Assembly (NCBI RefSeq): GCF_006265175.1
Contig: NZ_VDCQ01000022.1
Span: 60,560 to 124,559, forward strand
Origin: Paenibacillus hemerocallicola
Lineage (GTDB): Bacteria; Bacillota; Bacilli; Paenibacillales; NBRC-103111
Direction of reading: 5' to 3'
Length of the DNA: 64,000 nucleotides
The translations under genes and the position numbers were made by a program. The notes under the pieces were generated by a model. It ran no database searches. It worked only from the letters and a program-made list of their open reading frames with translations, and was not told the origin of the DNA. Each line of letters begins with the position of its first letter. The first letter of the stretch is position 1. This document shows, one piece after another, positions 1-64,000 of the stretch.

Positions 1-548
1 TAATCTTTGAATGGACATCGACCTGCACGCGAATGTCCGCTTTCGTGAACGCTTCACTCCAATCGAGCCGGCTCCATTCCGCATACGGAATCGTATTTCT
101 CGCATGTTGACCGATTCCGATCGAATCGGTCTTGCTCTGCTGCATAATGCGGATCAGCCATTTCCGCTTCCAGCTCCGACTGATCGGCAACGTCGGCAAC
201 GTCGCTAACGCTCCGATCCCCGATATATTCGAGCAGCGACCCTTTGATCGAGATCGCCACGGTCGCTTTCCACGGACTTCCTTCCCGATTGGCGCCGGGC
301 GGCTCGACACGTACGTTTCTGCGGCTGGAAATATACGATAAAGTCGTTTGGTCGCCACTCCCTTTCCTCTCGGACAAATCCATATACAACTCGCCGGTTT
401 GTACATGATCGCGAAGAAGTCCGAGCACCACCTTGTCCTCGGGCTTGATCCGGACTACCATCCGGTCCCCCTTGAACAGGGCAATCCCTTGAATAATTAT
501 GCTCTTCTCGGTTTCTTGGATCACGGTAGCAATAGGCTCGATGCCCCA
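1..548 (-). pseudogene. GerAC-family spore germination protein, truncated and frameshifted
   Basis: The main reading frame carries the GerAC core pattern (IIIQGIALFKGDRMV, then LLEYIGD), as in Ger(x)C lipoproteins that form germinant receptors with GerA and GerB. The expected C-terminal block (IRIMQQSKTDSIGIGQ, then YAEWSRLDWSEAF) continues in another frame, so a small indel lies near 175-190. The N-terminal roughly 200 residues, including the lipoprotein signal, are absent: upstream of about 548 the sequence becomes unrelated. The 3' end runs off the window. No GerA or GerB homologue is visible here. I read this as a dead fragment; a sequencing error would explain the frameshift but not the missing N-terminus. 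Confidence 0.75.
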
Positions 549-579
549 AGGATGCGCTGTCCGGTTTTCTCGGCCATCA

Positions 580-615
580 GTTTCAATCCACGCACTCCGT
601 ACGGAGTGCGATGAC
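580..615 (-). repeat. Solitary type I-C-like CRISPR repeat
   Basis: On the + strand this reads GTTTCAATCCA followed by a perfect 20-bp palindrome at 591-610 (CGCACTCC, GTAC, GGAGTGCG) and then ATGAC. Type I-C CRISPR repeats have this plan: GTTTCAATCCACGCAC..., a GTGCG arm and a GAC end. Only one copy exists. No second repeat lies within 100 bp on either side and no cas gene is in the window. It sits exactly between the GerAC fragment and a duplicated leader, so it may be an orphan repeat or an insertion scar. Confidence 0.55.
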
Positions 616-635
616 GTAGCCAGCCGCTGACCAAA

Positions 636-695
636 TTAGGGAATCCCTAAACGTTCAGGCGAGAATGACAGCGCAAACAATTCATTTTGGTTCAT
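636..695 (-). other. 19-codon reading frame, possible 5' remnant of a lost gene
   Basis: An ATG at 695 has a GGAG six bases upstream and opens a 19-residue frame (MNQNELFALSFSPERLGIP) that stops at 636. It lies just downstream of a leader-like sequence at 720-900 that is repeated at 5035-5215. The simplest reading is that this is the surviving start of a gene whose body was lost at the CRISPR-like junction. I recognise no family, and a chance short frame is possible. Confidence 0.25.
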
Positions 696-719
696 TTGCT
701 TCTCCAACTCCTCTTTTCA

Positions 720-900
720 TAATGTTTCGTAGGTATTGTGTCGCTGCGGGGTCGGATCTCGTCAAGTTAAGCAAATCGTAAACAATCGCCCCTTTCTTTT
801 CAATCAATCCATTTCCAATCAGGCATTATAATTCCACAAGTATGACGTTTTTTTCCTTCCGGACCGGTTTTATTTTTACCATTGGCAAGCATATTTTCTA
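720..900 (-). repeat. Leader copy A (diverged direct repeat of 5035-5215)
   Basis: The stretch from TTTCGTAGGTATTGTGTCGC through TCAAGTTAAG and TCAATCAATCC matches the region upstream of the large secreted-protein gene near 5045-5160 in the same orientation, with scattered substitutions. It looks like a duplicated non-coding leader that now has no gene of its own. No gene was seen in 640-1000 beyond the features listed. Confidence 0.6.
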
Positions 901-929
901 CAAGTGGCTTTGGCAGAGTGCAGGCTTAT

Positions 930-965
930 GATGAAAAGCCCTGATCTCATAACGAGACCAGGGCT
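930..965 (-). terminator. Intrinsic terminator of the secreted beta-helix protein gene
   Basis: The 12-bp arms 937-948 and 954-965 (AGCCCTGATCTC against GAGACCAGGGCT, one mismatch) have a 5-nt loop. On the minus strand a TTTT run follows, about 35 bp after the stop codon at 1001. Confidence 0.8.
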
Positions 966-1000
966 GCAACTCGACTTTTGAAGTACTAGAATTTTTTTAA

Positions 1001-4000
1001 TCAATTAACGGTGACATTCGTCGTCCGTTGACTCGAGTTTCCTGCTTGATCCGTCACCGCAACTTGAACGACATGGGCTCCTAACTGACCTGCCCAATTC
1101 AATGCTGTTCCCGGCACGTAAGGCTGGCCATCGACAGTAACCACCTGTGAGGCAACACCGGATAAGCTATCTCCGCTTACAATAGTCAGCGTAACGGGCT
1201 GGCTGTCATCAAACACCGCGCCCTCCATCAGCGGATTTCCGTTCGCCGATACCGTAAACGTCGGTGCAATCTTATCGGACTTCACTGTTATGGATTTGGC
1301 GGTTTCTGCATTGCCCGCCTTATCTATCGAGCGATACTGCACATCATAGATGCCGTCACCAAGCACAAGCGGTGAAGCGTATGCTATAAAGCCAATCGTC
1401 GGTGGCGTGCCGTAAACGCTCTGTACGACGGTTAACGCATATTGGGTCGCATGGATACCGGCAATGTCATATGAGGCTGAGAGCGAAACCGTGACGTCCG
1501 ATTTATACCATCCTCCCGATCCGGCCGTTCCGGACACAGCTGCAGAGCTTACGGGCGGAGTGGTGTCCGGCTGCCACTTGGCGTATAGAACGGTATCCGC
1601 TTCGACTGGTTTGCTGAAATCAAACTTGTTCGCATACGTGGCGTCGAACCAGCCTAAGAAGGCATAAAATTCTTTTGTCCGCGTCGGAGGGGTAACATTT
1701 GCGCCGAGCGACATTCCGTTTGCATTGACTGTCACCGTTTGTTCGAATGCCCCATCTTTAAAGGTAACATTATGGCTCGCGTTATAGCTGCCTTCCGTCA
1801 CATATACGGAAATCGGCAAGGAAAGACCATCTTCCAATTTAACAAAGAAGGCTCCTTTCCCTTTTGCCGGTTGACCCGTTAATACATTAAACTTCGAATT
1901 AGCAAGGTCAACCAGACCTTTTGTTATCGTTGTTCCGAATTGTCCACCCATGAAATTTTTACCGATTTTCTTGGGATAGCCGGTTACAGTGAGCACCAGG
2001 TCGACACCCTCTGTAATCGTGCCGCTGGTACCCCCTGCAGCATTTGTAACGGTAAACCAAACATTATCGTTGTTCTTCCGTAGATCATATTTGGTTCCGG
2101 TCGGAATACCGTTCGTTTTGATCGTGACGGTTTGAGTTGTATTCCCTGTAATGTTGACCTGATATTTGTTGCCATCTGACCTTAAAGCGGTTGGTCTGGT
2201 AGGAATGATCACATCTTTGCCGCTTTCGATAGCTCCAATATCAGGTGCGGAGCCTGAGTACGAAGCACTGGTTACAAAGTTAGGAATCGTGGTGCCCGCA
2301 TCAAAACCGAGACTCCCGCTCGTTTGGCTATAATCCCCTTCCGTTCTGTTGGAGAACGTCGCCTTTTTGCTCGAATCGGGTGCTATAGCTGTTCCGGTCT
2401 TTACCCCGGTGATCCCGTGAGGCTCAACGATCGGCGCAGGTCCGCCGGTACTGGTATTATTCGTGGATGTCGAAGCTCCGTTAAGCAAGTCGTAATCGTA
2501 GCTAACGCCGGGATAATTGTACATATGTTTAAGCGTAATTACGTTCTGGCCGCCAACAGGACTATCTTGGGATTCAATGATATTATTCCGATAATACGGT
2601 CTGTATAATTGAGCGTCTTTCCGGGTTATGTGCCCCATTGGACTAATGATCGTATTGTTAAACAGATAGTTAACGCCCAATCCCATTCTCCAATCAGCAG
2701 GATCTGTTCCGTGCTTGGTTACTCCTGTAACCAGTCCCCATTCGTCACCCAAGTTCGTGATCAGATTTCTAAACACATACACGGGACCTATATAAACCGA
2801 ATCCATCCCTAATCCGCCAGACATGCCCTCTATTTTGTTGTTGTAAAACCTTACGTTCATATTCGAGCCTTCTAATTCCATGCTATCGGCTTGACCAAAC
2901 GCCAAATAGTTTCCGTATACGTCGGAATCGACCCCGATACCGCCGTCTGTATCGTGATTTCCGTAAGTTTCAATGAGAGCGTTAAAACGGTGATCGTCGC
3001 TTCCGACAATATCGTTGTATCGAATCACGACGCCTACTCCTCCTCTTGCATACATGCCGCTTACACCTTGCGGATGTTTTTCATTCCATTCGAAGAACCC
3101 CGGCACATTTTCGTACCATCCTCTACCTCCACCGGCATTCCAAGCATTGGATTTTGTTCTTGCATTATGAATAAAGTTTTTTTCAATGACAAGATAACTT
3201 GCGTCGCTTACATGGATACCCGAGTCATTGTTGACAGGCGTGGCGTTGGCCGAATAAACTTGCCCTGTGCGCAGGTCAACAGCCAGATTAGGATTTGAAT
3301 TGTTGACTATCGTTTGCTTTCCCAAGTAGAGAGTTGCTTCTCTTCCGAAACCGGAAATATCACAATTGATAATTCGGATGTGGTGACTGGAACTGAGGAC
3401 CGAGATCCCGCTCCTTTTGCCTCCCCGGATGATTACGTTTTCCAAAATCACATATTCGGACTGCGCGATCATGACCGCTTCCCAAAATTCATCGGTTACT
3501 TCGATCACAGTAGTTCCGTCTCCGATGATACGGATATATCCGCTTGCTGTTCCTCTCAACCCTTGAACGGACAGCGGTTTACCCGGCTCATAGATGGATG
3601 AGATAGGGATGTTCGTTGCGATCGGGACGTCTTCTTTCCATGTTCGGATTATATCGGTGTACGTAGAATTGTCCTTAAGGACTTTCACTTGCACTTCATA
3701 TTCCGTGTCGGGCTCAAGACCGACGATAGAGCCTCTGAAATTCCTGTTAGCCGAATCGTATGCCAATGAAAGGCCTTCTTCCCATGCTACAGCTCCTACT
3801 TTCCTGAAACGCACCTCATTAGCAGGATCAAGGGGAACTTGCATGGTGTTAGGAGATGCAACTGGAAGCGTATATGTAATTGAATCTCCGGCTGTATAAC
3901 CGAAATAATCCAGATACACGCTTATATTGTTGAACGTACTTCTTAGATGATAGGTGTAGTCGGGTATACTGTTACCGCCTCCGACGACTGTGGAAATGGT

Positions 4001-4828
4001 GGTTTTAAACCACTTATCCGGCGTGATGCCGTCTGAGTATTTAATTCTAACGCGAATGATTTCGTTGCCGGGGCCGCCCGCATAACTAATGCCTCCTTCA
4101 AAGGCGCCTATTGCCGCATTATACCCGGGCTTAGGCATTTCAAGCCAAGCGTAGCCCGTATTTCTCGGTTTAGCAGGGATGACATAGTTGGCCGGATCCG
4201 CTGATTTCCGCCATACCGTTACTACAGCATTCGGATCGCTAAGCGGAATCCTATAATAGCCGTCTCTCGATTTTCCTACGGCTGTTATATCAACACCAGG
4301 CACGGCTGTAGGTATAGCGGCCTCATCGGTAATATGCCGGTTTTCATCATAGAGCACTTCCGCCGTATTGCTCCCGGCATTCCACGTGTATGTGGCTTCA
4401 AACGCATACATGAGCGTATCCAATGGGATAAAACTTCTATAGCCGTCTTTAAAGGGCATTGCGGTAGTAAGGGTTGTAGTCGTTGAACCGTTATTTACTG
4501 TTACTTGATTGCTTCCGTATTCGGCTGTCATTTTATAGTAATCATTTTTTAAAACAAATTGCGTGTGATCGGTAGTTTCATAAAATACCGAATAGAGATA
4601 ATGAGCCATTGCCTCGGCCGATACCCAGATTTTACCGTCGATAAATTTGGGCGGTAAATCCGATTTCACTAATTTGCCGTTCACCGTTATATTGATCGGC
4701 GAGGCCGGGCTTGTAATTGTAACAGGCGCATGCGTATATCCCGCCCATATCGAAGTAGGAAAAACAAGCGAAAGAAGTAAGGCAACAACAAAAATAAATT
4801 TCAACCTTGGTTTCACCTTGTTGGCCAT
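1001..4828 (-). CDS. Secreted multidomain protein: copper-amine-oxidase-like N domain, parallel beta-helix, InlB-type repeat
   Basis: The protein has 1,275 residues. I chose the ATG at 4828 because GGGAGG lies 11 nt upstream and a signal peptide follows at once (residues 1-28, ending PTSIWA). In order: a copper-amine-oxidase-like N domain (about 30-160); beta-strand modules (about 180-400); a right-handed parallel beta-helix (about 420-800) with coils such as VILENVIIRGGK and IRIINCDISGF; Ig-like strands; an InlB-type repeat with the GWF...AKW signature; and two bacterial Ig/OmpL47-like modules up to the C-terminus. No SLH or sortase signal is visible, so release or non-covalent wall binding is likely. 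Beta-helix proteins of this kind are often polysaccharide lyases or epimerases, but no catalytic family can be named. Its start codon lies about 460 bp after the DhaL stop, so it has its own leader. Confidence 0.75.
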   Translation of the reverse strand: MANKVKPRLKFIFVVALLLSLVFPTSIWAGYTHAPVTITSPASPINITVNGKLVKSDLPPKFIDGKIWVSAEAMAHYLYSVFYETTDHTQFVLKNDYYKMTAEYGSNQVTVNNGSTTTTLTTAMPFKDGYRSFIPLDTLMYAFEATYTWNAGSNTAEVLYDENRHITDEAAIPTAVPGVDITAVGKSRDGYYRIPLSDPNAVVTVWRKSADPANYVIPAKPRNTGYAWLEMPKPGYNAAIGAFEGGISYAGGPGNEIIRVRIKYSDGITPDKWFKTTISTVVGGGNSIPDYTYHLRSTFNNISVYLDYFGYTAGDSITYTLPVASPNTMQVPLDPANEVRFRKVGAVAWEEGLSLAYDSANRNFRGSIVGLEPDTEYEVQVKVLKDNSTYTDIIRTWKEDVPIATNIPISSIYEPGKPLSVQGLRGTASGYIRIIGDGTTVIEVTDEFWEAVMIAQSEYVILENVIIRGGKRSGISVLSSSHHIRIINCDISGFGREATLYLGKQTIVNNSNPNLAVDLRTGQVYSANATPVNNDSGIHVSDASYLVIEKNFIHNARTKSNAWNAGGGRGWYENVPGFFEWNEKHPQGVSGMYARGGVGVVIRYNDIVGSDDHRFNALIETYGNHDTDGGIGVDSDVYGNYLAFGQADSMELEGSNMNVRFYNNKIEGMSGGLGMDSVYIGPVYVFRNLITNLGDEWGLVTGVTKHGTDPADWRMGLGVNYLFNNTIISPMGHITRKDAQLYRPYYRNNIIESQDSPVGGQNVITLKHMYNYPGVSYDYDLLNGASTSTNNTSTGGPAPIVEPHGITGVKTGTAIAPDSSKKATFSNRTEGDYSQTSGSLGFDAGTTIPNFVTSASYSGSAPDIGAIESGKDVIIPTRPTALRSDGNKYQVNITGNTTQTVTIKTNGIPTGTKYDLRKNNDNVWFTVTNAAGGTSGTITEGVDLVLTVTGYPKKIGKNFMGGQFGTTITKGLVDLANSKFNVLTGQPAKGKGAFFVKLEDGLSLPISVYVTEGSYNASHNVTFKDGAFEQTVTVNANGMSLGANVTPPTRTKEFYAFLGWFDATYANKFDFSKPVEADTVLYAKWQPDTTPPVSSAAVSGTAGSGGWYKSDVTVSLSASYDIAGIHATQYALTVVQSVYGTPPTIGFIAYASPLVLGDGIYDVQYRSIDKAGNAETAKSITVKSDKIAPTFTVSANGNPLMEGAVFDDSQPVTLTIVSGDSLSGVASQVVTVDGQPYVPGTALNWAGQLGAHVVQVAVTDQAGNSSQRTTNVTVN

Positions 4829-5289
4829 TTCAATAACAGCCTCCCTTTTTCGATTTGCTGATTGCCTCCGGGAATATCTGGTTGCCGGTAAATCCATCAG
4901 ATTACGACAGCGCTTACAACAAAGCATGGCTCGAGATGATCCGCCATCACATCCACGATCATGGGTTGACCCGTTCCTGCAGTCGGATTCTCTACACACA
5001 GGTCTTATAAAATATAAAGTACTATTCACCCCTCCTTTTTTCACAGTTTCGCAGGTATTGTGTCGCAATGGTAACGGAGTCTCGTCGAGTTAAGAAAAAC
5101 ATAAAACAACCGCTCCATTCTATTCAATCAATCATTTTCCAATCGGTCCTTATTATTCTACAAGCCCCGGCGTTTTCTCGATTCCAAGTTGGACTTCTTT
5201 TTCACAAGGCACACAAATTCTACAAATTGTGTGGACGATGAAGATTTTTCCCACTACCTCTATCACGACAGATGACACGATCAGAACAG
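4829..5289 (-). promoter_or_regulatory. Leader region of the secreted-protein gene (includes leader copy B, 5035-5215)
   Basis: The region 5035-5215 is the second copy of the sequence at 720-900. It contains a strong Shine-Dalgarno-like AAAAAAGGAGGG near 5030-5040 with no well-placed start codon. It is followed by an 80-codon stretch open in frame with the gene below but looking non-coding. A small inverted repeat CACACAA/TTGTGTG lies at 5210-5216 and 5227-5233. No independent gene is visible. Confidence 0.5.
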
Positions 5290-5922
5290 TCAGAACAGAC
5301 GGACAAAACCTTTTATCATAAGCGCTCCGACAGTTGCACCAGGATCTTGTAAACCAATCGACCGCTCGAGATACCTGCTAGCTCTTCCGTGTTTGGACTG
5401 CATGGAAATCGTCTCTTTCACACCGTTCTCGGCAGCCTCGAGAGCCCTATTCATCATTTCTTTTAATGATACTTGTTGGCTGTTTGCGAGCGCCATGGCT
5501 TGGGCAGCAGGCCCAAGGGAGTCCAGAATCGTTTTCTCACCGACCTTGGCTTTGCCTCTGCCGCTAATTCCCTTAATCATTGCTTCAAAGAGTAAAATCA
5601 AGTCCTCTTTGCTTAGCTCGTTTTTTCCCGACAGCGCTTTTCCTGCATGCAGCAATCCAACTGATATCAGTGTACCTATGGTTGAAGCGACCGTCTCTCC
5701 CATGAGAAGCGCGCACTGTACGAATATCCCGCCAATATCTTGATCAGCCAGGTTAGGCAGGTTGGAGACGATAGCCTTAAATCCCTTGGACATCGTCAAT
5801 CCGATATCGCCATCCCCTAACGCCCCATCAAGCCTGCACAAATAATCTTTATTTTCATCCATTATCTTGCTGATTTCTTCTAAAATCTGAAAGACATCTT
5901 CTTTCCGAAGCGATTCCTTCAT
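5290..5922 (-). CDS. dhaL: Dihydroxyacetone-kinase-type ADP-binding subunit (DhaL-like)
   Basis: This is the 210-residue nucleotide-binding subunit of a two-part keto-sugar kinase, partner of the DhaK-like protein 29 bp upstream. Residues 31-41 read LDGALGDGDIG, giving Asp32, Asp37 and Asp39, the three aspartates (D-x4-D-x-D) that hold Mg-ADP in DhaL. GETVASTIGTL, LGPAAQAM and DPGATVGA are further family blocks. The start at 5922 is chosen for AAGGGG 6 nt upstream; an upstream ATG lies inside the dhaK coding sequence. It is last in a long leftward operon. No DhaM phosphotransfer protein is present, so the pair may use ATP directly. The true substrate could be dihydroxyacetone, erythrulose or another ketose. 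Confidence 0.88.
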   Translation of the reverse strand: MKESLRKEDVFQILEEISKIMDENKDYLCRLDGALGDGDIGLTMSKGFKAIVSNLPNLADQDIGGIFVQCALLMGETVASTIGTLISVGLLHAGKALSGKNELSKEDLILLFEAMIKGISGRGKAKVGEKTILDSLGPAAQAMALANSQQVSLKEMMNRALEAAENGVKETISMQSKHGRASRYLERSIGLQDPGATVGALMIKGFVRLF

Positions 5923-5951
5923 AAGATTCCCCTTCCCGGAATGCGCGAGCC

Positions 5952-6959
5952 TTAATGTTGAATGCGAAAAGGCGTAACGAACGGCGCTTCCATTAATCTG
6001 CACAACTCGTCGTCCAGATGCAGAATGGAAACAGAAAGTCCGGCCATCTCTAATGACGTTGCAAATTCGCCAATATAGCGGCAGTTAATGTGGATTCCCT
6101 GATCTGTAAGCAAGCTATAGACAGCCTTGTATATAATGTATAATTCCTCTAACGGCGTTGCTCCTAGCCCATTGATCAGGACGGATACTTTCTCCCCTTT
6201 CTCAATAGGCATATCCTGTAGAATGGCGGATACTATCGTTGCGGCGACTTCGTCGGCCGTTTGTAAGCTTCCCCTCTGAATGCCCGGCTCGCCATGAATC
6301 CCCATCCCGACTTCCATCTCGCCTTCTGCCACCTGAAATGTCGGATGCCCGACAGCAGGAAGAATACATGGACTTAGAGCCACGCCCATTGTGCGTACTC
6401 TTGCATTTGCTTTTTCCGCAATTCTTTTCACTTCGTCCAGATCTGCACCTGTCTCTGCCTTTGCTGCGGCCAGTTTATAGAGATAGAAGAGGCCGGCGAC
6501 ACCTCGACGCTGCTGTTCATACCCTTTGGGCATCGAGGCGACGTCATCCGTTGCAACTACCGTCTCCACACGAATATCTTCCAAATCTGCAAGTTCCGCA
6601 GCGGTATCAAAATTTATTACATCGCCGCCATAATTGCCATAAATATAAAGGACTCCTTTCCCTCCATGAATTGCGCGCGTCACATCAAGCATCTGCTTTG
6701 AACTCGGCGAAGCAAAAATATCGCCTACGGCCACTCCATCCAGCATCCCTTTTCCAACGTAGCCTAAAAATAATGGAAGATGCCCGGAACCGCCCCCGGT
6801 AGAAATGGCCACTTTATTATGTACAGGAGCATCCACTCTGACCAGCGCACGATTATCGCTTATTACGCTCCTCAATAGATCGGAATGGGCGAGTAGTAAT
6901 CCTTCCAGCATTTCGTCAACGACTTTCTCAGGATGATTGAGAAACTTTTTCATAGTCAT
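5952..6959 (-). CDS. dhaK: Dihydroxyacetone-kinase-type substrate-binding subunit (DhaK-like)
   Basis: The 335-residue protein has full DhaK architecture. GGGSGH is at 55-60, GNYGGDV at 108-114, and His222 in GMGIHGEPG is the residue that binds the keto-sugar covalently as a hemiaminal in this family. AAGGAG lies 11 nt before the ATG. With DhaL it should transfer phosphate to a short ketose. In this operon that ketose is probably the end product of the dehydrogenases encoded upstream, which is an inference from position only. Confidence 0.9.
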   Translation of the reverse strand: MTMKKFLNHPEKVVDEMLEGLLLAHSDLLRSVISDNRALVRVDAPVHNKVAISTGGGSGHLPLFLGYVGKGMLDGVAVGDIFASPSSKQMLDVTRAIHGGKGVLYIYGNYGGDVINFDTAAELADLEDIRVETVVATDDVASMPKGYEQQRRGVAGLFYLYKLAAAKAETGADLDEVKRIAEKANARVRTMGVALSPCILPAVGHPTFQVAEGEMEVGMGIHGEPGIQRGSLQTADEVAATIVSAILQDMPIEKGEKVSVLINGLGATPLEELYIIYKAVYSLLTDQGIHINCRYIGEFATSLEMAGLSVSILHLDDELCRLMEAPFVTPFRIQH

Positions 6960-6978
6960 GATTTATGAATCTCCTTTT

Positions 6979-8058
6979 TCAGTCAGCGCTTCCAAACAGG
7001 ATACCGTCATCGGTATGCGAAGACCGATCAAACGGGAGATGTCTTTTGGCTGTGTCAATATTTTTGCAATTCAACTTTTCCAGCAGCAGCTCACGAAAAG
7101 CCTCGCTGTCTACATCGATACAGGCCTCGACATTTCCGCGAGTGTTTCCCAAGTCCAGCCATATACTCTCTTCCGGAGCTATTGCAACGGTTTGGCCGGT
7201 ACCTACACGGTGGTCATACTCGACCGTTACTTTCATTTTTCGGGTGGTAACCAACGAACGGTTCAACAATAGAGAGACCGCTAATGGATCTTGCATATGT
7301 GTTTTATCTTGGCCGGTTTGACGGATATCCGGTCTCTTGGTGCGAATCACTTCAAACCATTGTTCCACCATGTTCGCCAGCATTTCGTTCAGCGGATTTC
7401 CTGATTTTCGCAACAGATCGCATTCATTTTGCGTGAATCCCACCTTCATAGTAACGTCTAATCCAACCATCACAATCGGTGCTTGGGATGAAAACACGAC
7501 GGAGGCCGCTTCGGGATCGCGCTTTACGTTAGCTTCGGCAGGGTTAAGCCCCGCTCCGTTGCCCCCCAGTCTGTGAGCTCCCCCCATCAGGATAATTTCC
7601 TTGACATGTTGGATGATCCTGGGCTCCCGGACCATGGCAACGGCAACATTAGTCAGTGGACCGAGAGCCACAAGTGTGATTTCCCCGGGATTGTCCATAA
7701 TGGTCTTGATCATGAAGTCAACCGCATGCCCTTTCCATTCCCTTCCGATGTCAACACCTTCATCCTGGCGACCGGCCTCCCAAGGCAATCCGTCAATGGT
7801 ATGCCCTCCAGGACGATTGCGCAGCATCGTTTCGCTTAATCCGGGATAAACGTCAATGTCATCCCTGCCTCCCAAATGCAGGATCTTTTGTGCAAAGCGG
7901 GCGCGCGGTATCGCATCTCTATAAACTGTGGTCACGCCTTCCAGCTTGATTTCCGGTGAGTTCATGGCGAGCGCAAGGGCTATAGCATCGTCCGGGTCCC
8001 CTCCGAGTACGGCCCCGGTTCCAATATCCGTATCGATTATGATTCTGTTCGCAGACAT
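6979..8058 (-). CDS. Nucleoside hydrolase-like protein (IU_nuc_hydro family)
   Basis: The family cleaves N-glycosidic bonds of ribonucleosides using a Ca2+ held by N-terminal aspartates. Residues 9-13 DTDIG and 21-24 DPDD supply this motif, with a short insertion between its halves, and MQDPLA near the C-terminus gives the second Asp ligand. LVALGPLTNVA and ILMGGA are further family blocks. GAGGAG lies 9 nt upstream of the ATG. Its place between a short-chain dehydrogenase and a DhaK in a sugar operon suggests a carbohydrate-derived glycoside rather than nucleoside salvage; that is inference. Confidence 0.8.
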   Translation of the reverse strand: MSANRIIIDTDIGTGAVLGGDPDDAIALALAMNSPEIKLEGVTTVYRDAIPRARFAQKILHLGGRDDIDVYPGLSETMLRNRPGGHTIDGLPWEAGRQDEGVDIGREWKGHAVDFMIKTIMDNPGEITLVALGPLTNVAVAMVREPRIIQHVKEIILMGGAHRLGGNGAGLNPAEANVKRDPEAASVVFSSQAPIVMVGLDVTMKVGFTQNECDLLRKSGNPLNEMLANMVEQWFEVIRTKRPDIRQTGQDKTHMQDPLAVSLLLNRSLVTTRKMKVTVEYDHRVGTGQTVAIAPEESIWLDLGNTRGNVEACIDVDSEAFRELLLEKLNCKNIDTAKRHLPFDRSSHTDDGILFGSAD

Positions 8059-8113
8059 ATCATCAACTCCTCTTCTATAGGTGAGGTTGTTTCATCCCAT
8101 ACTTATTGGCTTC

Positions 8114-8881
8114 CTACAATTCGGCCAGCATCCCTCCGTCAATGACCACACCGGTACCAATAATAAACTTGGCTTCATCGCTTGCCAAAAAGCAAATAAG
8201 GCTAGCGATCTCTTCGGGTTTTCCGATTCGGCCCAGCGGTTGGGAGTCTTTCCATGCTTCGTTCAAATCCGCATGAAACAATCCCCCCAATTCCGCATAT
8301 CGATTCAACATGCCGGTATCGGTGGCCCCCGGAAGGACGGCATTCACGCGGATCCCCTGCTTGGCATAATCGATGGCCATGCTTCGGGTCAGCGCCATCA
8401 ATCCTCCTTTGGATGCGGCGTAGGCGGCATAATTGCGTATCGTAGCCTGAGCATGTACGGAAGCGACATGGATGATCACGCCCCCACCTGCATCGATCAT
8501 AGGCGGAATCCCGTATTTCCCGAGCAGAAAGGCAGAAGTTAAATTGACATTGAGCGTCGTATGCCACTCCTCGACCGATAAATCCACGACTCCCCGTAAG
8601 GATTCAATGGCGGCGCTATGGACGATCCCGTCCAGCCGCCCGTAGGTATCAATCGTGGTTTGGATCAAGTTCCGAATATCGTCATGCTGCCCGACATCCG
8701 TCTTCACGAACAACCCAAGTCCCGCCAGACCTTCAATCTGCTCCAGGGTCTCTTCGGCATGTTGCTCCGACCGGTTCGCGATGACTACGCGAGCCCCTTC
8801 GCCAGCCAAGCGTATAGCGGTTGCCCGCCCGATTCCGGTGCCCCCGCCGGTAACGATGAACACTTTGTTATCGAATCTCAT
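8114..8881 (-). CDS. Short-chain dehydrogenase/reductase
   Basis: This is a classical 255-residue SDR. The Rossmann motif TGGGTGIG is at 11-18 and the catalytic set is Ser141, Tyr154 and Lys158 (YAAYAASKGG). The usual NNAG is replaced by HSAA at 88-91. The FIIGTGVVIDGG C-terminal block is typical of sugar and polyol dehydrogenases. It probably oxidises or reduces a sugar-derived alcohol with NAD(P). Spacing to the zinc dehydrogenase upstream is 16 bp, so co-transcription is expected. Confidence 0.85.
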   Translation of the reverse strand: MRFDNKVFIVTGGGTGIGRATAIRLAGEGARVVIANRSEQHAEETLEQIEGLAGLGLFVKTDVGQHDDIRNLIQTTIDTYGRLDGIVHSAAIESLRGVVDLSVEEWHTTLNVNLTSAFLLGKYGIPPMIDAGGGVIIHVASVHAQATIRNYAAYAASKGGLMALTRSMAIDYAKQGIRVNAVLPGATDTGMLNRYAELGGLFHADLNEAWKDSQPLGRIGKPEEIASLICFLASDEAKFIIGTGVVIDGGMLAEL

Positions 8882-8897
8882 GGCATCGCATCCTTCT

Positions 8898-9908
8898 TTA
8901 CGGATTCAGAATGATTTTGCTGAAAGGGGATTTCCCTTCCACTAAATGTTGAAAAGAGGCGGGGCCTTCCGTCAAGCTGCGGGCAGCCGTCCACGGCTCC
9001 ATTCGGATGTGACCTCCGGCCAACAACTGAACCGCTTGTTGGAAATCCGCGTTGGAATACGAATAGGAACCGATGATGGATACTTCTTGCCGCACAAGGC
9101 GGCTCATCAGGATCGGCGATTCCTCATGCCCCAAGCCGACCATAATGATTGTCCCGCCGGAATTAATCAGTTGCAGAGCTTGGTTGCGAGTGGCCGTCAC
9201 GCCGACACAATCAATGATCGTATCGATTCCTTGCGGCAAGCAGTCATTCGCCCCGTTGCCCAATCGTTCCGGCGTGACAACGTCCGCCCCCAGCGCCTTG
9301 GCATGGTGCATGCGCGCCTCTTGCCTCTCCACGACCAGGACTCGATGGGCACCCATCCTCATCGCTGCTTGCACGGTGAGCAGCCCGATGGCTCCGGCGC
9401 CAAAAATAAGGACATCCTCAAACGGCTGGAGACCCAGCTTGACCGCATGGATGCAAACCGCTAACGGCTCCGCCAAAGCAGCTAACGAGGCGTTCATCTC
9501 CTTGGGAACGGGGTACAAATTGCTCAAAGGTACTGCTACATAGTCGGCAAAGGCACCGGGCCGATGAACGCCGATCAACTCGCGCCTGCGACATAGATTA
9601 TGTTTCCCCTTCGTGCAACGATCGCAGCTCCCGCAAGAGATAAGCGGATTCGCAACGATCTTATCCCCTACGGACCATTTCGATTTGTGGCCGGATTGTC
9701 CGAAGATTTCGACGATCGTTCCGCAAAATTCATGTCCCATGATCAACGGAGGAATCCTCACGCTGCTATGGCCCAAATACCCTTCCAACTCGCTCCCGCA
9801 AATGCCTACGGCTTCCACTTTGATCAAGGCTTCGTGCGGGCCTGCCTTCGGCAGCTCTTGCTCTTCGACGCTGATTTGCCCAGGTCCGTGATAAACCAAA
9901 GTCTTCAT
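8898..9908 (-). CDS. Zinc-dependent medium-chain alcohol/polyol dehydrogenase
   Basis: The 336-residue protein resembles threonine and sorbitol dehydrogenases. Catalytic zinc ligands are probably Cys37 and the GHE at 58-60. The structural zinc loop has Cys92, Cys95, Cys98 and Cys106 (CGSCDRCTKGKHNLC). The NAD fold is marked by FGAGAIG. Together with the two other dehydrogenases in the operon it likely performs sequential oxidations of an imported sugar or sugar acid. The substrate cannot be read from sequence. Confidence 0.87.
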   Translation of the reverse strand: MKTLVYHGPGQISVEEQELPKAGPHEALIKVEAVGICGSELEGYLGHSSVRIPPLIMGHEFCGTIVEIFGQSGHKSKWSVGDKIVANPLISCGSCDRCTKGKHNLCRRRELIGVHRPGAFADYVAVPLSNLYPVPKEMNASLAALAEPLAVCIHAVKLGLQPFEDVLIFGAGAIGLLTVQAAMRMGAHRVLVVERQEARMHHAKALGADVVTPERLGNGANDCLPQGIDTIIDCVGVTATRNQALQLINSGGTIIMVGLGHEESPILMSRLVRQEVSIIGSYSYSNADFQQAVQLLAGGHIRMEPWTAARSLTEGPASFQHLVEGKSPFSKIILNP

Positions 9909-9912
9909 GTCC

Positions 9913-10881
9913 CTACACCTCTACGCCATTCACGATATGCTTGGGACTCTCGCCGCTGAATATTCGCTTAATTTCCAGAGCTGCATGTCGCTGCAGCCGG
10001 TTTAACGAGCTTTCCGAATACCAGGCGCAGTGGCTCGTGATGAAACAGTTGTCGAATTGGAGAAGCGGGCTGCTCATCGGAATCGGTTGCTCCTCCAATA
10101 CATCCAACGCCGCACCCGCGATTTTGTTGCTTTGCAACGCATCCACTAAACTTGCGGTTTTGATCACTCCGCCTCTGGATGTGTTCACCAAGTAAGCGGT
10201 TGATTTCATTCGCTCAAAGGCTTCATCATGAAAGAGATGTTTGGTCTCCGGGGTTAAGGGCAGATGAACCGAAATCATATCGCTTCGCTCCAGCAAGGAG
10301 TGCCAATCGACCTTCTGTGTTCCCCACTCGTTACAAACGGTTTCCGGCACATACGGATCGTAGGCGATCGTGTCGATGCCGAAGCTTTGGGCTCTCCTTG
10401 CCACATCTTTTCCGATATGGCCGAAGCCGGCGATTCCGAGCGTTTTCCCTTGCAAGCCCATAATCGGTCGGCACGGAGTCGTTTGCCACACCCCTCGGCG
10501 CACCTGGGAAACAATTTGGGGGATTTTCCGAACGCTCGAGAGCAAGAGCGACATCGCATGATCGGCGACTTCCCCCGTCCCATAATCCGGTACGTTGACA
10601 ACGGGAATATTTCGTTCTTTTGCCGCTTGAATATCCACGCTATCGACACCGACGCCATACCTTACGATGATTTTGCAACGCTCCAAGTTCTCGATGACTT
10701 CTTTGGTGATCGGCGCTCTTTCGATTAAAATCGCATCCGCGTGTCTGGTTAATTGCATCACTTCATCCGGCGTTTTGCATTGTCCCGTTACAAATTCAAA
10801 GCCCATAGGAAGTAACACATCTTCTTCCTGATGCAAATCAGGAAAGCCATAATCGGTCACCGCTACCGTATACTTGGTCAT
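9913..10881 (-). CDS. D-isomer-specific 2-hydroxyacid dehydrogenase
   Basis: The 322-residue protein has the NAD-binding GFGHIG at 152-157. It carries the conserved Arg in NTSRGG, Glu in DVLEEQP and a late His in SHCAWYSE, which form the catalytic triad of the SerA/glyoxylate reductase family. The ATG overlaps the sulfatase stop by four bases (ATGA), giving translational coupling. AAAGGAG is well placed. It probably interconverts a 2-keto and a 2-hydroxy acid made during sugar breakdown. Confidence 0.87.
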   Translation of the reverse strand: MTKYTVAVTDYGFPDLHQEEDVLLPMGFEFVTGQCKTPDEVMQLTRHADAILIERAPITKEVIENLERCKIIVRYGVGVDSVDIQAAKERNIPVVNVPDYGTGEVADHAMSLLLSSVRKIPQIVSQVRRGVWQTTPCRPIMGLQGKTLGIAGFGHIGKDVARRAQSFGIDTIAYDPYVPETVCNEWGTQKVDWHSLLERSDMISVHLPLTPETKHLFHDEAFERMKSTAYLVNTSRGGVIKTASLVDALQSNKIAGAALDVLEEQPIPMSSPLLQFDNCFITSHCAWYSESSLNRLQRHAALEIKRIFSGESPKHIVNGVEV

Positions 10882-12347
10882 CTCATCAATCTCTCCTTTG
10901 CGTTGACTATAGCCGGACCATACTCTCCTGTGGTAACCGGAATATATTTCACCATATTCATATCCTCGGATTCAAAGGCATGCTCCCACATCTTGCCGTA
11001 CATTTCCTTCAAAAGGGCTTCCGATTCCGGACGGTCCGCAATATTGTGCATTTCATGCGGATCCGATTCCAGGTCATATAGCTCGTCAAAGTCGGTAGGA
11101 TTATAGACGAACTTATAGTTCTTCGTCTTGACCATCCGGCTGGTATAGTATAATTCCGTACCGTTGCATTGGGCATATATGCTGTCCCGCCAGTTATCCG
11201 GCGTTTCACCGGACAGGAACGGAACCAGGCTGCGCCCGCTCGTTTTGCCCAGCGGTTCCGCTCCAGTAAGTTCGATCAATGTAGGGGCTATATCCATGAG
11301 TGTCACGAATTGTTCGACGGCTCTCCCCGGATTCTGGACAAGTTTGGGAAAGCTCATAATAAGAGGAACGCGATACCCTTCATCGAACATGCTGATTCCT
11401 TTGCAATATAACCCGTGGGCTCCCGCATGTTCGCCATGATCCGATACGACGATTATCAGCGTATTGTCCATCTGGTTGTTGCGGGCCAAAGCATCCAGGA
11501 CTTCCCCGAATAAATCGTCAACTAGCGTGCAGTAACCCCAATAATGCGCAATGGATCCCTTCACTTCTTGTTCGCTTAATTGGCTGAACACCTTTCGCAT
11601 GCGTTGATAGATTCGGGGTTTATCCTGCATATCGTCCTCGTAATTGGGCGGCAGATCGATCTGATTGGGATCATACATCGTGGCGTACTTTTCCGGAATA
11701 ACAAAAGGATCATGCGGACCGTTCGGTCCGATATACATGCACCAGGGATCAGCACTATCTTGCAGCCTATCCAATTGCGAGATGGCTTTATGCACACATT
11801 CATAGTCGTCTATCTCGGTGTAAGATTTGTCCGACGTGCCGTAAAGGGTATAGCCCCCCCATCCGGGACGCAAGATTTCCCCTCGTTTTCGGCTTCTTTG
11901 GCCGCTTTCGCAGATCATTTCCCGATACGCTTTTCTGCGTGATCCATTGTCCAATTCCTGTTCCTTCAGGTACAATTCCGTCCACCCTCTGGATTGCGGC
12001 GTTTCTGCGGCCGAAACGTGCCACTTTCCGGCATAGTACATTTGATAACCGCTCTCCGCCAGTTTCTCGGAAAAGGTTTCGATCCCGGGGTTTAGATGGC
12101 TATGAATCGCCTGATCATTGGAAACGTTATTGTAGATCCCATGCTGCGAAGGGTAAAGACTTGTCATGAATGAAGCCCTTGCCGGACAGCAATGTGCCAT
12201 AGGCGGATACGCGGAGTGAAAACTAACGCCGGCTTCTTTGATTTTATCCATGTTCGGGGTTTTACAGGGGTGACCGGGAAATGTGATTTGGGCCTGCATT
12301 TGATCCGGCATAAAGATCAAGATGTTGGGACGGGTCTCGTTTTTCAA
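10878..12347 (-). CDS. Type I (formylglycine) sulfatase
   Basis: The 489-residue protein starts at a TTG at 12347 with AGGAGAGG nine bases upstream. Cys54 in CPAR (54-57), followed by ASFMTSLYPSQHG, is the sulfatase signature; this Cys must be converted to formylglycine. Metal-binding motifs PNILIFMPDQ near the N-terminus and VVSDHGEHAG are present. There is no signal peptide, so it acts in the cytoplasm on imported sulfated sugars. No sulfatase-maturing enzyme is encoded in the window. It is the strongest hint that the operon handles a sulfated glycan. Confidence 0.9.
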   Translation of the reverse strand: MKNETRPNILIFMPDQMQAQITFPGHPCKTPNMDKIKEAGVSFHSAYPPMAHCCPARASFMTSLYPSQHGIYNNVSNDQAIHSHLNPGIETFSEKLAESGYQMYYAGKWHVSAAETPQSRGWTELYLKEQELDNGSRRKAYREMICESGQRSRKRGEILRPGWGGYTLYGTSDKSYTEIDDYECVHKAISQLDRLQDSADPWCMYIGPNGPHDPFVIPEKYATMYDPNQIDLPPNYEDDMQDKPRIYQRMRKVFSQLSEQEVKGSIAHYWGYCTLVDDLFGEVLDALARNNQMDNTLIIVVSDHGEHAGAHGLYCKGISMFDEGYRVPLIMSFPKLVQNPGRAVEQFVTLMDIAPTLIELTGAEPLGKTSGRSLVPFLSGETPDNWRDSIYAQCNGTELYYTSRMVKTKNYKFVYNPTDFDELYDLESDPHEMHNIADRPESEALLKEMYGKMWEHAFESEDMNMVKYIPVTTGEYGPAIVNAKERLMR

Positions 12348-12362
12348 CGGCTTTTACCTCTC

Positions 12363-12515
12363 CTATTCTTCTTGGTTTAGGGAAGCCCATAAGTCGGTCA
12401 TGGCGATCATAGGGTTACGGCCCCTATACTCGCCGCACGCTTCCCGCGTGCACTTGTTATGAAGCTCCCCCGTATATTCCAGCATCGCTCTCCACTCTTG
12501 CAGGGAAAACCGCAC
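12363..12515 (-). pseudogene. Internally deleted remnant of a GH63-like hydrolase gene
   Basis: Between the binding-protein gene and the sulfatase, one frame reads EWRAMLEYTGELHNKCTRE and then at once CGEYRGRNPMIAMTDLWASL before a TAG at 12363. The first part matches residues near the N-terminus, and the second the last 20 residues, of the intact hydrolase at 18537-19733. About 340 central codons are missing and the fusion stays in frame. The parental sequences share AACCG near the two break points, which suggests a short-homology deletion. A separate functional microprotein is unlikely. Confidence 0.75.
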
Positions 12516-12550
12516 CGGATACAGATGCGGCTTTCCACAATGAACTGAAA

Positions 12551-14062
12551 TTATTTCTTGTTCTTTTTGTTGGAATCGGCCATAAATTCATCCAACATTT
12601 TGTCTCCACCGGTTTTGCGCCACTTCTCGATTTCCTTCCTGAAACCGGCTTCGTCCATTTTGCCCATAATAAATTGGGTGGCCGCATCCGTGATGATTTG
12701 TTCCAGTTCCTTTCCGCGTTCCATGTAGGTTGCAGAGGTCAAAGTCTTGGAAGCATCAAAAACACCGTATTTTTCATCATCTTTGTCGCTGCGATCCGAT
12801 TTATCCAATAGAGCATGCTGTTTGGGCGGCATGGTGTTGTGAAATATCCAGGTTTTCAGAAGCTGGTTGCGTAAATCGGCTACTTCCTTAAGGAATAATG
12901 CGCCGTCGGTGGTGAGCGCTTTGCCGTCTTCAACTTTGTAGTGCTTTCCTTCGATCCCTCTCGCGAGCAGGGTCGCCATTTCCGGTTCCGCGAGTTTATC
13001 GAAGAAGGCGAGAATGCGAAGCAGCTCTTCCTCTGTTTTCACGGATGATTTAGGAATAAGGGTCAAGGTTTCCGTATTGATCTCCGCAACCACTTTTCTG
13101 CCCTTTGGCTCCTCAAAAGCTGTGAAATAATCCACTTCCGCTTGAGGCACCGGTTTGACCAGAACTGCATAGAAGTTATACGCGTTGCCGGAAACGGCTT
13201 GAACCATGCCCGACTTTCCTGTAGTGAATGAGCCTTGCGTTTGAGCTCTCGTGGCGACCGCAAAATCCTGATTCATCAATTTTTCGGCATATAAACGCTT
13301 CATGAATTTTAAAACATCCATGTACTCATTGGTCTCAAAATCGGGAATCAACTTTCCGCTTTCGATCGCAAATTTGTTAGGACCGCCATGCATCACAACG
13401 ATGTTGTTGAGCTTGCCTAAGCCTTCCATGGCTAGGCCAACCGTATCGTTAACGCCATTTTTGTCCGGATCATTTTGTGTATACGCTTTTAAGACTTGAT
13501 AAAGCTCCTCTAAGTTTTTCGGCTCCTTCAAACCTGCATTCTTAAGCCAATCGCTGCGGTAAATGAGTGATTGCCTTGTGATCGGCCGTGAAGAGGGAAT
13601 TCCATAAACTTTTCCATCGACCACAGTATGATCGAAATACGCTTTATTGAAAGTGGATAAGTTTTTGAATTTGGACAAATGCGGACCGATTTCCCAAAAC
13701 ATGCCGGATTTCATGGCACTTTGAATCGTAGGACTATAGTTTGCATTCACGACCTTAGGCAGCTCTCCGGATGCAATCATCAAATTGATTTTGTCGGTAT
13801 AGGCAGCCAAGGGAATCCACTGAATGGACAGCTTGGTATTCGTGAATGCCGCAATCCGTTTTTCGATTTCATTACCATCGACGGGCGGTTCTTGATAAGC
13901 CACCGCGGCCATTGTGAGCTCGAGGGGCTTTTCCTCCTTCTTGACTGCACTTCCTTCCGGATTACCCGAGCTGCTAGTTCCTGCGGTGGAGCAAGCTAAG
14001 GTCGTCAAGAGCATCGAAGCAACAACCATCCCTTTCACCGGTAGCCATCCTTGCTGTTTCAT
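12551..14062 (-). CDS. Sugar-binding lipoprotein of ABC cassette 1 (LplA/YtcQ type)
   Basis: This is the extracellular solute-binding lipoprotein of an oligosaccharide importer. The start at 14062 has GGGGAG upstream and gives a clean lipoprotein signal with lipobox TTLAC, Cys24 being the lipidated residue. A Gly/Ser-rich linker follows. KVYGIPSSRP and IYRSDWLKNAGLKEP are typical of the Paenibacillaceae family-1 binders paired with LplB/YtcP permeases. It lies 98 bp downstream of the permease genes. No ATPase is nearby, as usual for these systems, which share an MsmX-type ATPase encoded elsewhere. Confidence 0.88.
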   Translation of the reverse strand: MKQQGWLPVKGMVVASMLLTTLACSTAGTSSSGNPEGSAVKKEEKPLELTMAAVAYQEPPVDGNEIEKRIAAFTNTKLSIQWIPLAAYTDKINLMIASGELPKVVNANYSPTIQSAMKSGMFWEIGPHLSKFKNLSTFNKAYFDHTVVDGKVYGIPSSRPITRQSLIYRSDWLKNAGLKEPKNLEELYQVLKAYTQNDPDKNGVNDTVGLAMEGLGKLNNIVVMHGGPNKFAIESGKLIPDFETNEYMDVLKFMKRLYAEKLMNQDFAVATRAQTQGSFTTGKSGMVQAVSGNAYNFYAVLVKPVPQAEVDYFTAFEEPKGRKVVAEINTETLTLIPKSSVKTEEELLRILAFFDKLAEPEMATLLARGIEGKHYKVEDGKALTTDGALFLKEVADLRNQLLKTWIFHNTMPPKQHALLDKSDRSDKDDEKYGVFDASKTLTSATYMERGKELEQIITDAATQFIMGKMDEAGFRKEIEKWRKTGGDKMLDEFMADSNKKNKK

Positions 14063-14160
14063 TGACAAATGCTCCCCTCTCTTTGTAATAAAAACGGTCC
14101 CTTCTGATTTCCGGATAGCCATCCCTCACTGCCGATTCGTTCGTTTCACCCCCCTCAAGA

Positions 14161-15033
14161 CTAGCCTTTTACCGAACCCAACAGAACGCCCTTAGCAAAA
14201 TGCTTTTGCAGGAACGGATACACCATTAGGATCGGTGCCGTCGCAAAAGTGATCACTGCCATTTTCACGGTTTCCGCCGGGAGTATCGCATCCTCCAGCG
14301 AAGACGAATCCGCGAAGCCGGATTGCGCTAAGATGACAATTTGCCGCAGCATAACTTGGATCGGCCATTTATCGGAATCGTTCAAATAAATGATGGCGTT
14401 GAAATAGCTGTTCCAGTGTCCGACCGCATAGAATAAGGCAAAAGTGGCCAAAGCCGGTGCCGACAGGGGAAGCACAATGCGGAGCAGAATCCGCATATCG
14501 TTTGCGCCGTCGATCTTGGCGGATTCCTGCAGTCCATCCGGAATTTGCTGAAAGAAGTTTTTCAGAATAATCAGGTTGAATGCGCTGATCGCATTCGGGA
14601 TCATTAGTGCCCACAAGGAATTGATCAGACCTAATGACTTGACGACGATATAGGTCGGAATCAAGCCGCCTGTAAACAACATCGTAAATAGCACGAGTAT
14701 AAGCAAGGTTCGTCTTCCGCGCAGACGATGATGGGCAAGCGGATACGCCATCAAGGAAGTGAGTATCAGATTGATCAGCGTTCCTACAATGGTCACGTAC
14801 AACGAAATCATCATGCTGCGAACGAGTGTATTGGTGGAAAAAATATACTTGTATGCATCAAGCGTTACATCAGTCGGGAAAAGCAAGAACGTTCCCTTCG
14901 CAACAATATGTTCCGATGAGAAGGATGCGGAGACGATGTATATAAAGGGAAGTACCGCCGATAAACCGATCAAGGTCAAAAGAATGACATTGAATGCGTC
15001 AAACATACGACCCCCGAGGCCTCGATGATTCAC
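14161..15033 (-). CDS. ABC sugar permease, YtcP/LplC type (cassette 1)
   Basis: The 290-residue inner-membrane protein has about six membrane segments. The EAA loop reads ESAKIDGANDMRILLRIVLP, the site where the ATPase docks. Its GTG start overlaps the stop of the upstream permease by four bases and has GGAGGG upstream. The C-terminal QKHFAKGVLLGSVKG is the hallmark of this subfamily. It works as a heterodimer with the LplB-type partner. Confidence 0.92.
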   Translation of the reverse strand: MNHRGLGGRMFDAFNVILLTLIGLSAVLPFIYIVSASFSSEHIVAKGTFLLFPTDVTLDAYKYIFSTNTLVRSMMISLYVTIVGTLINLILTSLMAYPLAHHRLRGRRTLLILVLFTMLFTGGLIPTYIVVKSLGLINSLWALMIPNAISAFNLIILKNFFQQIPDGLQESAKIDGANDMRILLRIVLPLSAPALATFALFYAVGHWNSYFNAIIYLNDSDKWPIQVMLRQIVILAQSGFADSSSLEDAILPAETVKMAVITFATAPILMVYPFLQKHFAKGVLLGSVKG

Positions 15034-15992
15034 CAGATTCCCTCCTCTCCCGTCTTTCGTACCGCCCAGTTGGCCGACAATACCAGAACCAGTCCGATTA
15101 AGGATTTGAATAGACCTACAGCGGTGCTGTAGCTGAATTGTGCTTGTGTCAAGCCGACTCTGTAAATATAAGTTTCAAACACTTCCGCAACCTCCCGATT
15201 CATCGGATTCAGCATCAGAAAAATATGCTCGAAGCCTACATCCAAGAAATTGCCCAGACGGAGGATAAACAAAATCACGATGGTGCTGCGGATGGCGGGC
15301 AAAGTAATCAGCCATAGCTGATGCCAACGGTTAGCTCCGTCTATACGAGAGGCCTCGTAGAGCTGGGGATCGACTCCCGCCAAAGCGGCCAGGAAGATGA
15401 TCGTCCCCCATCCCGCATCCTTCCAGATCGCCTGAAGCATAAACAGAGGCCGGAACCATTCCTCGCTCAGCAGAAAAGGGATCTTCTCCATTCCCATCGA
15501 GGCGATCAGGTCATTCACGACCCCGCCTTCTGTTGTGAAGAAAAGATAAGAAATCGCGACCACAACGACCCAGGATATAAAGTGTGGAATATAGACCAGC
15601 GTTTGGATGGTTCGCTTGAACAATTGAAGACGAATCTCGTTGAGAAGCAGCGACAAAATAATCGGTATAGGGAAATAAAAAACGATGTCGTACACGGCCA
15701 AAATCAACGTGTTTTTCAGAAGATTCATAAACTGCGGATCCGCAAACAGACGTTCAAAATGCTTGAACCCGACCCACGGACTGTTTAAGATCCCCAAATG
15801 CGGCCTATAATCTTGGAACGCCATAGCTATACCAATCATGGGTACATATTTAAACAAAATGAAAAAAACGATACCTGGAACAAGCATTACATACAACCAT
15901 CGATCCATGATCAGGTCGGCTACCCACGGCCTGCGTTTTTTAACAGACGGAGTGCTTTGAAGATCGGTTGTCGCCATGGCGTTGTTCTTCAT
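15030..15992 (-). CDS. ABC sugar permease, LplB type (cassette 1)
   Basis: The 320-residue inner-membrane protein starts after AAAGGAG. It has the subfamily blocks VPGIVFFILFKYVPM, VYIPHFISWVVV and an EAA loop YEASRIDGANRWHQLW. It is the first gene of cassette 1 and lies 216 bp from the AraC regulator encoded upstream, with a terminator and a candidate promoter in between. Confidence 0.92.
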   Translation of the reverse strand: MKNNAMATTDLQSTPSVKKRRPWVADLIMDRWLYVMLVPGIVFFILFKYVPMIGIAMAFQDYRPHLGILNSPWVGFKHFERLFADPQFMNLLKNTLILAVYDIVFYFPIPIILSLLLNEIRLQLFKRTIQTLVYIPHFISWVVVVAISYLFFTTEGGVVNDLIASMGMEKIPFLLSEEWFRPLFMLQAIWKDAGWGTIIFLAALAGVDPQLYEASRIDGANRWHQLWLITLPAIRSTIVILFILRLGNFLDVGFEHIFLMLNPMNREVAEVFETYIYRVGLTQAQFSYSTAVGLFKSLIGLVLVLSANWAVRKTGEEGIW

Positions 15993-16057
15993 GTTTGATG
16001 TTCTCCTTTCCCTAATCGTTATTGGATACCTGAAATGTAACGCGCCGTGTTCAAAGA

Positions 16058-16086
16058 AGTATATATCCCTCAGTTAACTATTTCAC
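16058..16086 (-). promoter_or_regulatory. Candidate sigma-A promoter of ABC cassette 1
   Basis: Minus-strand -35 GTGAAA at 16086-16081, a 17-nt spacer, and -10 TATACT at 16063-16058, about 66 bp upstream of the permease start. The -35 is weak, consistent with a need for the AraC activator encoded next door. Confidence 0.4.
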
Positions 16087-16159
16087 CGAGATCGACATTG
16101 ATGATCGTTATATACAGCAGATAACCTATACATCCACCCCATTTAGCTATTAGGTCTGA

Positions 16160-16201
16160 TAAGAAGAAACACCCAAGTTTCCTTAGGAAGCATGGGTGTT
16201 T
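16160..16201 (-). terminator. Intrinsic terminator of AraC regulator 1
   Basis: The 9-bp arms AAACACCCA (16167-16175) and TGGGTGTTT (16193-16201) have an inner TTTCC/GGAAG pairing. They lie just after the regulator stop at 16209, with a pyrimidine-rich tail on the minus strand. Confidence 0.7.
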
Positions 16202-16208
16202 GTATGTC

Positions 16209-18482
16209 CTACAACTGCATATGATCTTTACGATACGTTCCAGGTGTAACTCCGGTAGCCTTGCTAAAATATCGGATAAACGGGGTTGAATTCGCGTAAT
16301 TCAGCCGCGTGGCGATTTCCAAAATGGTCATATCCGTCTCGACCAGCCATTTCTTGGCGAACCGTAGCCGATACTGCGCCAAAAAATCACTGAAGGTTAA
16401 CCCGGTTTCCTTCTTGAACACGCGACTGACATAAACCGGGTGAAAATTCAGTCTCGCCGAGCAATCCTCCAGCGTTAAATTGGACTCGAATTCCCTTTCT
16501 ATTATCCGAATCAGATCTTCCGTTATCCGATTATTGTGCGATTCGCGTTCATCCCTTAAGTGGTTGGCTATAGGCATCGCGATTTCGTCCAATAGCCATC
16601 GTTTCCACTCAATCAATGATTTTCCTTGCAACAAATGATGGGTAACCTGCTTATCGCCAAGAACCTTCTCGGCCGACAAACCTGAATCGTAAAGCAACTC
16701 AGTCAAACTTCCGATTAATTGCATCAGCATAAATTGGAATTCTTGAATATGGATATTGGATTGGATGGCATGTACCAAATAGACTTCCAAGCTTGCGGAG
16801 ATCCGCTCGGGATGCCCGAGCTTAACCGCATCCACAATATCCCTTTCCAACTGCTTGGGGTATACGGTTTGCTTGCTTCTGTTCAATTGAATGTCATTAA
16901 TGTGCAATATCATTTCCGATCCCAGTTGGAACCTATACTTCAGAGCCTCAAGACCTTCCTGGTAAGCACCCGATACATCGACAAGGTCGACATAAGAACG
17001 GCTGACCCCAATGCTTACCTTCAAACCGAGGAATTCCGCTATCTTGATTCGAATATCTTCCGCAATCGAGAGAGCCCATCTGCTGCATTCTTCATCTGTT
17101 TCAAATTCCGAAGCCAGAATCGTCACTTGCGAGTTGTCCATGGATACCGGCTGAAATCTTTTCATGGGATCTACCAAATCGCCCACAATATTTCCGATCG
17201 CGAAAAGTAACAAATCATGGTCTCGTTCCTGATAACGGGTATTCTTCAAAGTATCAATTTGGACAACAAGCACAATCAATCGCTTCCAAGCAACGGGAAA
17301 GCCTATTGCGGACAAGTGCTCCAGCAATTTGCTTTTAGTGATTTTTCCGGCCAATAACCGCTGCACGAAGCTGTCCCTGAGTTGGACGGCATAGAAGGTC
17401 AATTGGTCCTGCATCTGAAGACTGCTGTTCATCAAATGACGAATACGTTGGGCCAAGTCGGCGAAATCATCCTTCACATCCCCGTCTTCTTTCTTGCCTA
17501 AGTCACTTCGCAGGAATTGGACAAATCCCCGGATTGGCGAATACATCCAATGGGAGCCATAAAGGGCTGCCGCTCCGAAAAGCAGGAATAACGCCGCACA
17601 GCTGGCCAATGTGAAGATCCCGATTTGTCGAGCCTCCTGTGTAGACTTTTTGGCATCTTGAACGGCTAGATATGTCCAACCGTGCTGGGATGATTGTATA
17701 AAATGAATCCGTACATCTCGCCCTTCCCAATCCATCGGAAAGTGACCGTTACGACTTTGCAAGGACTCTATCCTTTCAGTAATCCGGTTTTGGACTTCCA
17801 CAGATAATTCACCGATATTCGGATCACCGAGCACGGCTTGGGGGGAACGATCCAGCACGAACAAGTTTCCCAGCTCATTTTGCGCCAAAAATTGCCGATT
17901 CAATTCACTTTTTTTGATTTTTAAAATTAGCAAAGCACTAGTTTCCACGGAAAAATTCAATAGTGGCACTTTGCAGATCAGATTCAAGGTTCCCATCTCC
18001 GGGGAGGAAGTCGAATCCGGCATCCACACCAAATTGTTCCTCATCGAAGTATATCGTTCCAAGCTTTCATAATCGGCAAGCTCCTTAAGGTTGCTTCCGA
18101 ATCCGTTTTTTCCTATGTACCAGTTTTCCCTCACATTAATCAAAGCAGCATCTTGCACACCGACGAAAAAATGAAGATTATGCAATCCTTGCGACAAATC
18201 GTTGATTTCCTTGAAGTGGGTGGTGGTAGTGAGCGGCTTATAAAGAGCATTAGTAACAATTGGCGAACTGACATATTGCATCACCACGTACTCCAGTGTT
18301 TTGAGCAGCTGCTCCACCCGCATTTGGGTCTGTAACAGATTTTGCAGATTGCCCTCGTCTACTTTCTCCTGAATGCCCTTGGATGCAATTGTATATGAAA
18401 ACACTCCCAAAAAAAGAATCGGGAGTAGCGTAAGAAGCGTGCTGAACACAAACCATCTTCTTAACAGTGAAGAAGCGATCAC
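16209..18482 (-). CDS. Membrane-anchored AraC-family regulator 1 (YesS-like)
   Basis: The protein has about 757 residues. Membrane segments lie near 8-30 and 285-310 and bracket an extracytoplasmic Cache-like sensor. A cytoplasmic linker with a degenerate GGDEF-like fold follows, and the C-terminal 100 residues hold two AraC helix-turn-helix motifs (LTLEDCSARLNFHPVYVSRVFKKETG and MTILEIATRLNYANSTPFIRYF in part). I take the GTG at 18482 because GGGAGAGG lies 9 nt upstream; a GTG three codons earlier touches that site. It probably senses the external glycan and activates the adjacent ABC cassette. Confidence 0.88.
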   Translation of the reverse strand: MIASSLLRRWFVFSTLLTLLPILFLGVFSYTIASKGIQEKVDEGNLQNLLQTQMRVEQLLKTLEYVVMQYVSSPIVTNALYKPLTTTTHFKEINDLSQGLHNLHFFVGVQDAALINVRENWYIGKNGFGSNLKELADYESLERYTSMRNNLVWMPDSTSSPEMGTLNLICKVPLLNFSVETSALLILKIKKSELNRQFLAQNELGNLFVLDRSPQAVLGDPNIGELSVEVQNRITERIESLQSRNGHFPMDWEGRDVRIHFIQSSQHGWTYLAVQDAKKSTQEARQIGIFTLASCAALFLLFGAAALYGSHWMYSPIRGFVQFLRSDLGKKEDGDVKDDFADLAQRIRHLMNSSLQMQDQLTFYAVQLRDSFVQRLLAGKITKSKLLEHLSAIGFPVAWKRLIVLVVQIDTLKNTRYQERDHDLLLFAIGNIVGDLVDPMKRFQPVSMDNSQVTILASEFETDEECSRWALSIAEDIRIKIAEFLGLKVSIGVSRSYVDLVDVSGAYQEGLEALKYRFQLGSEMILHINDIQLNRSKQTVYPKQLERDIVDAVKLGHPERISASLEVYLVHAIQSNIHIQEFQFMLMQLIGSLTELLYDSGLSAEKVLGDKQVTHHLLQGKSLIEWKRWLLDEIAMPIANHLRDERESHNNRITEDLIRIIEREFESNLTLEDCSARLNFHPVYVSRVFKKETGLTFSDFLAQYRLRFAKKWLVETDMTILEIATRLNYANSTPFIRYFSKATGVTPGTYRKDHMQL

Positions 18483-18536
18483 CGGTTGCACCTCTCCCGA
18501 TAAGCTTTTCTGCGTTTTCCGGACGGGTCTGGTTTT

Positions 18537-19733
18537 TCATAGGGAAGCCCATAAATCGGTCATGGCGATCAAAGGGTTATGGCCCATATACTCGCGACAC
18601 GGTTGATTAAACTCGGTATAAGGTTTTCTTTGGAGTTCGGTCGGATGTCCTCCATGAGGATGATAGAACTCCCATAATGTCCCGGTCTCGGAAAATTTCT
18701 CGGCTGTATGGTCCAATGCGCGTTCCAGAATCACTTTGGCCGCATCGTTTCTCCCGTACAGGGTACAACCCCGGGCGACCCAATAGGTGATACTGTTCCA
18801 AGAAGGCCCCCGCCACATGCGAAGTTCAAAGGCCGGATCCTCCAGAGCGATGGTCGGAACCGGATGCTTGGTGAAAAAACGCTTTGGATTCAATACATTT
18901 TCATCGATCACACGATTCGCTTGCTCCACGGTTGCCGCACCTACCATCATCGGCCACATGCCCTCAAACGTAAGGCGACGGCTCCCGGGATTATTAACCG
19001 ACCAAATATCGTGGAATAGAGCCGTTTCTTCATCGAACAAGGCGCTGCGCATAAATTCCGCCAGCTGTCCGGCTCTGCTTTGCCATTTCGCGGATTCAGC
19101 AGGCAAATCAAGAAGGCTCGCCCATTGTGCAGCGCAGACATGCATTTGATAAACATGCGCAGTCGCATCGACGCACGCATAGGGACCCGGTGTGATATGG
19201 TCATAACGAATTCCGTCATCGACACCGCTTTCCCATACTTTTTTCCACAGATCGATATAATAATAACCTTCATTTTCAGCCTTCCGTTTGGTTTCAAACC
19301 AACCGATTTGACGAACCAGGGCAAGGTAGGCTGTTTTCAACAAATCGATATCTTCGTATAGGTCAACATAATCCTGCACGGCCACCGGCCAAAACGGAGG
19401 ATGTCCCTTCACCGTACTCCATTTCACCTCGCCGCCGCGGAACCAAATGCAGCCGGGGATCAATCCGTCGGAAGTCTGCAGGTTTAAGTAGTTTAACATT
19501 TGATGTTTGGCATGATCCGGCTGATAACGGAGGGTGTCCAAAGTCGCATGGGTTAGATCGATGTGACCGAATGCCGGACCGTAGCAGTACCCCGTTCCGA
19601 TTTCTTCCCATGGATAATGAAAGGGAGGCTCCGGTTCCCGCGTGCACTTGTTATGAAGCTCTACCGTATATTCCAGCATCGATTTCCACTCGGGCTTGCC
19701 CATGTCATACACTTGCTGTTTCAAACTTCTCAT
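18537..19733 (-). CDS. GH63/MGH1-like glycoside hydrolase, cytoplasmic
   Basis: The protein has 398 residues from the ATG at 19733 (GGAG 8 nt upstream). The fold markers of six-hairpin (alpha/alpha)6 glucosidases are present: VWESGVDDGIRYD, the usual general-acid Asp region, MWRGPSWNSITYWVARG, and LWEFYHPHGG, the usual second acid region. No signal peptide is seen, so the substrate is an imported oligosaccharide. Relatives include mannosylglycerate hydrolase and processing glucosidases, but specificity cannot be assigned. A deleted copy of the same gene lies at 12363-12515. Confidence 0.72.
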   Translation of the reverse strand: MRSLKQQVYDMGKPEWKSMLEYTVELHNKCTREPEPPFHYPWEEIGTGYCYGPAFGHIDLTHATLDTLRYQPDHAKHQMLNYLNLQTSDGLIPGCIWFRGGEVKWSTVKGHPPFWPVAVQDYVDLYEDIDLLKTAYLALVRQIGWFETKRKAENEGYYYIDLWKKVWESGVDDGIRYDHITPGPYACVDATAHVYQMHVCAAQWASLLDLPAESAKWQSRAGQLAEFMRSALFDEETALFHDIWSVNNPGSRRLTFEGMWPMMVGAATVEQANRVIDENVLNPKRFFTKHPVPTIALEDPAFELRMWRGPSWNSITYWVARGCTLYGRNDAAKVILERALDHTAEKFSETGTLWEFYHPHGGHPTELQRKPYTEFNQPCREYMGHNPLIAMTDLWASL

Positions 19734-19853
19734 GAAAGTGTCTCCTTCTCTCTCCACAATCCTTCTCCGAGCGAACGTCCGTGACCGTGATACATCCTCC
19801 GATTCTCCAGCCGGTGCAACGTTTCCTTGACTGCACCGGTCCGGAGGATCGAT

Positions 19854-21471
19854 TCAAATATTCCGTCCGCCCATCGTTCGGTACAGCTGCTCGTAGGCTT
19901 CTGCGATCGCTTCCGATGCCCGGTAGGCGCGGACAGGCCAGTATCCAAAAGCGTCGTGCGTTCGAATCGTGGCAACGACCAATTCTTCGGCAGGAGCGCC
20001 TGCAAGCTCGCCGGGAGAATCCGTCAACTTGCATTCCGAGCTGATGGCGAGCAGGTTGTCGAATTTTTTCGGTCCGATCACATAACTGCCCCCATCCGTA
20101 GCGGCTCTCAGGTAGAATGCGTGCGTGGTTGCTGTTTCATCTTTGGCCACTGCCTGTACGGCTACACGGGCACCTGTAACGAGTCCTCCGTTAACCGGAT
20201 GAATGATGAGTCGTGAGCCGAACATGACAGGCAGCGTTCTCAGATCGGGATATCTTCGGTCATGGCATACATGCAGGCTGACCGGGACGCCGTAAATGTC
20301 AAATTCGTTCAGCATGTGCCCATGGTAATAGTACCTTTCGCAAGTCCTGAATTTTAGATTGTCGCGCACGGTATTGCCTTCCGGATCGTACAACCTGCAA
20401 GAATTGAAGACAGGTTCGGACGAACCGGGTCTCACCTGATCCCAATTCGATCTCCCGACAATCAGGTAGGGCGAGTTTGCGGTTTCCCGCAAACAGGCTC
20501 GAATGATCGCTTCGGCCTCTTGCATCGGTTCCATCTGATCGAGCGTCGGCTTGGTGCGAAAAAAACCGAATATACAGTATTCCGGCGCCACTAATAATTC
20601 AATACCGAGCTCCGCCGCGCTTCGTATCCCTTTGCAAATGGATCGAACATTGTCCTTCACATCGCGGGAATTCAGCATTTGCCAGGCGCCCGTCTTCAGA
20701 TACTCTTTCATCAGCGCTGTTGGACCTTCATGCGCGAATCGCCGCAGCTCCACATCCGCATCCTCGACACTAATCCTTACCCCCAGCTGAGGGATGATAT
20801 CATGATCGACGCTGCGAATCACGCATTCGCCATTCCAATAGATTGCCAGATCGGCCAGCTTGATCCGATTGCCGGCTCCTTCTGTTTTGACCAAAGTAAC
20901 TTCGTTCTCGTCCTGCACAGCAGGCGGCAACGCGACCCGAACGACGGGCTGTGCGCGATTCCACTCGCTGGTGAAAAGCGCAGCCTCGCGACAGGCGAGG
21001 TTGCATTCCACATAGGCGTATTCGAAACCGCCGTCAAAGCCGAATCGCACATAACCGGAGCCGCTGCCCAGATCTTTGAAAACTAAGTGAATGGCGTCGC
21101 CGTTGCGCGTATGAACGCCCGGACCTTCAATCTCAATCGACGGTCCGCCCGAAGCCCGTACGGACAATCCGTTCTCCTGCCGTACAACCCGATCCGATAC
21201 CGGGATCACCCATGCATCGGATTCTTTTGCAAAATCGAACTTGTTTAATACAATCACAGGATCGTCTCCTCCCCATTTTTCGATCAATCGTTTCATCGAG
21301 ATATAATAATTCTCGGTAAGTATCCACATTAGAGATGTCGGCTTCATATCCGGCACCGACGCCGACTCTCGCTTCCACCCGGTTGCGAAACGCCATGATC
21401 GCCGCATCCGCGGCTTTCACCGCCAGCCATGACTGGTAAGATTCGTCCGCTTTATAAAACTTCCCGGTCAC
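19854..21471 (-). CDS. Nitrilase-superfamily carbon-nitrogen hydrolase with beta-sandwich N domain (one apparent frameshift)
   Basis: The C-terminal half has the nitrilase triad regions: Glu in LLVAPEYCIFGF, Lys in LKFRTCERYYY and the nucleophile Cys in LHVCHDRRYPDLR. The N-terminal part, about 180 residues, looks like a carbohydrate-binding-like beta sandwich, an unusual addition. A GTG at 21471 with AAGGA 7 nt upstream opens a coding-like frame (FYKADESYQSWLAVKAADA...), but the rest of the protein is in another frame. Removing one T from the T5 run at 21276-21280 joins both (ETIDRKWGGDDPVIVLNKF) into about 538 residues. A sequencing slip or recent mutation fits; a downstream start at 21296 lacks a ribosome site. 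It would hydrolyse an amide or nitrile in the glycan pathway. Confidence 0.65.
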
Positions 21472-21501
21472 AAGCAGGTCCTTCCATGCCCGAGGTGAAG
21501 A

Positions 21502-22602
21502 TCAGCGGTTCGGTGCCGGGTCATAAGCAACATTCCATTCTTCCAAGGACAACGGGCGTCTCAGATATAAGGATTCCATGGCGGAATTGATCAAGTAAGT
21601 AGTAAGCAAATTTCTTTCAATCCGGCAAGGAAGGGTCCCGTTGATGAACATCTCCTCCATCATTTCGGTCAGCCTGGTAAAATGGCGATAAGGCCTCTCG
21701 GTCCCTGTATTACAGTACGCAGCGATATAAGCTCCTTCATCATCCTGAACGGCAAAGCTCCATCGGGTTGCAAATTTATCGAGCTGAGCCACGTACCCCA
21801 TCGTACCATCCTGATAGGTTACGACGAACAGCGCGGGATTAGGACACTCCTTGCGGGGATGTCTCCCTGCTAGCTCCGGCTCGAGTGCGAGGGCACGCAG
21901 CATCAGCGCTTCCGGCCATTCTCCACGGTCCATCGCTTGCCACATCTCGTCACCGGACAAGGCATGAACGGATGCGACGCCCAACTCCGCCCCGTGGCGG
22001 TGTTCAGCTAGCGCCTGCAGCACTTCCATGCCATGGAATCCGTAAGACTCATACCCGCCATGACTGTTGATGAAGAATATCCGTCCTTTCTGCAGAAACG
22101 CCCGATCGAAGTGAGGCAAATAATCCGTGTAGGGGATGGAAGAACCGGCCATGAAAGGAATACCCCGGCGCTTGACCTCATCATAAATCCAGCGCGCATC
22201 CGTATTGTTGTATGAGAAATGCTTATCCAGAAAGATCGGCACGCGAATGCCGTGAAGATCCATGGCTGCCAGCGTCTCTTGCATGAACCGCAGCCGCGGA
22301 TACAAGTGCTGCTGCTTCTCATTCCACGGGTAATCTCCATGCTCCCCGATGACGACAACACCGTCGACCGGCCGTTCTGGGGCACCCCAGGCGACTGCTT
22401 CCTCAATGGTGGCACAGATGGGTACGCCGTGCCTCACGGATAGCTCACGACTCAAGTCTCTGGCTGTCACTTGTTCGACGTACATAGCGACAAGCTCGAC
22501 TTGCGGTTTATATCCAAGCTCGCCAAGCAGCCTGCTGACGATCACATCAGCGTGGGAATTAAGCCAGTATTGGGTAATGATCACCGCAACCCGCTTCCTC
22601 AT
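21502..22602 (-). CDS. Uncharacterised 366-residue protein, possibly Gfo/Idh/MocA-like
   Basis: No family is recognised with certainty. The N-terminus (KRVAVIITQYWLNSHADVIVSRLLGEL) and VDGVVVIGEHGDYPWNEKQQ resemble a Rossmann-type dinucleotide domain of sugar oxidoreductases, but no clear GxGxxG is present. FINSHGGYESYGFHGMEVLQALAEHR and a Glu/Tyr-rich C-terminal half could form a substrate domain. It overlaps the upstream SDR by four bases (ATGA), so it is translated with it, and is followed 30 bp later by the nitrilase-like gene. Confidence 0.6.
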   Translation of the reverse strand: MRKRVAVIITQYWLNSHADVIVSRLLGELGYKPQVELVAMYVEQVTARDLSRELSVRHGVPICATIEEAVAWGAPERPVDGVVVIGEHGDYPWNEKQQHLYPRLRFMQETLAAMDLHGIRVPIFLDKHFSYNNTDARWIYDEVKRRGIPFMAGSSIPYTDYLPHFDRAFLQKGRIFFINSHGGYESYGFHGMEVLQALAEHRHGAELGVASVHALSGDEMWQAMDRGEWPEALMLRALALEPELAGRHPRKECPNPALFVVTYQDGTMGYVAQLDKFATRWSFAVQDDEGAYIAAYCNTGTERPYRHFTRLTEMMEEMFINGTLPCRIERNLLTTYLINSAMESLYLRRPLSLEEWNVAYDPAPNR

Positions 22603-23345
22603 ATCCGGATCCCTCCGTCGATCGTATACAGCGATCCCGTGATGTAGGCGGAGGCATCTGACAGCAGGAAGGCGGCCAGCTCGGATACTTCGTCCGGAGT
22701 TCCGCTTCGCCCGAGCAAGATGTCCTTACGAATCTCCGCCGCCTTTTCTGGTGTCCGCTGCTTCGGCTCTTTTATGTCCCCCGGTACGATCACATTCGCC
22801 CTGATGCCATGATTGGCATTCTCGGCGGCAATCACTTGCGTTAAGAAGTTAATCCCGGCTTTAGCCGATCCATAGGCCCCTTCGCCCACTCGCGGTTTCA
22901 TGCCCAAGATCGAGGAGGTATTGACGATGGACCCGCCACCGGAATCCTTCATCAGCAGAATGGCATGCTTGCTGATGAGAAATGTCGAAGTGAGCGTGCC
23001 CTGGATCACTTGGTTCCAATCCTTCAGCGTATAACCCGTAACTGGCTTCCGATTCTGCAAATAACAATTATGAAATGACCCGTCCAGGCGGCCGAACCTA
23101 TCGCGGATTTGGCTGAATAGGCCGATGACCTGATCCTCATCGCTCGCGTCTGCTTCCACAAACAGCAGCCTTTCCGGGCCGTATTGCTCCATCAGCGCCA
23201 ACATCCGGGGAGCATCATTCGCAACTACCCAATCATTGGCGACCACTTTGGCGCCTCTCTCCAGAAACATTCGAGTGGAAGAGAAGCCGATCTTGCCCAG
23301 CGCGCCGGTTATGACAATCACTTTATTTTGAAGCTGCAGCCTCAT
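22599..23345 (-). CDS. Short-chain dehydrogenase/reductase
   Basis: This SDR has 248 residues from the ATG at 23345, which has GGAGGGG upstream. ITGALGKIG marks the Rossmann loop, NTSS the catalytic Ser and YGSAKAG the Tyr-x3-Lys. The Asn-Ala-Gly motif is replaced by HNCY. YITGSLYTIDGG closes the protein in the usual way. It likely oxidises a sugar released by the PL26-like or GH63-like enzyme. Confidence 0.83.
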   Translation of the reverse strand: MRLQLQNKVIVITGALGKIGFSSTRMFLERGAKVVANDWVVANDAPRMLALMEQYGPERLLFVEADASDEDQVIGLFSQIRDRFGRLDGSFHNCYLQNRKPVTGYTLKDWNQVIQGTLTSTFLISKHAILLMKDSGGGSIVNTSSILGMKPRVGEGAYGSAKAGINFLTQVIAAENANHGIRANVIVPGDIKEPKQRTPEKAAEIRKDILLGRSGTPDEVSELAAFLLSDASAYITGSLYTIDGGIRI

Positions 23346-23429
23346 CCAGTCCCCTCCATGCCTGGATTCAAACACCACTTTTAACGTTTGAACACCGCAG
23401 GCTTCCACAGCCGCTCGTCTGCAGCGTGA

Positions 23430-25700
23430 TCATTTACGCCTACCTCCGGCGAAAAATTCCTGCTGCAGTCTTCCGGTTTCCTCTTCGGCTTTTAGGATCG
23501 TTCGATAATAATAAAAGATCGGGTAGTAGTACTGGGCAAACTTTTTCGGACTGTCTCCCCAAAAAATAAGTGCCTCGCCGGATATTTCCCTTGTTTTACC
23601 ACTCCCCTGAGCGAATCTGATGGCCTCTTCGAAGGTGACTCGGCCGGCTTCCAAATATTTGAGGTCGCCGGTGAATTCGTAGGCATAGGAGAGCGATTCC
23701 AGACAGATTGGATTGCTGTGCAGATGCTGCGTGCTCGGCAGTTCTTTGTAATAGAACATGCCCGTTTCCTTCACATAGCAATGCTCCACATAATCCTCCA
23801 TCGCGTCCACGATCATTTGCTTGATTCGTTCTTCCGGGCGGATTCGATAATAGCGCATCAAGCTGTTGACGGCGATGCATATCATGAAGCCTGAACGATA
23901 AACGACATGCCCTGCAGCCGGTGCCAGCCAGGCGCCATACTTCTTTTTCCAGGCTTCGAAATGATCGACGATTTGGTCGGCGGATTGCAGCCATTTCTCG
24001 TCATGGGTCTCGGTATACAAAGCTCCCAGACTGCGAAGCGCCCAACCGCTTTCTCTTGCGGAAATGCCGCCTTCGCCTCGGTAACGGGGAGTAGCCAGCA
24101 GCCTCCTCACATTGTCTCCGATGCCGATTGCGGCCTCGAGTGCGGATGCTTCCCCCGTTAGGTGGTAGTAATCAAGCAACCCTTCCACCCACTCATGACA
24201 TATTTTCACCTCGCCTGTTACATGCTTGGCGGAATGCATCACTTGACCTTGATGACGCAGCGGATTGGGGCTGTAATGGAGAATGTCCACGTCCTTCCAA
24301 TGTTCCGCCGCTCTCATCAAATAGTCGTAAAACCTTCGTTTCCCGGTTCTCGCATACAAATGCATCATCGCATGTGGCAGATCATATTCGTTGTTCACCC
24401 ATACCCAATCTCCGCCGCCTCTGCCCTGGGCCGTATAGTCTTTATCCGGCGCATCTCCCCAATAAAGCATGCCGTATGTTTTCGTACGGCCGTCGGCCAT
24501 CCGATAAAATCCGCGTTCCACCCAATCTATCGTCTGATCGCCGGGAATCGATTCGATTATGCCGGCCCGCTCGAACGCAGCGGACTCCAGAACAGGATGA
24601 TCCGCAAGCTGGAATTGCAGACTGCGCACATTCACCTCTTCTAGCGTTTCGTCCCCGTCATGCACATGCAGGAACAATCGATGGGTCTTGGCCATCCCCT
24701 GCAGCATAGTAATCGGATGTCCCGCAGGAATGATGCCGACGGTTATTTCTTCGCCTGTAACATCCAGCGATTTGGGGCAATTTTGCAGGGCCTGAAACAA
24801 CGTAACGGTAATTCCGCCCTGCTTCTCGTCGGACAGATCCGCCCAGAATGTACCCGCGAACGTTTCCGCCTGGTCTTCAATAAATTCTTTTTCGAGAACC
24901 TCAGCCGTAAATGTACACGACAACCGTTCTCCCGCCGATCCGCTCTTCATCCTGCGATCGGCTCCGGCGCGGCTAATCCCCAGTCGAAGCTGATCGGACG
25001 TCACAATATGTTGCGCTGAACGAACATGCAGTTGGGCCGCATGAATCACCTGCTCGCTCTCAGGCTCCTTGTTGACGATCTGATAATCGATCATCAGCCA
25101 AGGTTTTCCGGCATACGCATAAACTCGGACAACAAAATCCAACCAGTGGCTCTCTTTTGCGCGACCGCGGTGCTTTCCTCTCGCTTCAACCGCACAGCGA
25201 ACCGGACCCGCTTCGATGACGCGCCAGCCTTCTGCGGAAATCTCGCAATCATACTCCTGTTCGGAAGCGTCTCGAAGCGAGGGTCCAACCACATCATGGG
25301 TGGGTACAAATCCCGTTCGCTTCAACGATTGGAATAATCCCATTCCTCCCGGGGCTGTCAACTCGGCTTCGATCGCACCCGTGCGGATCACAAACGTGCC
25401 ATTCACCGGCTCGATCACAACCGGTTTCGCAGGTACTGCCGTTACGCGATCCGTCGAGAGTGCAAACGCTTTGCCCGAATTGGCCGGAAGATCGGCTAGA
25501 AAATGCAGCAGCAGCCATTTTACAGAACCATTGGGCCATTTGGCGGTCACCCTTGTTTGCGTCGGTACGGCCACGTTGCCGTCAAGGACGGATACTCTTG
25601 TTGTATCAGACACTGCCCCTTTCGCGAATGGCACCGCCATCATGCACGGTTCCTCATGTCTGGGATACATGGAAATTTTCTCGAAATGGAGCGATATCAT
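23430..25700 (-). CDS. PcRGLX/YetA-like protein (putative PL26 exo-rhamnogalacturonan lyase family)
   Basis: The 756-residue cytoplasmic protein starts after GGAGGAG. The N-terminal part (MAVPFAKGAVSDTTRVSV, then VPTQTRVTAKWPNGSVKWLLLHF) fits the RIFT-barrel of YetA and of the PL26 exo-rhamnogalacturonan lyase. A middle beta domain runs to about residue 380, and a C-terminal (alpha/alpha) barrel follows with RGGGDWVWVNNEYDLPHAMM and VKICHEWVEGLLDYYHLTGE. Known PL26 enzymes act on rhamnogalacturonan oligomers. This one lies directly after ABC cassette 2, so its substrate probably enters by that importer. Exact activity is unproven. Confidence 0.65.
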   Translation of the reverse strand: MISLHFEKISMYPRHEEPCMMAVPFAKGAVSDTTRVSVLDGNVAVPTQTRVTAKWPNGSVKWLLLHFLADLPANSGKAFALSTDRVTAVPAKPVVIEPVNGTFVIRTGAIEAELTAPGGMGLFQSLKRTGFVPTHDVVGPSLRDASEQEYDCEISAEGWRVIEAGPVRCAVEARGKHRGRAKESHWLDFVVRVYAYAGKPWLMIDYQIVNKEPESEQVIHAAQLHVRSAQHIVTSDQLRLGISRAGADRRMKSGSAGERLSCTFTAEVLEKEFIEDQAETFAGTFWADLSDEKQGGITVTLFQALQNCPKSLDVTGEEITVGIIPAGHPITMLQGMAKTHRLFLHVHDGDETLEEVNVRSLQFQLADHPVLESAAFERAGIIESIPGDQTIDWVERGFYRMADGRTKTYGMLYWGDAPDKDYTAQGRGGGDWVWVNNEYDLPHAMMHLYARTGKRRFYDYLMRAAEHWKDVDILHYSPNPLRHQGQVMHSAKHVTGEVKICHEWVEGLLDYYHLTGEASALEAAIGIGDNVRRLLATPRYRGEGGISARESGWALRSLGALYTETHDEKWLQSADQIVDHFEAWKKKYGAWLAPAAGHVVYRSGFMICIAVNSLMRYYRIRPEERIKQMIVDAMEDYVEHCYVKETGMFYYKELPSTQHLHSNPICLESLSYAYEFTGDLKYLEAGRVTFEEAIRFAQGSGKTREISGEALIFWGDSPKKFAQYYYPIFYYYRTILKAEEETGRLQQEFFAGGRRK

Positions 25701-25754
25701 TCGCGCATCTCCTCCTCAATCAAGCTTCATGCTGTGATTAACCCGATCAATCGC

Positions 25755-25797
25755 GATTCTAAATTGGAAGGCAGCAACTGCCTTCCAATTTAGAATC
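25755..25797. promoter_or_regulatory. Perfect 20-bp stem-loop after the binding-protein gene
   Basis: Arms 25755-25774 and 25778-25797 are exactly complementary with a 3-nt loop. No T run follows on the minus strand, so it is more likely an mRNA-stabilising or processing hairpin than a full terminator. It sits between the abundant binding protein and the catabolic genes. Confidence 0.75.
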
Positions 25798-25814
25798 TTT
25801 ATTGCATTCTTGGA

Positions 25815-27395
25815 TTATTGGGAAGCTTTCAAAGCACGTTGATACGCTGCATTATAAGTCTTGACCAAGTCATCCAAACCGCGTTGCTTCAGTTCTCCTA
25901 CGTATTTATCGAAGTTTGTCAACGGCTCCTGGCCGATGATGAATTTGATCATGTACTCGCTCGTTTTGTCCATAATCGGCTGCAGGTTTTTGGACACGAT
26001 ATCCTGCTCCGCTTGCGTAAAGCTCAGTTGCGGCTCCTGCTTGGTCCAATCGGGCTTCGAAGTTTCTACGGCAGCGGCCACTAACATGCCTTCATTTCGA
26101 TCCTTGAATAGGCTCGGCAGAGGAGCGGTAAAGAAATATTTGGATGTGCCTATGCCTAGATTTGTGGGGTTATTCACCATATCTTTCTTGAAATCATCCG
26201 TATATTGCGGCTTTCCATCTTTCATGGTGTAGCTCTGACCTTCAATGCCATATTGCGTCAGAAGCTTGCCTACAGGGCTGTACAAGAAGTCATAATATTT
26301 TACGATCAACTCCGCGTTTTTGGACTTGGACGAAATCGCCATGACACCTTTCAGGCTGAAATCCGGCAGCAACTCTCCTTTTCCGTTTTTATCCTTAAGC
26401 GCTCCGCCGCCCACCATCTTGGCTTTCGCATTTTCCTTCTTGAGCACATCCGTGAAGAAATCGGTGCGGCCCGGGTTAAAGAAGATCGCTCCCACATTGC
26501 CTTTACTAACCTTCGCTTCCCATTGCTGTTTCGAGATGATTGCAAATTCGGGATCGATTAATTTTTCGTTATATAGTTTGTTCAAGAAGGTCAGCGCATC
26601 TTTCATCCCTGGAAGAGCAGGGCCAAATTGATACACCCCTTCTTTGTTCAGATACATGCGCGGATCCGTTCCGAACGCCCTGAAGATCGGGAAGTTGTTA
26701 TACCCTTGCGGAGCGAACGGAATCGTGTCCTTGCCGCCCAAATTCGCATCTTTGAAAGCTTTGAGGACTTGATAAAACTCATCCGGGTTTGTTGGGGCTT
26801 TCAGTTTCACCTCATCCAACCAATCCTGTCTGTATTGCGGGACGGTAGCGGTGGTACCTGGCATGGAGAAATAGGGAATTCCATAAATTTTGCCGTCGGC
26901 TGCCCGCAAGGAAGTATCTATGCCTTCTTCCTTGATCGCTTTCAAAATGTTGGGACCGAACTTTTTGAGCAAGTCGTCCAGCGCCAGGAACGCTCCATCC
27001 ATGCCGTACTTTTTCGCCGAGGCGACGTCCGAATCCATCACATCCGGCAAATCGCCGGAAACCAGAGTCACCTTGAATTTATCGGCGTAGCTAGCAGAGG
27101 GAATGTTGGTCAATTTCAGCTGTACATTCGTTCTTTTTTCAATTTCGGCAAAAATTGGTTCATTTCCCCTTTGCGGTTTCGTATCGTGGGCGGCGGAGAA
27201 TATTTCGAATGAAGCCTTTTCCTTTAGCGGGAATGTGGCAGCTGGCGGCGCGCTTGACGCTGCACCGGCAGACGGCGCCGCGCTCGGGCTTGACTGCCCT
27301 GCCGAACCCGAATCCGAGCTGCCGCATCCTGCAGCGCAGATCACCAAAGCCGAACCGGCTGTCATCAGCCACGAGATTTTCTTGAATTCCTTCAT
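25815..27395 (-). CDS. Sugar-binding lipoprotein of ABC cassette 2
   Basis: The 526-residue lipoprotein starts at 27395 after AAAGGA. Its signal ends at the lipobox CAAGC, with Cys24 lipidated, followed by a Ser/Ala/Pro linker. KIYGIPYFSMPG, QYRQDWLDEVKLKAPTNP and TRTDFF-type blocks match the family-1 binders of LplB/YtcP systems. It is read after the two permeases, and a strong hairpin follows its stop. The ligand is probably the pectin- or algal-type oligosaccharide handled by the PL26-like enzyme downstream. Confidence 0.88.
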   Translation of the reverse strand: MKEFKKISWLMTAGSALVICAAGCGSSDSGSAGQSSPSAAPSAGAASSAPPAATFPLKEKASFEIFSAAHDTKPQRGNEPIFAEIEKRTNVQLKLTNIPSASYADKFKVTLVSGDLPDVMDSDVASAKKYGMDGAFLALDDLLKKFGPNILKAIKEEGIDTSLRAADGKIYGIPYFSMPGTTATVPQYRQDWLDEVKLKAPTNPDEFYQVLKAFKDANLGGKDTIPFAPQGYNNFPIFRAFGTDPRMYLNKEGVYQFGPALPGMKDALTFLNKLYNEKLIDPEFAIISKQQWEAKVSKGNVGAIFFNPGRTDFFTDVLKKENAKAKMVGGGALKDKNGKGELLPDFSLKGVMAISSKSKNAELIVKYYDFLYSPVGKLLTQYGIEGQSYTMKDGKPQYTDDFKKDMVNNPTNLGIGTSKYFFTAPLPSLFKDRNEGMLVAAAVETSKPDWTKQEPQLSFTQAEQDIVSKNLQPIMDKTSEYMIKFIIGQEPLTNFDKYVGELKQRGLDDLVKTYNAAYQRALKASQ

Positions 27396-27807
27396 CGTTA
27401 TACCATTCCTTTCGCTTCGCTCAAAACACAAAACGGAATGAAATCCGTTGGCGGCGATGAGCAATTCTTTTTGTATGCTGGAAATACAGAGACCCCGTAT
27501 ACTGCAAATCACGCGGAGGTGAGTGGGCCGCCTCTTCACGAGGTGACCGCATCGTTATATGGGTCGGTTGCAGGATTGACGTTCACCAAACCTTTGTCGT
27601 TGCAAACCCAAGGTTACAGTTACCATGTGATGCCGTGGCCACCTGACTTTTTACGCGCCCCAACATACATTTTTTTTCCATTAAGTCGTTCTGAGCACGA
27701 CTTATTTTGCTATGCCCGTTCTCCGTACTACGTGCGGTGAGCTTAGTTTTCAGACTTCGAACCCCTCCTAAGTGTTTTTGGATATATGGTAAAAAGCTTG
27801 CGCTTCT
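27396..27807 (-). other. Intergenic region before the cassette 2 binding-protein gene
   Basis: The 412 bp hold no convincing gene. An inverted repeat AAGTCGT/ACGACTT with a 7-nt loop lies near 27683-27703 and could be a weak attenuator or operator. No clear sigma-A promoter was found. Confidence 0.4.
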
Positions 27808-28686
27808 TCACCCTTTCAGCGAGCCGATCATGGCACCTTTTACAAAATGCTTCTGGACAAACGGGTATACGAGCATGATCGGCAAAGCAACAATCATGAT
27901 CGTTGCATATTTGAGCGATTCCGCCATCAAGATCGTCTCCGTGCTCCCTTGCCCCCCCGTGATATCGGCCGTTTGACCAAGCAATACGATCTTGCGCAAA
28001 AATAATTGCACGGGATACAAGTGTTCACTCTGCAAATAGATCATCGCCGGAAAATAGCTGTTCCAGTGTCCGACCGCATAAAACAAGGCAATCGTTACGA
28101 AGGCGGGTTTCGATAAAGGCAAGATGATGCGAAACAAAATTTGCATCGACGACGCGCCGTCGATCGTGGCCGCTTCTTCCAGCTCTCTGGGCAAGTTTTC
28201 GAAGAAGGTCTTCATCAGAATAACGTTCCACGTACTGATGGCGCCTGGGATTAACAGCGCCCAATAAGTATCCACCATACCAAGCGACTTCACGATCAGG
28301 AACGTAGGGATCAAACCTCCGGAAAAGACAAGGGTGAAGGTGATCATGATCATGAACGGTTTGCGGAATACGAGATTCTTCCTGGAAAGTGGGTAAGCCA
28401 TCAAGGAAGTGAGCAACATGTTGATGGCCGTTCCTACAACGGTATAGAAGACGGTGTTCACATATCCCATTCTTAATTCCGGGTAACTTAATATGGTTTT
28501 ATACGCCTTCAAGCTGAACCCGATCGGCCACAAAAAGATTTGATTTTTATATACCGCTGTCGGATCGCTGATCGAAGACGAGAAAACGTATACAAACGGA
28601 TACAAGGTAACGAGTACGACGAACCAAACCAGAATCCGCGAAATATTGGCAAAGATTCGGTCTCCCCAGCTATCGGCGATTTTCAT
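27808..28686 (-). CDS. ABC sugar permease, YtcP/LplC type (cassette 2)
   Basis: The 292-residue membrane protein has the EAA loop EEAATIDGASSMQILFRIILP and ends QKHFVKGAMIGSLKG, the subfamily tail. I place the start at 28686 after GGTGGGGG; a further in-frame ATG at 28713 overlaps the partner gene and lacks a ribosome site. Confidence 0.9.
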   Translation of the reverse strand: MKIADSWGDRIFANISRILVWFVVLVTLYPFVYVFSSSISDPTAVYKNQIFLWPIGFSLKAYKTILSYPELRMGYVNTVFYTVVGTAINMLLTSLMAYPLSRKNLVFRKPFMIMITFTLVFSGGLIPTFLIVKSLGMVDTYWALLIPGAISTWNVILMKTFFENLPRELEEAATIDGASSMQILFRIILPLSKPAFVTIALFYAVGHWNSYFPAMIYLQSEHLYPVQLFLRKIVLLGQTADITGGQGSTETILMAESLKYATIMIVALPIMLVYPFVQKHFVKGAMIGSLKG

Positions 28687-28706
28687 TGGATGTTCCCCCA
28701 CCCGGT

Positions 28707-29612
28707 TTACCATATACTGGTTTCCGTTGCTTTTTTGCTGATTTTGTTCGCGGCGAACACAAGAATGAGGCCTACGACGGAATTAAACAAGTCGACCGCT
28801 GCAGCGAAGCTGAACTCGCCAGAAATCAATCCTCTGCGGTAAACGTATGTCGACAGCACATCGGCCGTTTCATAGGTGACCGGATTGTATAAAAGAATGA
28901 TGGATTCTGCGCCGACGCTCAGGATATCGCCCAATTGCAAAATGAATAAGATGATGATGACCGGCATTATCCCCGGGAGTGTCACATACCACACTTTTTT
29001 AAGCTTACTGGCTCCATCAATGGAAGCGGCTTCGTACAATTCCGGATTAATCCCCGCCATCGCTGCCAAGTAAATGATCGTCCCCCATCCGACCGATTTC
29101 CAGATGCCCATGCTGATGAAAATCGTCCTGAAATAATCCGGCATCATCATAAACGAAATCGGACTGATCTCGAATAGGCCCAGCAATTTGTTGGCAAGCC
29201 CCGTCGATGGCGAAAGAAAATTGACGACAAGTCCGGCGATGACAACGGTAGAGATAAAATGCGGCAGAAAACTGATTGTCTGACTAATCTTTTTGAACCA
29301 GGCCTTTCTCAATTCATTAAAAGCAAGCGCTAAAAGGATCGGCGCGGGGAAGGCAAACAGGAGTTGATACACATTGAGGAGCAGCGTATTGCGGATCAGC
29401 CGCCACGCGTCCGGGCCTTGAAAAAACTCTATAAAATACTTGAGGCCCACCCATTCGCTGTGAAAAATACCTTTGTACAGATTGTATCTTTGGAAGGCGA
29501 TGACGACTCCGTACATGGGGGCATACTTGAAGACGAGAAAATAAAGGATTCCGGGAAGCAGCATGAATAAAAGCAAGCGGTCTCTTTTGATTAATCGTAA
29601 GGTTTGTTTCAA
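28707..29612 (-). CDS. ABC sugar permease, LplB type (cassette 2)
   Basis: The protein has about 301 residues with blocks LLPGILYFLVFKYAPMYG, SFLPHFISTVVIAG and EAA loop YEAASIDGASKLKKVW. The TTG at 29612 is preferred because GGAAGAGGG lies 8 nt upstream and the promoter at 29693-29721 leaves a 70-nt leader. Upstream ATG and GTG codons (29660, 29678) have no ribosome site. Confidence 0.87.
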   Translation of the reverse strand: MKQTLRLIKRDRLLLFMLLPGILYFLVFKYAPMYGVVIAFQRYNLYKGIFHSEWVGLKYFIEFFQGPDAWRLIRNTLLLNVYQLLFAFPAPILLALAFNELRKAWFKKISQTISFLPHFISTVVIAGLVVNFLSPSTGLANKLLGLFEISPISFMMMPDYFRTIFISMGIWKSVGWGTIIYLAAMAGINPELYEAASIDGASKLKKVWYVTLPGIMPVIIILFILQLGDILSVGAESIILLYNPVTYETADVLSTYVYRRGLISGEFSFAAAVDLFNSVVGLILVFAANKISKKATETSIW

Positions 29613-29692
29613 CTTATCGCCCTCTTCCTGATCGCAACCAATTGCATGTCTTTTCCGCATCGTGTTGGATCTGCTCACTCTGTGTTAACCCG

Positions 29693-29721
29693 ATCATAAG
29701 AGCGGTTTCAATGCGATTCAA
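29693..29721 (-). promoter_or_regulatory. Sigma-A promoter of ABC cassette 2
   Basis: Minus-strand -35 TTGAAT at 29721-29716, a 17-nt spacer, and -10 TATGAT at 29698-29693. Predicted transcription start is near 29686. Confidence 0.55.
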
Positions 29722-29815
29722 GCATTCAATTTCGAAGAGGAATTCAAATTCTACATTCTGGGCAAATTCGGCATCTATTTTCTATATTTGTTTCGCAAAA
29801 ACCGCAAGTCCTAAG

Positions 29816-29845
29816 AAAAACCGTCCGGTTCGCGGACGGTTTTTG
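29816..29845. terminator. Bidirectional stem-loop terminator
   Basis: AAAAACCGTCCG and CGGACGGTTTTT pair around a short loop, with A and T runs on both sides. It isolates cassette 2 from the regulator gene upstream. Confidence 0.75.
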
Positions 29846-29925
29846 GCTTCGGCGTTCGGTTAGGCTCGTAAAGCGGGGGTTCGATGGGATAAATCGGAAA
29901 ATTGCGGCGTTACGTTTGTCAGAGT

Positions 29926-29961
29926 AAGAAAAACCTCTGAGCAGATCACTTCAGAGGTTTT
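29926..29961 (-). terminator. Intrinsic terminator overlapping the stop codon of AraC regulator 2
   Basis: Arms AAAACCTCTGA (29930-29940) and TCAGAGGTTTT (29951-29961) flank a 10-nt loop, with a TTTTTC tail on the minus strand. The TGA stop of the regulator is the base of the stem. Confidence 0.8.
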
Positions 29962-32263
29962 GGGTCGATAGTTCCCTGAACTTTCCGGGAGTCATCCCTT
30001 CATGTTTTTTGAAAGTGGTAATAAACGTATTTTTGTTCAAATAGCCAACTTTTTCCCCAATCTCGTCGATATGGAGACTTTTTTCTTTTAGCAATAGCAG
30101 TTTGGCTTGATCTATCCGCAGCCGATTGACATACTGGATGAAGTTCGTTCCGGTCTGGTCTTTAAAATAGCGGCTCAAATACTTGGGATTCAAGTTAAAA
30201 TGATCCGCAAGTGTTGTTAAAGAAATATCGCTGCTAAAGTGGGATTCGATATAGTGAATCATTTGGTTCTTTAAGTCGTAGTTTTTGCTCTCCTTATTCC
30301 CGTATAACGTTTCGATCATATACCTGTAGATGCCGAATACGGAGTCCTTCATACTTTCCAGGCTCGTCATTTCTTTGTTCATATAAATGCTGATGACGGC
30401 TTCGTCAAACACCTCTTCCTTCTTCCCACTGCTCCTTTGGATGATTTTGTTGGCCGTAGCCATAAGCGTGTTGTAAAGATCGTTCAATAGCAAATACGAG
30501 TTTATGGCATGCCTGTTTCTGTCGATGGTTTCATTCAATACCGTTTCGAGCTTCGCGTAATCGCCGGAAAGAACATTTCCAATGATTTGCTGTTCCAAAT
30601 CGATCGGATAATCCACAAACTTCTGTACGAAGTGGATGTCCTGATGTTGAATAAGCTGAATCGTTTTGTCTACTTCACGATAATTTAATGCTTCCAGTGC
30701 TTCTTCGTAAGATCGATTCACGGTCAATAGATCATCACACGGTCTTCCGATCCCTAGCGCAAGGGAAAAGCGGACCTTTTCTGGCAACCCGGATATTTGC
30801 TCCATGGCCGCCTGCAAGTTCAGAGTGAGCTTGTCTTCTTGTTCATAATTCGCAAGAATGGAGATTTGATTCCGGCCAATATTCGTTACCATGCACGAGA
30901 TATCCGCATCATTGTTCAAGAGCTGATTGAACACCTCGATCAGGCGGCTATTGAAATTCATTTGTTGGAAGGTGGTGCTTAAAGGATCGGTCATTTCGAT
31001 CTTCGCCGCGATAACGGAAAACAACGGATACTTGAATCCAGCCGCTGAGTCCGGCCTGACCTTCATCCGTTCCTCCGGTACGCCCAGGATCATCGTTTTC
31101 GCATAATAATCTTTCAAAAGAGAGATATGCTCCGTTTCGCTTTGCATCAAATGCTGATTTCGCTCTGTGATGTAGTGAATGTGGCTCGAGATCAGCTCCA
31201 ATTCGCTTATTTTTTTCTCCTTTTTCCAATCCACGGCGGACATGTCGAATTGGAACGACCTCATAATTTCTCCAATCGGCTTGTATAAATTTCTCGCGAG
31301 AAAGATGGACAGCATTACGCCCAAACTTAGCAGGAATAAGCTGGTGATCACCATCCAATTGCGTAAAAAGAAAACCGGTTTAAAAATATGGGCCGCCGAT
31401 GAAAACGCGATATATTTCCAATCCGTCACATTGGAATGAAATTGGGAAACGAAGTAATTGTTGTATCGCACTCTATTGGAAGGGCTTTCAATCAGAGTCT
31501 CATTTAAAAACTGCTGCAGCTTCCAATCCGAGAATCGTACATTGAAATGGTTCGCATCCGATTCCATGATCGTTTGAAGCTGCTCGTTCACGATATAAAA
31601 ACCGGTTTGAGCGTCCGATGGATTCACGGAATTCATCATGGACATAAATTTAGTCTCATTGATCAAGACAACAAGGGTCCCCCTGATCCCAGCGTTGTAA
31701 AGGGGAAACGACGACAAAACCACGATATACCGTTTGCCGGACCCAGCACCGTCTGTCAGCTTGAAAGTACCCAGATCTTGAAAGAGATTGCGGTCCTGCA
31801 GCTTCTGAAGCAATTGTTCTCGATCGTTCGTTTCGGGTTTATACACGTAGTCGAAGAAATAATCCGGATAAAACAAACCCGACTCCGTGATAATCCAATT
31901 CTTCTCCTTATAGTACACGTATACATCGTCTATAAAAGATTGCGTGCCTTTGATGCGATTTAATGTTTTGGACACATCCAGCAATTTCGTTGGATTGCCG
32001 GGATCGACATCAACGGTCAACGAAATTTGATACAAGGTTTGCCGGACTTCCTCCATTTTTTGCTCAATGTTGACATGCACATGCTTCAACAGGAGTTCGT
32101 TGTTCTTTTTCACTTCCTCTTGAAGCGCATTCGAGAATAGGAAATAAGCCAAGCTTCCAAAGATTAGAATCGGCACCAAAATCAAAATGATAAAGGAGCT
32201 TAGCAGCTTGAAAAAAACGCTGCTCGTATTAGGAAAATGCATTTGCAGCCTTCTGTTTTTCAT
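29951..32263 (-). CDS. Membrane-anchored AraC-family regulator 2 (YesS-like)
   Basis: The protein has 770 residues from the ATG at 32263 (AAAGGGGGG upstream). Membrane segments at about 18-40 and 300-322 enclose a Cache-like extracellular sensor. The C-terminal 100 residues hold AraC DNA-binding motifs (DISLTTLADHFNLNPKYLSRYFKDQTG; LHIDEIGEKVGYLNKNTFITTFKKHEG in part). It should control the importer cassette downstream. It resembles regulator 1 in plan but is clearly diverged in the sensor. Confidence 0.88.
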   Translation of the reverse strand: MKNRRLQMHFPNTSSVFFKLLSSFIILILVPILIFGSLAYFLFSNALQEEVKKNNELLLKHVHVNIEQKMEEVRQTLYQISLTVDVDPGNPTKLLDVSKTLNRIKGTQSFIDDVYVYYKEKNWIITESGLFYPDYFFDYVYKPETNDREQLLQKLQDRNLFQDLGTFKLTDGAGSGKRYIVVLSSFPLYNAGIRGTLVVLINETKFMSMMNSVNPSDAQTGFYIVNEQLQTIMESDANHFNVRFSDWKLQQFLNETLIESPSNRVRYNNYFVSQFHSNVTDWKYIAFSSAAHIFKPVFFLRNWMVITSLFLLSLGVMLSIFLARNLYKPIGEIMRSFQFDMSAVDWKKEKKISELELISSHIHYITERNQHLMQSETEHISLLKDYYAKTMILGVPEERMKVRPDSAAGFKYPLFSVIAAKIEMTDPLSTTFQQMNFNSRLIEVFNQLLNNDADISCMVTNIGRNQISILANYEQEDKLTLNLQAAMEQISGLPEKVRFSLALGIGRPCDDLLTVNRSYEEALEALNYREVDKTIQLIQHQDIHFVQKFVDYPIDLEQQIIGNVLSGDYAKLETVLNETIDRNRHAINSYLLLNDLYNTLMATANKIIQRSSGKKEEVFDEAVISIYMNKEMTSLESMKDSVFGIYRYMIETLYGNKESKNYDLKNQMIHYIESHFSSDISLTTLADHFNLNPKYLSRYFKDQTGTNFIQYVNRLRIDQAKLLLLKEKSLHIDEIGEKVGYLNKNTFITTFKKHEGMTPGKFRELSTQNL

Positions 32264-32578
32264 TTCGAAGCGCCCCCCTTTGGGATTGCCAAGATGAATT
32301 TTACTTCTCATCTTGTGCCAATATAGAATAGGGTGACACAAGAAGTCAAGGAAAAATTTTCTAAAAATAATAAGCAAAAATCTCCCACAAGGAAAGAGAG
32401 ACTTCCGCTGCAAAGTCGGTACTCTTTATGGTGGTAGCAAGATCAGACCCCGCGAACTAAACGGACAGCATCGATCGTAAAGCACAAATCATTGTTGCCG
32501 AGAGCTCGTATATCAAATTACTTCAAACTCCGATCAAAGCGAACCCTGTTCCATCACTGCAGGAAAGAAGGAATACCT

Positions 32579-33000
32579 ATGGAAGGTCTCGTTGAACGAT
32601 GTGCTGGTTTGGATGTTCATAAGGATCAGTGGTAGCCACGATCATCACCGGGACATTTGGCAAAAAGCCAGTCCTGGAAACGAAGACGTATGGGACGATG
32701 ACCGTTGATCTATTGGCGTTGAATGATCTGGCTGACCGTGAAAGGATGCACGCACGTTGCGATGGAAAGCTCCGGCGTTTATTGGAAACCGGTATATAAC
32801 ATGCTGGAATCGGATTTTGAAGTCATGGTGGTCAACGCCAGGCATATCAAGCATGTGCCGGGGAGAAAGACCGATGTCAAACCGAAATTGCCGGAGCTGG
32901 TCCAGTCCCTCGAAGGTCAATTTTCGGCCCACCATCGTTTTCTGCTGAATACCATTCTGGAGCTTCATTCTAACAATGAACAACACAAAGAAGTCCACCT
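32579..33000 (+). pseudogene. Decayed IS110-family transposase fragment
   Basis: The pieces read MEGLVERCAGLDVHKDQ, then VVATIITGTFGKKPVLETKT, then THVAMESSGVYWKPVYNML...HVPGRKTDVK in three frames, the N-terminal DEDD part of IS110 transposases. After DVK the sequence jumps to LPELVQSLEGQFSAHHRFLL, which belongs well downstream in intact members. There are thus two frameshifts and an internal deletion, and the C-terminal serine motif is absent. The element is dead. Its ends cannot be placed. Confidence 0.8.
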
Positions 33001-33017
33001 GTCTTTATCGGAATACA

Positions 33018-33054
33018 AAAGACCACCTTCCTGTTACTCCTGGTGGTGGTCTTT
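33018..33054. terminator. Stem-loop next to the IS110 fragment
   Basis: AAAGACCACC (33018-33027) pairs with GGTGGTCTTT (33045-33054). Terminator-like in shape with a poor T run. The following 200 bp to 33250 hold nothing recognisable. Confidence 0.5.
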
Positions 33055-33249
33055 CATGCCGATTTATTGCTGATTCCCATGTTTTCAAATTCACCTCGTA
33101 AAAAACAGAATACCGGATTATTCGCCAAATAAGCGTACAGGTTAAGACTCAGCAGCGGATCCGCAATCTCCCCTTCATACGTATCCTTTCACCGGTATAC
33201 TTAGCTTCGTCTCGGTTTATAGACTCTGGCTTCTTCTCTCTAAAACACA

Positions 33250-33277
33250 CAAAAAGAGCCCTTATCACAAGGGCTCT
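33250..33277 (-). terminator. Intrinsic terminator of the DUF975 gene
   Basis: AGAGCCCTT (33255-33263) pairs with AAGGGCTCT (33269-33277); a TTTTT run follows on the minus strand. Confidence 0.85.
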
Positions 33278-33319
33278 CACGTCATTCCTAATTCCTATGG
33301 GCTCGCGTCCATCCTTGCA

Positions 33320-33913
33320 TTAAATGCTGCCAACATTCGCCCGCCCCTTCAAATCCTCATAAAACGCCGCCTGAGCGGCCAGCATATACGGATACAGCCA
33401 GATGAAGCCGAGGCCGAACGGAATCGCCGCCAAGATCGCCCAGCCGATAAACGACAAGTACAGCACGAACAGGCGGCCTTTGTGACCGACCATCATTTCC
33501 TTGCTTTGCCGGATCGCGTCCATCGCTTCGATGTTCGGATTTTCCCGCAAAATGAAGAACGCTTGGGAATACCGCAATGCCGCGATAATCCCCGGCACGA
33601 TCAGGAGCAGCGTCCACAGGAACACGAAAATTTGTACGAGCAGGTAGACGAGAAACGAGACGGGAAACCGGTCAAACGAGCCGAACAACAGCCCGACTAG
33701 AGGCTTTTCGTTTCGGACCAGCATGACGAAGTAAGTGATGAGACCGAGCGTAAGCGGTCCCCCCAGCAGCAGCACTCCTATTTCGCCAATGTAAGGTATG
33801 TACGAGACGACTCCTAGGATGACTGCGAACAGGAGCGTAATGCCTATCGCGGGAAGCCAATTCCCGCTCAAACTTGTTCTTGCGGTCGCGCGCAACTCGG
33901 CACTGGTCGGCAT
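33320..33913 (-). CDS. DUF975-family integral membrane protein
   Basis: The 197-residue protein starts at 33913 after GGAGGA. An N-terminal cytoplasmic helix (AELRATARTSLSGNW) precedes about five hydrophobic segments. The pattern ...LWTLLLIVPGIIAALRYSQAFFILRENPNIEAMDAIRQSKEMM (in part) is the DUF975 hallmark. Function is unknown. It stands alone, ended by its own terminator. Confidence 0.8.
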   Translation of the reverse strand: MPTSAELRATARTSLSGNWLPAIGITLLFAVILGVVSYIPYIGEIGVLLLGGPLTLGLITYFVMLVRNEKPLVGLLFGSFDRFPVSFLVYLLVQIFVFLWTLLLIVPGIIAALRYSQAFFILRENPNIEAMDAIRQSKEMMVGHKGRLFVLYLSFIGWAILAAIPFGLGFIWLYPYMLAAQAAFYEDLKGRANVGSI

Positions 33914-34050
33914 CGGTTCGATTCCTCCGTTATCGATATTGGTCGCGGGAGCGCACAGCCGCAATCGATTCCCGGGCTGGCCGTCCGCAACTTCATTGGA
34001 GTATATTCGCACCGCCTTGTCCCATATGCCACTTTGGATGTTCTATGCCA

Positions 34051-34914
34051 TTATCGTGTTGGAGCGCCTTTCCAGTCCCCGCCCATTCCCAAATATCCTT
34101 CGACGAACGGCTTCGCTTCCGGCGGGCAAAAGTGAATAAACTGCTTGGCCGATTCGGATAACGGCCATGTTTGCTCCGGCTTGTAGCTGCGTTTGCGGAA
34201 GCTCATGCCGCAGCTGAGCCGCGTTTCCGATCCGCGGTGCGGGTACACTCCGTGATAGGTTCGTTCCGCGAACACGATCATATCGCCCGGCCCGGCGATA
34301 ACCGGCATAGCCCCGGGGACATCGTCCATCTGAAGATGAGGCCGCGGCTCGCTTCCTTTTGCGTAAAACGACTTTTTGTGGGGCGTAAACTCGAAGCCTT
34401 CGGGAGCGGGCCAATCTTCCGTATGAGAATCCGGTATAATCGCCAATCCTCCACGCACGTCATCGATCCCGTTTAAGTAAAACCACATGGACGAGGCTCC
34501 CGAGTTGTTGAGTACGTTGTTCGTATTATACTGGTGCTCGAGCGGCCCCCAATCCGTATGCCATGCCATCGGACCGCATCCGGCCTTCTTGTAAATGGCA
34601 GCCGAACGGTTTACGGTCATCGGCTCGTCATCGCACAACGCGCGGGCGATGCGCATATACGGCTCATAGGTCATCAGCGAGGCATACACGGGGGAATATT
34701 CGATGTAGTGGTCATGCGTATGCGTCACGAGGCCCTTCGACTGAACGATAGATTCGAGTATGCGGCGTACTTCCGCTTTCAGCATCTCCACCATACCGGC
34801 AGGCAACAGCCCTTTCACTATGGCAAATCCGTGCCGCCTGTTGCAATTTACGATCTCCGCCACTTCGTCCCGGTCGAACTCATAGCGGAAGTTTACTGTC
34901 GTTTCGGTTGCCAT
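34051..34914 (-). CDS. Phytanoyl-CoA dioxygenase (PhyH) family Fe(II)/2-oxoglutarate oxygenase
   Basis: The 287-residue protein has the iron facial triad His119 and Asp121 (WHTDWG) and His221 (ERTYHGVY), and Arg232 (ETRLS) for 2-oxoglutarate. The family hydroxylates small molecules. GGAGAGGG precedes the ATG. It is divergent from the AraC regulator at 35096, which probably controls it. The substrate is unknown; relatives in Paenibacillaceae often sit beside AraC genes. Confidence 0.83.
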   Translation of the reverse strand: MATETTVNFRYEFDRDEVAEIVNCNRRHGFAIVKGLLPAGMVEMLKAEVRRILESIVQSKGLVTHTHDHYIEYSPVYASLMTYEPYMRIARALCDDEPMTVNRSAAIYKKAGCGPMAWHTDWGPLEHQYNTNNVLNNSGASSMWFYLNGIDDVRGGLAIIPDSHTEDWPAPEGFEFTPHKKSFYAKGSEPRPHLQMDDVPGAMPVIAGPGDMIVFAERTYHGVYPHRGSETRLSCGMSFRKRSYKPEQTWPLSESAKQFIHFCPPEAKPFVEGYLGMGGDWKGAPTR

Positions 34915-35095
34915 CGTTAACCCTCTCCTCTGTTTAAGCTATCTTTATCTTAGAAACAAACAGAAGCCGAAACAATAACGGCAGCGTCCCCTTTACTCCC
35001 AAAAACGGCTAACTATTTATTATGGGTTGGCTGGCCGACGGTCGTGGTCGTATACTGGAAATGGTCATGCGTAGAGGAATGGGAGGCGGCGCCAA
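34915..35095. promoter_or_regulatory. Divergent promoter region between the PhyH and AraC genes
   Basis: The 181-bp spacer between head-to-head genes must carry both start signals. GGGAGG at the AraC side is a good ribosome site. I could not fix -10/-35 boxes with confidence. Confidence 0.45.
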
Positions 35096-35986
35096 ATGAA
35101 CATCATTCAGACTGTCGATGCTATACAAAATAAGCATAAGCCCAGCTTGGAGACAGGGATTGACCTCGTTCCGTGGACATTGCCGACGATTCCGGAAATC
35201 CCTCATTGGCATGATACATTGGAAATATGCTACTGTGTTTCCGGAAAAGGGGTATTTTATTTTATCGACCGGCAATACGATATAACGACCGGGGACTTGA
35301 TCATTGTGAACAACGTGGAGCGGCATACGTCCAAATCGTACAGAGGCGATCCATGCTCGAACTTATTTTTATTTTTTCACGCCTCGACGATCGAGCAATT
35401 GGACTATAATCTGCTCCGCCCGTTTATATATAACCGGAGTCGATTCACCCATAAAATACCGTCGCATCTCCCGGTCGCCCGGCAGATCGGGGAGCTTATG
35501 CTGCGCATGCAGGAAGAGCTTCTCGCAAAGCGGCCGGCTCACGGCCCGCTGATCAAAAGCATGCTGTTTCAGATCAGTTCGCTGCTGCTCCGCCATTACC
35601 ATGTCGAGACGAGTGACATGTGGCACCGATTTTATAACAAATACGCAACACTTCGAACAGGACTCTCTTACATCCAGTCCCACTATCATGAACCTATTAG
35701 CCTGGACCATGTCGCCAAAGCGATGTCGCTCAGCCCGTCGAGAGCCCGTCATCTGTTTCCGGAAGTAATCGGGGAAGGATTTAAAACGTACTTGACGCAT
35801 CTCCGGGTACAAGCCGCGCAGCGGTTGCTCGTGCAGACGGATTTGTCCGTCGAGGACATACTCGGGCAGTGCGGGTTCCAGAGCGCGTCCTCGTTTTATC
35901 GGGATTTTCAGAAGCTGGTCAAGGAGACTCCCCTGTCGTACAAAAAGCGGTTAAGCTCTTCCGAACATCCCCAGCGTTTCACTTAA
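35096..35986 (+). CDS. AraC-family transcriptional regulator with cupin N domain
   Basis: The 296-residue cytoplasmic protein has an N-terminal cupin pocket (HWHDTLEICYCVSGKGVFYF and a GDLIIVNN turn) for a small ligand. The C-terminal AraC domain has PISLDHVAKAMSLSPSRARHLFPEV and LSVEDILGQCGFQSASSFYRDFQK. It is probably the local regulator of the divergent dioxygenase gene, as in many such pairs. Confidence 0.86.
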   Translation: MNIIQTVDAIQNKHKPSLETGIDLVPWTLPTIPEIPHWHDTLEICYCVSGKGVFYFIDRQYDITTGDLIIVNNVERHTSKSYRGDPCSNLFLFFHASTIEQLDYNLLRPFIYNRSRFTHKIPSHLPVARQIGELMLRMQEELLAKRPAHGPLIKSMLFQISSLLLRHYHVETSDMWHRFYNKYATLRTGLSYIQSHYHEPISLDHVAKAMSLSPSRARHLFPEVIGEGFKTYLTHLRVQAAQRLLVQTDLSVEDILGQCGFQSASSFYRDFQKLVKETPLSYKKRLSSSEHPQRFT

Positions 35987-36049
35987 CGCGGCTTCCAATC
36001 CGGTCTAGCATCCGCGTTCAGAATCCGGAATGCGGCGGCGATGCGGCGA

Positions 36050-36425
36050 TGCAAAAAACACGACAGCATTTTCCTCCCTCATACATGCCTGGAAGCCTCT
36101 TGATGAAGCGGGCGCGACGTATTGCCGTACATAGAGGAACTGTGTTCCGCTATTGTCCAAAATTCCGTTGCACGCTTGAAGATAACGGAACAGGCTTCCG
36201 TTAACTCGATCTGTCCGGGTGAAAATGGGTAGAAAATCGCGCAATAACGGAACGGTTTTCCTTTATTTTGCAATCAACATGGATTTTCGGATCCATAGCG
36301 TACTCCAGTTCCGCTATTGTTGGATTCGCGGTCCCGCAAGCGCCGGCAAAGTCTTCCTGCCTTCACCGATCCTGCGGTACATGCACTCCTGAACGCGGAA
36401 TCTTGCTATCCTACAAAAAAAGACC
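36050..36425 (+). repeat. Intergenic repeat element, copy 1 (single unit)
   Basis: This is about 375 bp of non-coding sequence. In order it has a left part (ACGACAGCAT ... TTGCCGTA-ATAGAGGAAC), one TTCCG/CGGAA-rich unit, TTGCAATCAAC, CTCCAGTTCCGCTATT, CGCGGTCCCGC, and a right end at AAAAAAAGACCGC. The same order occurs at 51776-52600 and, inverted, at 47740-48075. It lies between the 3' ends of the AraC gene and the PIG-L gene. Confidence 0.8.
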
Positions 36426-36470
36426 GCTCCCGCAGCCTGTAAAAGCGCGGAAGTCGGCCCTCCAACCATC
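36413..36470 (-). terminator. Terminator of the namZ-GNAT-PIG-L operon
   Basis: GC-rich inverted repeats after the stop at 36478 run into a T7 tract on the minus strand (36413-36419). The T tract is the right end of repeat element 1. Confidence 0.55.
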
Positions 36471-36477
36471 CTCTATA

Positions 36478-37188
36478 TTACTCGAACCATTGCAGACGCT
36501 TGTTCAGCGCGCCTCTCGGCACCATGAATCCTTGCGCGCGCTTGAAGTAGACCGGCGCCCCGCGTACGACCGTCAGCGACTTGTAATAGTCGATGTACGG
36601 GAAGCCGTACGTTTCCCCGCGAGCGAAGGCGTATACGCCGAGCGCCTTGATCCAGGCCTCGAACGCTTCCTCCGGAATGTCGACGAACACTTCCGGCACG
36701 AATTCGTGCATATCCTCCCAGTTTTCCGAGAAGTACAGCTTCTTGGCGTAATGGCCCGGCAGCTCGCGCTCGATCTGCTTGAGAGCGGCGTAGAAGTGGG
36801 CATCCTCGACGATCGCGTGCGTGTTCGCGTGGTCTTTGTGAATGCTGTTTTTCCAATGAGTAATGATAATGTCCGGCTTGATCTCGCGGATGACGTCGGC
36901 CACTTCGTATTTGATCTGATCGTTGACCGGGATTTCCGCATCCTTGTACTGCAGATAACGCACGTCGGCGCCCAATATTTCCGCCGCTTTGTACGATTCC
37001 TCGATCTTCTGCTTGGCGTATTCCTCCGGCGACAGACGCGGATGCCCTTTCTCTCCGGGACTTAAATGAAGAAACGTCGCCTTGTGGCCGGCCTGCGTAT
37101 ATTTCGCGATCGTCGCTCCGGCTGTCAGCTCCTGATCTCCCGCATGGGCGCTGATCGCCAGGATATGATGCTTCTGTTGTTCGGACAT
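36478..37188 (-). CDS. PIG-L/LmbE-family deacetylase-like protein, copy 1
   Basis: The protein has 236 residues from the ATG at 37188 (GGGAG 8 nt upstream). The family removes acetyl from N-acetylglucosaminyl groups with a zinc held by AHPDDE and HPDH motifs. Here the first motif reads SAHAGDQEL: the zinc His and Asp remain, but the position of the catalytic-base Asp is Gly. The second reads HKDHANTH. It is very similar to the protein at 40999-41709. Its neighbour is a double-GNAT protein, and NamZ lies upstream, so a cell-wall amino sugar is a plausible substrate. Confidence 0.82.
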   Translation of the reverse strand: MSEQQKHHILAISAHAGDQELTAGATIAKYTQAGHKATFLHLSPGEKGHPRLSPEEYAKQKIEESYKAAEILGADVRYLQYKDAEIPVNDQIKYEVADVIREIKPDIIITHWKNSIHKDHANTHAIVEDAHFYAALKQIERELPGHYAKKLYFSENWEDMHEFVPEVFVDIPEEAFEAWIKALGVYAFARGETYGFPYIDYYKSLTVVRGAPVYFKRAQGFMVPRGALNKRLQWFE

Positions 37189-37258
37189 GGTATGTTCTCC
37201 CTCCATCTATCTATCGCCGCCCTTTAACGGCCCGTCTCTCAGCTGTAAACAGTCGGCT

Positions 37259-38212
37259 TCAAAAGCTTTTCTTGCATACATGGAAACGCCGCGAAATCTC
37301 GAAGCCGAGCTTCTTGTACAAATGCCCTGCCGTCGTCGTCTCCCCGGTCCATAGAAACCAGGCGCCATGCAGCCCTTGAGCCCGCATATTGGCCAAACAA
37401 TCGTGCAGCAAAATTTTGCCGAGCCCTTTCCCCTGCTGGGACGGATCTACGCCGAACGGGCCGAAGCGCTCGAGAATGCCTTCATAGCCGCCGTGCATGC
37501 AGAAGCCTACGAGCTTGCCGTTCTCCCGCGCCACATGGATCGCGCCGAGCGACAGCCCGCGAAGCACGCCCTCGCGAATAGCGCGTCCCCAGTCCGGGTT
37601 GAACGCGTCGGTGGCGAAGCGGATCACTTCCACGAGGTCGCTGTCCTGCGCCAGACGGAACGTATAGCCTTCGCCTTCGCGCTCGCGCTTCAGCGCTCGG
37701 ATATCTTCGGGCACGGAGTAACCCACGAGCGAGTAATCCATGGCTACAGGCGAATACAGCCGGTTGAAGCCGAGCTTTTGCAGAAGCTCGTAGCCTTCCG
37801 GATAGCTGTCCGCGTCTACGCCGGGCACAAAATAGTTTGGCGCGTAGGAAGAGAAAAATACGTGCTTGCGGCCTTGCCCGGTCAAAAATTCGAACGCGTC
37901 CCGCATGAGGCGGGTCCCGATTCCGCCGCGGCGCTTATCCTTTGCCACGAAGAAAAACGTGATCCAGCCGTTATCCGGCTCCAGCTCGGTTTCGTGCATC
38001 GGCAGCAGTCTTCTCAGGCTGTATACCGCTCCGACCAGTCGTTCGCCCTCGAAGGCGAGCCGCAATCCCGCCGGATCGAAGTTGGCGTCCAGCAGCACCA
38101 TATTGCGGAACCGAAGCGGCGTGATCGGATCGTGGTGCAGGCTTTCGTTCCATAACGCCACGATAGCCGCTTCATCGCCCGGCTCGTAATGCCGGTAGTT
38201 GATTTGTGCCAT
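37259..38212 (-). CDS. Double-GNAT-domain acetyltransferase, copy 1
   Basis: The 317-residue protein has two GNAT halves. The first (1-150) has DKRRGGIGTRLMRDAF and the second (190-317) has DPSQQGKGLGKILLHDC, both R/Q-x-x-G-x-G/A acetyl-CoA loops. Length and two-domain plan recall mycothiol synthase MshD, but identity is not claimed. It lies 21 bp after namZ and 70 bp before a PIG-L gene, and the pair is repeated at 40999-41709 and 45114-46067. It probably acylates the amino group that the deacetylase partner exposes, or a muropeptide amine. Confidence 0.82.
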   Translation of the reverse strand: MAQINYRHYEPGDEAAIVALWNESLHHDPITPLRFRNMVLLDANFDPAGLRLAFEGERLVGAVYSLRRLLPMHETELEPDNGWITFFFVAKDKRRGGIGTRLMRDAFEFLTGQGRKHVFFSSYAPNYFVPGVDADSYPEGYELLQKLGFNRLYSPVAMDYSLVGYSVPEDIRALKREREGEGYTFRLAQDSDLVEVIRFATDAFNPDWGRAIREGVLRGLSLGAIHVARENGKLVGFCMHGGYEGILERFGPFGVDPSQQGKGLGKILLHDCLANMRAQGLHGAWFLWTGETTTAGHLYKKLGFEISRRFHVCKKSF

Positions 38213-38233
38213 GCCTGATCTCCCCTTTACGGC

Positions 38234-39415
38234 TTATTCGTACAGCAAGTAAGCCTCGCGCGTTTTGGCCCATTCGGCCGCTTCCCGGTCCCATTCGTCC
38301 GCGATTCGCTCGGCCGCTCCGGCTTCGTGCAGCGTCAGCCGCACCTTGTCGCTGCCGGTCAGCAAATCGATAAATCCTTTCGAGCCTTCCTTGAAAGGCG
38401 GAAGCCAGGCGAAATGCTCCTCGTGTTGCTCCTGAATTTGTCTCAGCAAATAGAGTCCGGTCCGCACGGCCCGATATTCCGCCGGATCGTTGACATACAA
38501 TTGTACGCCGCTGCACAATTCGCCCTTCTGCTTGGAGAACATCGGGGTGAAATACACCGGGTGGAACGTAACTCCCGGAAGTCCCCGCTTATTCATCGAA
38601 TCGGCTACGCGTCTGCCGTCGAGCCAAGGCGCTCCGATCATTTCGAACGGCCGTGTCGTCCCGCGTCCTTCCGAAAGATTCGTCCCCTCGAACAAGCAAG
38701 TACCGGCGTACACCCTTACTGTATCCATCGTCGGCATGTTGGGCGAAGGCATAATCCAAGGCAGCCCGGTCTCGGGATATTCCATCTCCCGGCGCCAACC
38801 GTCCAGCGGCACGACTTGGAGGCTGCACTTTAGTTCCGATTGGTCATTGACCAGCTTGGCGAATTCGCCGATCGTCAATCCCGTACGAAACGGAATCGGC
38901 CAACCCCCGACCATCGACTGATAGCCGTCGCGAAGAATGCCGCCTTCCACGTTCCGTCCACCGAGCGGATTCGGGCGATCGAGCACGATCAGCTCCTTGC
39001 CCGCCTTCGCGCATGCCTGCATCGTATAGATCAACGTAGTCAAATACGTATAAAACCGCACGCCCAAGTCCTGAAAGTCAAACACGATCGCATCGACCGT
39101 CTCCAGCATTTCCGGCGTCGGCGCCCGGTGCTTCCCGTACAGGCTGTATACGGGAATGCCGAGAGCGGGATCGGTCTCGTCCTCGAACAGCAGCCCCGCC
39201 TGCCGCTCGCCGCGGATGCCGTGCTCGCAGGCGAACAATGCCGTCAGCTTCCCGGCCGACTGTCCCGCGCACACATCAACGGTTGAGCGGAAATTTCGCG
39301 TAATTCCGGTAGGGTTCGTCAGTACGCCGATCCGTTTGCCGTCCAAGTAAGCCGAGGCCGATCGTTCCAGCCGGTCGGCGCCCGAAAGTACGGGCTGCAG
39401 CTTCGACAGTTCCAT
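38234..39415 (-). CDS. namZ: NamZ-type exo-beta-N-acetylmuramidase (DUF1343, GH171)
   Basis: The protein has 393 residues from the ATG at 39415 (GGAGG 8 nt upstream). DUF1343 blocks are clear: RIGVLTNPTGITR, LFACEHGIRG, VDAIVFDFQDLGVRFYTYL, VLDRPNPLGG and PSPNMPTMDTVRVYAGTCLFEGTNLSEGRGT (in part). Bacillus subtilis NamZ releases MurNAc from the non-reducing end of peptidoglycan fragments. Unlike that secreted enzyme this one has no signal peptide, so it should act on fragments already imported, in line with the ABC importer in the same locus. It has its own promoter and operator. Confidence 0.87.
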   Translation of the reverse strand: MELSKLQPVLSGADRLERSASAYLDGKRIGVLTNPTGITRNFRSTVDVCAGQSAGKLTALFACEHGIRGERQAGLLFEDETDPALGIPVYSLYGKHRAPTPEMLETVDAIVFDFQDLGVRFYTYLTTLIYTMQACAKAGKELIVLDRPNPLGGRNVEGGILRDGYQSMVGGWPIPFRTGLTIGEFAKLVNDQSELKCSLQVVPLDGWRREMEYPETGLPWIMPSPNMPTMDTVRVYAGTCLFEGTNLSEGRGTTRPFEMIGAPWLDGRRVADSMNKRGLPGVTFHPVYFTPMFSKQKGELCSGVQLYVNDPAEYRAVRTGLYLLRQIQEQHEEHFAWLPPFKEGSKGFIDLLTGSDKVRLTLHEAGAAERIADEWDREAAEWAKTREAYLLYE

Positions 39416-39502
39416 TACAAATTCCTCCACTCCGTTTCAATATTCGCTTTCTCGCTGCTCCTTATGAATCGAATCCAAAAATCGGTTTGTCGCTACAGCC
39501 CC

Positions 39503-39530
39503 ATTATAGCACTATGAAACAATATTTCAA
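39503..39530 (-). promoter_or_regulatory. namZ promoter with overlapping MurR/RpiR-type operator
   Basis: Minus-strand -35 TTGAAA (39530-39525), 16-nt spacer, -10 TATAAT (39508-39503). The palindrome TGAAATATTGTTTCA (39515-39529) covers the -35 and spacer, so a bound repressor would exclude polymerase. A further AT-rich palindrome lies at 39547-39561. Confidence 0.7.
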
Positions 39531-39561
39531 TTATAATTATATAATATAAAATAATATTTTA

Positions 39562-40108
39562 CATAAAGGCACAGCAAGGCTATGGCTGCAAGTGTTGGGG
39601 ACGCCTGTCAGCCTGGAATCGAATAGGAGCGGGCAATCTGATCAGCCTTCATGCTCCGGTTTACTCCGGTTCGATCCGGTTTGGCCCATCGAGTCCGCCG
39701 CATGTCTGCTTCCAACCGGTATTCGACTTTTATCCCCTTCAGTCCAAATAGATGGAAAACCTGCACCTAATATCCGTCTCGAAGGTCGTCTCCGACATTT
39801 AACGGGAAAACCTACAGCTATTTCCCCGCCATCAAGGCGAACGGGGCCCAGACGGGACAAATAACTGGACTTTTTGCAGCTAATGTACGTTAAGCATACT
39901 CCATGATCGAAAATAACTGCATATTTTCCATCTGCCGGCGGGAGGGACCGAGGACCGAGGACAGGGGTGACCGATGTGACCGGGGTGACCGGGGTGACCG
40001 GGGAAAACCCGGAACGCGGGAACATCACCGCGCCGCGTTCGACCGACCGCCGTCATGCAGCGCGACACCACTCGCCGGGAGCTGCCTGCGGTGCGGGAAG
40101 CACCGGCT
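39562..40108. other. Intergenic region between the rpiR-like gene and namZ, with a 4 x 9-bp repeat
   Basis: No gene is supported. At 39967-40002 there are four tandem 9-mers (GTGACCGAT, then GTGACCGGG three times). Around 39755-39930 the motif family GGAAAACCTGCA / AAAACCTACAGCTA / TTTTTGCAGCTAAT / CTGCATATTTTCC recurs at irregular spacing, like another short dispersed repeat. Confidence 0.5.
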
Positions 40109-40966
40109 CTATTTTTTCGTCTCGATCCGCTCCATATCCCGCAATACTTTGCGGCTGCGCTCCAAATATACTACCGATTCCGCATAATTGGCGCTGGCCA
40201 CGCTCAAATATAAAATATCGATCAAATTCAGCTGCGTAATCCGCGACGTCATCGCTCCGCTGCGTATTTCGTTCTCGGTCGACGCGATGTAGAGCGGAAT
40301 GCCCGCTACGCCGCCCAACGTCGTATTGCCGTATTTGGTAATGCAGATCGTGGCGGCTCCGGCTTCATTCGCATACATCAGGCTCTGGATAACCGGCTTC
40401 GTCTCGCCCGAATACGAGATGCCTACCGCAACGTCATCGGCTTGGATCGTAACGGCCGCGGTCAATTGCACGGTCGGATCGGTAAAGGTGAACGACGCTT
40501 TGTTAATGCGCAGAAACTTTTGCTGGGCGTCCTGCGCGATCAGGTTGGACGCTCCGGTCCCGAAGAAAAAAATGCGGCTCGCCTTGCTGAGCGCTTCGAC
40601 CGCCCGCTGCAAATGGCCGAGGTCCAATATTTTCATCGTGTCCCGGATCGACTGCATGTTGTTGTGCGACACATTTTGCACGATCGACCCGATCGGATCG
40701 TTCGGGCTGAATTCCCGGTATTCATACGTTTCCTGCATTTGCAGGTCTCCGACTACTTTCATTTTCAGATCCGGGTATCCCTTGAACCCGAGCGATTTGC
40801 ACAACCGGATAATCGCCGCCTGGCTGCCCCCGCTCCGTTCCGCCAAATCGGCGACCGACATGTGCGCCATTTCCTCCGGATGAGCCAAAATATATTCCGC
40901 GATAATACGCTCCGATGGCGTAATGTGCTGCACCATTTCCCTTATGCGAACCAACCCGCCGTTCAA
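40109..40966 (-). CDS. RpiR/MurR-type transcriptional regulator
   Basis: The protein has 285 residues from the TTG at 40966 (AAAGGTGG 7 nt upstream). It has an N-terminal RpiR HTH (MSVADLAERSGGSQAAIIRLCKSLGFKGY in part) and a C-terminal SIS sugar-phosphate domain (ASRIFFFGTGASNLIAQDAQQKFLR; VAVGISYSGETKPV). RpiR proteins near murQ (MurR) sense MurNAc-6-phosphate. It is last in the ABC operon, and the repeated TGAAA-N5-TTTCA sites at 39515 and 46339-46424 are its most likely targets. Confidence 0.86.
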   Translation of the reverse strand: MNGGLVRIREMVQHITPSERIIAEYILAHPEEMAHMSVADLAERSGGSQAAIIRLCKSLGFKGYPDLKMKVVGDLQMQETYEYREFSPNDPIGSIVQNVSHNNMQSIRDTMKILDLGHLQRAVEALSKASRIFFFGTGASNLIAQDAQQKFLRINKASFTFTDPTVQLTAAVTIQADDVAVGISYSGETKPVIQSLMYANEAGAATICITKYGNTTLGGVAGIPLYIASTENEIRSGAMTSRITQLNLIDILYLSVASANYAESVVYLERSRKVLRDMERIETKK

Positions 40967-40998
40967 TTCGATTCCACCTTTGCCGTTTGCCGGCCGTC

Positions 40999-41709
40999 TT
41001 ATTCCAACCACTGCAGCCGTTTGTTCAGGCCGCCCTTCGGCACCATAAATCCTTGCGCGTGCTTGAAGCGAACCGGAGCTCCCCGGACGACCGTCAACGC
41101 TTTGTAATAGTCGATATACGGGAAGCCGTACGTTTCCCCGCGAGCGAACGCGTATTGGCCGAGCGCCCTGACCCAGGCGTCGAACGCTTCCTCCGGGATG
41201 TCTATGAATACTTCCGGCACGAACTCGTGCATATCCTCCCAGTTTTCCGAGAAGTACACCTTGCGCGCGTAATGGGCAGGAAGCTCCCGTTCGATCGTTT
41301 TCAGAGCGCCGTAAAAGTGCGCGTCCTCGACGATTTTGTGCGTGTTCGCATGGTCCTTGTGAATGCTGTTTTTCCAGTGCGTGATGATGATATCCGGCTT
41401 TAGCTCCCGGATGACGTCCGCCACTTCGTATTTGATCTCGTCATGAACCGGAATTTCGGCGTCCTTGTAGGACAAATAGCGGACGTCGGCTCCGAGTATT
41501 TCCGCCGCTTTATACGATTCCTCGATTTTTTGCTTGGCGTATTCGTCGGGATTCAGACGCGGATGGCCTTTCTCCCCCGGGCTCAAATGCAGGAAAGTGG
41601 CCTTATGGCCTTCCTGCGTATATTTCGCGATCGTCGCGCCGGCCGTCAGCTCCTGGTCTCCCGCATGGGCGCTAATGGCCAATATGTGCTTTTTCGGTTG
41701 ATCGGACAT
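40999..41709 (-). CDS. PIG-L/LmbE-family deacetylase-like protein, copy 2
   Basis: The 236-residue protein (AAGGAG upstream) is a close paralogue of the protein at 36478-37188, nearly identical through most of its length. It has the same altered motif SAHAGDQEL, where the catalytic-base Asp of AHPDDE is Gly, and HKDHANTH. It sits between the permeases and the RpiR gene, so its expression is tied to amino-sugar import. Retention of the same substitution in both copies argues against random decay. Confidence 0.82.
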   Translation of the reverse strand: MSDQPKKHILAISAHAGDQELTAGATIAKYTQEGHKATFLHLSPGEKGHPRLNPDEYAKQKIEESYKAAEILGADVRYLSYKDAEIPVHDEIKYEVADVIRELKPDIIITHWKNSIHKDHANTHKIVEDAHFYGALKTIERELPAHYARKVYFSENWEDMHEFVPEVFIDIPEEAFDAWVRALGQYAFARGETYGFPYIDYYKALTVVRGAPVRFKHAQGFMVPKGGLNKRLQWLE

Positions 41710-41758
41710 GTCTCATTTCTCCTTTTTATTGTATCCGTTTTGGGGCGGAATTCAAACG

Positions 41759-42634
41759 CTACTCCTTCAAGCCCGAATTCATCATGCCGCGCACGTAATA
41801 TTTTTGCAGGAATATGAAGACGAGCAAAATCGGCACCGTGCTGATGACGAGCGCCGCGTTGACGAGCGGCTGGGTCATATTGGAGTCGAGGTGAGACTTC
41901 AGCTGCTGGATGCCGACCGGCAGCGTCGCCAAATCTTTATTGACGGTATACATGAGCAGCGCCCATATGAACTCGTTCCAGCTGCCGATAAACTCGAAGA
42001 TGGCCAGCGTCGCGAGAGCCGGTACCGTCATCGGCAGGATGAGCTGGAAAAAAATGCGCAGCTCCGACGCCCCGTCGATCCGCGCGGCTTCGATATAAGC
42101 GTCGTTGATCGTCATAATGAACTGGCGCATCAGAAAGATGCCGAACGCGCTGACCGTAAACGGCAAAATGAGCGCAAGCGTATATTTCGCCATGCCGCCG
42201 TCCCCGCCCTCGCCCATCCAATCGTTGCCCCCTACGAACGGGAAATGCACCATGATGTAGAAGTTCGGGATGAGAAACAAAAACGCCGGGAACATCATCG
42301 TCGCCAGAATGAAGCGAAAAATCGTCTTTTGTCCGCGAAAGCGCAGCTTCGTCAACGCGTAGCCGGCCAGCGAGCTCGTCAGCAGCACGATCGCCGTCGT
42401 CACGACGGACTTGATCAGACTGTTTTTGAACAACAGCCCGAGCTTGAGCTGCTCGAACGCCGTCTCATAATTGCCGATCTCGAACGTCTCCGGCAGCAGC
42501 GAATAATCGAGCCGGTTGTAATCCGCCGGACCTTTGAAGGAGGAGAAAATCATCTCGAGAAACGGGAACACCATCATGATGCTTCCGATAATAATGACCG
42601 TGTACGAAAACCATGGAAATTTTTTCGGTTTCAT
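41759..42634 (-). CDS. ABC sugar permease, MalG/UgpE type
   Basis: The 291-residue protein starts at an ATG that shares its A with the stop of the partner permease (TGATG). It has about six membrane segments and an EAA loop EAARIDGASELRIFFQLILP. It belongs to the CUT1 carbohydrate importers, a different branch from the LplB/YtcP cassettes elsewhere in the window. No ATPase is encoded here; a shared MsmX-like ATPase is likely. Confidence 0.9.
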   Translation of the reverse strand: MKPKKFPWFSYTVIIIGSIMMVFPFLEMIFSSFKGPADYNRLDYSLLPETFEIGNYETAFEQLKLGLLFKNSLIKSVVTTAIVLLTSSLAGYALTKLRFRGQKTIFRFILATMMFPAFLFLIPNFYIMVHFPFVGGNDWMGEGGDGGMAKYTLALILPFTVSAFGIFLMRQFIMTINDAYIEAARIDGASELRIFFQLILPMTVPALATLAIFEFIGSWNEFIWALLMYTVNKDLATLPVGIQQLKSHLDSNMTQPLVNAALVISTVPILLVFIFLQKYYVRGMMNSGLKE

Positions 42635-43536
42635 CAGTAACTTTCCACTCCCCCCCGGCGAAATACGGTCAGCTGAATAATAGTGACGATAAAGACGCAG
42701 ATGAACAGCACGAACGCCATCGCGCTGGCCGTCCCCCAGTTGCCGTAGGAGAACGCCTGATTGTACATTTCCAGACCGCCTACGTTCGTCGAATTGCCGG
42801 GACCGCCGTTCTTCGTCATGACGAGCGACAGCGTGAACGATTGCAGTCCTCCGATAAAGGAAGTAATAAGTACGAATAAAATGGAAGGCTTCAGCAGCGG
42901 CAGCGTAATTTTCGTGAAAATGGCCGTCAGGCCTGCGCCTTCCAGCGTAGCCGCTTCGTAGAAATCGTCGGAGATCGCTTTGAGCCCGGCCGTCAGGATA
43001 AGCACCGAGCTGCCGATACCGAGCCAGCCGCCAACGACGATAATCGAGGCGAGCGCGGTGTTCGGATCGTCGAGAAATTTGATCGACGACACGCCGAGCT
43101 TGTTCAGGACGGCGTTGATGAGGCCGTTCGTCGGATTGTACAAGTACAGCCACACATTGCCGATAGCCACAACCGTCGTCACCGTAGGCAGAAAGTACAG
43201 CGTCCGCCAGAACCCTTCATACCGAAGACGGGTAATCATGTACGCTACCATGAGCGCGATGAAAAACGACAAGCCGACCGTGCCGAACGCGAATACGAAC
43301 GTATTCTTGATGATCGGATTGACGAAGGTCGAGCCGTCGGCGAACAGCGCTTTATAGTTTTTCAGCCCGACCCAGTCGATCAGCGTAAGGTCGAAGCCGC
43401 CCCATTCCGTAAAGCTTAAAAACAGCGAGAAAAACAGCGGAATGAGGAAAAAGATCGCATAAAACACGACGACCGGCGATAAAAACAACCAGCCCAAAGC
43501 TCCTTGGCCGCGGTTCAGTTTGTTATTTCCGCTCAT
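42634..43536 (-). CDS. ABC sugar permease, MalF/UgpA type
   Basis: The 300-residue membrane protein has the EAA loop YEAATLEGAGLTAIFTKITLP and a typical CUT1 N-terminus (GWLFLSPVVVFYAIFFLIPL). It forms the channel with the next gene. It is separated from the binding-protein gene by 107 bp with a terminator-like hairpin. Confidence 0.91.
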   Translation of the reverse strand: MSGNNKLNRGQGALGWLFLSPVVVFYAIFFLIPLFFSLFLSFTEWGGFDLTLIDWVGLKNYKALFADGSTFVNPIIKNTFVFAFGTVGLSFFIALMVAYMITRLRYEGFWRTLYFLPTVTTVVAIGNVWLYLYNPTNGLINAVLNKLGVSSIKFLDDPNTALASIIVVGGWLGIGSSVLILTAGLKAISDDFYEAATLEGAGLTAIFTKITLPLLKPSILFVLITSFIGGLQSFTLSLVMTKNGGPGNSTNVGGLEMYNQAFSYGNWGTASAMAFVLFICVFIVTIIQLTVFRRGGVESY

Positions 43537-43583
43537 GCATTGCCACTACTCCCTTCCCCGAAAAGTAAAGCATGTCGTGCGGT

Positions 43584-43613
43584 AAAAAAGGTCGGGCCGG
43601 AATACCCGGCCCG
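43584..43613 (-). terminator. Terminator-like hairpin between binding-protein and permease genes
   Basis: CGGGCCGG (43593-43600) pairs perfectly with CCGGCCCG (43606-43613) and runs into T6 on the minus strand (43589-43584). It probably stops part of the transcripts, so that the binding protein is made in excess over the permeases. Confidence 0.8.
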
Positions 43614-43643
43614 CGCTTCCCCGCCATGGCTCGGCGGATTCTC

Positions 43644-44969
43644 TTATTCGGCCGCCAGCTTCGCTTGGATATCTTTTTGCGCCGCTTGCACCGCCGCGTC
43701 CGTCGTCGCTTGGCCGGTCCATGTCGCTTCGATCTGCTTGAACAGGATATCCTGGATTTCCGTTCCGGCAGCCGGGTTCGGTTCCGGAATCGCATAGTTG
43801 AGCGCATCCACGAACGTTTTCAGCACGGCGTCGTCAGCCAGCTTGTCTTTGATCGGCTTCGCGTCGAGGTCGGACTTGCGGGTCGACAGCGAGTTGAACG
43901 CGTCGAGCAGGAAGCTGCCCTCCGGCGTAAGACCGTCTTTGACCGACACGGTGTTGAACCATTTCAGAAACTCCCAAGCTTCCTTCTGATGCTTCGATTT
44001 GTTGTTTACGCCCCACATCCACGTATAGGCGACCGAGCCTTTCTTCGAGCCGTCCGGGGAAGGCAGCGGAGCGGCGCCGATGTTTTTGTACGCGTCCTTC
44101 ATCGTGCCCTGCAGGGAACCCGCATACCATCCGGCTTGGATCGTCATGGCCGTCTGCTCGGCCGGGAACGTTTTGCTTACGCTGAACGAGACGTCGGCGA
44201 TGCCGTCCTTATAAAACTTCGCGGCGTAATCCATCGTCTTCTTGCCCGCGTCGGAATCGAGCTGCGCTTTTTTCAGGTCGTCGCTGATCAGTTGGCCGCC
44301 TGCGGTCGCCATGAGCGACATGAAGGGCTGGTCGACAATCGAAGCGTAGCCGCGGGCGAAGCCGAAGCCTTGCTGCGTAATTTTGCCGGAGGCGTCTTTT
44401 TTCGTAATCGCCTTGGCCATGTTGTACATTTCGTCCCACGTTTTCGGCGGGTTGTCGAAGCCGGCATCCTTCAGCATTTTCTTATTGTAGAATAAGGCGT
44501 AGGCGTTTACTTCGGTCGGGAAGCCGTACACTTTGCCTGCGATCGAGGCGCCCTTGATGGAAGCGTCCGGATAGTTTTTCTTGATATCGTCCGTGACGTC
44601 GGCCGGCGGCTCGGCGAGCACCTTATTCTTCGTCAGCTGTCCGCCCCAGAGCGAATACACGTGCATAATGTCGGCGACTTGGCCCGCCGTCTGCTTGGCC
44701 TGGATCGTCTTCAGCAGCTCGCCGAAATCGACCGGCTCCAGCTTTACTTGAATGTCCGGATGATCTTTGTTCCACATGTCGACGTACGGCTTGAGCTTCT
44801 CGTCTTGAGCTCCGGCATAGTGCGATAACAGCGTAAGGGTTACCGGACTTTTCGAGCCGCTTCCGTTTCCTTCCGAGCCTTCCTTGCTCGAGCCGCAGGC
44901 GGCCAAGCTTACGGCCAGCGCCGATGTAACGGTAAGGCTGATTGCGCGTGTGGCGAATTTCTTCTTCAT
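43644..44969 (-). CDS. Family-1 solute-binding lipoprotein, candidate MurNAc/amino-sugar binder
   Basis: The protein has 441 residues from the ATG at 44969 (GGGAGG upstream). The lipobox SLAAC makes Cys25 the lipidated residue, followed by a Gly/Ser linker. Typical CUT1 binder blocks are FPTEVNAYALFYNKKMLKDAGFDNPPKTW (in part) and AYTWMWGVNNKSKHQKEAWEFLKWF. It is encoded between GNAT copy 2 and the permeases in the murQ locus. The ligand is inferred from context to be MurNAc, a MurNAc-disaccharide or another amino sugar. Confidence 0.85.
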   Translation of the reverse strand: MKKKFATRAISLTVTSALAVSLAACGSSKEGSEGNGSGSKSPVTLTLLSHYAGAQDEKLKPYVDMWNKDHPDIQVKLEPVDFGELLKTIQAKQTAGQVADIMHVYSLWGGQLTKNKVLAEPPADVTDDIKKNYPDASIKGASIAGKVYGFPTEVNAYALFYNKKMLKDAGFDNPPKTWDEMYNMAKAITKKDASGKITQQGFGFARGYASIVDQPFMSLMATAGGQLISDDLKKAQLDSDAGKKTMDYAAKFYKDGIADVSFSVSKTFPAEQTAMTIQAGWYAGSLQGTMKDAYKNIGAAPLPSPDGSKKGSVAYTWMWGVNNKSKHQKEAWEFLKWFNTVSVKDGLTPEGSFLLDAFNSLSTRKSDLDAKPIKDKLADDAVLKTFVDALNYAIPEPNPAAGTEIQDILFKQIEATWTGQATTDAAVQAAQKDIQAKLAAE

Positions 44970-45113
44970 GAAATAGACCTCCCTGAAAATGTTGGTATAT
45001 AAAGGATTCGGTCCGTTCGGCTGCGCCGAAGCAAGAAGGCGCAGCCTGCTTTCCGAACCAAGGAAAACCGCATGAACCCGATTTCCGGCGATATTCCGCC
45101 GCATCCGAAACGT

Positions 45114-46067
45114 TTACAAGCTTTTCCGGCAAACGTGAAAGCGGCGCGTAATATGGAAGCCGAGCTTTTTGTACAAATGTCCTGCCGTCGACGTTTCCCC
45201 GGTCCACAGAAACCAGACGCCGTGCAGCCCTTGCGCCCGCATATTCGCCATGCAGTCGTGCATGACGATTTTGCCGAGTCCTTTCCCCTGCTGGGACGGA
45301 TCGATGCCGATCGGACCGAACCGCTCGAGGATGCCCTCATACCCGCCATGCATGCAGAAGCCGACTAGCTTCCCCCGCTCCCGGACGATATGGATCGCGG
45401 AGAGCGGCAGCCCGCGAAGCAAGCCTTCCCGGATCGCCCGGCCCCAATCGGGGTTGAAGCTATCGGCGGCGAAGCGGATCACTTCGACAAGATCGCGATC
45501 CCGGGCAAGAGCGAACGTATACCCTTCCGACTCCCTTTGCCGCTTCAAAGCCTTGATCTCCTCGGGTACCGAATACCCTACGAGCGAGTAATCCATCGCT
45601 ACCGGGGAATACAGCTTGGAGAAGCCCTGCTTTTGCAACAAAGAGTAGCCTTCGGGGTAGCTGCTCTCGTCGATGCCGGGAACGAAATAGTTCGGCGCGT
45701 AGGACGAGAAAAAGATGTGCTTGCGACCAAGCTCCGCAAGAAATCCGAAAGCGTCCCGCATAAGCCGGGTGCCTATCCCTTGGCGGCGATAATCCGGAGC
45801 GACGAAGAAAAACGTGATCCAGCCGTTATCCGGCTCCAGCTCCGTACCGTGCATCGGCAGCTGCCTTCTTACCGCGTAAACCGCTCCGACCAGCCGTCCG
45901 TCCGCGAAGGCGAGACGACATCCTTTGGGATCGAAGTTGGCGTCGAGCAGCACCATATGACGGAATCGCACAGGCGTGATCGGGTCGCGATGCAAGCATT
46001 CGTTCCACATCTCCACGATCGCCGCCTCGTCTCCGGGCTCGTAGCAGCGGTATTCCAAACTATCCAT
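45114..46067 (-). CDS. Double-GNAT-domain acetyltransferase, copy 2
   Basis: The protein has 317 residues from the ATG at 46067 (AGGAAGGA upstream). It is aligned end to end with copy 1 at 37259-38212; stretches such as EPDNGWITFFFVA, SSYAPNYFVPG and SPVAMDYSLVGYSVPE are shared, with scattered substitutions. Both acetyl-CoA loops (RRQGIGTRLMRDAF; QQGKGLGKIVMHDC) are intact. It is first in the ABC importer operon. The duplication with its PIG-L partner suggests dosage or two related substrates. Confidence 0.82.
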   Translation of the reverse strand: MDSLEYRCYEPGDEAAIVEMWNECLHRDPITPVRFRHMVLLDANFDPKGCRLAFADGRLVGAVYAVRRQLPMHGTELEPDNGWITFFFVAPDYRRQGIGTRLMRDAFGFLAELGRKHIFFSSYAPNYFVPGIDESSYPEGYSLLQKQGFSKLYSPVAMDYSLVGYSVPEEIKALKRQRESEGYTFALARDRDLVEVIRFAADSFNPDWGRAIREGLLRGLPLSAIHIVRERGKLVGFCMHGGYEGILERFGPIGIDPSQQGKGLGKIVMHDCMANMRAQGLHGVWFLWTGETSTAGHLYKKLGFHITRRFHVCRKSL

Positions 46068-46262
46068 GTTCGGGGTTCCTTCCTCTCTTCTCATTCGAAC
46101 GGGTCCGTCTAGACGGGGACAGCCGCTTTGACCGTTCACGGCTTTGCAGCTTTATCGCTTTGGTTGCTTAAAGCTCCGGCCAAAGATGTTGCTTATGCCG
46201 TTTGGCTTGCGTCGAAATATCGACGTGTCTTTTTTTTCGTTTCACCGTTATAAATCTAAATT

Positions 46263-46276
46263 TGACAACGCTTTCA
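46263..46276. promoter_or_regulatory. Putative CcpA (cre) site
   Basis: TGACAACGCTTTCA fits the cre consensus TGWNANCGNTNWCA at every position. It lies downstream of the leftward promoter at 46398-46425 and upstream of the GNAT start, where a roadblock would give glucose repression. Confidence 0.55.
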
Positions 46277-46290
46277 CAGACCCCGGTATA

Positions 46291-46327
46291 TGTTAAGTCG
46301 GAAATCGTTGATCCGCAGGACTTAACA
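46291..46327. repeat. 9-bp inverted repeat in the ABC operon leader
   Basis: TGTTAAGTC (46291-46299) and GACTTAACA (46319-46327) are perfectly complementary with a 19-nt loop. No T run follows. It may be a leader stem-loop or an operator. Confidence 0.55.
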
Positions 46328-46338
46328 ATTAGTACGAT

Positions 46339-46425
46339 CAAAATTTAATTTCAATCAGTGTCCAGAGTCTTAAAATTTATTTTCATCCACACGCCCCATT
46401 ATAGCATCGTGAAATTAAATTTCAA
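46339..46425 (-). promoter_or_regulatory. Promoter of the ABC operon with three MurR/RpiR-type operator copies
   Basis: Minus-strand -35 TTGAAA (46425-46420), 16-nt spacer, -10 TATAAT (46403-46398), identical in plan to the namZ promoter. The site TGAAATTTAATTTCA (46410-46424, read on the minus strand) covers the -35 and spacer. Two further 15-mers, at 46339-46353 and 46371-46385 on the plus strand, each match it at 13 of 15 positions. Confidence 0.68.
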
Positions 46426-46451
46426 CAATAAAATAATATTTAAAAAAATAT

Positions 46452-46481
46452 TTTACAGACAAGCCCTTTATCGTTTATAGT
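46452..46481 (+). promoter_or_regulatory. Candidate sigma-A promoter of murQ
   Basis: Plus-strand -35 TTTACA (46452-46457), 17-18-nt spacer and -10 TTATAGT (46475-46481). It faces away from the ABC operon promoter. The leader to the start codon is about 260 nt, and no gene was seen in it. Confidence 0.5.
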
Positions 46482-46750
46482 AAGAAAAGCTTCTATCGAC
46501 GCCTTCCAGTGATGAGCGACCGCGATTTAACCGCAGCTTATTGTTGGTATGGAATACCTAATTAGTTACGGATAAGCATTCCTTAACGTTAAGAAAATCG
46601 TCTTTGCGAGCGGATTCTATAATGGCTTATATCGGCCTGAGCCGAAGAAGGGCGTCCTTATTTTACCCGCCTGCCCTATCCGGATTTCAGAGCGCACATA
46701 GACAACTTCTCGATGCCCATCTATGAGAAAACAGTTGCGGAGGGATTTTG

Positions 46751-47671
46751 ATGAACTATTCTTTGGAAAGATTGATTACGGAGCGCCAAAACGAAAGGAC
46801 GCGCGACATCGATCGGGTGTCCACGGTCCGCATGCTCGAGCTTATGAACGACGAGGACCAGCTGATCGCCGCAGCGGTCCGGAAAACGATTCCCGAGATC
46901 GGGAAAGCCGTCGATCTTATCGTGGCCCGATTCCGTCTTGGAGGCAGACTATTCTATGTAGGGGCGGGAACTAGCGGCAGGCTGGGCATACTCGACGCAT
47001 CGGAATGTCCTCCGACGTTCGGAACCGATCCCGGGCTCGTCCAAGGCATTATCGCCGGAGGAGACACGGCCATTCGTACGGCGGTCGAAGGCGCGGAGGA
47101 TAACGAAGCGCTCGGAGCGGAGGATATCGAACGATGCCATGTAGGCGCAAATGACGTCGTAGTCGGGATCGCCGCCAGCGGACGCACCCCATACGTCATC
47201 GGCGCGATGAAGCATGCCAAAGCCGCAGGCGCCGCGGTCGTCTGCGTATGCAACAACCCGAATACGGCGATGGGCCGGCACGCCGATGTCGCGATCGAGG
47301 CGGTCGTCGGACCGGAAGCCGTTCTCGGCTCCACGCGGCTGAAGGCGGGTACCGCGCAGAAAATGATATTGAATATGCTTACAACGACCTCTTTCATCCA
47401 GATGGGCAAAGTTTACGGCAATTTGATGGTGGACATGCAGGCCACCAACGTGAAGCTCGTCAACCGGGCCAAGCAAATGATCCGCATGGCTACCGGCGCT
47501 CCCGAGGACGAGGTGGAGCGGGCATTCCATGCTACGAGCGGCCACGTCAAGACGGCCACCGTCATGATTGCCACGAACTCCCCGTACGAGCAAGCGACGA
47601 CGCTCCTCGAGCAATCGCACGGCTTCGTCCGCGAAGCGATCGATAACGGTTTGGCGCAGAAGCGGTCTTAA
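46751..47671 (+). CDS. murQ: N-acetylmuramic acid 6-phosphate etherase
   Basis: This cytoplasmic enzyme cleaves the lactyl ether of MurNAc-6-phosphate to give GlcNAc-6-phosphate and D-lactate. The 306-residue protein has the SIS fold with FYVGAGTSGRLGILDASECPPTFG (in part), which contains the catalytic Glu, and VVGIAASGRTPYVIGA. Its length is typical. The ATG at 46751 has GGAGGG 6 nt upstream. It is divergent from the ABC/PIG-L/RpiR operon. Its substrate must be phosphorylated, but neither a MurP-type PTS nor a MurK-type kinase is encoded in the window. Confidence 0.95.
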   Translation: MNYSLERLITERQNERTRDIDRVSTVRMLELMNDEDQLIAAAVRKTIPEIGKAVDLIVARFRLGGRLFYVGAGTSGRLGILDASECPPTFGTDPGLVQGIIAGGDTAIRTAVEGAEDNEALGAEDIERCHVGANDVVVGIAASGRTPYVIGAMKHAKAAGAAVVCVCNNPNTAMGRHADVAIEAVVGPEAVLGSTRLKAGTAQKMILNMLTTTSFIQMGKVYGNLMVDMQATNVKLVNRAKQMIRMATGAPEDEVERAFHATSGHVKTATVMIATNSPYEQATTLLEQSHGFVREAIDNGLAQKRS

Positions 47672-47698
47672 GCTTTTGGAACGATAAGGACAAGCGAC

Positions 47699-47753
47699 AA
47701 AACCGCCTCGAACCGGTATGACTCCGGTACGGGGCGGTTTTGTTTGTTTTTTC
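47699..47753 (+). terminator. Intrinsic terminator of murQ
   Basis: AAAACCGCC (47699-47707) pairs with GGCGGTTTT (47733-47741), with an inner ACCGG/CCGGT pairing and a TTTGTTTGTTTTTT tail. Confidence 0.85.
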
Positions 47754-48075
47754 TGAGATAGCTGGAATTCGTGTACTGGAGTGCAAATAACGACTGTTCG
47801 GTGAAGGTTGGCTGCCTTTTCCGGCGCCAAGCGGGACCGCAAATCCAACAAATAGCGGAACTGGAGTATGCTATGGATCCGAGTACTGGTATTGATTGCA
47901 AAATAGCGGAAAACCGTTCCGCAATTCCGCTGTTCATGATCATTTTTACCCCGAACGGTCGAGATAGCGGAAGCCAGTTCCGTTATCTTCAAGCGTACAA
48001 CGGAATTTGGAACAATAACGGAATAGAGTTCCTCTATTTACGGCAACGTCATGTCGCGCCCAACAGTCGCATCCC
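47740..48075 (-). repeat. Intergenic repeat element, copy 2 (inverted, single unit)
   Basis: Read on the minus strand it follows copy 1 block for block, from TTGCCGTAAATAGAGGAAC through one CGGAA-rich unit, TTGCAATCAA, CTCCAGTTCCGCTATTTG and GCGGTCCCGC to a T/A-rich end at the murQ terminator. It lies between the 3' ends of murQ and the GH29 gene. Confidence 0.8.
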
Positions 48076-48082
48076 ATCCTGA

Positions 48083-49339
48083 TCACGCCTTCCCCGCGTA
48101 ATGGAGCGTCAAGCTCCGGATCGCGGGCTCGCCGTCGCTTTCCAATATGTCGAGGACGATTCCCCTCGCCTTGACGGCCGGCAGCCGGACGATCGCCTTA
48201 TGTCCGATGTTCCGGCCTTCGTATATCCGGAACGGACGGCGGGATTTGGCGGTTATGATCGAGAGGGCGAAACGCTTGACGCTTTCGCCTTCCGTCAAAT
48301 CCTCTCCGAGCACGACGTGGTCGATCAATTGCGCTTCTTTCGTGTCGTACACCCACTTGCCTTCCCGCACTTCAAAATCGGCAAGCGTCGCTATCGGCTT
48401 GCCGTAACGTCGGCGAATTTCCGCACCGAATTCGAGCAGGCGCTCCGCATCGATATCCGGAAACAATCCGTCGCGGTCCGGTCCGATGTTCAGCAGCAGG
48501 TTGGCCCCGCGTCCGACCGAGAGCGAGTACAGCCCCATCAATTCCTCCAAGCTTTTGAGCGCATGTGCATTGTCGTCGCTATAAAACCAGCTGGAGCGCA
48601 GCTGCACATCGCATTCGGCAGGCAGCCAGAGCCGGTCCTTCAGCTTTTCCTTATCGTCGGTCATAATCGAAAAATCGGTCGAATCGACCACATTCCAGCA
48701 TGGAATCGGCGCAATGCCGTCTTCGTTGCCGATCCAGCGAAAATCGGGATCGCCCATGTTGAAAATCAATATATTCGGCTGCAGACGGCGGATTTCGCCG
48801 ATAATGCGGGGCCAGTCGTAGTCGTGATTTTCGGAGCCGCAGCCGTCGAACCATAATACGTCAATTTCCCCATAACCGGTCAGCAGCTCGGTAATTTGCC
48901 CTACGAAATAGTCGTCATACGCCTGGGCATCCTGGTTGTAAAAATCGGCGGAGCCATCATACGGAGAATAGTAAATTCCCGGTTTGACCCCATATTTGCG
49001 GCACGCCTCCACAAACTCCTTCACTACATCGCCTTTTCCCTCTTTCCAGGGAGACGCGGAGACGGAAAACGTCGAATATTTCGTAGGCCAATTGGAAAAT
49101 CCGTCATGGTGCTTGGCGGTCAGCACCGCATAGTTCATTCCCGCTTCCCTGGCGGTCCGGATCCATTGCCCGCAATCCAGCCTGACCGGATTGAAAGCGG
49201 AAGGCGACATCGGCCGTTTATCGAAATCGACATAACCTTCATAAAACGTGCGAAGCCCGAAATGCAAAAACAGTCCGAATTCCCATTCCTGAAAAGCAAG
49301 CTGCCGGGCAGTCGGCTTGGTGCGCGGCGAGACCGTCAT
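48083..49339 (-). CDS. GH29 alpha-L-fucosidase, cytoplasmic
   Basis: The 418-residue protein starts after AAGGAG. Family blocks are FGLFLHFGLRTFYEG, NYAVLTAKHHDGFSNWPTKY, and IDVLWFDGCG with the nucleophile Asp, plus GANLLLNIGPDRDG. The C-terminal beta domain is short. There is no signal peptide. It lies 61 bp after the GH95 gene in one operon. Together they would remove alpha-1,2 and other fucose links from imported oligosaccharides. Confidence 0.9.
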   Translation of the reverse strand: MTVSPRTKPTARQLAFQEWEFGLFLHFGLRTFYEGYVDFDKRPMSPSAFNPVRLDCGQWIRTAREAGMNYAVLTAKHHDGFSNWPTKYSTFSVSASPWKEGKGDVVKEFVEACRKYGVKPGIYYSPYDGSADFYNQDAQAYDDYFVGQITELLTGYGEIDVLWFDGCGSENHDYDWPRIIGEIRRLQPNILIFNMGDPDFRWIGNEDGIAPIPCWNVVDSTDFSIMTDDKEKLKDRLWLPAECDVQLRSSWFYSDDNAHALKSLEELMGLYSLSVGRGANLLLNIGPDRDGLFPDIDAERLLEFGAEIRRRYGKPIATLADFEVREGKWVYDTKEAQLIDHVVLGEDLTEGESVKRFALSIITAKSRRPFRIYEGRNIGHKAIVRLPAVKARGIVLDILESDGEPAIRSLTLHYAGKA

Positions 49340-49400
49340 AATCGTTTCTCTCCTTATATCGAATAGTTTTACGATACCTTTAATCGGAGACCGGTGACTG

Positions 49401-51701
49401 TCACACGCTGCAGATCCGGTACGTTTGACCGGCTTTCGTTTCGAAGCGCAGCAGACCTTCGCCCCTGCTTATTTCATCGCCCGAACTCTGGTCTGCGCTG
49501 ACCGAAAGCTCAATATCCGTCCGTACGGCACATACCCCCCCGTTCATCGAGCGAACCACTGCGGCGGCCAGCTTTCCTTCCGCCCATTCGATGTCGACCT
49601 CGAAGCCGCCTCTCGCCCTCAAGCCTTTGACCTTTCCTCCCGGCCACGCTTGCGGCAGCGCCGGCAGCAGCTTCAGCTCTCCTCCGTGCGACTGCAGCAG
49701 CATTTCCGCAATCGCCGCCGCGCCGCCGAAATTGGCGTCAATCTGGAACGGCGGATGGTCGCCGAATAAATTCGGATGGACCGAATGGCGCAGCAGCGCC
49801 GATAAGTTTTCGTAAGCCTGCTCCGCGTCTTCGAGACGGGCCCAGAAGTTAATGATCCACGCCCGGCTCCAGCCCGTATGCCCGCCGCCGTTCGCGAGCC
49901 TACGCTCCAGCGTTACCCGGGCCGCGCGGGCCAGCTCCGGAGTGCCGCGCACCGTAATTTGCTCGCCCGGATGCAGGGCGAACAAATGCGAGATATGCCG
50001 ATGTCCCGGCTCCGGCTCCTCGTAATCGACCGACCACTCCATAAGCTGCCCGTGCCTGCCGATTGCCGGCTCCGGCAGCTTCCGGATCGCTTCCTCCAGT
50101 TTGCCGCGAAACCCCTCGTCCACGCCGAGCCGCAGCGACGCTTCGATGCAGCCGCCAAACAAGGCGTGCACGATTTGCGTATCCATCGAGGGGCCGACGC
50201 ATAAGCAGCCGGTATTGCCGTTCGGCAGCGCATATTTGTTTTCCGGAGACAAGGAAGGAACCGTTACGAGCCGTCCTTGCGCATCCAAGACGAGAAAATC
50301 GAGGAAAAACTGCGCCGCCTCCTTCATGACGGGATAAGCCCGCTCCGACAAGAAGCTGTCCGACACTCCGTACTTGTAATGCTCCCATAAATGAAGGGCC
50401 AGCCAGGCGCCTCCGGTTGGCCAAAACACGGCCGGCACATAAGAGCCTTGAATGGCGGTATCCGCCCACAGATCGGTGGCGTGATGGGCGACGAAGCCTC
50501 CGACCCCGTACACCGTTTTCGCCGTCCGGCGTCCATTCACCCGGAGACGGTCCAGCAAGTCGAACAGCGGTTCATGGCATTCGGCGAGATTGGCCACCTC
50601 GGCCGGCCAATAGTTCATTTGCAGATTGATGTTGATATGATAGTCGGCATCCCACGGAGGCGTATGGCTCTCGCTCCATATTCCTTGCAGATTCGCGGGC
50701 AAACTGCCCGGTCTGGAGCTGGCCATCAGCAAATATCGTCCGTATTGGAAAAACAGCGCCTCCAAGCCGATGTCTCGTTCCCCGTCCCGCACCCGTTTCA
50801 ACCGTACGTCGATAGGCAATGCTTCCGTTGCTTCGCGCACCGGATCGGGCACATCGAATTCGAGCTCCACCCGGTTGAAAAGCGAACGGTGCTCCGCCCT
50901 ATGGCGGTCGCGCAAAGCGGCATATCCCGATCGCACGGCGGCATCCGCCTGATCCAGGCAAACGCCTCGAGGATCCTCGTGGCGAAACGAGGTTTGCGCC
51001 GCCACGATCAAGGTAACCGCGTCGGCGCCTTCCACGGATATGTAATTGCCGATTGTCCGCACAGTGCCGCCTTCGGCGTCCGCCCTCAGCACGGTACTGT
51101 ACCGGATTCCGTCGTCTCCGCATCTTCCGCTCATGGCAAGCGCTTTCTCATCGATGAGCTCGACGACTCCCTCGAACGGGCGTCGGTTGACAATCGCGCT
51201 GAACGTCAAGCTCCCCGGCTTGTCGGCGGTCAGCCGCATGGCCATCACCTGATCGACCGCGCTTGCAAACAGCTCTCTGCGAAACGTTGTCCCCGAGGCC
51301 GTATATTGGACCGTCGCAATGCCGTCTTCCAGATCAAGCTCGCGGACATAGCCGTTTACTTCTCCCCGCATACCCTCGAAATGAAGCTTCAGGTCGCCGA
51401 GCGGCTGGTATGGACCGAAATGCTGCGGCGTCGACGTCATCCCGATCCGGGCAAGACGTTCCGCCTCCCGCGGCTTTCCTTCGAACAGCAGCCTGCGAAC
51501 TTCCGCAAGATGATGCAGCGCGTCGGGATTGTCGCGGATTCGGGGACCCCCGTACCATATCGAATCTTCGTTCATCTGAATACGTTCCTCGGCGATGCCG
51601 CCGAATACCATTCCGCCCAGCCGTCCGTTGCCGATCGGAAGCGCTTGCACCCAGTTTTTGGCCGGCTGCGCAAAGTTAAGCTTCAGGTTTGTATGGTTCA
51701 T
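49401..51701 (-). CDS. GH95 alpha-L-fucosidase (alpha-1,2 type)
   Basis: The protein has 766 residues from the ATG at 51701 (GAGGTAGG upstream). The N-terminal super-sandwich begins [27 protein letters not shown] (in part) and [11 protein letters not shown]. The barrel has [46 protein letters not shown] and [17 protein letters not shown], all diagnostic of family 95. No signal peptide, so it acts inside the cell. Some GH95 members act on alpha-galactosides instead; the GH29 partner favours fucose. Confidence 0.92.
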
Positions 51702-51727
51702 TATCCTACCTCGTTTCCCCGGAGTTA

Positions 51728-51773
51728 AGGTTACCGATAACCTCAATGTAAACGCAGTTTCCCTTTCTGTCAA
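51728..51773 (-). promoter_or_regulatory. Promoter and operator of the GH95-GH29 operon
   Basis: Minus-strand -35 TTGACA (51773-51768), 17-nt spacer, -10 TACATT (51750-51745). The 16-bp palindrome AGGTTACCGATAACCT (51728-51743) covers the expected transcription start, a classical repressor position. No local regulator gene is obvious. Confidence 0.7.
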
Positions 51774-51775
51774 TA

Positions 51776-52600
51776 GCAAAAAAACTGCGACAGCATCATT
51801 CCCTTGCAGCCCGGAGGCAACTTGATGATGCGCGGATGCAACGCGTTGCCGTAAATAGAGGAACTATATTCCGTCATGCTCCCGAATTCCGTTATACTTT
51901 CGATCATAACGGAACTGGCTTCCGCTATCTCGATCTTTCGGGGTGAAAATGATCATGATCAGCGGAGTAGCGGAACGGTTTTCCGTTATCCTCCCGAGTT
52001 CCGTTATACTCTCGATCATAACGGAACAGACTTCCGCTATCTCGATCGTTCGGGGTGAAAATGACCATAAACAGCGGAGTAGCGGAACGGTTTTCCGTTA
52101 TCCTCCCGAATTCCGTTATACTCTCGATCATAACGGAACAGACTTCCGCTATCTCGATCGTTCGGGGTGAAAATGATCATAAACAGCGGAATAGCGGAAC
52201 GGTCTTCCGTTATGTTCCCGAATTCCGATATACTCTCGATCATAACGGAACAGGCTTCCGCTATCTCGATCGTTTGGGGTGAAAATGATCATGAACAGCG
52301 GAATAGCGGAACCGTCTTCCGTTATCCTCACGAATTCCGTTATACTCTCGATCATAACGGAACAGACTTCCGCTATCTCGACCGTTCGGGGTGAAAATGA
52401 CCATAAACGGCAGAGTAGCGGAACGGTCTTGCGTTATTTGCAATCAACGCCAACACTCGGGTCAATAACATATTCCAGTTCCGCTATTTGCTGGACTCGC
52501 GGTCCCGCGAGGCACCGGCAAAGGCAGTCGCCCTTTGCCGATCATGCGATACATGCTCTCTGGAGGCGAATTATGCCGCGGTAGCAAAAAAAGACCGCCG
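51776..52600 (+). repeat. Intergenic repeat element, copy 3, with a 5 x 112-bp tandem array
   Basis: The flanks match copies 1 and 2. The central unit is repeated: ATAACGGAAC starts at 51906, 52018, 52130, 52242 and 52354, a period of exactly 112 bp. The array spans about 51888-52447. Each unit has the hairpin TTCCGTTAT/ATAACGGAA with a 10-nt loop, plus TTCCGCTA/TAGCGGAA arms. Units differ by a few bases each. The period is not a multiple of 3, so it does not encode a protein repeat. Confidence 0.9.
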
Positions 52601-52625
52601 GGTTATCCCGACAGCCGCTTTGCAT
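52580..52625 (-). terminator. Terminator after the 84-residue protein gene
   Basis: An imperfect GC-rich hairpin (GGG-TTAT-CCC core) runs into T7 on the minus strand. The T tract is the right end of repeat element 3, as in copy 1. Confidence 0.55.
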
Positions 52626-52641
52626 GCTTATAGCCGAACTC

Positions 52642-52896
52642 TCAATCCTCGTCTTCCTCATCATCCGCGGCTAGGCCGCGCAAATATGCCTCATCCGCCC
52701 GATCGCGGGCGCGGCTTTTCTCCTTCAGCCGTTCGATCGCCGGCATGATGAGCAGATCGACTTCCTTCTGTACCGTGTAGGCCAAGTCGTATCGGCTTTG
52801 CGATTCGAGAAACGAGCCTACCTCCATCAAAGCGTTATAACGGTCCAGCTCCTCGCGGGTCAGAAGCCCGCGCACTTGGACGCTGCAATGTCTCAT
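52642..52896 (-). CDS. Small uncharacterised acidic protein (84 residues)
   Basis: No family is recognised. The start has GGGAGG upstream. The protein is helical and charged (LTREELDRYNALMEVGSFLESQ), with a C-terminal DDEEDED tail. It follows the NDH-2 gene by 38 bp and may share its transcript. A cytoplasmic role is likely. Confidence 0.7.
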   Translation of the reverse strand: MRHCSVQVRGLLTREELDRYNALMEVGSFLESQSRYDLAYTVQKEVDLLIMPAIERLKEKSRARDRADEAYLRGLAADDEEDED

Positions 52897-52934
52897 GGAT
52901 AAACCGCCTCCCGAAATCTTCGACCGGCAACCGA

Positions 52935-54125
52935 CTAAAACTTTCCTTTTCTCAACACGAGCGTAACGCCGCCAATAATAAACAAATAGCGCAGATCGAT
53001 CAGCTTCTTCATAAAGGCCGCCAACCCGCCCTTCAGCTTCCTGCCGAACACGATGCCGATCGCTTCGCCCTTGCCGAGCGAGGCGACGACTCCTTTGTTG
53101 TCGAACTTGAACTCGCGCATAGGCTGGTTGCGAATCGCCGCCACCAGATTGAACGCGCAGGTGACACCCTGCTGCATGGCGATTTGGGCCGTCGGCGGAT
53201 AAGGCCGGCCTTCGTCATTGAACATGAGCGAGGAGTCGCCGATGATATATACATGACCGTTTTGCGTCGTCCGCAAGTAGGGATCGACCTTCACCCGGCC
53301 GCGCATCGTCTCGAAACCGGCCTGCTCCACGAGGCGATTGCCGCGAATGCCTCCCGTCCAGACTACGGTAGATGTTTTGATCGTTTCCCCGGTTGCCAGT
53401 ACGACGCCGTCGGGCGTACATTGTTTGATCGCGGTAGCGATTTTGAACGTGACGCCTTTATCCGCAAGCACCTTCATGGCGTATTCGACAAGCTCCGGAT
53501 CGAATCCCGGCAAAACGGTAGGCGCCGCTTCGATATTAATGATTTTGACCAACGCCGGATCGACGTCAAATTCCTTGCACAGCTTCGGGATGCGGTCGGC
53601 CAATTCGCCGATGAATTCGATGCCGGTAAAGCCCGCTCCTCCGATGACGAAGGTCAAATAATCGGTGCGGTCCGGTTCGCGCTTGAACTTGGCGAACTGG
53701 TACTCGATATGCTCGCGGATCAGACGGACGCTGTTGATGCTGCGGATGGCAAGTGCATATTCCTGAAGCCCGGGGATGCCGAAAGTTTCCGATTCTCCGC
53801 CGAGAGCGATAACCAAATAATCGTAGGACAGCGTGCCGTCCTCGAGAATGACTTTCTTTTCCGTCGGTTTGATTTGTACGACCGTCGATTTGACGAAATC
53901 GATTTTGAACTCGTCGATCAGCTTGGAAATGTTGACTCGCGCATTTTCCGGATCGTCCGTTCCGGCGGCGGGCATATGCAGATGGGTCGTTATATAATGA
54001 TAGTCGTGCTTGTTCACCAGCGTGACGTTCGCTTCATTATAATTGAGCTCCTTCTGCAATCTCAGAGCGGTTAGCACACCGCCATAACCGGCACCCAAAA
54101 TGACGATTCTTGGAACTGTACTCAT
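52935..54125 (-). CDS. Type II NADH dehydrogenase (NDH-2, YumB-like)
   Basis: This 396-residue FAD enzyme passes electrons from NADH to menaquinone without pumping protons. FAD site: VILGAGYGGVLTALRLQ. NAD site: VIGGAGFTGIEFIGELA. VYIIGDSSLM is the second FAD contact. The C-terminal amphipathic helix (LAAFMKKLIDLRYLFIIGG) anchors it to the membrane. It is divergent from yumC, and a Rex-like site lies upstream. Confidence 0.92.
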   Translation of the reverse strand: MSTVPRIVILGAGYGGVLTALRLQKELNYNEANVTLVNKHDYHYITTHLHMPAAGTDDPENARVNISKLIDEFKIDFVKSTVVQIKPTEKKVILEDGTLSYDYLVIALGGESETFGIPGLQEYALAIRSINSVRLIREHIEYQFAKFKREPDRTDYLTFVIGGAGFTGIEFIGELADRIPKLCKEFDVDPALVKIINIEAAPTVLPGFDPELVEYAMKVLADKGVTFKIATAIKQCTPDGVVLATGETIKTSTVVWTGGIRGNRLVEQAGFETMRGRVKVDPYLRTTQNGHVYIIGDSSLMFNDEGRPYPPTAQIAMQQGVTCAFNLVAAIRNQPMREFKFDNKGVVASLGKGEAIGIVFGRKLKGGLAAFMKKLIDLRYLFIIGGVTLVLRKGKF

Positions 54126-54178
54126 CTCTTATCCCATCCATATCCTTGTTTGTTTAGCTTCTCTGTACGACCTCGACA

Positions 54179-54196
54179 TTGTGAAAAAAAACACAA
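54179..54196. promoter_or_regulatory. Putative Rex (redox repressor) operator
   Basis: TTGTGAAAAAAAACACAA keeps both outer halves (TTGTGA, CACAA) of the Rex palindrome at the normal 18-bp length. It lies 54 bp upstream of the NDH-2 start. Rex control of ndh genes is known in Firmicutes. Confidence 0.6.
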
Positions 54197-54405
54197 GCGA
54201 ACTAGCGAGACACCCATTGCATGCAAAAATGAGTTCCGTAAAGCCATTCTGCATCCTGCAACTGCATCGTTTATTCGACATTATTATGAACGCTTTATTA
54301 TCAAAAGCAATCATATATCTTCCCATTCAAAATTTCAAGCGACAAACTGTCTAAATTTTGTCGTTATTTGTGACAAATCCGCTTTTCTTCGCATATCGAG
54401 ACGTT

Positions 54406-54411
54406 TATAAT
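54406..54411 (+). promoter_or_regulatory. -10 box upstream of yumC
   Basis: TATAAT 39 bp before the GTG at 54450; no good -35 is seen. The TTGTGACAAA sequence at 54368-54377 could be a regulator half-site. Confidence 0.4.
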
Positions 54412-54449
54412 AGTAGGGTGTGAAAAAAGATCTGGAGGTGTCTGTTTTC

Positions 54450-55451
54450 GTGTCAGGAAGTGAACACAATCAACAAGTGACGGATATCATCATCATCGGC
54501 GGGGGCCCTGCCGGGATGTTTGCGGCGTTTTACGCAGGAATGCGCCAAGCTTCCGTAAAAATTATCGAGAGCATGCCGCAACTGGGCGGACAGCTTGCAG
54601 CGCTTTATCCTGAAAAATATATTTATGACGTAGCGGGATTCCCCAAAGTGACTGCTCAGGAGCTTGTCAACCGGTTGAACGAACAAATGAGCCATTTCCC
54701 CGTCGATGTCCGGCTGGAGGAAAAGGTGCTGAAAGTAACGAAGAAGGACGAGCGGCTGTTCGAGGTGGAAACCGATGCGGGCATCCACCAGTCCAAAGCG
54801 ATCATCATTACGGCCGGCGTGGGAGCGTTCGAACCCCGCAAGCTGGACCTGCCCGAGGCGGCAAGGTTCGACAAGAAAAACCTGCACTACTTCGTCAGCG
54901 ACCTGAACAAGTTCGCCGGACAAAAAGTATTGATCAGCGGAGGCGGCGACTCCGCGGTCGACTGGGCGCTCATGCTCGAGCCGATCGCCGAGCAGGTAAC
55001 GCTCATTCATCGCCGGGACAAATTCCGCGCGCACGAGCATAGCGTCGAGCTGTTGATGAAGTCGAAGGTCAATGTCGTGACGCCGAAAGAAATCGAGAAG
55101 CTGAACGGCGGGGATCTTATCGAGTCGGTCACGATAAAGGATATCAAATCCGGCGTATCCGAGGATATCCCGGTAGATGCCGTTATCGTCAACTTCGGCT
55201 TCGTTTCCTCGATCGGTCCGATCGCCGAGTGGGGCTTGGAGATCGACAGCGGCTCCATCATCGTCGACTCCCGTCAAGAAACCTCGATTCCGGGTATTTT
55301 CGCCGCCGGCGACATTACGACGTACCCGGGCAAGCTGAAGCTCATTGCCGTAGGATTCGGCGAAGCTCCTACCGCGATCAACAACGCGAAAGTATACATC
55401 GATCCGGATGCGAAGCTTTCCCCGGGCCACAGCAGCAACATGAAGTTTTAA
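54450..55451 (+). CDS. yumC: Ferredoxin/flavodoxin-NADP+ reductase (YumC type)
   Basis: This 333-residue thioredoxin-reductase-like FAD enzyme lacks the CxxC pair and so serves as ferredoxin-NADP reductase. FAD motif: [22 protein letters not shown] motif: [41 protein letters not shown] is the family C-terminal block. The GTG at 54450 is chosen because GGAGGT lies 10 nt upstream and the -10 box is at 54406; a GTG at 54420 would lie almost at the transcription start. Confidence 0.92.
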
Positions 55452-55457
55452 CAGACC

Positions 55458-55493
55458 AAAAGGTACTCCGCGCACAGGCGGCAGTACCTTTTT
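55458..55493 (+). terminator. Intrinsic terminator of yumC
   Basis: AAAAGGTACT (55458-55467) pairs with AGTACCTTTTT (55483-55493), with inner CCGC/GCGG pairing and a T run. Confidence 0.88.
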
Positions 55494-55598
55494 CTTTCCT
55501 TATATACGGCATAATCGAGCCGAGCCTCAGGGAAATGAATCCTCGCCTGCCGCACGGGGCACTCTAACCGTATCAACCAGGTGGAGGTCGAGCGCCAC

Positions 55599-55850
55599 AT
55601 GTCCTACATGTGCCTGTACTGCAATGGAATGCTTGCTCTGGACTCGCTGTGCCCGCTATGCGGCAAGCCTTTGTCGGACGTCGGACGGCTCGAAGATTAC
55701 TCCGGCCCCTATTCCCCTTATCGTTCCATCGACGATCTCAAGCTGACGAACGGGTACCCGGATCTTGCCCTCCGTCTATGCATCCATCAAACGTACTGCG
55801 GGTCGTGCGGATACTCGGCCGTTATGCCGATTGCGGAACGGCAGGCATAA
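55599..55850 (+). CDS. Small zinc-ribbon protein
   Basis: The 83-residue protein starts at 55599 after GGTGGAGGT. Residues 5-21 give CLYC and CPLC pairs (CxxC-x9-CxxC), and a late CGSC gives further ligands. No wider family is recognised. Its end is 2 bp from the convergent ABC permease gene. Confidence 0.68.
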   Translation: MSYMCLYCNGMLALDSLCPLCGKPLSDVGRLEDYSGPYSPYRSIDDLKLTNGYPDLALRLCIHQTYCGSCGYSAVMPIAERQA

Positions 55851-55852
55851 GA

Positions 55853-56995
55853 TTAATTGGCCGCCGAACGCAGAAACCCCGGCAAGCGGAAGAAAGCGAC
55901 GGCAAGGCCGGCTAATCCGAAGGCAAGCAAAATGAGTACGGTTCCGGCTACGTCCCCGATACCGGCTCCATGGGCAATGACATCCAGCAGCGAATGCTGC
56001 GCCCAAAACTGCGGAGTAAAGTGACCGATATTTTGCACGAACTGGGGCATCAAATACGAGGGCATCCATAGACCGCCTACCATAGCCCCGCCCATGGCGA
56101 TAATTTGCGTAACGGCCATCGCCGCGCCTTCGCCGGGGACCAGGAACGACAGACCGAGCCCGATTCCCGTACCGGCTATGCTCAAGCCGACCACGATCAG
56201 CGCAAGCGCCGACAAATCGCCCAAGTTCAAGCCGTATACGAAATGACCGAACGTGAACAAGAGGGTGCATTGGGCAATGACGAACAGCACGAACGGAATC
56301 CACATCCCGATCAAATAATGCAGCGGCTTGATGGCCGTGCTGCGGATTCTGGACAGCAGTCCGCTCTTCTTCTCGTCGAAAAACCGCTTCGCCATCGTAA
56401 TCATGATATAGAAGACGAACATGACGGTCATTCCCGGAACGACCTGATCGATATAGCTGAAACTGTCCGAGGAGGTCGACACGTTCTCCACGCGGATCGG
56501 GGATGCGAGCGTTTGCTCCGCTTGCTGCTTCGATTGGCCCATTTGGATGAGCGCGTCGGTCAGCTTCTGCTCCCGGTATTGGCTCAGGATGCTGTTCATT
56601 ATCGCCTGGATCGGCGCAACCGACGTTTGTGCCGCCGGATCCTGATACAGTTTTACGTCTACGGGCTTGCCTTGCTGCATATCCGCTTGAAATCCGCTCG
56701 GGATGACCAGAACGGCGGAATATTGGCCTTTCTTGATTTTATCGAGCTGATCGTCCAGCTGGGCCGCCTCGGCGAGCTTCACATCCATAATTTGTCCCGT
56801 CTGTTTCAGCAGCGCTTCCGATGCCGCCGTCCCGTCCAGATCGACCGCATGGAGCGATATATTGCCGGAATCGCCCGCTCCGCCGAAAATGGAGGCGAAC
56901 ATGACAATGAAAATGACCGGCATAAGCAGCAGGAAGAAGAAGCTTTGCTTATCTTTGCGCAGCAGCTTTAATTCTTTACTGATGATGGCCTTCAT
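55853..56995 (-). CDS. ABC-2 type permease
   Basis: The 380-residue protein starts after GAGGAGG. One N-terminal membrane segment, a large external domain (about 45-195) and five C-terminal segments give the ABC2_membrane_3 plan of drug or lipid exporters. It lies 49 bp after its ATPase gene. Confidence 0.86.
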   Translation of the reverse strand: MKAIISKELKLLRKDKQSFFFLLLMPVIFIVMFASIFGGAGDSGNISLHAVDLDGTAASEALLKQTGQIMDVKLAEAAQLDDQLDKIKKGQYSAVLVIPSGFQADMQQGKPVDVKLYQDPAAQTSVAPIQAIMNSILSQYREQKLTDALIQMGQSKQQAEQTLASPIRVENVSTSSDSFSYIDQVVPGMTVMFVFYIMITMAKRFFDEKKSGLLSRIRSTAIKPLHYLIGMWIPFVLFVIAQCTLLFTFGHFVYGLNLGDLSALALIVVGLSIAGTGIGLGLSFLVPGEGAAMAVTQIIAMGGAMVGGLWMPSYLMPQFVQNIGHFTPQFWAQHSLLDVIAHGAGIGDVAGTVLILLAFGLAGLAVAFFRLPGFLRSAAN

Positions 56996-57044
56996 CGATT
57001 ATTTCCTCCTCTTGATTTCAATAGACGCTGTCCGTGCATGCGGG

Positions 57045-58016
57045 TCAATCCCTCAAAGCGGTGCCGGTCACGGTCAAAAATACTTGCTCCAGCGACGGTC
57101 TCACGACTTCCAGCTGCTTCACGTCATAACGCTGCTGCGATGCCGCGAGTAACAGACGCTGCATGACCTCGCCGACGTTCGCCGTCTCCATGATCCAACC
57201 GGAGCCTTCCTTGGTCGTCTTGATTACGTCCGGATCGCGGGGAGGCTCCTTCATGCCTGCCGCTTCCATGTATATCGCCTGGCGGCCGTATCGCTCCAGC
57301 AGCTCTCCGAGAGGACCGGAAGCCTTGATCGAGCCTTGATCCATAATCGCGATTTCGTCGCACAATACTTCGACTTCTTCCATGTAGTGGGTGGAATAGA
57401 TGATCGTGACGCCTTCGTTGTTCAGCTCCCGGATCATTTCAAAAATATGGTTTCTCGACTGCGGGTCGATCCCCACTGTCGGTTCGTCCAGTATAAGCAG
57501 CTTGGGCCGGTGCAGCAGCGCGGCCGCGATATTGATTCTCCGCTTCATGCCTCCGGAGAACGTCTTGATTTCATCCTTCGCCCTGTCGCCGAGACCGGTC
57601 TTCTCCAGCACTTCGCGGATGCGCAGCTTCAGCTCATTGCCGCGGACGCCGTAGGCCTGGCCGAAAAACTCGAGATTGTCGTACGCGCTCATTTTCTCAT
57701 AAAGCGTAATTTCCTGAGGAACGTATCCGATATATTCGGCTACGGCTCCCGTATTGTTCGTAATATCCCGGCCGAACAGCTTCACTTGCCCGCCGTCGGC
57801 CTTGACGATGCCGGTCAAAATTTTCATCGTCGTCGATTTCCCCGCGCCGTTCGGTCCGAGGAAGCCGAATGACGTGCCGGCCCGCAGCGAGAATGTGACT
57901 TCGTTCAGCGCCTGCTTTTTCCCGTAGCCTTTGCGCAGCCCGGAAACCTCCAGTAATAAGTTATCGTTCGCGCCCGTTTCGACGCGCGGCTTCGCCAATA
58001 CATGCTCCATGGCCAT
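57045..58016 (-). CDS. ABC exporter ATPase (CcmA/NatA type)
   Basis: The 323-residue protein has Walker A GPNGAGKST, signature FSGGMKRR, Walker B LLILDEPTVGIDP and the switch His in YSTHYMEEVE. The C-terminal extension is typical of ABC-2 drug exporters. It partners the permease downstream and belongs to the GntR-controlled operon. Confidence 0.92.
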   Translation of the reverse strand: MAMEHVLAKPRVETGANDNLLLEVSGLRKGYGKKQALNEVTFSLRAGTSFGFLGPNGAGKSTTMKILTGIVKADGGQVKLFGRDITNNTGAVAEYIGYVPQEITLYEKMSAYDNLEFFGQAYGVRGNELKLRIREVLEKTGLGDRAKDEIKTFSGGMKRRINIAAALLHRPKLLILDEPTVGIDPQSRNHIFEMIRELNNEGVTIIYSTHYMEEVEVLCDEIAIMDQGSIKASGPLGELLERYGRQAIYMEAAGMKEPPRDPDVIKTTKEGSGWIMETANVGEVMQRLLLAASQQRYDVKQLEVVRPSLEQVFLTVTGTALRD

Positions 58017-58070
58017 CTTCTCCTCCTAATCAAGTCGTTTGCCTGAAAAACCGTCTGCTGATCAACTCCG

Positions 58071-58835
58071 CTAAATGTGCAATTTCTTCTCCAGCAAGTA
58101 GGCGATCAGACGGATGACCACGTAGGCGACAACCCAGCCGACGACCATGGCGGCGAGCATGTTCCACGAGATCGTCGGCGTCGTAGCGGCATCGTATACC
58201 GACGGTTCGCCGAAATTTCCCGGTATGTCCGCATAAATCATGCCTCCTCCCCCCATGAACAGCACCCACAGAATCGGCGTAATCGGACGAAGCGCCGTAT
58301 ATGGAGCGCTGGCGGTCAAAATGCCCAGAATCGTCAGCAGCGGGCTGAAGCCGATCATGGTGAGCAGCCAGCCCCCGCCCGACCGGATGAAGGAACCGAC
58401 GTCCGCGAGCGAATATGATGGCGCCAATATGGCAATGATCGTTGCGTACAGCGTTCCGAGCGCCAGTATGCCGATAAAAATAAGGAGCGTCCGCAGCAGG
58501 CAAGCCAGCCATTTAGCGCCGACCAACCATAATCTCGGATACGGCAGCGTCAGCCACCAGCCGTACGTATCGTTCTCCCATTCCCGTTTCAGGCTGCCGA
58601 AGCCGAGGAAGAACAGAATGTAAGGCAGACCGAGGGTCGCAAACCATAAATACTCCAGGTTCAACGAGCTGTTTATCGCAAAGTAGGCGGTCAAGGCGAT
58701 CGCTCCGATAAGCAGCAGCGATACGTAGCCGATCCACCACCATTTGGCGATCGGGGAACGATTCTGCTTCCGCCAGCTCCCCTTCAATTTGAATTCGTGA
58801 CGCACGAGCGCCCAGAACGTTTCGTTCGATGTCAC
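58071..58835 (-). CDS. ABC transporter membrane subunit (YtrC/D-like)
   Basis: The 254-residue protein begins at GTG 58835, which overlaps the ATPase stop (GTGA) and has AAGGAG upstream. It has about six membrane segments (SLLLIGAIALTAYFAI, LGLPYILFFLGFG and others). It forms a transporter with the YtrB-like ATPase. Confidence 0.8.
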   Translation of the reverse strand: MTSNETFWALVRHEFKLKGSWRKQNRSPIAKWWWIGYVSLLLIGAIALTAYFAINSSLNLEYLWFATLGLPYILFFLGFGSLKREWENDTYGWWLTLPYPRLWLVGAKWLACLLRTLLIFIGILALGTLYATIIAILAPSYSLADVGSFIRSGGGWLLTMIGFSPLLTILGILTASAPYTALRPITPILWVLFMGGGGMIYADIPGNFGEPSVYDAATTPTISWNMLAAMVVGWVVAYVVIRLIAYLLEKKLHI

Positions 58836-59545
58836 GCTCTCCACTCCTTTTTGTACAAAGTCCGAAACACGTTTTGCAACGACCCGTATTCGGCGCGCAG
58901 TTCTTCCGTATCGCCCGACCAAATCGCCCGGCCGCGGTCCATCATGACCGTATAGTCGAACAGTCCTTCGACCTCCTGGATGTCGTGGGTGCTGATCAGC
59001 ATCGATTGGCCGCGGTTTTCCAAATGATCGATAATGCCGGAAACGATCGCTTCCCGCGAAATGACGTCGATGCCGGCGAACGGTTCGTCCAGAATGATGA
59101 GCGGCACGTCGCGGGCGATGCACAGGATGAGCATGATTCGGGCTTCCTGTCCGCGGCTCATGCCGCCGATCTTCATCTCGGGATCGATATCCATCCATTC
59201 CGCGAACCGGATCGCGCCCTCCTTGTCGAAGCCGGGCAAAAACGCGTGTCCCCATTCGAAAGCCTGCTGCACCGTATGCCCCGGATACCAGCGCGCCCGG
59301 TCGGGCATGTAGGCGATATTTTTGTTTGTCTGCCAGCCAGGCTTCCCGCCGAACACCTCGATTTTCCCGTCATCCGGAGCGACCAGCCCCGCAATCGTCC
59401 GGAACAAGCTCGATTTGCCGCAGCCGTTCGGTCCCAGTATGCCTGCGATCCGCCCGGCGGGTATCGTAATCGTGAGCCCGTCGAGGGCCAGCTTCTTGCC
59501 GTATCGTTTCGTGACTTGCTCGCAAACGACGACCGGTTGCGTCAT
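58832..59545 (-). CDS. ABC ATPase (YtrB-like)
   Basis: The 237-residue protein has Walker A GPNGCGKSS, signature MSRGQEAR, Walker B LIILDEPFAGID and switch ISTHDI. The SRGQ form of the signature is typical of the YtrB group linked to cell-wall antibiotic stress. It overlaps the GntR gene by four bases. Confidence 0.9.
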   Translation of the reverse strand: MTQPVVVCEQVTKRYGKKLALDGLTITIPAGRIAGILGPNGCGKSSLFRTIAGLVAPDDGKIEVFGGKPGWQTNKNIAYMPDRARWYPGHTVQQAFEWGHAFLPGFDKEGAIRFAEWMDIDPEMKIGGMSRGQEARIMLILCIARDVPLIILDEPFAGIDVISREAIVSGIIDHLENRGQSMLISTHDIQEVEGLFDYTVMMDRGRAIWSGDTEELRAEYGSLQNVFRTLYKKEWRA

Positions 59546-59949
59546 TGGTCCGCTCCTCCTTTATCCGCTGCCGATTTATGATTCACATATTGCTCGATAT
59601 CGTCCCACGTAAGCCCCAAGCTTTCCATCTGCGCCATGAACGCTTCTATATACTGAGCGGCGAGCGCCGTCCGGAACTGCTTCACCCGTTCGGGGGATGA
59701 CGTCACATAAGTGCCTTGACCTCTGCGTTTCTCCGTCAAACCGTCCCGCTCCAATTCCTGATAGGCGCGCATCACCGTATTCGGATTCATCCGAAGCTCC
59801 TGCGCCAGCTCCCGTACCGAAGGCATTTTGTCTCCCAAGCCGATTTCTCCTTTCGCGATCGCACTCCGCACTTGATCCAATATTTGCTCGTAAAGCGGTT
59901 GGCTGAAATCGATCTGGAATCGGAGCGGGCCAACCTCCTGTCCTGTCAT
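59542..59949 (-). CDS. ytrA: GntR-family repressor (YtrA subfamily)
   Basis: The 135-residue protein has the winged HTH (PLYEQILDQVRSAIAKGEI; PSVRELAQELRMNPNTVMRAYQELE in part) and a short C-terminal dimer helix, the YtrA layout. It heads a five-gene operon with two ABC exporters and is probably relieved by cell-wall stress. The operator upstream overlaps its own promoter. Confidence 0.9.
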   Translation of the reverse strand: MTGQEVGPLRFQIDFSQPLYEQILDQVRSAIAKGEIGLGDKMPSVRELAQELRMNPNTVMRAYQELERDGLTEKRRGQGTYVTSSPERVKQFRTALAAQYIEAFMAQMESLGLTWDDIEQYVNHKSAADKGGADQ

Positions 59950-59994
59950 AGGCGTTACTCCCCTCTTGCATGTTTACTGTTCTATCTGCTATAC

Positions 59995-60026
59995 GTGTAT
60001 TATATCACTTAATACACTTAATGCAA
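59995..60026 (-). promoter_or_regulatory. Promoter and YtrA-type operator of the GntR/ABC operon
   Basis: GTGTATTA (59995-60002) and TAATACAC (60010-60017) form a perfect inverted repeat with a 7-nt spacer. Minus-strand -35 TTGCAT (60026-60021), 16-nt spacer, -10 TATAAT (60004-59999) lies inside it, so the GntR protein should repress itself. Confidence 0.78.
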
Positions 60027-60182
60027 GTGATTTTTTATACGTTCCGGGAACGTCTCCCGGCCGGCGAAGCGTTCGAAAACAAGTGCGCCCGGCCGGCGAA
60101 TCTGGTATGATGTCACAATCGGGCATCCGCCCGTCCGCGGTTCGAAACCATCCCGCGATACCAAAACTATGGAGGAATCGGC

Positions 60183-60896
60183 ATGTTCAATTTGGTCTGG
60201 GGCCTATTTTTCGTTATCGTCAACTTCGGCCTTTTTCTGCTATGCTACAAGCTGTTCGGAAGAAAGGGTCTGTACGCGTGGATCGGCTTCGCCACTGTGC
60301 TGGCCAATATTCAGGTAACCAAGACGATCGTGCTGCTAGGCATCGTCATGACGCTCGGCAATACGATCTATACGTCCATCTATATGGCTACCGACCTGCT
60401 GAACGAGAAATATGGCAAGAAGGCGGCGCAGCAAGCCGTCTGGTTCGGCTTCTTCAGCCTGCTGGCTTCTACGATCATGATGCAGATGGCTCTCGCGTTC
60501 ACGCCTCAGGACGACCCGTTCGCGCGGGAGGCGCAGCAAGCGATGGGCACGATATTCGGGCTGATGCCGCGGCTGGCCGCAGGCAGTCTGTGCGCTTATT
60601 TCATCAGCCAGTTTCTGGACGTCCGGGTGTACAGCTATTTGAAGACGAAATTCGCTTCGTACAATCAGCTGTGGATACGCACGAACGGCAGCACGGCGCT
60701 CAGTCAACTGGTCGACTCGCTCGTATTCTGCACGATCGCTTTCGCGGGCTTATATTCGTTCGACGTCTGGCTGCAAATTTTGATCTCGACGTATTTGTTC
60801 AAATTCGTCATAACGGCGGCCTCCACGCCCGTCATGTATATCGCCCGAAGCTTCAAGCACAAGGAGGACGAGACGCCGCTTCAGGCCGACCGTTAA
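60183..60896 (+). CDS. Queuosine-precursor transporter (YhhQ/Vut_1 family)
   Basis: The 237-residue membrane protein starts after GGAGGAATC. It has six to seven hydrophobic segments and the family core ANIQVTKTIVLLG, YTSIYMATDLLNEKYGKKAA and TALSQLVDSLVFCTIAF. Known members import 7-deazaguanine precursors for tRNA queuosine. No queuosine genes are nearby. Confidence 0.88.
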   Translation: MFNLVWGLFFVIVNFGLFLLCYKLFGRKGLYAWIGFATVLANIQVTKTIVLLGIVMTLGNTIYTSIYMATDLLNEKYGKKAAQQAVWFGFFSLLASTIMMQMALAFTPQDDPFAREAQQAMGTIFGLMPRLAAGSLCAYFISQFLDVRVYSYLKTKFASYNQLWIRTNGSTALSQLVDSLVFCTIAFAGLYSFDVWLQILISTYLFKFVITAASTPVMYIARSFKHKEDETPLQADR

Positions 60897-60910
60897 ATGT
60901 TCGCTACAAA

Positions 60911-60948
60911 AAGCCCCGAGGCGATTGTATGTATCCGCTTCGGGGCTT
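60911..60948. terminator. Bidirectional terminator between the YhhQ-family gene and comB
   Basis: AAGCCCCGAGGCG (60911-60923) pairs with CGCTTCGGGGCTT (60936-60948), with A/T tails on both sides. Confidence 0.85.
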
Positions 60949-60978
60949 CTCTGTTTTGCCGTAATGAAGTTCGCGTAT

Positions 60979-61737
60979 TTACGCCAATTCCGCCGACTCG
61001 ACGAACCTTTCTTCATGCAGCCGCGGAACCGTCGCGTAACGATCCAATCGGGCGCAATGCCTTACGTCTTCGGCGTATCCTTTCTCCCGCAGCTCCCGAC
61101 CGCTGCCGCAATCCCATACCAGCTCGGCGATTCGGGACTTTGATTGGCGGAATGCGCCCGCACATACTTCCGCTTCGGGCGAGCGGCTTCCTCCCAGCAC
61201 CTGCAAGATCGCGCCAGCGCCCAAGTAATCCTCCAAGGAAGGACGCAGCACGTTCTCCCCTTGCCGCGGATCGCTCCACTTCTCGCCGCACGCCACGACT
61301 GTAACGCCGGCTCCGCTTATTCCGCGCAGTCGGGCGGCTTCCCCGGCTGCTGCGGAAGCATTGAGCAGACTGCCGACCAGAAGGGCGGACGAGGCTCCCC
61401 CGATCCTGGCACATACGGCTCCGTTCAACGAGCAGAGCGCGTACCTGCGCCCCGCATGCTCCGGTCCGTATGTGACCGGAGACAAAGTCGGCACCCCGGC
61501 TGTCGCCGCTTCGGCACGGCCCAGAATAACGTGCGCGCCATGCCTTCGGGCGAACTCGCCGAGCGTGTCGTCTTTTGCATGAGGAAACACGACTGCGCCG
61601 TGATGCAGCGCCGTCACCACCGTCGAGGAGAAGCTGAGCACATCGACCACGATGACGATATCCCCTCTCTTTGCGGCTTCCCTTGCACCGCGTTCTCCCC
61701 ATTCCACTCGGCATTCGTAAGGGGCTTGATCGAACAT
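60979..61737 (-). CDS. comB: 2-phosphosulfolactate phosphatase (ComB family)
   Basis: The protein has 252 residues from the ATG at 61737 (GGAGG upstream). IVIVVDVLSFSSTVVTAL, CSLNGAV and VVACGEKW are the ComB blocks; the family dephosphorylates 2-phosphosulfolactate. In Firmicutes without coenzyme M the true substrate is uncertain. It stands alone. Confidence 0.87.
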   Translation of the reverse strand: MFDQAPYECRVEWGERGAREAAKRGDIVIVVDVLSFSSTVVTALHHGAVVFPHAKDDTLGEFARRHGAHVILGRAEAATAGVPTLSPVTYGPEHAGRRYALCSLNGAVCARIGGASSALLVGSLLNASAAAGEAARLRGISGAGVTVVACGEKWSDPRQGENVLRPSLEDYLGAGAILQVLGGSRSPEAEVCAGAFRQSKSRIAELVWDCGSGRELREKGYAEDVRHCARLDRYATVPRLHEERFVESAELA

Positions 61738-61869
61738 AAGCTTGCCTCCTCGCCTCGAATTTTCAATGATGCTGCCCGCATTCAACATTATACTACCGAC
61801 TACGCCGCCTTTTCATCGAGACGCTCCCAACCTGCGACGGAATCCGGAATATCATTCGGACTCTCTCGG

Positions 61870-61931
61870 ATAAATGACGAAGCGGGGCTATCGTTCCGGT
61901 CAATCTTTCGACTGCCGGAGGATAGCCCCGC
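61870..61931 (-). terminator. Terminator of the SLH protein gene
   Basis: AAGCGGGGCTATC (61878-61890) pairs with GATAGCCCCGCTT (61919-61931), with an inner stem. The T run on the minus strand is weak. Confidence 0.75.
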
Positions 61932-61945
61932 TTATCGGGGAAATT

Positions 61946-64000
61946 CTAAATCAGTTCGGACTTTTGCAGAAGCCTCTGTATAATCGCTGCAACTTCGGCT
62001 CTTGTAATAAACGCTTCGGGGGCCAGCTCGGCACCCTCTCTTCCCGATACGATGCCTGCCGCTACGCTGTCCGCAATACCGTTCTTCGCCCATTCCGAAA
62101 TGGTCGCCGCATCCGTGTAGGCACTCAACGAGTCTTCGGCTGCTTTGGGCGCGAGTTTGGCTTTCAGACCGGTGATGGCCATCGCTTTGGCGACGATAGT
62201 CATCGCTTGTTCCCGGGTAATGTTATCATTCGGTCGGAAACGTCCGTCTTCAAAGCCGCTGATCAACTTGTAATCATAGGCTGTACGGATCGCGCTATAG
62301 TACCAATCCGATCCTTTTACGTCCGAGAAGGAGGCTGCTCCTCCATCCAACCGCAGTCCCAGACCGCGAACGATAATCGCTGCAAATTCGGCGCGGGTTA
62401 TGTTCCGGTCGGGATTGAACAAACCTTCCCCCGATCCTTGGATAACCATCCGTGATCCCATGTCGTTGACGGCATCCTTCGACCAATGGTCGGCCACATC
62501 GTTATATTCGCGCGGATGCCATACGACCGAATAGGTGCTGTTCGTCAAGCTGTTGATTCGCGCATAATATTTGCCGTCGACCCGTACCACGATCGTCGGC
62601 ACATGGCGCACGGTGCCGTCCGAGTCGATCACAACCGCCGTCGTGATTTTGTTCGGATCTACGTCGTCGGGGATGGCGATCGTTCTCTCGACGTATGCAT
62701 CGAATCTCGTCACCTCGATCGTCTCGTTTCCGTACGTTCCGCTGACGGCAAACTCGAGCGGCGGAGCGACGAGCGAGAACCCGCCCTGAGCAGCCGCGCT
62801 TTCCACAACCTTCACCATGCCGTCGGCAGGACTCGATATCCGAATCCGAATTTCAATATCTTGCAGCCGCACCGCCGTGCCCAATTGCGCCGAGATGGCG
62901 TCAATGTTGACAAGACCCGCGGGCAGCGTATAGGAGCCGTTGCCGCTCCGGATTTCCACCACGGCTTGCTGCTGCTCCATGCTTTTGATCAGTTGACCGT
63001 TCAGTACGCCGACGATCACATCGGAATTCGTATTGACCGGAATCGTGATAATCGTATGCGGTCCCGCCGCCGCCAATCGCTGCTCCAGCTTCTGAGGGTC
63101 GACGGTGATCGTCGTGACCGTCCGGTCGTTCACTTTTGTAGTCGTCGCCGTTCCGGCAGTTTCCGTTTTGCCGTTCACGAGCACTTCCACGCCTGCGCTC
63201 GGCGCGCTGGGCTCGGTCGGAACGGTTGTCGGCGAGCCTGCTCCGCTGCCTCCAGACGTTCCGGGAACATTCGGCGTCACTCCATCGTTGTCGCGATCGG
63301 GCGCCCCCATCGGAATCGCCGCGGCTTCGTTGGACGCTCCGCTCACTCCGGCGGAGTTTGCCGCCTTGACCGTATAATAGTAACTCGTTCCGTTCGCGAG
63401 ACCTGTCGCGGTATAGCCGTATACCGAACCGCCTACCGTGGCTGCCGCCGTGCCGTAATTACCCGAGACCAGGCTCTGGTAAATCCGGTACTCCGTCGCG
63501 CCCGCCACCGGATTCCAGCGAAGCGCAGCTTGACCGTCTCCTGCCGTCGCCCTCAAATTCGTCGGAGCGACCGGCGCTTGCATGGACGAAGCAATGATTA
63601 CTGTCGAAGCCGCTGTGTAATTGCCATCTTCCGTCCTCGCCGTGATCGTCGCCGTTCCGGCCGTAAGCGGCGTGACGACTCCGTATGTGACCGTGGCCAC
63701 TGACGTATTGCTGCTCGTCCATATTACCTTCGGATTTGTCGCGTTCGCGGGCGCGACCGTCGCCGTCAATGCCCCGGGCGCTCCACCCGCCGTCAGGCTC
63801 AGTGTCCCCGGCGTTACCGTTACGCCGGTTACCGGCACCGCCGTGTCGCTTACCGTGACCGTAGACGTCGCGGTATACCCGCCGTCTTCCGTCCTCGCCG
63901 TGATCGTCGCCGTTCCGGCTGTGAGCGGTGCAACGACTCCGTACGTAACCGTGGCCACCGACGTATTGCTGCTCGTCCACGTTACTTTCGCATTCGTCGC
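61946..64000 (-). CDS. Surface protein with Big2 repeats, FN3 domain and three SLH domains (5' end outside window)
   Basis: At least 684 residues are visible and the frame is open to the window edge, so the N-terminus is missing. In order: two or more Big2 (Ig-like) repeats with an 86-residue period, an FN3 domain (APTNLRATAGDGQAALRWNPVAGATEY in part), a Pro/Gly linker (NVPGTSGGSGAGSPTTVPTEPS in part), a beta-rich module of about 230 residues, and three SLH domains (FNPDRNITRAEFA; FRPNDNITREQAM; LAPEAFITRAEVA). The SLH domains bind pyruvylated secondary wall polymer. It is probably an adhesin or wall-bound glycan binder; no enzyme domain is seen in this part. Confidence 0.9.
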   Translation of the reverse strand, partial: ATNAKVTWTSSNTSVATVTYGVVAPLTAGTATITARTEDGGYTATSTVTVSDTAVPVTGVTVTPGTLSLTAGGAPGALTATVAPANATNPKVIWTSSNTSVATVTYGVVTPLTAGTATITARTEDGNYTAASTVIIASSMQAPVAPTNLRATAGDGQAALRWNPVAGATEYRIYQSLVSGNYGTAAATVGGSVYGYTATGLANGTSYYYTVKAANSAGVSGASNEAAAIPMGAPDRDNDGVTPNVPGTSGGSGAGSPTTVPTEPSAPSAGVEVLVNGKTETAGTATTTKVNDRTVTTITVDPQKLEQRLAAAGPHTIITIPVNTNSDVIVGVLNGQLIKSMEQQQAVVEIRSGNGSYTLPAGLVNIDAISAQLGTAVRLQDIEIRIRISSPADGMVKVVESAAAQGGFSLVAPPLEFAVSGTYGNETIEVTRFDAYVERTIAIPDDVDPNKITTAVVIDSDGTVRHVPTIVVRVDGKYYARINSLTNSTYSVVWHPREYNDVADHWSKDAVNDMGSRMVIQGSGEGLFNPDRNITRAEFAAIIVRGLGLRLDGGAASFSDVKGSDWYYSAIRTAYDYKLISGFEDGRFRPNDNITREQAMTIVAKAMAITGLKAKLAPKAAEDSLSAYTDAATISEWAKNGIADSVAAGIVSGREGAELAPEAFITRAEVAAIIQRLLQKSELI

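What the first reader, a model, noticed from the sequence alone, without database searches (positions are those of the whole stretch)
36478..47671. A murQ-namZ-RpiR locus built around an ABC importer, with two PIG-L/double-GNAT pairs
NamZ, a MurR-like regulator and MurQ are the core of MurNAc salvage in Bacillus, where the sugar enters through the MurP PTS. Here a full CUT1 ABC importer replaces the PTS. Two near-duplicate pairs of a PIG-L deacetylase-like protein and a double-GNAT protein are woven into both operons. This suggests a route in which wall fragments enter unphosphorylated and are edited at the amino group before or after NamZ and MurQ. I know of no described pathway with this set.
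Basis: partly seen in the sequence, partly recalled or inferred. Interest (0 to 1): 0.82.

Follow-up and report, generated by a model that had tools for sequence, protein, structure and literature searches.

The report
Wall-sugar salvage operon with acyl-swap pair
A Paenibacillus-type genome carries a gene cluster, shared with many relatives, that likely takes in pieces of bacterial cell wall through an ABC importer and breaks them down inside the cell, and in part of these relatives the cluster carries a two-gene cassette, present or absent almost always as a unit, that is predicted to reset the acyl group on the sugar nitrogen so that unusual wall sugars could also be used.

Summary
In detail: MurQ, NamZ, an RpiR regulator, a CUT1 binding protein with two permeases, and two PIG-L-like/double-GNAT pairs. 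In 149 genomes of the order, 55 PIG-L-like genes lie within 10 kb of a GNAT in 51, permeases in 52, NamZ in 43, MurQ in 42. In 20 of 20 NamZ loci read from genomes lacking this PIG-L type, both genes are missing. The fullest relatives read RpiR-MurQ-SBP-permease-permease-AnmK-GNAT-PIGL-NamZ-NagZ-kinase. NamZ and NagZ lack a hydrophobic N-terminus and no MurP was found, so the likely route is import, cytoplasmic cleavage, kinase, MurQ. Main correction: the PIG-L-like protein is no canonical deacetylase; its general-base Asp is Gly or Ala in 187 of 187 readable relatives, the substrate Arg is Lys in 188 of 188. The window GNATs match PDB chains 5kf1/5kga (recalled as GlmA); the distant GNAT tested does not. 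I read the cassette as N-acyl resetting; the boldest open reading is muramic-delta-lactam salvage. No activity is shown.

The parts
36478..37206 (-). PIGLa: PIG-L/LmbE-like protein, zinc ligands kept, general-base Asp replaced by Gly; block 2
   Evidence: PF02585 103 bits; motif and invariants
37259..38212 (-). GNATa: double-GNAT protein; block 2
   Evidence: Pfam; member of profile A2, which matches PDB chains 5kga/5kf1
38234..39430 (-). NamZ, exo-beta-N-acetylmuramidase family, no hydrophobic N-terminus (predicted cytoplasmic); block 2
   Evidence: PF07075 278 bits, PF20732 189 bits; N-terminus
40109..41011 (-). RpiR/MurR-family regulator (longest ORF; the start is probably further downstream)
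   Evidence: HTH_6 + SIS; MurR equivalog 118 bits, below its cut-off of 408
40999..41709 (-). PIGLb: PIG-L/LmbE-like protein of the same noncanonical clade; block 1
   Evidence: PF02585 103 bits
41759..42634 (-). CUT1-type permease 2 (start by reading; overlaps the stop of permease 1)
   Evidence: PF00528
42634..43536 (-). CUT1-type permease 1
   Evidence: PF00528
43644..44969 (-). Solute-binding lipoprotein of the importer (start by reading, LAAC lipobox by eye)
   Evidence: PF01547 140 bits
45114..46067 (-). GNATb: double-GNAT protein (start by reading); block 1
   Evidence: Pfam; match over both domains to 5kga/5kf1 chains
46748..47671 (+). MurQ, MurNAc-6-phosphate etherase, divergent
   Evidence: TIGR00274 388 bits, cut-off 302
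46140..46747 (.). Divergent intergenic region between GNATb and MurQ, likely control region
   Evidence: ORF map; no binding site tested

Best explanation
The locus encodes MurQ, NamZ, an RpiR regulator, a CUT1 binding protein with two permeases, and two copies of a PIG-L-like/double-GNAT pair; it likely imports wall sugars unphosphorylated for cytoplasmic breakdown to MurNAc, which would be phosphorylated by a kinase encoded elsewhere in the genome and cleaved by MurQ, while the pair is predicted to reset the N-acyl group of unusual wall amino sugars. In detail: (1) the importer brings in MurNAc-containing di- or oligosaccharides or muropeptides (inferred); (2) NamZ here, with NagZ, AmiE-like and LdcA-family proteins in relatives or the second locus, trims them inside the cell (location inferred from missing signal sequences); (3) a BadF/MurK-type kinase, and AnmK for anhydro ends, make MurNAc-6-phosphate (inferred from families); (4) MurQ removes D-lactate, and the RpiR protein likely senses MurNAc-6-phosphate, as MurR does in E. 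coli; (5) the PIG-L-like metalloprotein removes a non-acetyl N-acyl group or opens an internal amide, and the GNAT re-acetylates the freed amine, so that the sugar re-enters steps 2-4 (inferred). That the two genes are present or absent together is shown for the loci read. The order deacylate-then-acetylate is inferred, because acetylating and then deacetylating the same sugar would only waste acetyl-CoA.
For: Gene content. Conservation: 51 of 149 order genomes carry the PIG-L-like clade, and all 51 also have NamZ, against 41 of the other 98. Within 10 kb of 55 places: GNAT 51, permease pair 52, SBP 49, RpiR 44, NamZ 43, MurQ 42, BadF kinase 33, AnmK 29, NagZ 25, AmiE-like 14. Outside the order, a GNAT lies beside PIG-L-like in 7 of 7 phylum hits, and PIG-L-like beside GNAT in 3 of 3 class hits other than the own genome. 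Presence as a unit: 20 of 20 NamZ loci read from PIG-L-lacking genomes match neither gene, while MurQ, the kinase and the permease pair are each there in 18 of 20; in one genus G104 reads perm2-AnmK-GNAT-PIGL-NamZ and G077 reads perm2-AnmK-NamZ. Substitution: three loci without this GNAT (L075, L077, L078) have another GNAT-domain protein beside MurQ (Pfam for L078; same start of sequence in all three). Cytoplasmic enzymes: hydrophobic N-terminus in NamZ 0 of 47, NagZ 0 of 29, AmiE-like 0 of 15, against SBP 34 of 45. Kinase in trans: closest PDB chain is a MurNAc/GlcNAc kinase, 8zo3, E 2.8e-43. No MurP in the own genome. Profile of the close GNATs to 5kga/5kf1 over both domains, E 5e-14, and to the GNAT part of RmNag 4zm6, E 5e-6, a part shown to acetylate glucosamine (PMC4680927). 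Muropeptide use: an LdcA-family gene follows MurQ in L139.
Against: No activity, binding or growth data exist. The PIG-L-like clade lacks the general base, so it may not hydrolyse amides at all. The GlmA likeness is limited: the residue aligned with Asp287 of 5kf1 is Leu in 27 of 35 close GNATs, the more distant GNAT type (35 of the 70 GNATs aligned) was not matched to 5kf1 at E <= 0.01 when one member was searched, and Pfam saw a GNAT domain only in the C-terminal half of the two such members scanned, so 'double GNAT' is shown only for the close type. In 6 of 55 places no wall-salvage enzyme lies within 10 kb and in 5 more only an AmiE-like gene does, leaving 44 with NamZ, MurQ, NagZ, AnmK or kinase. 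In 4 of 7 distant genomes the pair stands without wall genes in the stretch read. 53 of 95 NamZ places in the order have no PIG-L-like gene within 10 kb, so the core route does not need the pair. The SBP ligand is unknown.
Confidence: 0.55

Rival explanations
1. The GNAT alone is the wall enzyme, a GlmA-like re-acetylase of de-N-acetylated wall fragments; the PIG-L-like protein is an ordinary, if divergent, deacetylase that turns excess GlcNAc or MurNAc into free amines for catabolism, so the two set the acetylation state in opposite directions.
For: Relation of the close GNATs to 5kf1 over both domains; a glucosamine/glucosaminide N-acetyltransferase of C. acetobutylicum is on record (title seen; that 5kf1 is this enzyme is recalled). 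Zinc ligands of the PIG-L-like protein are kept.
Against: The two genes are absent together in 20 of 20 loci, which is odd for opposing enzymes; the catalytic base is absent.
Confidence: 0.25
2. The PIG-L-like protein is not an amide hydrolase but a lyase or hydratase of the same family, as 4-oxalmesaconate hydratase is, acting on a product of MurQ or another acid.
For: The 5cgz chain (4-oxalmesaconate hydratase) likewise has Ala at the base position, read off the alignment.
Against: It would not explain the tight tie to an N-acetyltransferase.
Confidence: 0.14
3. The pair makes or repairs a glucosamine-based small molecule, on the pattern of MshB/MshD in mycothiol synthesis, and merely sits beside wall genes because both use amino sugars.
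For: Weak matches of the GNAT to MshD and of PIG-L to MshB/BshB models; pairs without wall genes nearby in 4 of 7 distant genomes.
Against: All these scores lie below the curated cut-offs; the true BshB1 is elsewhere in the genome (278 bits, cut-off 182.5); core wall-salvage genes lie beside 44 of 55 places.
Confidence: 0.06

Closest known systems
MurNAc salvage of Bacillus subtilis (murQ-murR-murP-amiE-nagZ-ybbC; that ybbC is namZ is recalled)
   Same: MurQ, a MurR-like regulator, NamZ, and in relatives NagZ and AmiE-like proteins.
   Different: ABC permeases instead of MurP; NamZ, NagZ and AmiE-like proteins without a hydrophobic N-terminus, whereas B. subtilis NagZ is secreted (passage in PMC4974736); a kinase is needed; the PIG-L-like/GNAT cassette is extra.
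Cell-wall recycling of Clostridium acetobutylicum (MurK, glucosamine N-acetyltransferase, intracellular cleavage)
   Same: MurK-type kinase, two-domain GNAT related to 5kf1 (recalled as its GlmA), intracellular cleavage.
   Different: Importer, NamZ and the PIG-L-like partner are joined with them in operons of relatives here; the GNAT match to 5kf1 is remote and one position differs. The C. acetobutylicum gene neighbourhood was not examined.
YejBEF-YepA muropeptide importer of Agrobacterium tumefaciens (PMC9790009)
   Same: Muropeptide uptake by an ABC system instead of AmpG.
   Different: A peptide-type importer of a Gram-negative; here a sugar-type binding protein and permeases.
LmbE/PIG-L superfamily deacetylases (BshB, MshB, TkDac)
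   Same: Sequence family and the His-Asp-His metal ligands.
   Different: The HXD1D2 motif lacks D1, the general base; the conserved Arg is Lys.
SwsB muramic-delta-lactam cyclase (PMC12444981)
   Same: A deacetylase-family protein that lost its catalytic base and acts on muramic acid; a comparison of workings only.
   Different: CE4 family, acts on spore cortex, makes the lactam and needs no transition metal; here PIG-L family with all metal ligands kept, no activity known.

Membership tests
PTS-type (MurP) MurNAc salvage | MurP EIIBC transporter | tested here: not met
   One PF02378 protein in the own genome, 34.7 bits against the MurP model, cut-off 516
PTS-type (MurP) MurNAc salvage | MurQ etherase | tested here: met
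   TIGR00274 388 bits, cut-off 302
PTS-type (MurP) MurNAc salvage | MurR-type regulator | tested here: inconclusive
   RpiR family with HTH_6 and SIS; MurR equivalog 118 bits, cut-off 408
NamZ exo-beta-N-acetylmuramidases | NamZ_N and NamZ_C domains | tested here: met
   278 and 189 bits
NamZ exo-beta-N-acetylmuramidases | Release of MurNAc from the non-reducing end | not testable with these tools
   no assay possible
LmbE/PIG-L deacetylases | Metal ligands His, Asp, His | tested here: met
   H15 and D18 in 187 of 187 readable, H120 in 188 of 188 clade sequences
LmbE/PIG-L deacetylases | General-base Asp (D1 of HXD1D2) | tested here: not met
   Gly 177, Ala 10, Asp 0, gap 1 of 188; Asp in 7 of 7 own-genome paralogs; definition from PMC4101496 passages
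LmbE/PIG-L deacetylases | Conserved substrate Arg (Arg53 BshB, Arg68 MshB) | tested here: not met
   Lys61 in 188 of 188; Arg in 7 of 7 own-genome paralogs
BshB1 bacillithiol deacetylase | TIGR04001 above cut-off | tested here: not met
   104 and 102 bits, cut-off 182.5; another gene of the genome reaches 278
GlmA glucosamine/glucosaminide N-acetyltransferase (5kf1/5kga, identification recalled) | Two GNAT domains alignable to the chain over most of its length | tested here: met
   Close type, incl. window: E 2.9e-8 single sequence, 4.8e-14 profile, positions 10-289
GlmA glucosamine/glucosaminide N-acetyltransferase (5kf1/5kga, identification recalled) | The same for the distant GNAT type of the fuller operons | tested here: not met
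   L085 GNAT: 23 chains at E <= 0.01, 5kf1/5kga not among them
GlmA glucosamine/glucosaminide N-acetyltransferase (5kf1/5kga, identification recalled) | Asp at chain position 287 (Asn in 5kga; catalytic role recalled) | tested here: not met
   Leu 27, Ala 5, Asp 3 of 35 close GNATs; gap in 35 of 35 distant ones
GlmA glucosamine/glucosaminide N-acetyltransferase (5kf1/5kga, identification recalled) | Acetylation of glucosamine or its oligomers | not testable with these tools
   no assay possible
CUT1 ABC importer | Binding protein plus two permeases | tested here: met
   PF01547 and PF00528 twice
CUT1 ABC importer | ATPase subunit in the cluster | tested here: not met
   None among the ten proteins scanned; a shared ATPase elsewhere is usual (recalled)
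Muramic-delta-lactam enzymes (PdaA/SwsB) | CE4 polysaccharide deacetylase domain | tested here: not met
   Pfam gives PIG-L only for the window proteins
Muramic-delta-lactam enzymes (PdaA/SwsB) | Action on muramic-delta-lactam | not testable with these tools
   no assay possible

The most novel reading that the evidence does not exclude
The cassette is a salvage route for muramic-delta-lactam, the sugar that marks the spore cortex. The PIG-L-like protein, having lost its general base as the lactam cyclase SwsB did, opens the lactam; because ring closure is downhill, the opening only runs when the paired GNAT traps the freed amine as MurNAc with acetyl-CoA, which is why the two genes are almost never apart. 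Spore-formers would thereby eat the cortex that germinating spores shed. The same pair could alternatively swap N-glycolyl for N-acetyl on foreign muramic acid.
Probability: 0.12. Interest if true: 0.9.

Novelty: new variant of a known kind. Interest (0 to 1): 0.64.

Why it matters
If right, Paenibacillus-type bacteria and several other Bacillota lineages run MurNAc salvage without a MurP PTS, with import of unphosphorylated fragments and cleavage inside the cell, encoded in one regulated cluster. The conserved two-gene cassette would make an open question directly testable: how wall sugars whose nitrogen does not carry an acetyl group are returned to metabolism. The loss of the general base in a whole PIG-L clade also predicts a new reaction for that superfamily.

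Tried and rejected
Sporulation link: SpoIVA is present in 18 of 18 tested genomes that carry the clade (18 of 58 such genomes were tested, all 7 from outside the order among them), but also in 257 of 299 genomes of the phylum sample, so this says nothing. PIG-L-like homologs at 55-57% identity in Nonomuraea, Streptosporangium and a candidate Aerophobetes, not known to form endospores (recalled), speak against a purely cortex-related role; their gene neighbourhoods could not be reached. SwsB works without a transition metal and is inhibited by zinc, whereas the clade here keeps its metal ligands; this weakens the parallel.

AnmK link: AnmK (anhydro ends) is in 50 of 51 genomes with the clade and in 38 of 41 NamZ genomes without it (two of the 91 AnmK genomes, G114 and G130, with a weak or fragmentary match, were dropped before counting). 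So AnmK goes with NamZ and not with the cassette, and gives no support to the lactam reading.

Polysaccharide deacetylase in L127: a CE4 protein sits between MurQ and NamZ in one genome; its PdaA score is 159.6 against a cut-off of 298, so I did not count it as a delta-lactam gene.

AmiE-like genes: PF00144; the one scanned in NCBIfam (L087) is best matched by PBP4B, 174 bits, cut-off 385, so the AmiE name is a guess, and counts that rest on it alone are given apart.

Bacillithiol: rejected, since the genome has its own BshB1 elsewhere. Fresh duplication of the pairs: unlikely. Hitch-hiking of the pair: unlikely.

Limits of the counts: genomes are related, so the Fisher values (about 1e-14) are not those of independent events. 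Loci were cut at 10 kb and at contig ends; L082 ends inside its first permease, so its missing GNAT is uninformative. The 20 loci come from 20 of 41 possible genomes, chosen by hand; one (L157) has split genes; whether those genomes hold a GNAT of this kind elsewhere was not tested. The 188 sequences are the 120 best of 838 database homologs, the two window proteins and 66 from loci; some genes occur twice. Gene names in loci are best BLAST matches to a small reference set. The signal-sequence test is a plain hydropathy threshold; the window SBP itself fell below it (1.92 against 2.2) although it has a clear lipobox by eye. The class search used the close GNAT at E <= 1e-60 and does not see the distant type.

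Not in print, as far as searched: in an open-licence library; most papers of subscription journals are missing, so a description elsewhere cannot be excluded.
Full report
What is there. The window lies on contig 83 of a 9.65 Mb genome. On the minus strand run GNATb, a binding lipoprotein, two permeases, PIGLb, an RpiR regulator, then after a gap of 678 bases NamZ, GNATa and PIGLa; MurQ is divergent on the plus strand. None of the ten proteins is an ATPase, kinase, NagZ or amidase by Pfam.

Where the missing steps are. The same genome has a second locus on contig 157 (L030/L031): a BadF-type kinase (PF01869 155 bits) followed by a second MurQ, divergent from SBP2-permease-permease-a hydrophobic 242-aa protein-NamZ2-NagZ, with AnmK next to it (C157:35707-36849). 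The closest PDB chain to the kinase is named MurNAc/GlcNAc kinase (8zo3, E 2.8e-43). In the 34 kb read there no PIG-L-like gene and no GNAT of this kind was matched. The genome is listed as 100% complete and has a single PF02378 protein, a glucose/GlcNAc-type EIIC that is not MurP. Unphosphorylated import with a kinase in trans is the consistent reading.

Is it conserved? In 149 genomes of the order, 51 carry the PIG-L-like clade at E <= 1e-50, in 55 places. All 55 neighbourhoods were read: the two window copies, L018, L020 and L022 (the same contigs as in G004 and G001), and L069-L118. Within 10 kb: GNAT 51 of 55, permease pair 52, SBP 49, RpiR 44, NamZ 43, MurQ 42, BadF kinase 33, AnmK 29, NagZ 25, AmiE-like 14; GNAT within 150 bases on the same strand 41. 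The GNAT count includes a close type and a distant type (35 aligned proteins each). Six places have none of the six wall-enzyme kinds (L071, L072, L074, L081, L082, L088), five have only an AmiE-like gene (L073, L076, L079, L083, L084), and 44 have NamZ, MurQ, NagZ, AnmK or kinase. The fullest arrangement, as in L085 and L086, is RpiR-MurQ-SBP-permease-permease-AnmK-GNAT-PIGL-NamZ-NagZ-BadF kinase; others, such as L087, have kinase before NagZ and AmiE-like and AnmK at the end. In L085, with mechanically called starts, PIG-L-like and NamZ overlap by eight bases and GNAT and PIG-L-like are two bases apart, so they are likely one transcription unit. Nine loci from named genomes, including Alicyclobacillus mengziensis with GNAT-PIGL-MurQ, agree: a GNAT gene of this family is present in 9 of 9 (one of these, L023, is of the distant type).

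Further out. In a sample of 299 genomes of the phylum, 8 carry the clade, the own one included. In the 7 outside the order a GNAT is beside PIG-L-like in 7 of 7; three have the wall cluster (L127, L129, L130) and four have the pair without wall genes in the stretch read (L128, L131, L132, L133), three of these on contigs under 15 kb. A search with the close GNAT over 249 genomes of the class found 4, the own one included; PIG-L-like is beside it in the other 3, two of which are one family with very similar loci. L139 reads NagZ-AnmK-NamZ-GNAT-PIGL-AmiE-like-kinase-MurQ-LdcA family, which points to peptide-bearing fragments.

The cassette behaves as a unit. NamZ is found in 92 of the 149 order genomes; 41 of these lack the PIG-L-like clade. 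I read one NamZ locus from each of 20 of those 41: in 20 of 20 neither PIG-L-like nor GNAT is matched, while MurQ, the kinase and the permease pair are each present in 18. In one genus, G104 (L085) has permease2-AnmK-GNAT-PIGL-NamZ and G077 (L149) has permease2-AnmK-NamZ; in another, G128 (L114) has permease2-GNAT-PIGL-NamZ and G138 (L148) permease2-NamZ. The four places with PIG-L-like but no GNAT are one contig edge (L082) and three related loci (L075, L077, L078) that carry a different GNAT-domain protein right after MurQ (Pfam on L078: PF13527). This is the strongest new evidence: an acetyltransferase and a PIG-L-like protein are present or absent together on a core pathway that also exists without them (53 of 95 NamZ places have no PIG-L-like gene within 10 kb).

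The PIG-L-like protein is unusual. The superfamily is described by HXD1D2 plus a distant His, D1 being the proposed general base (review PMC4101496, passages read; for BshB the same passages say that the residue may act as acid instead). In the window proteins the motif is H-A-G-D. Over 188 clade sequences, H15 and D18 are kept in 187 of 187 readable and H120 in 188; D1 is Gly in 177, Ala in 10, Asp in none (one gap), and the substrate-binding Arg is Lys in 188 of 188; the 7 other PIG-L proteins of the same genome all have Asp and Arg there. Invariant residues also include Y57, Q60, S115, N156-W157-E158-D159, Y201 and Y202. The alignment to solved relatives is ungapped across the motif. A hydratase of the same family, 5cgz, also lacks D1. 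So 'deacetylase' should not be taken for granted.

The GNAT. The window protein matches best, and over both domains, the chains 5kga/5kf1 (E 2.9e-8; 4.8e-14 with a profile), which I recall as GlmA of C. acetobutylicum; the PDB calls them only 'predicted acetyltransferase'. The paper on GlmA is not held; its title is in two reference lists. The profile also finds the GNAT part of RmNag 4zm6 (E 5.3e-6), shown to acetylate glucosamine and chitosan oligomers in a protein that is also a GH3 glucosaminidase (PMC4680927, passages). Against: Asp287 of 5kf1 is Leu here; the distant GNAT of L085 does not find 5kf1 at E <= 0.01, and in it and in the L023 protein Pfam recognises only the C-terminal GNAT domain, although the L023 protein aligns with GNATb over 324 residues at 23%.

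How it most likely works. Import through the ABC system, cleavage inside the cell by NamZ and NagZ (hydrophobic N-terminus in 0 of 47 and 0 of 29, against 34 of 45 SBPs), peptide removal by AmiE-like and LdcA-family relatives where present, phosphorylation by the kinase or AnmK, and MurQ. All of this is inferred from families, predicted location and context. For the cassette, two enzymes with opposite effects on the same acetyl group would be futile, and they are kept as a unit; the economical reading is deacylation of something that is not N-acetyl, followed by acetylation. Candidates are N-glycolyl muramic acid, for which replacement of glycolyl by acetyl during recycling has been suggested in mycobacteria (PMC13041923, abstract and passages), and muramic-delta-lactam. 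For the second there is a striking parallel: SwsB, of another deacetylase family, lost its catalytic Asp and is a lactam cyclase, and PdaA D73N keeps cyclisation while losing deacetylation (PMC12444981, parts 1 and 2 of 3; PMC10116595, one passage). Cyclisation went to completion without energy input, so opening would need a pull, and an acetyltransferase is such a pull (inference). I hold this at 0.12: SwsB needs no transition metal while the clade keeps its ligands; the tests I could make (SpoIVA, AnmK) were uninformative; and homologs exist outside endospore-formers.

Compared with the known. It works like MurNAc salvage of B. subtilis but fails that type's transporter feature and, as far as predicted, its secretion of the hydrolases. 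It resembles the C. acetobutylicum route in kinase and, for the close type, GNAT. ABC import of muropeptides is known in A. tumefaciens (PMC9790009, passages). S. coelicolor has MurQ and a MurR-like gene with no MurP and two neighbours of unknown function (PMC5061867, passages). New, as far as my searches reach, are the joined operon, the cassette, and the altered PIG-L clade. I file it as a new variant of a known kind.

Noticed in passing
window 48083-51779, minus strand: Two alpha-L-fucosidase-type genes, GH29 (PF01120) and GH95 (PF22124), lie just past MurQ; possibly a separate glycan-use cluster.
   Followed up: partly
L030:12562-13290; 13 of the 20 loci; L080:3370-4119: A hydrophobic protein of about 242 aa without any Pfam match recurs between the permeases and NamZ, mostly in clusters without the GNAT/PIG-L pair but also in L080, which has the pair.
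   Followed up: no
L080:2191-3297: An ORF that reads like an ABC ATPase (by eye) follows the permeases in this cluster; the window cluster has none.
   Followed up: no
L127:6266-7183: A CE4 polysaccharide deacetylase with a hydrophobic N-terminus (by eye) sits between MurQ and NamZ in one distant genome.
   Followed up: partly
P0009 and P0146: Two Paenibacillus-type proteins are named in the database as from Chlamydia abortus, both with a longest contig of 348,848 bases; most likely a mislabelled record.
   Followed up: no
L034:9300-10010 and L036:8945-9673: Two PIG-L paralogs of the canonical type, very similar by eye, lie in matching oxidoreductase/isomerase-like clusters on two contigs of the same genome.
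   Followed up: no
window about 39960-40002: The 678-base gap between RpiR and NamZ holds a stretch of short repeats (read from the ORF translations).
   Followed up: no
G000 contigs 82, 83, 157 and one more place not listed: The genome has four MurQ-family matches at E <= 1e-40, so MurQ function may be redundant.
   Followed up: no
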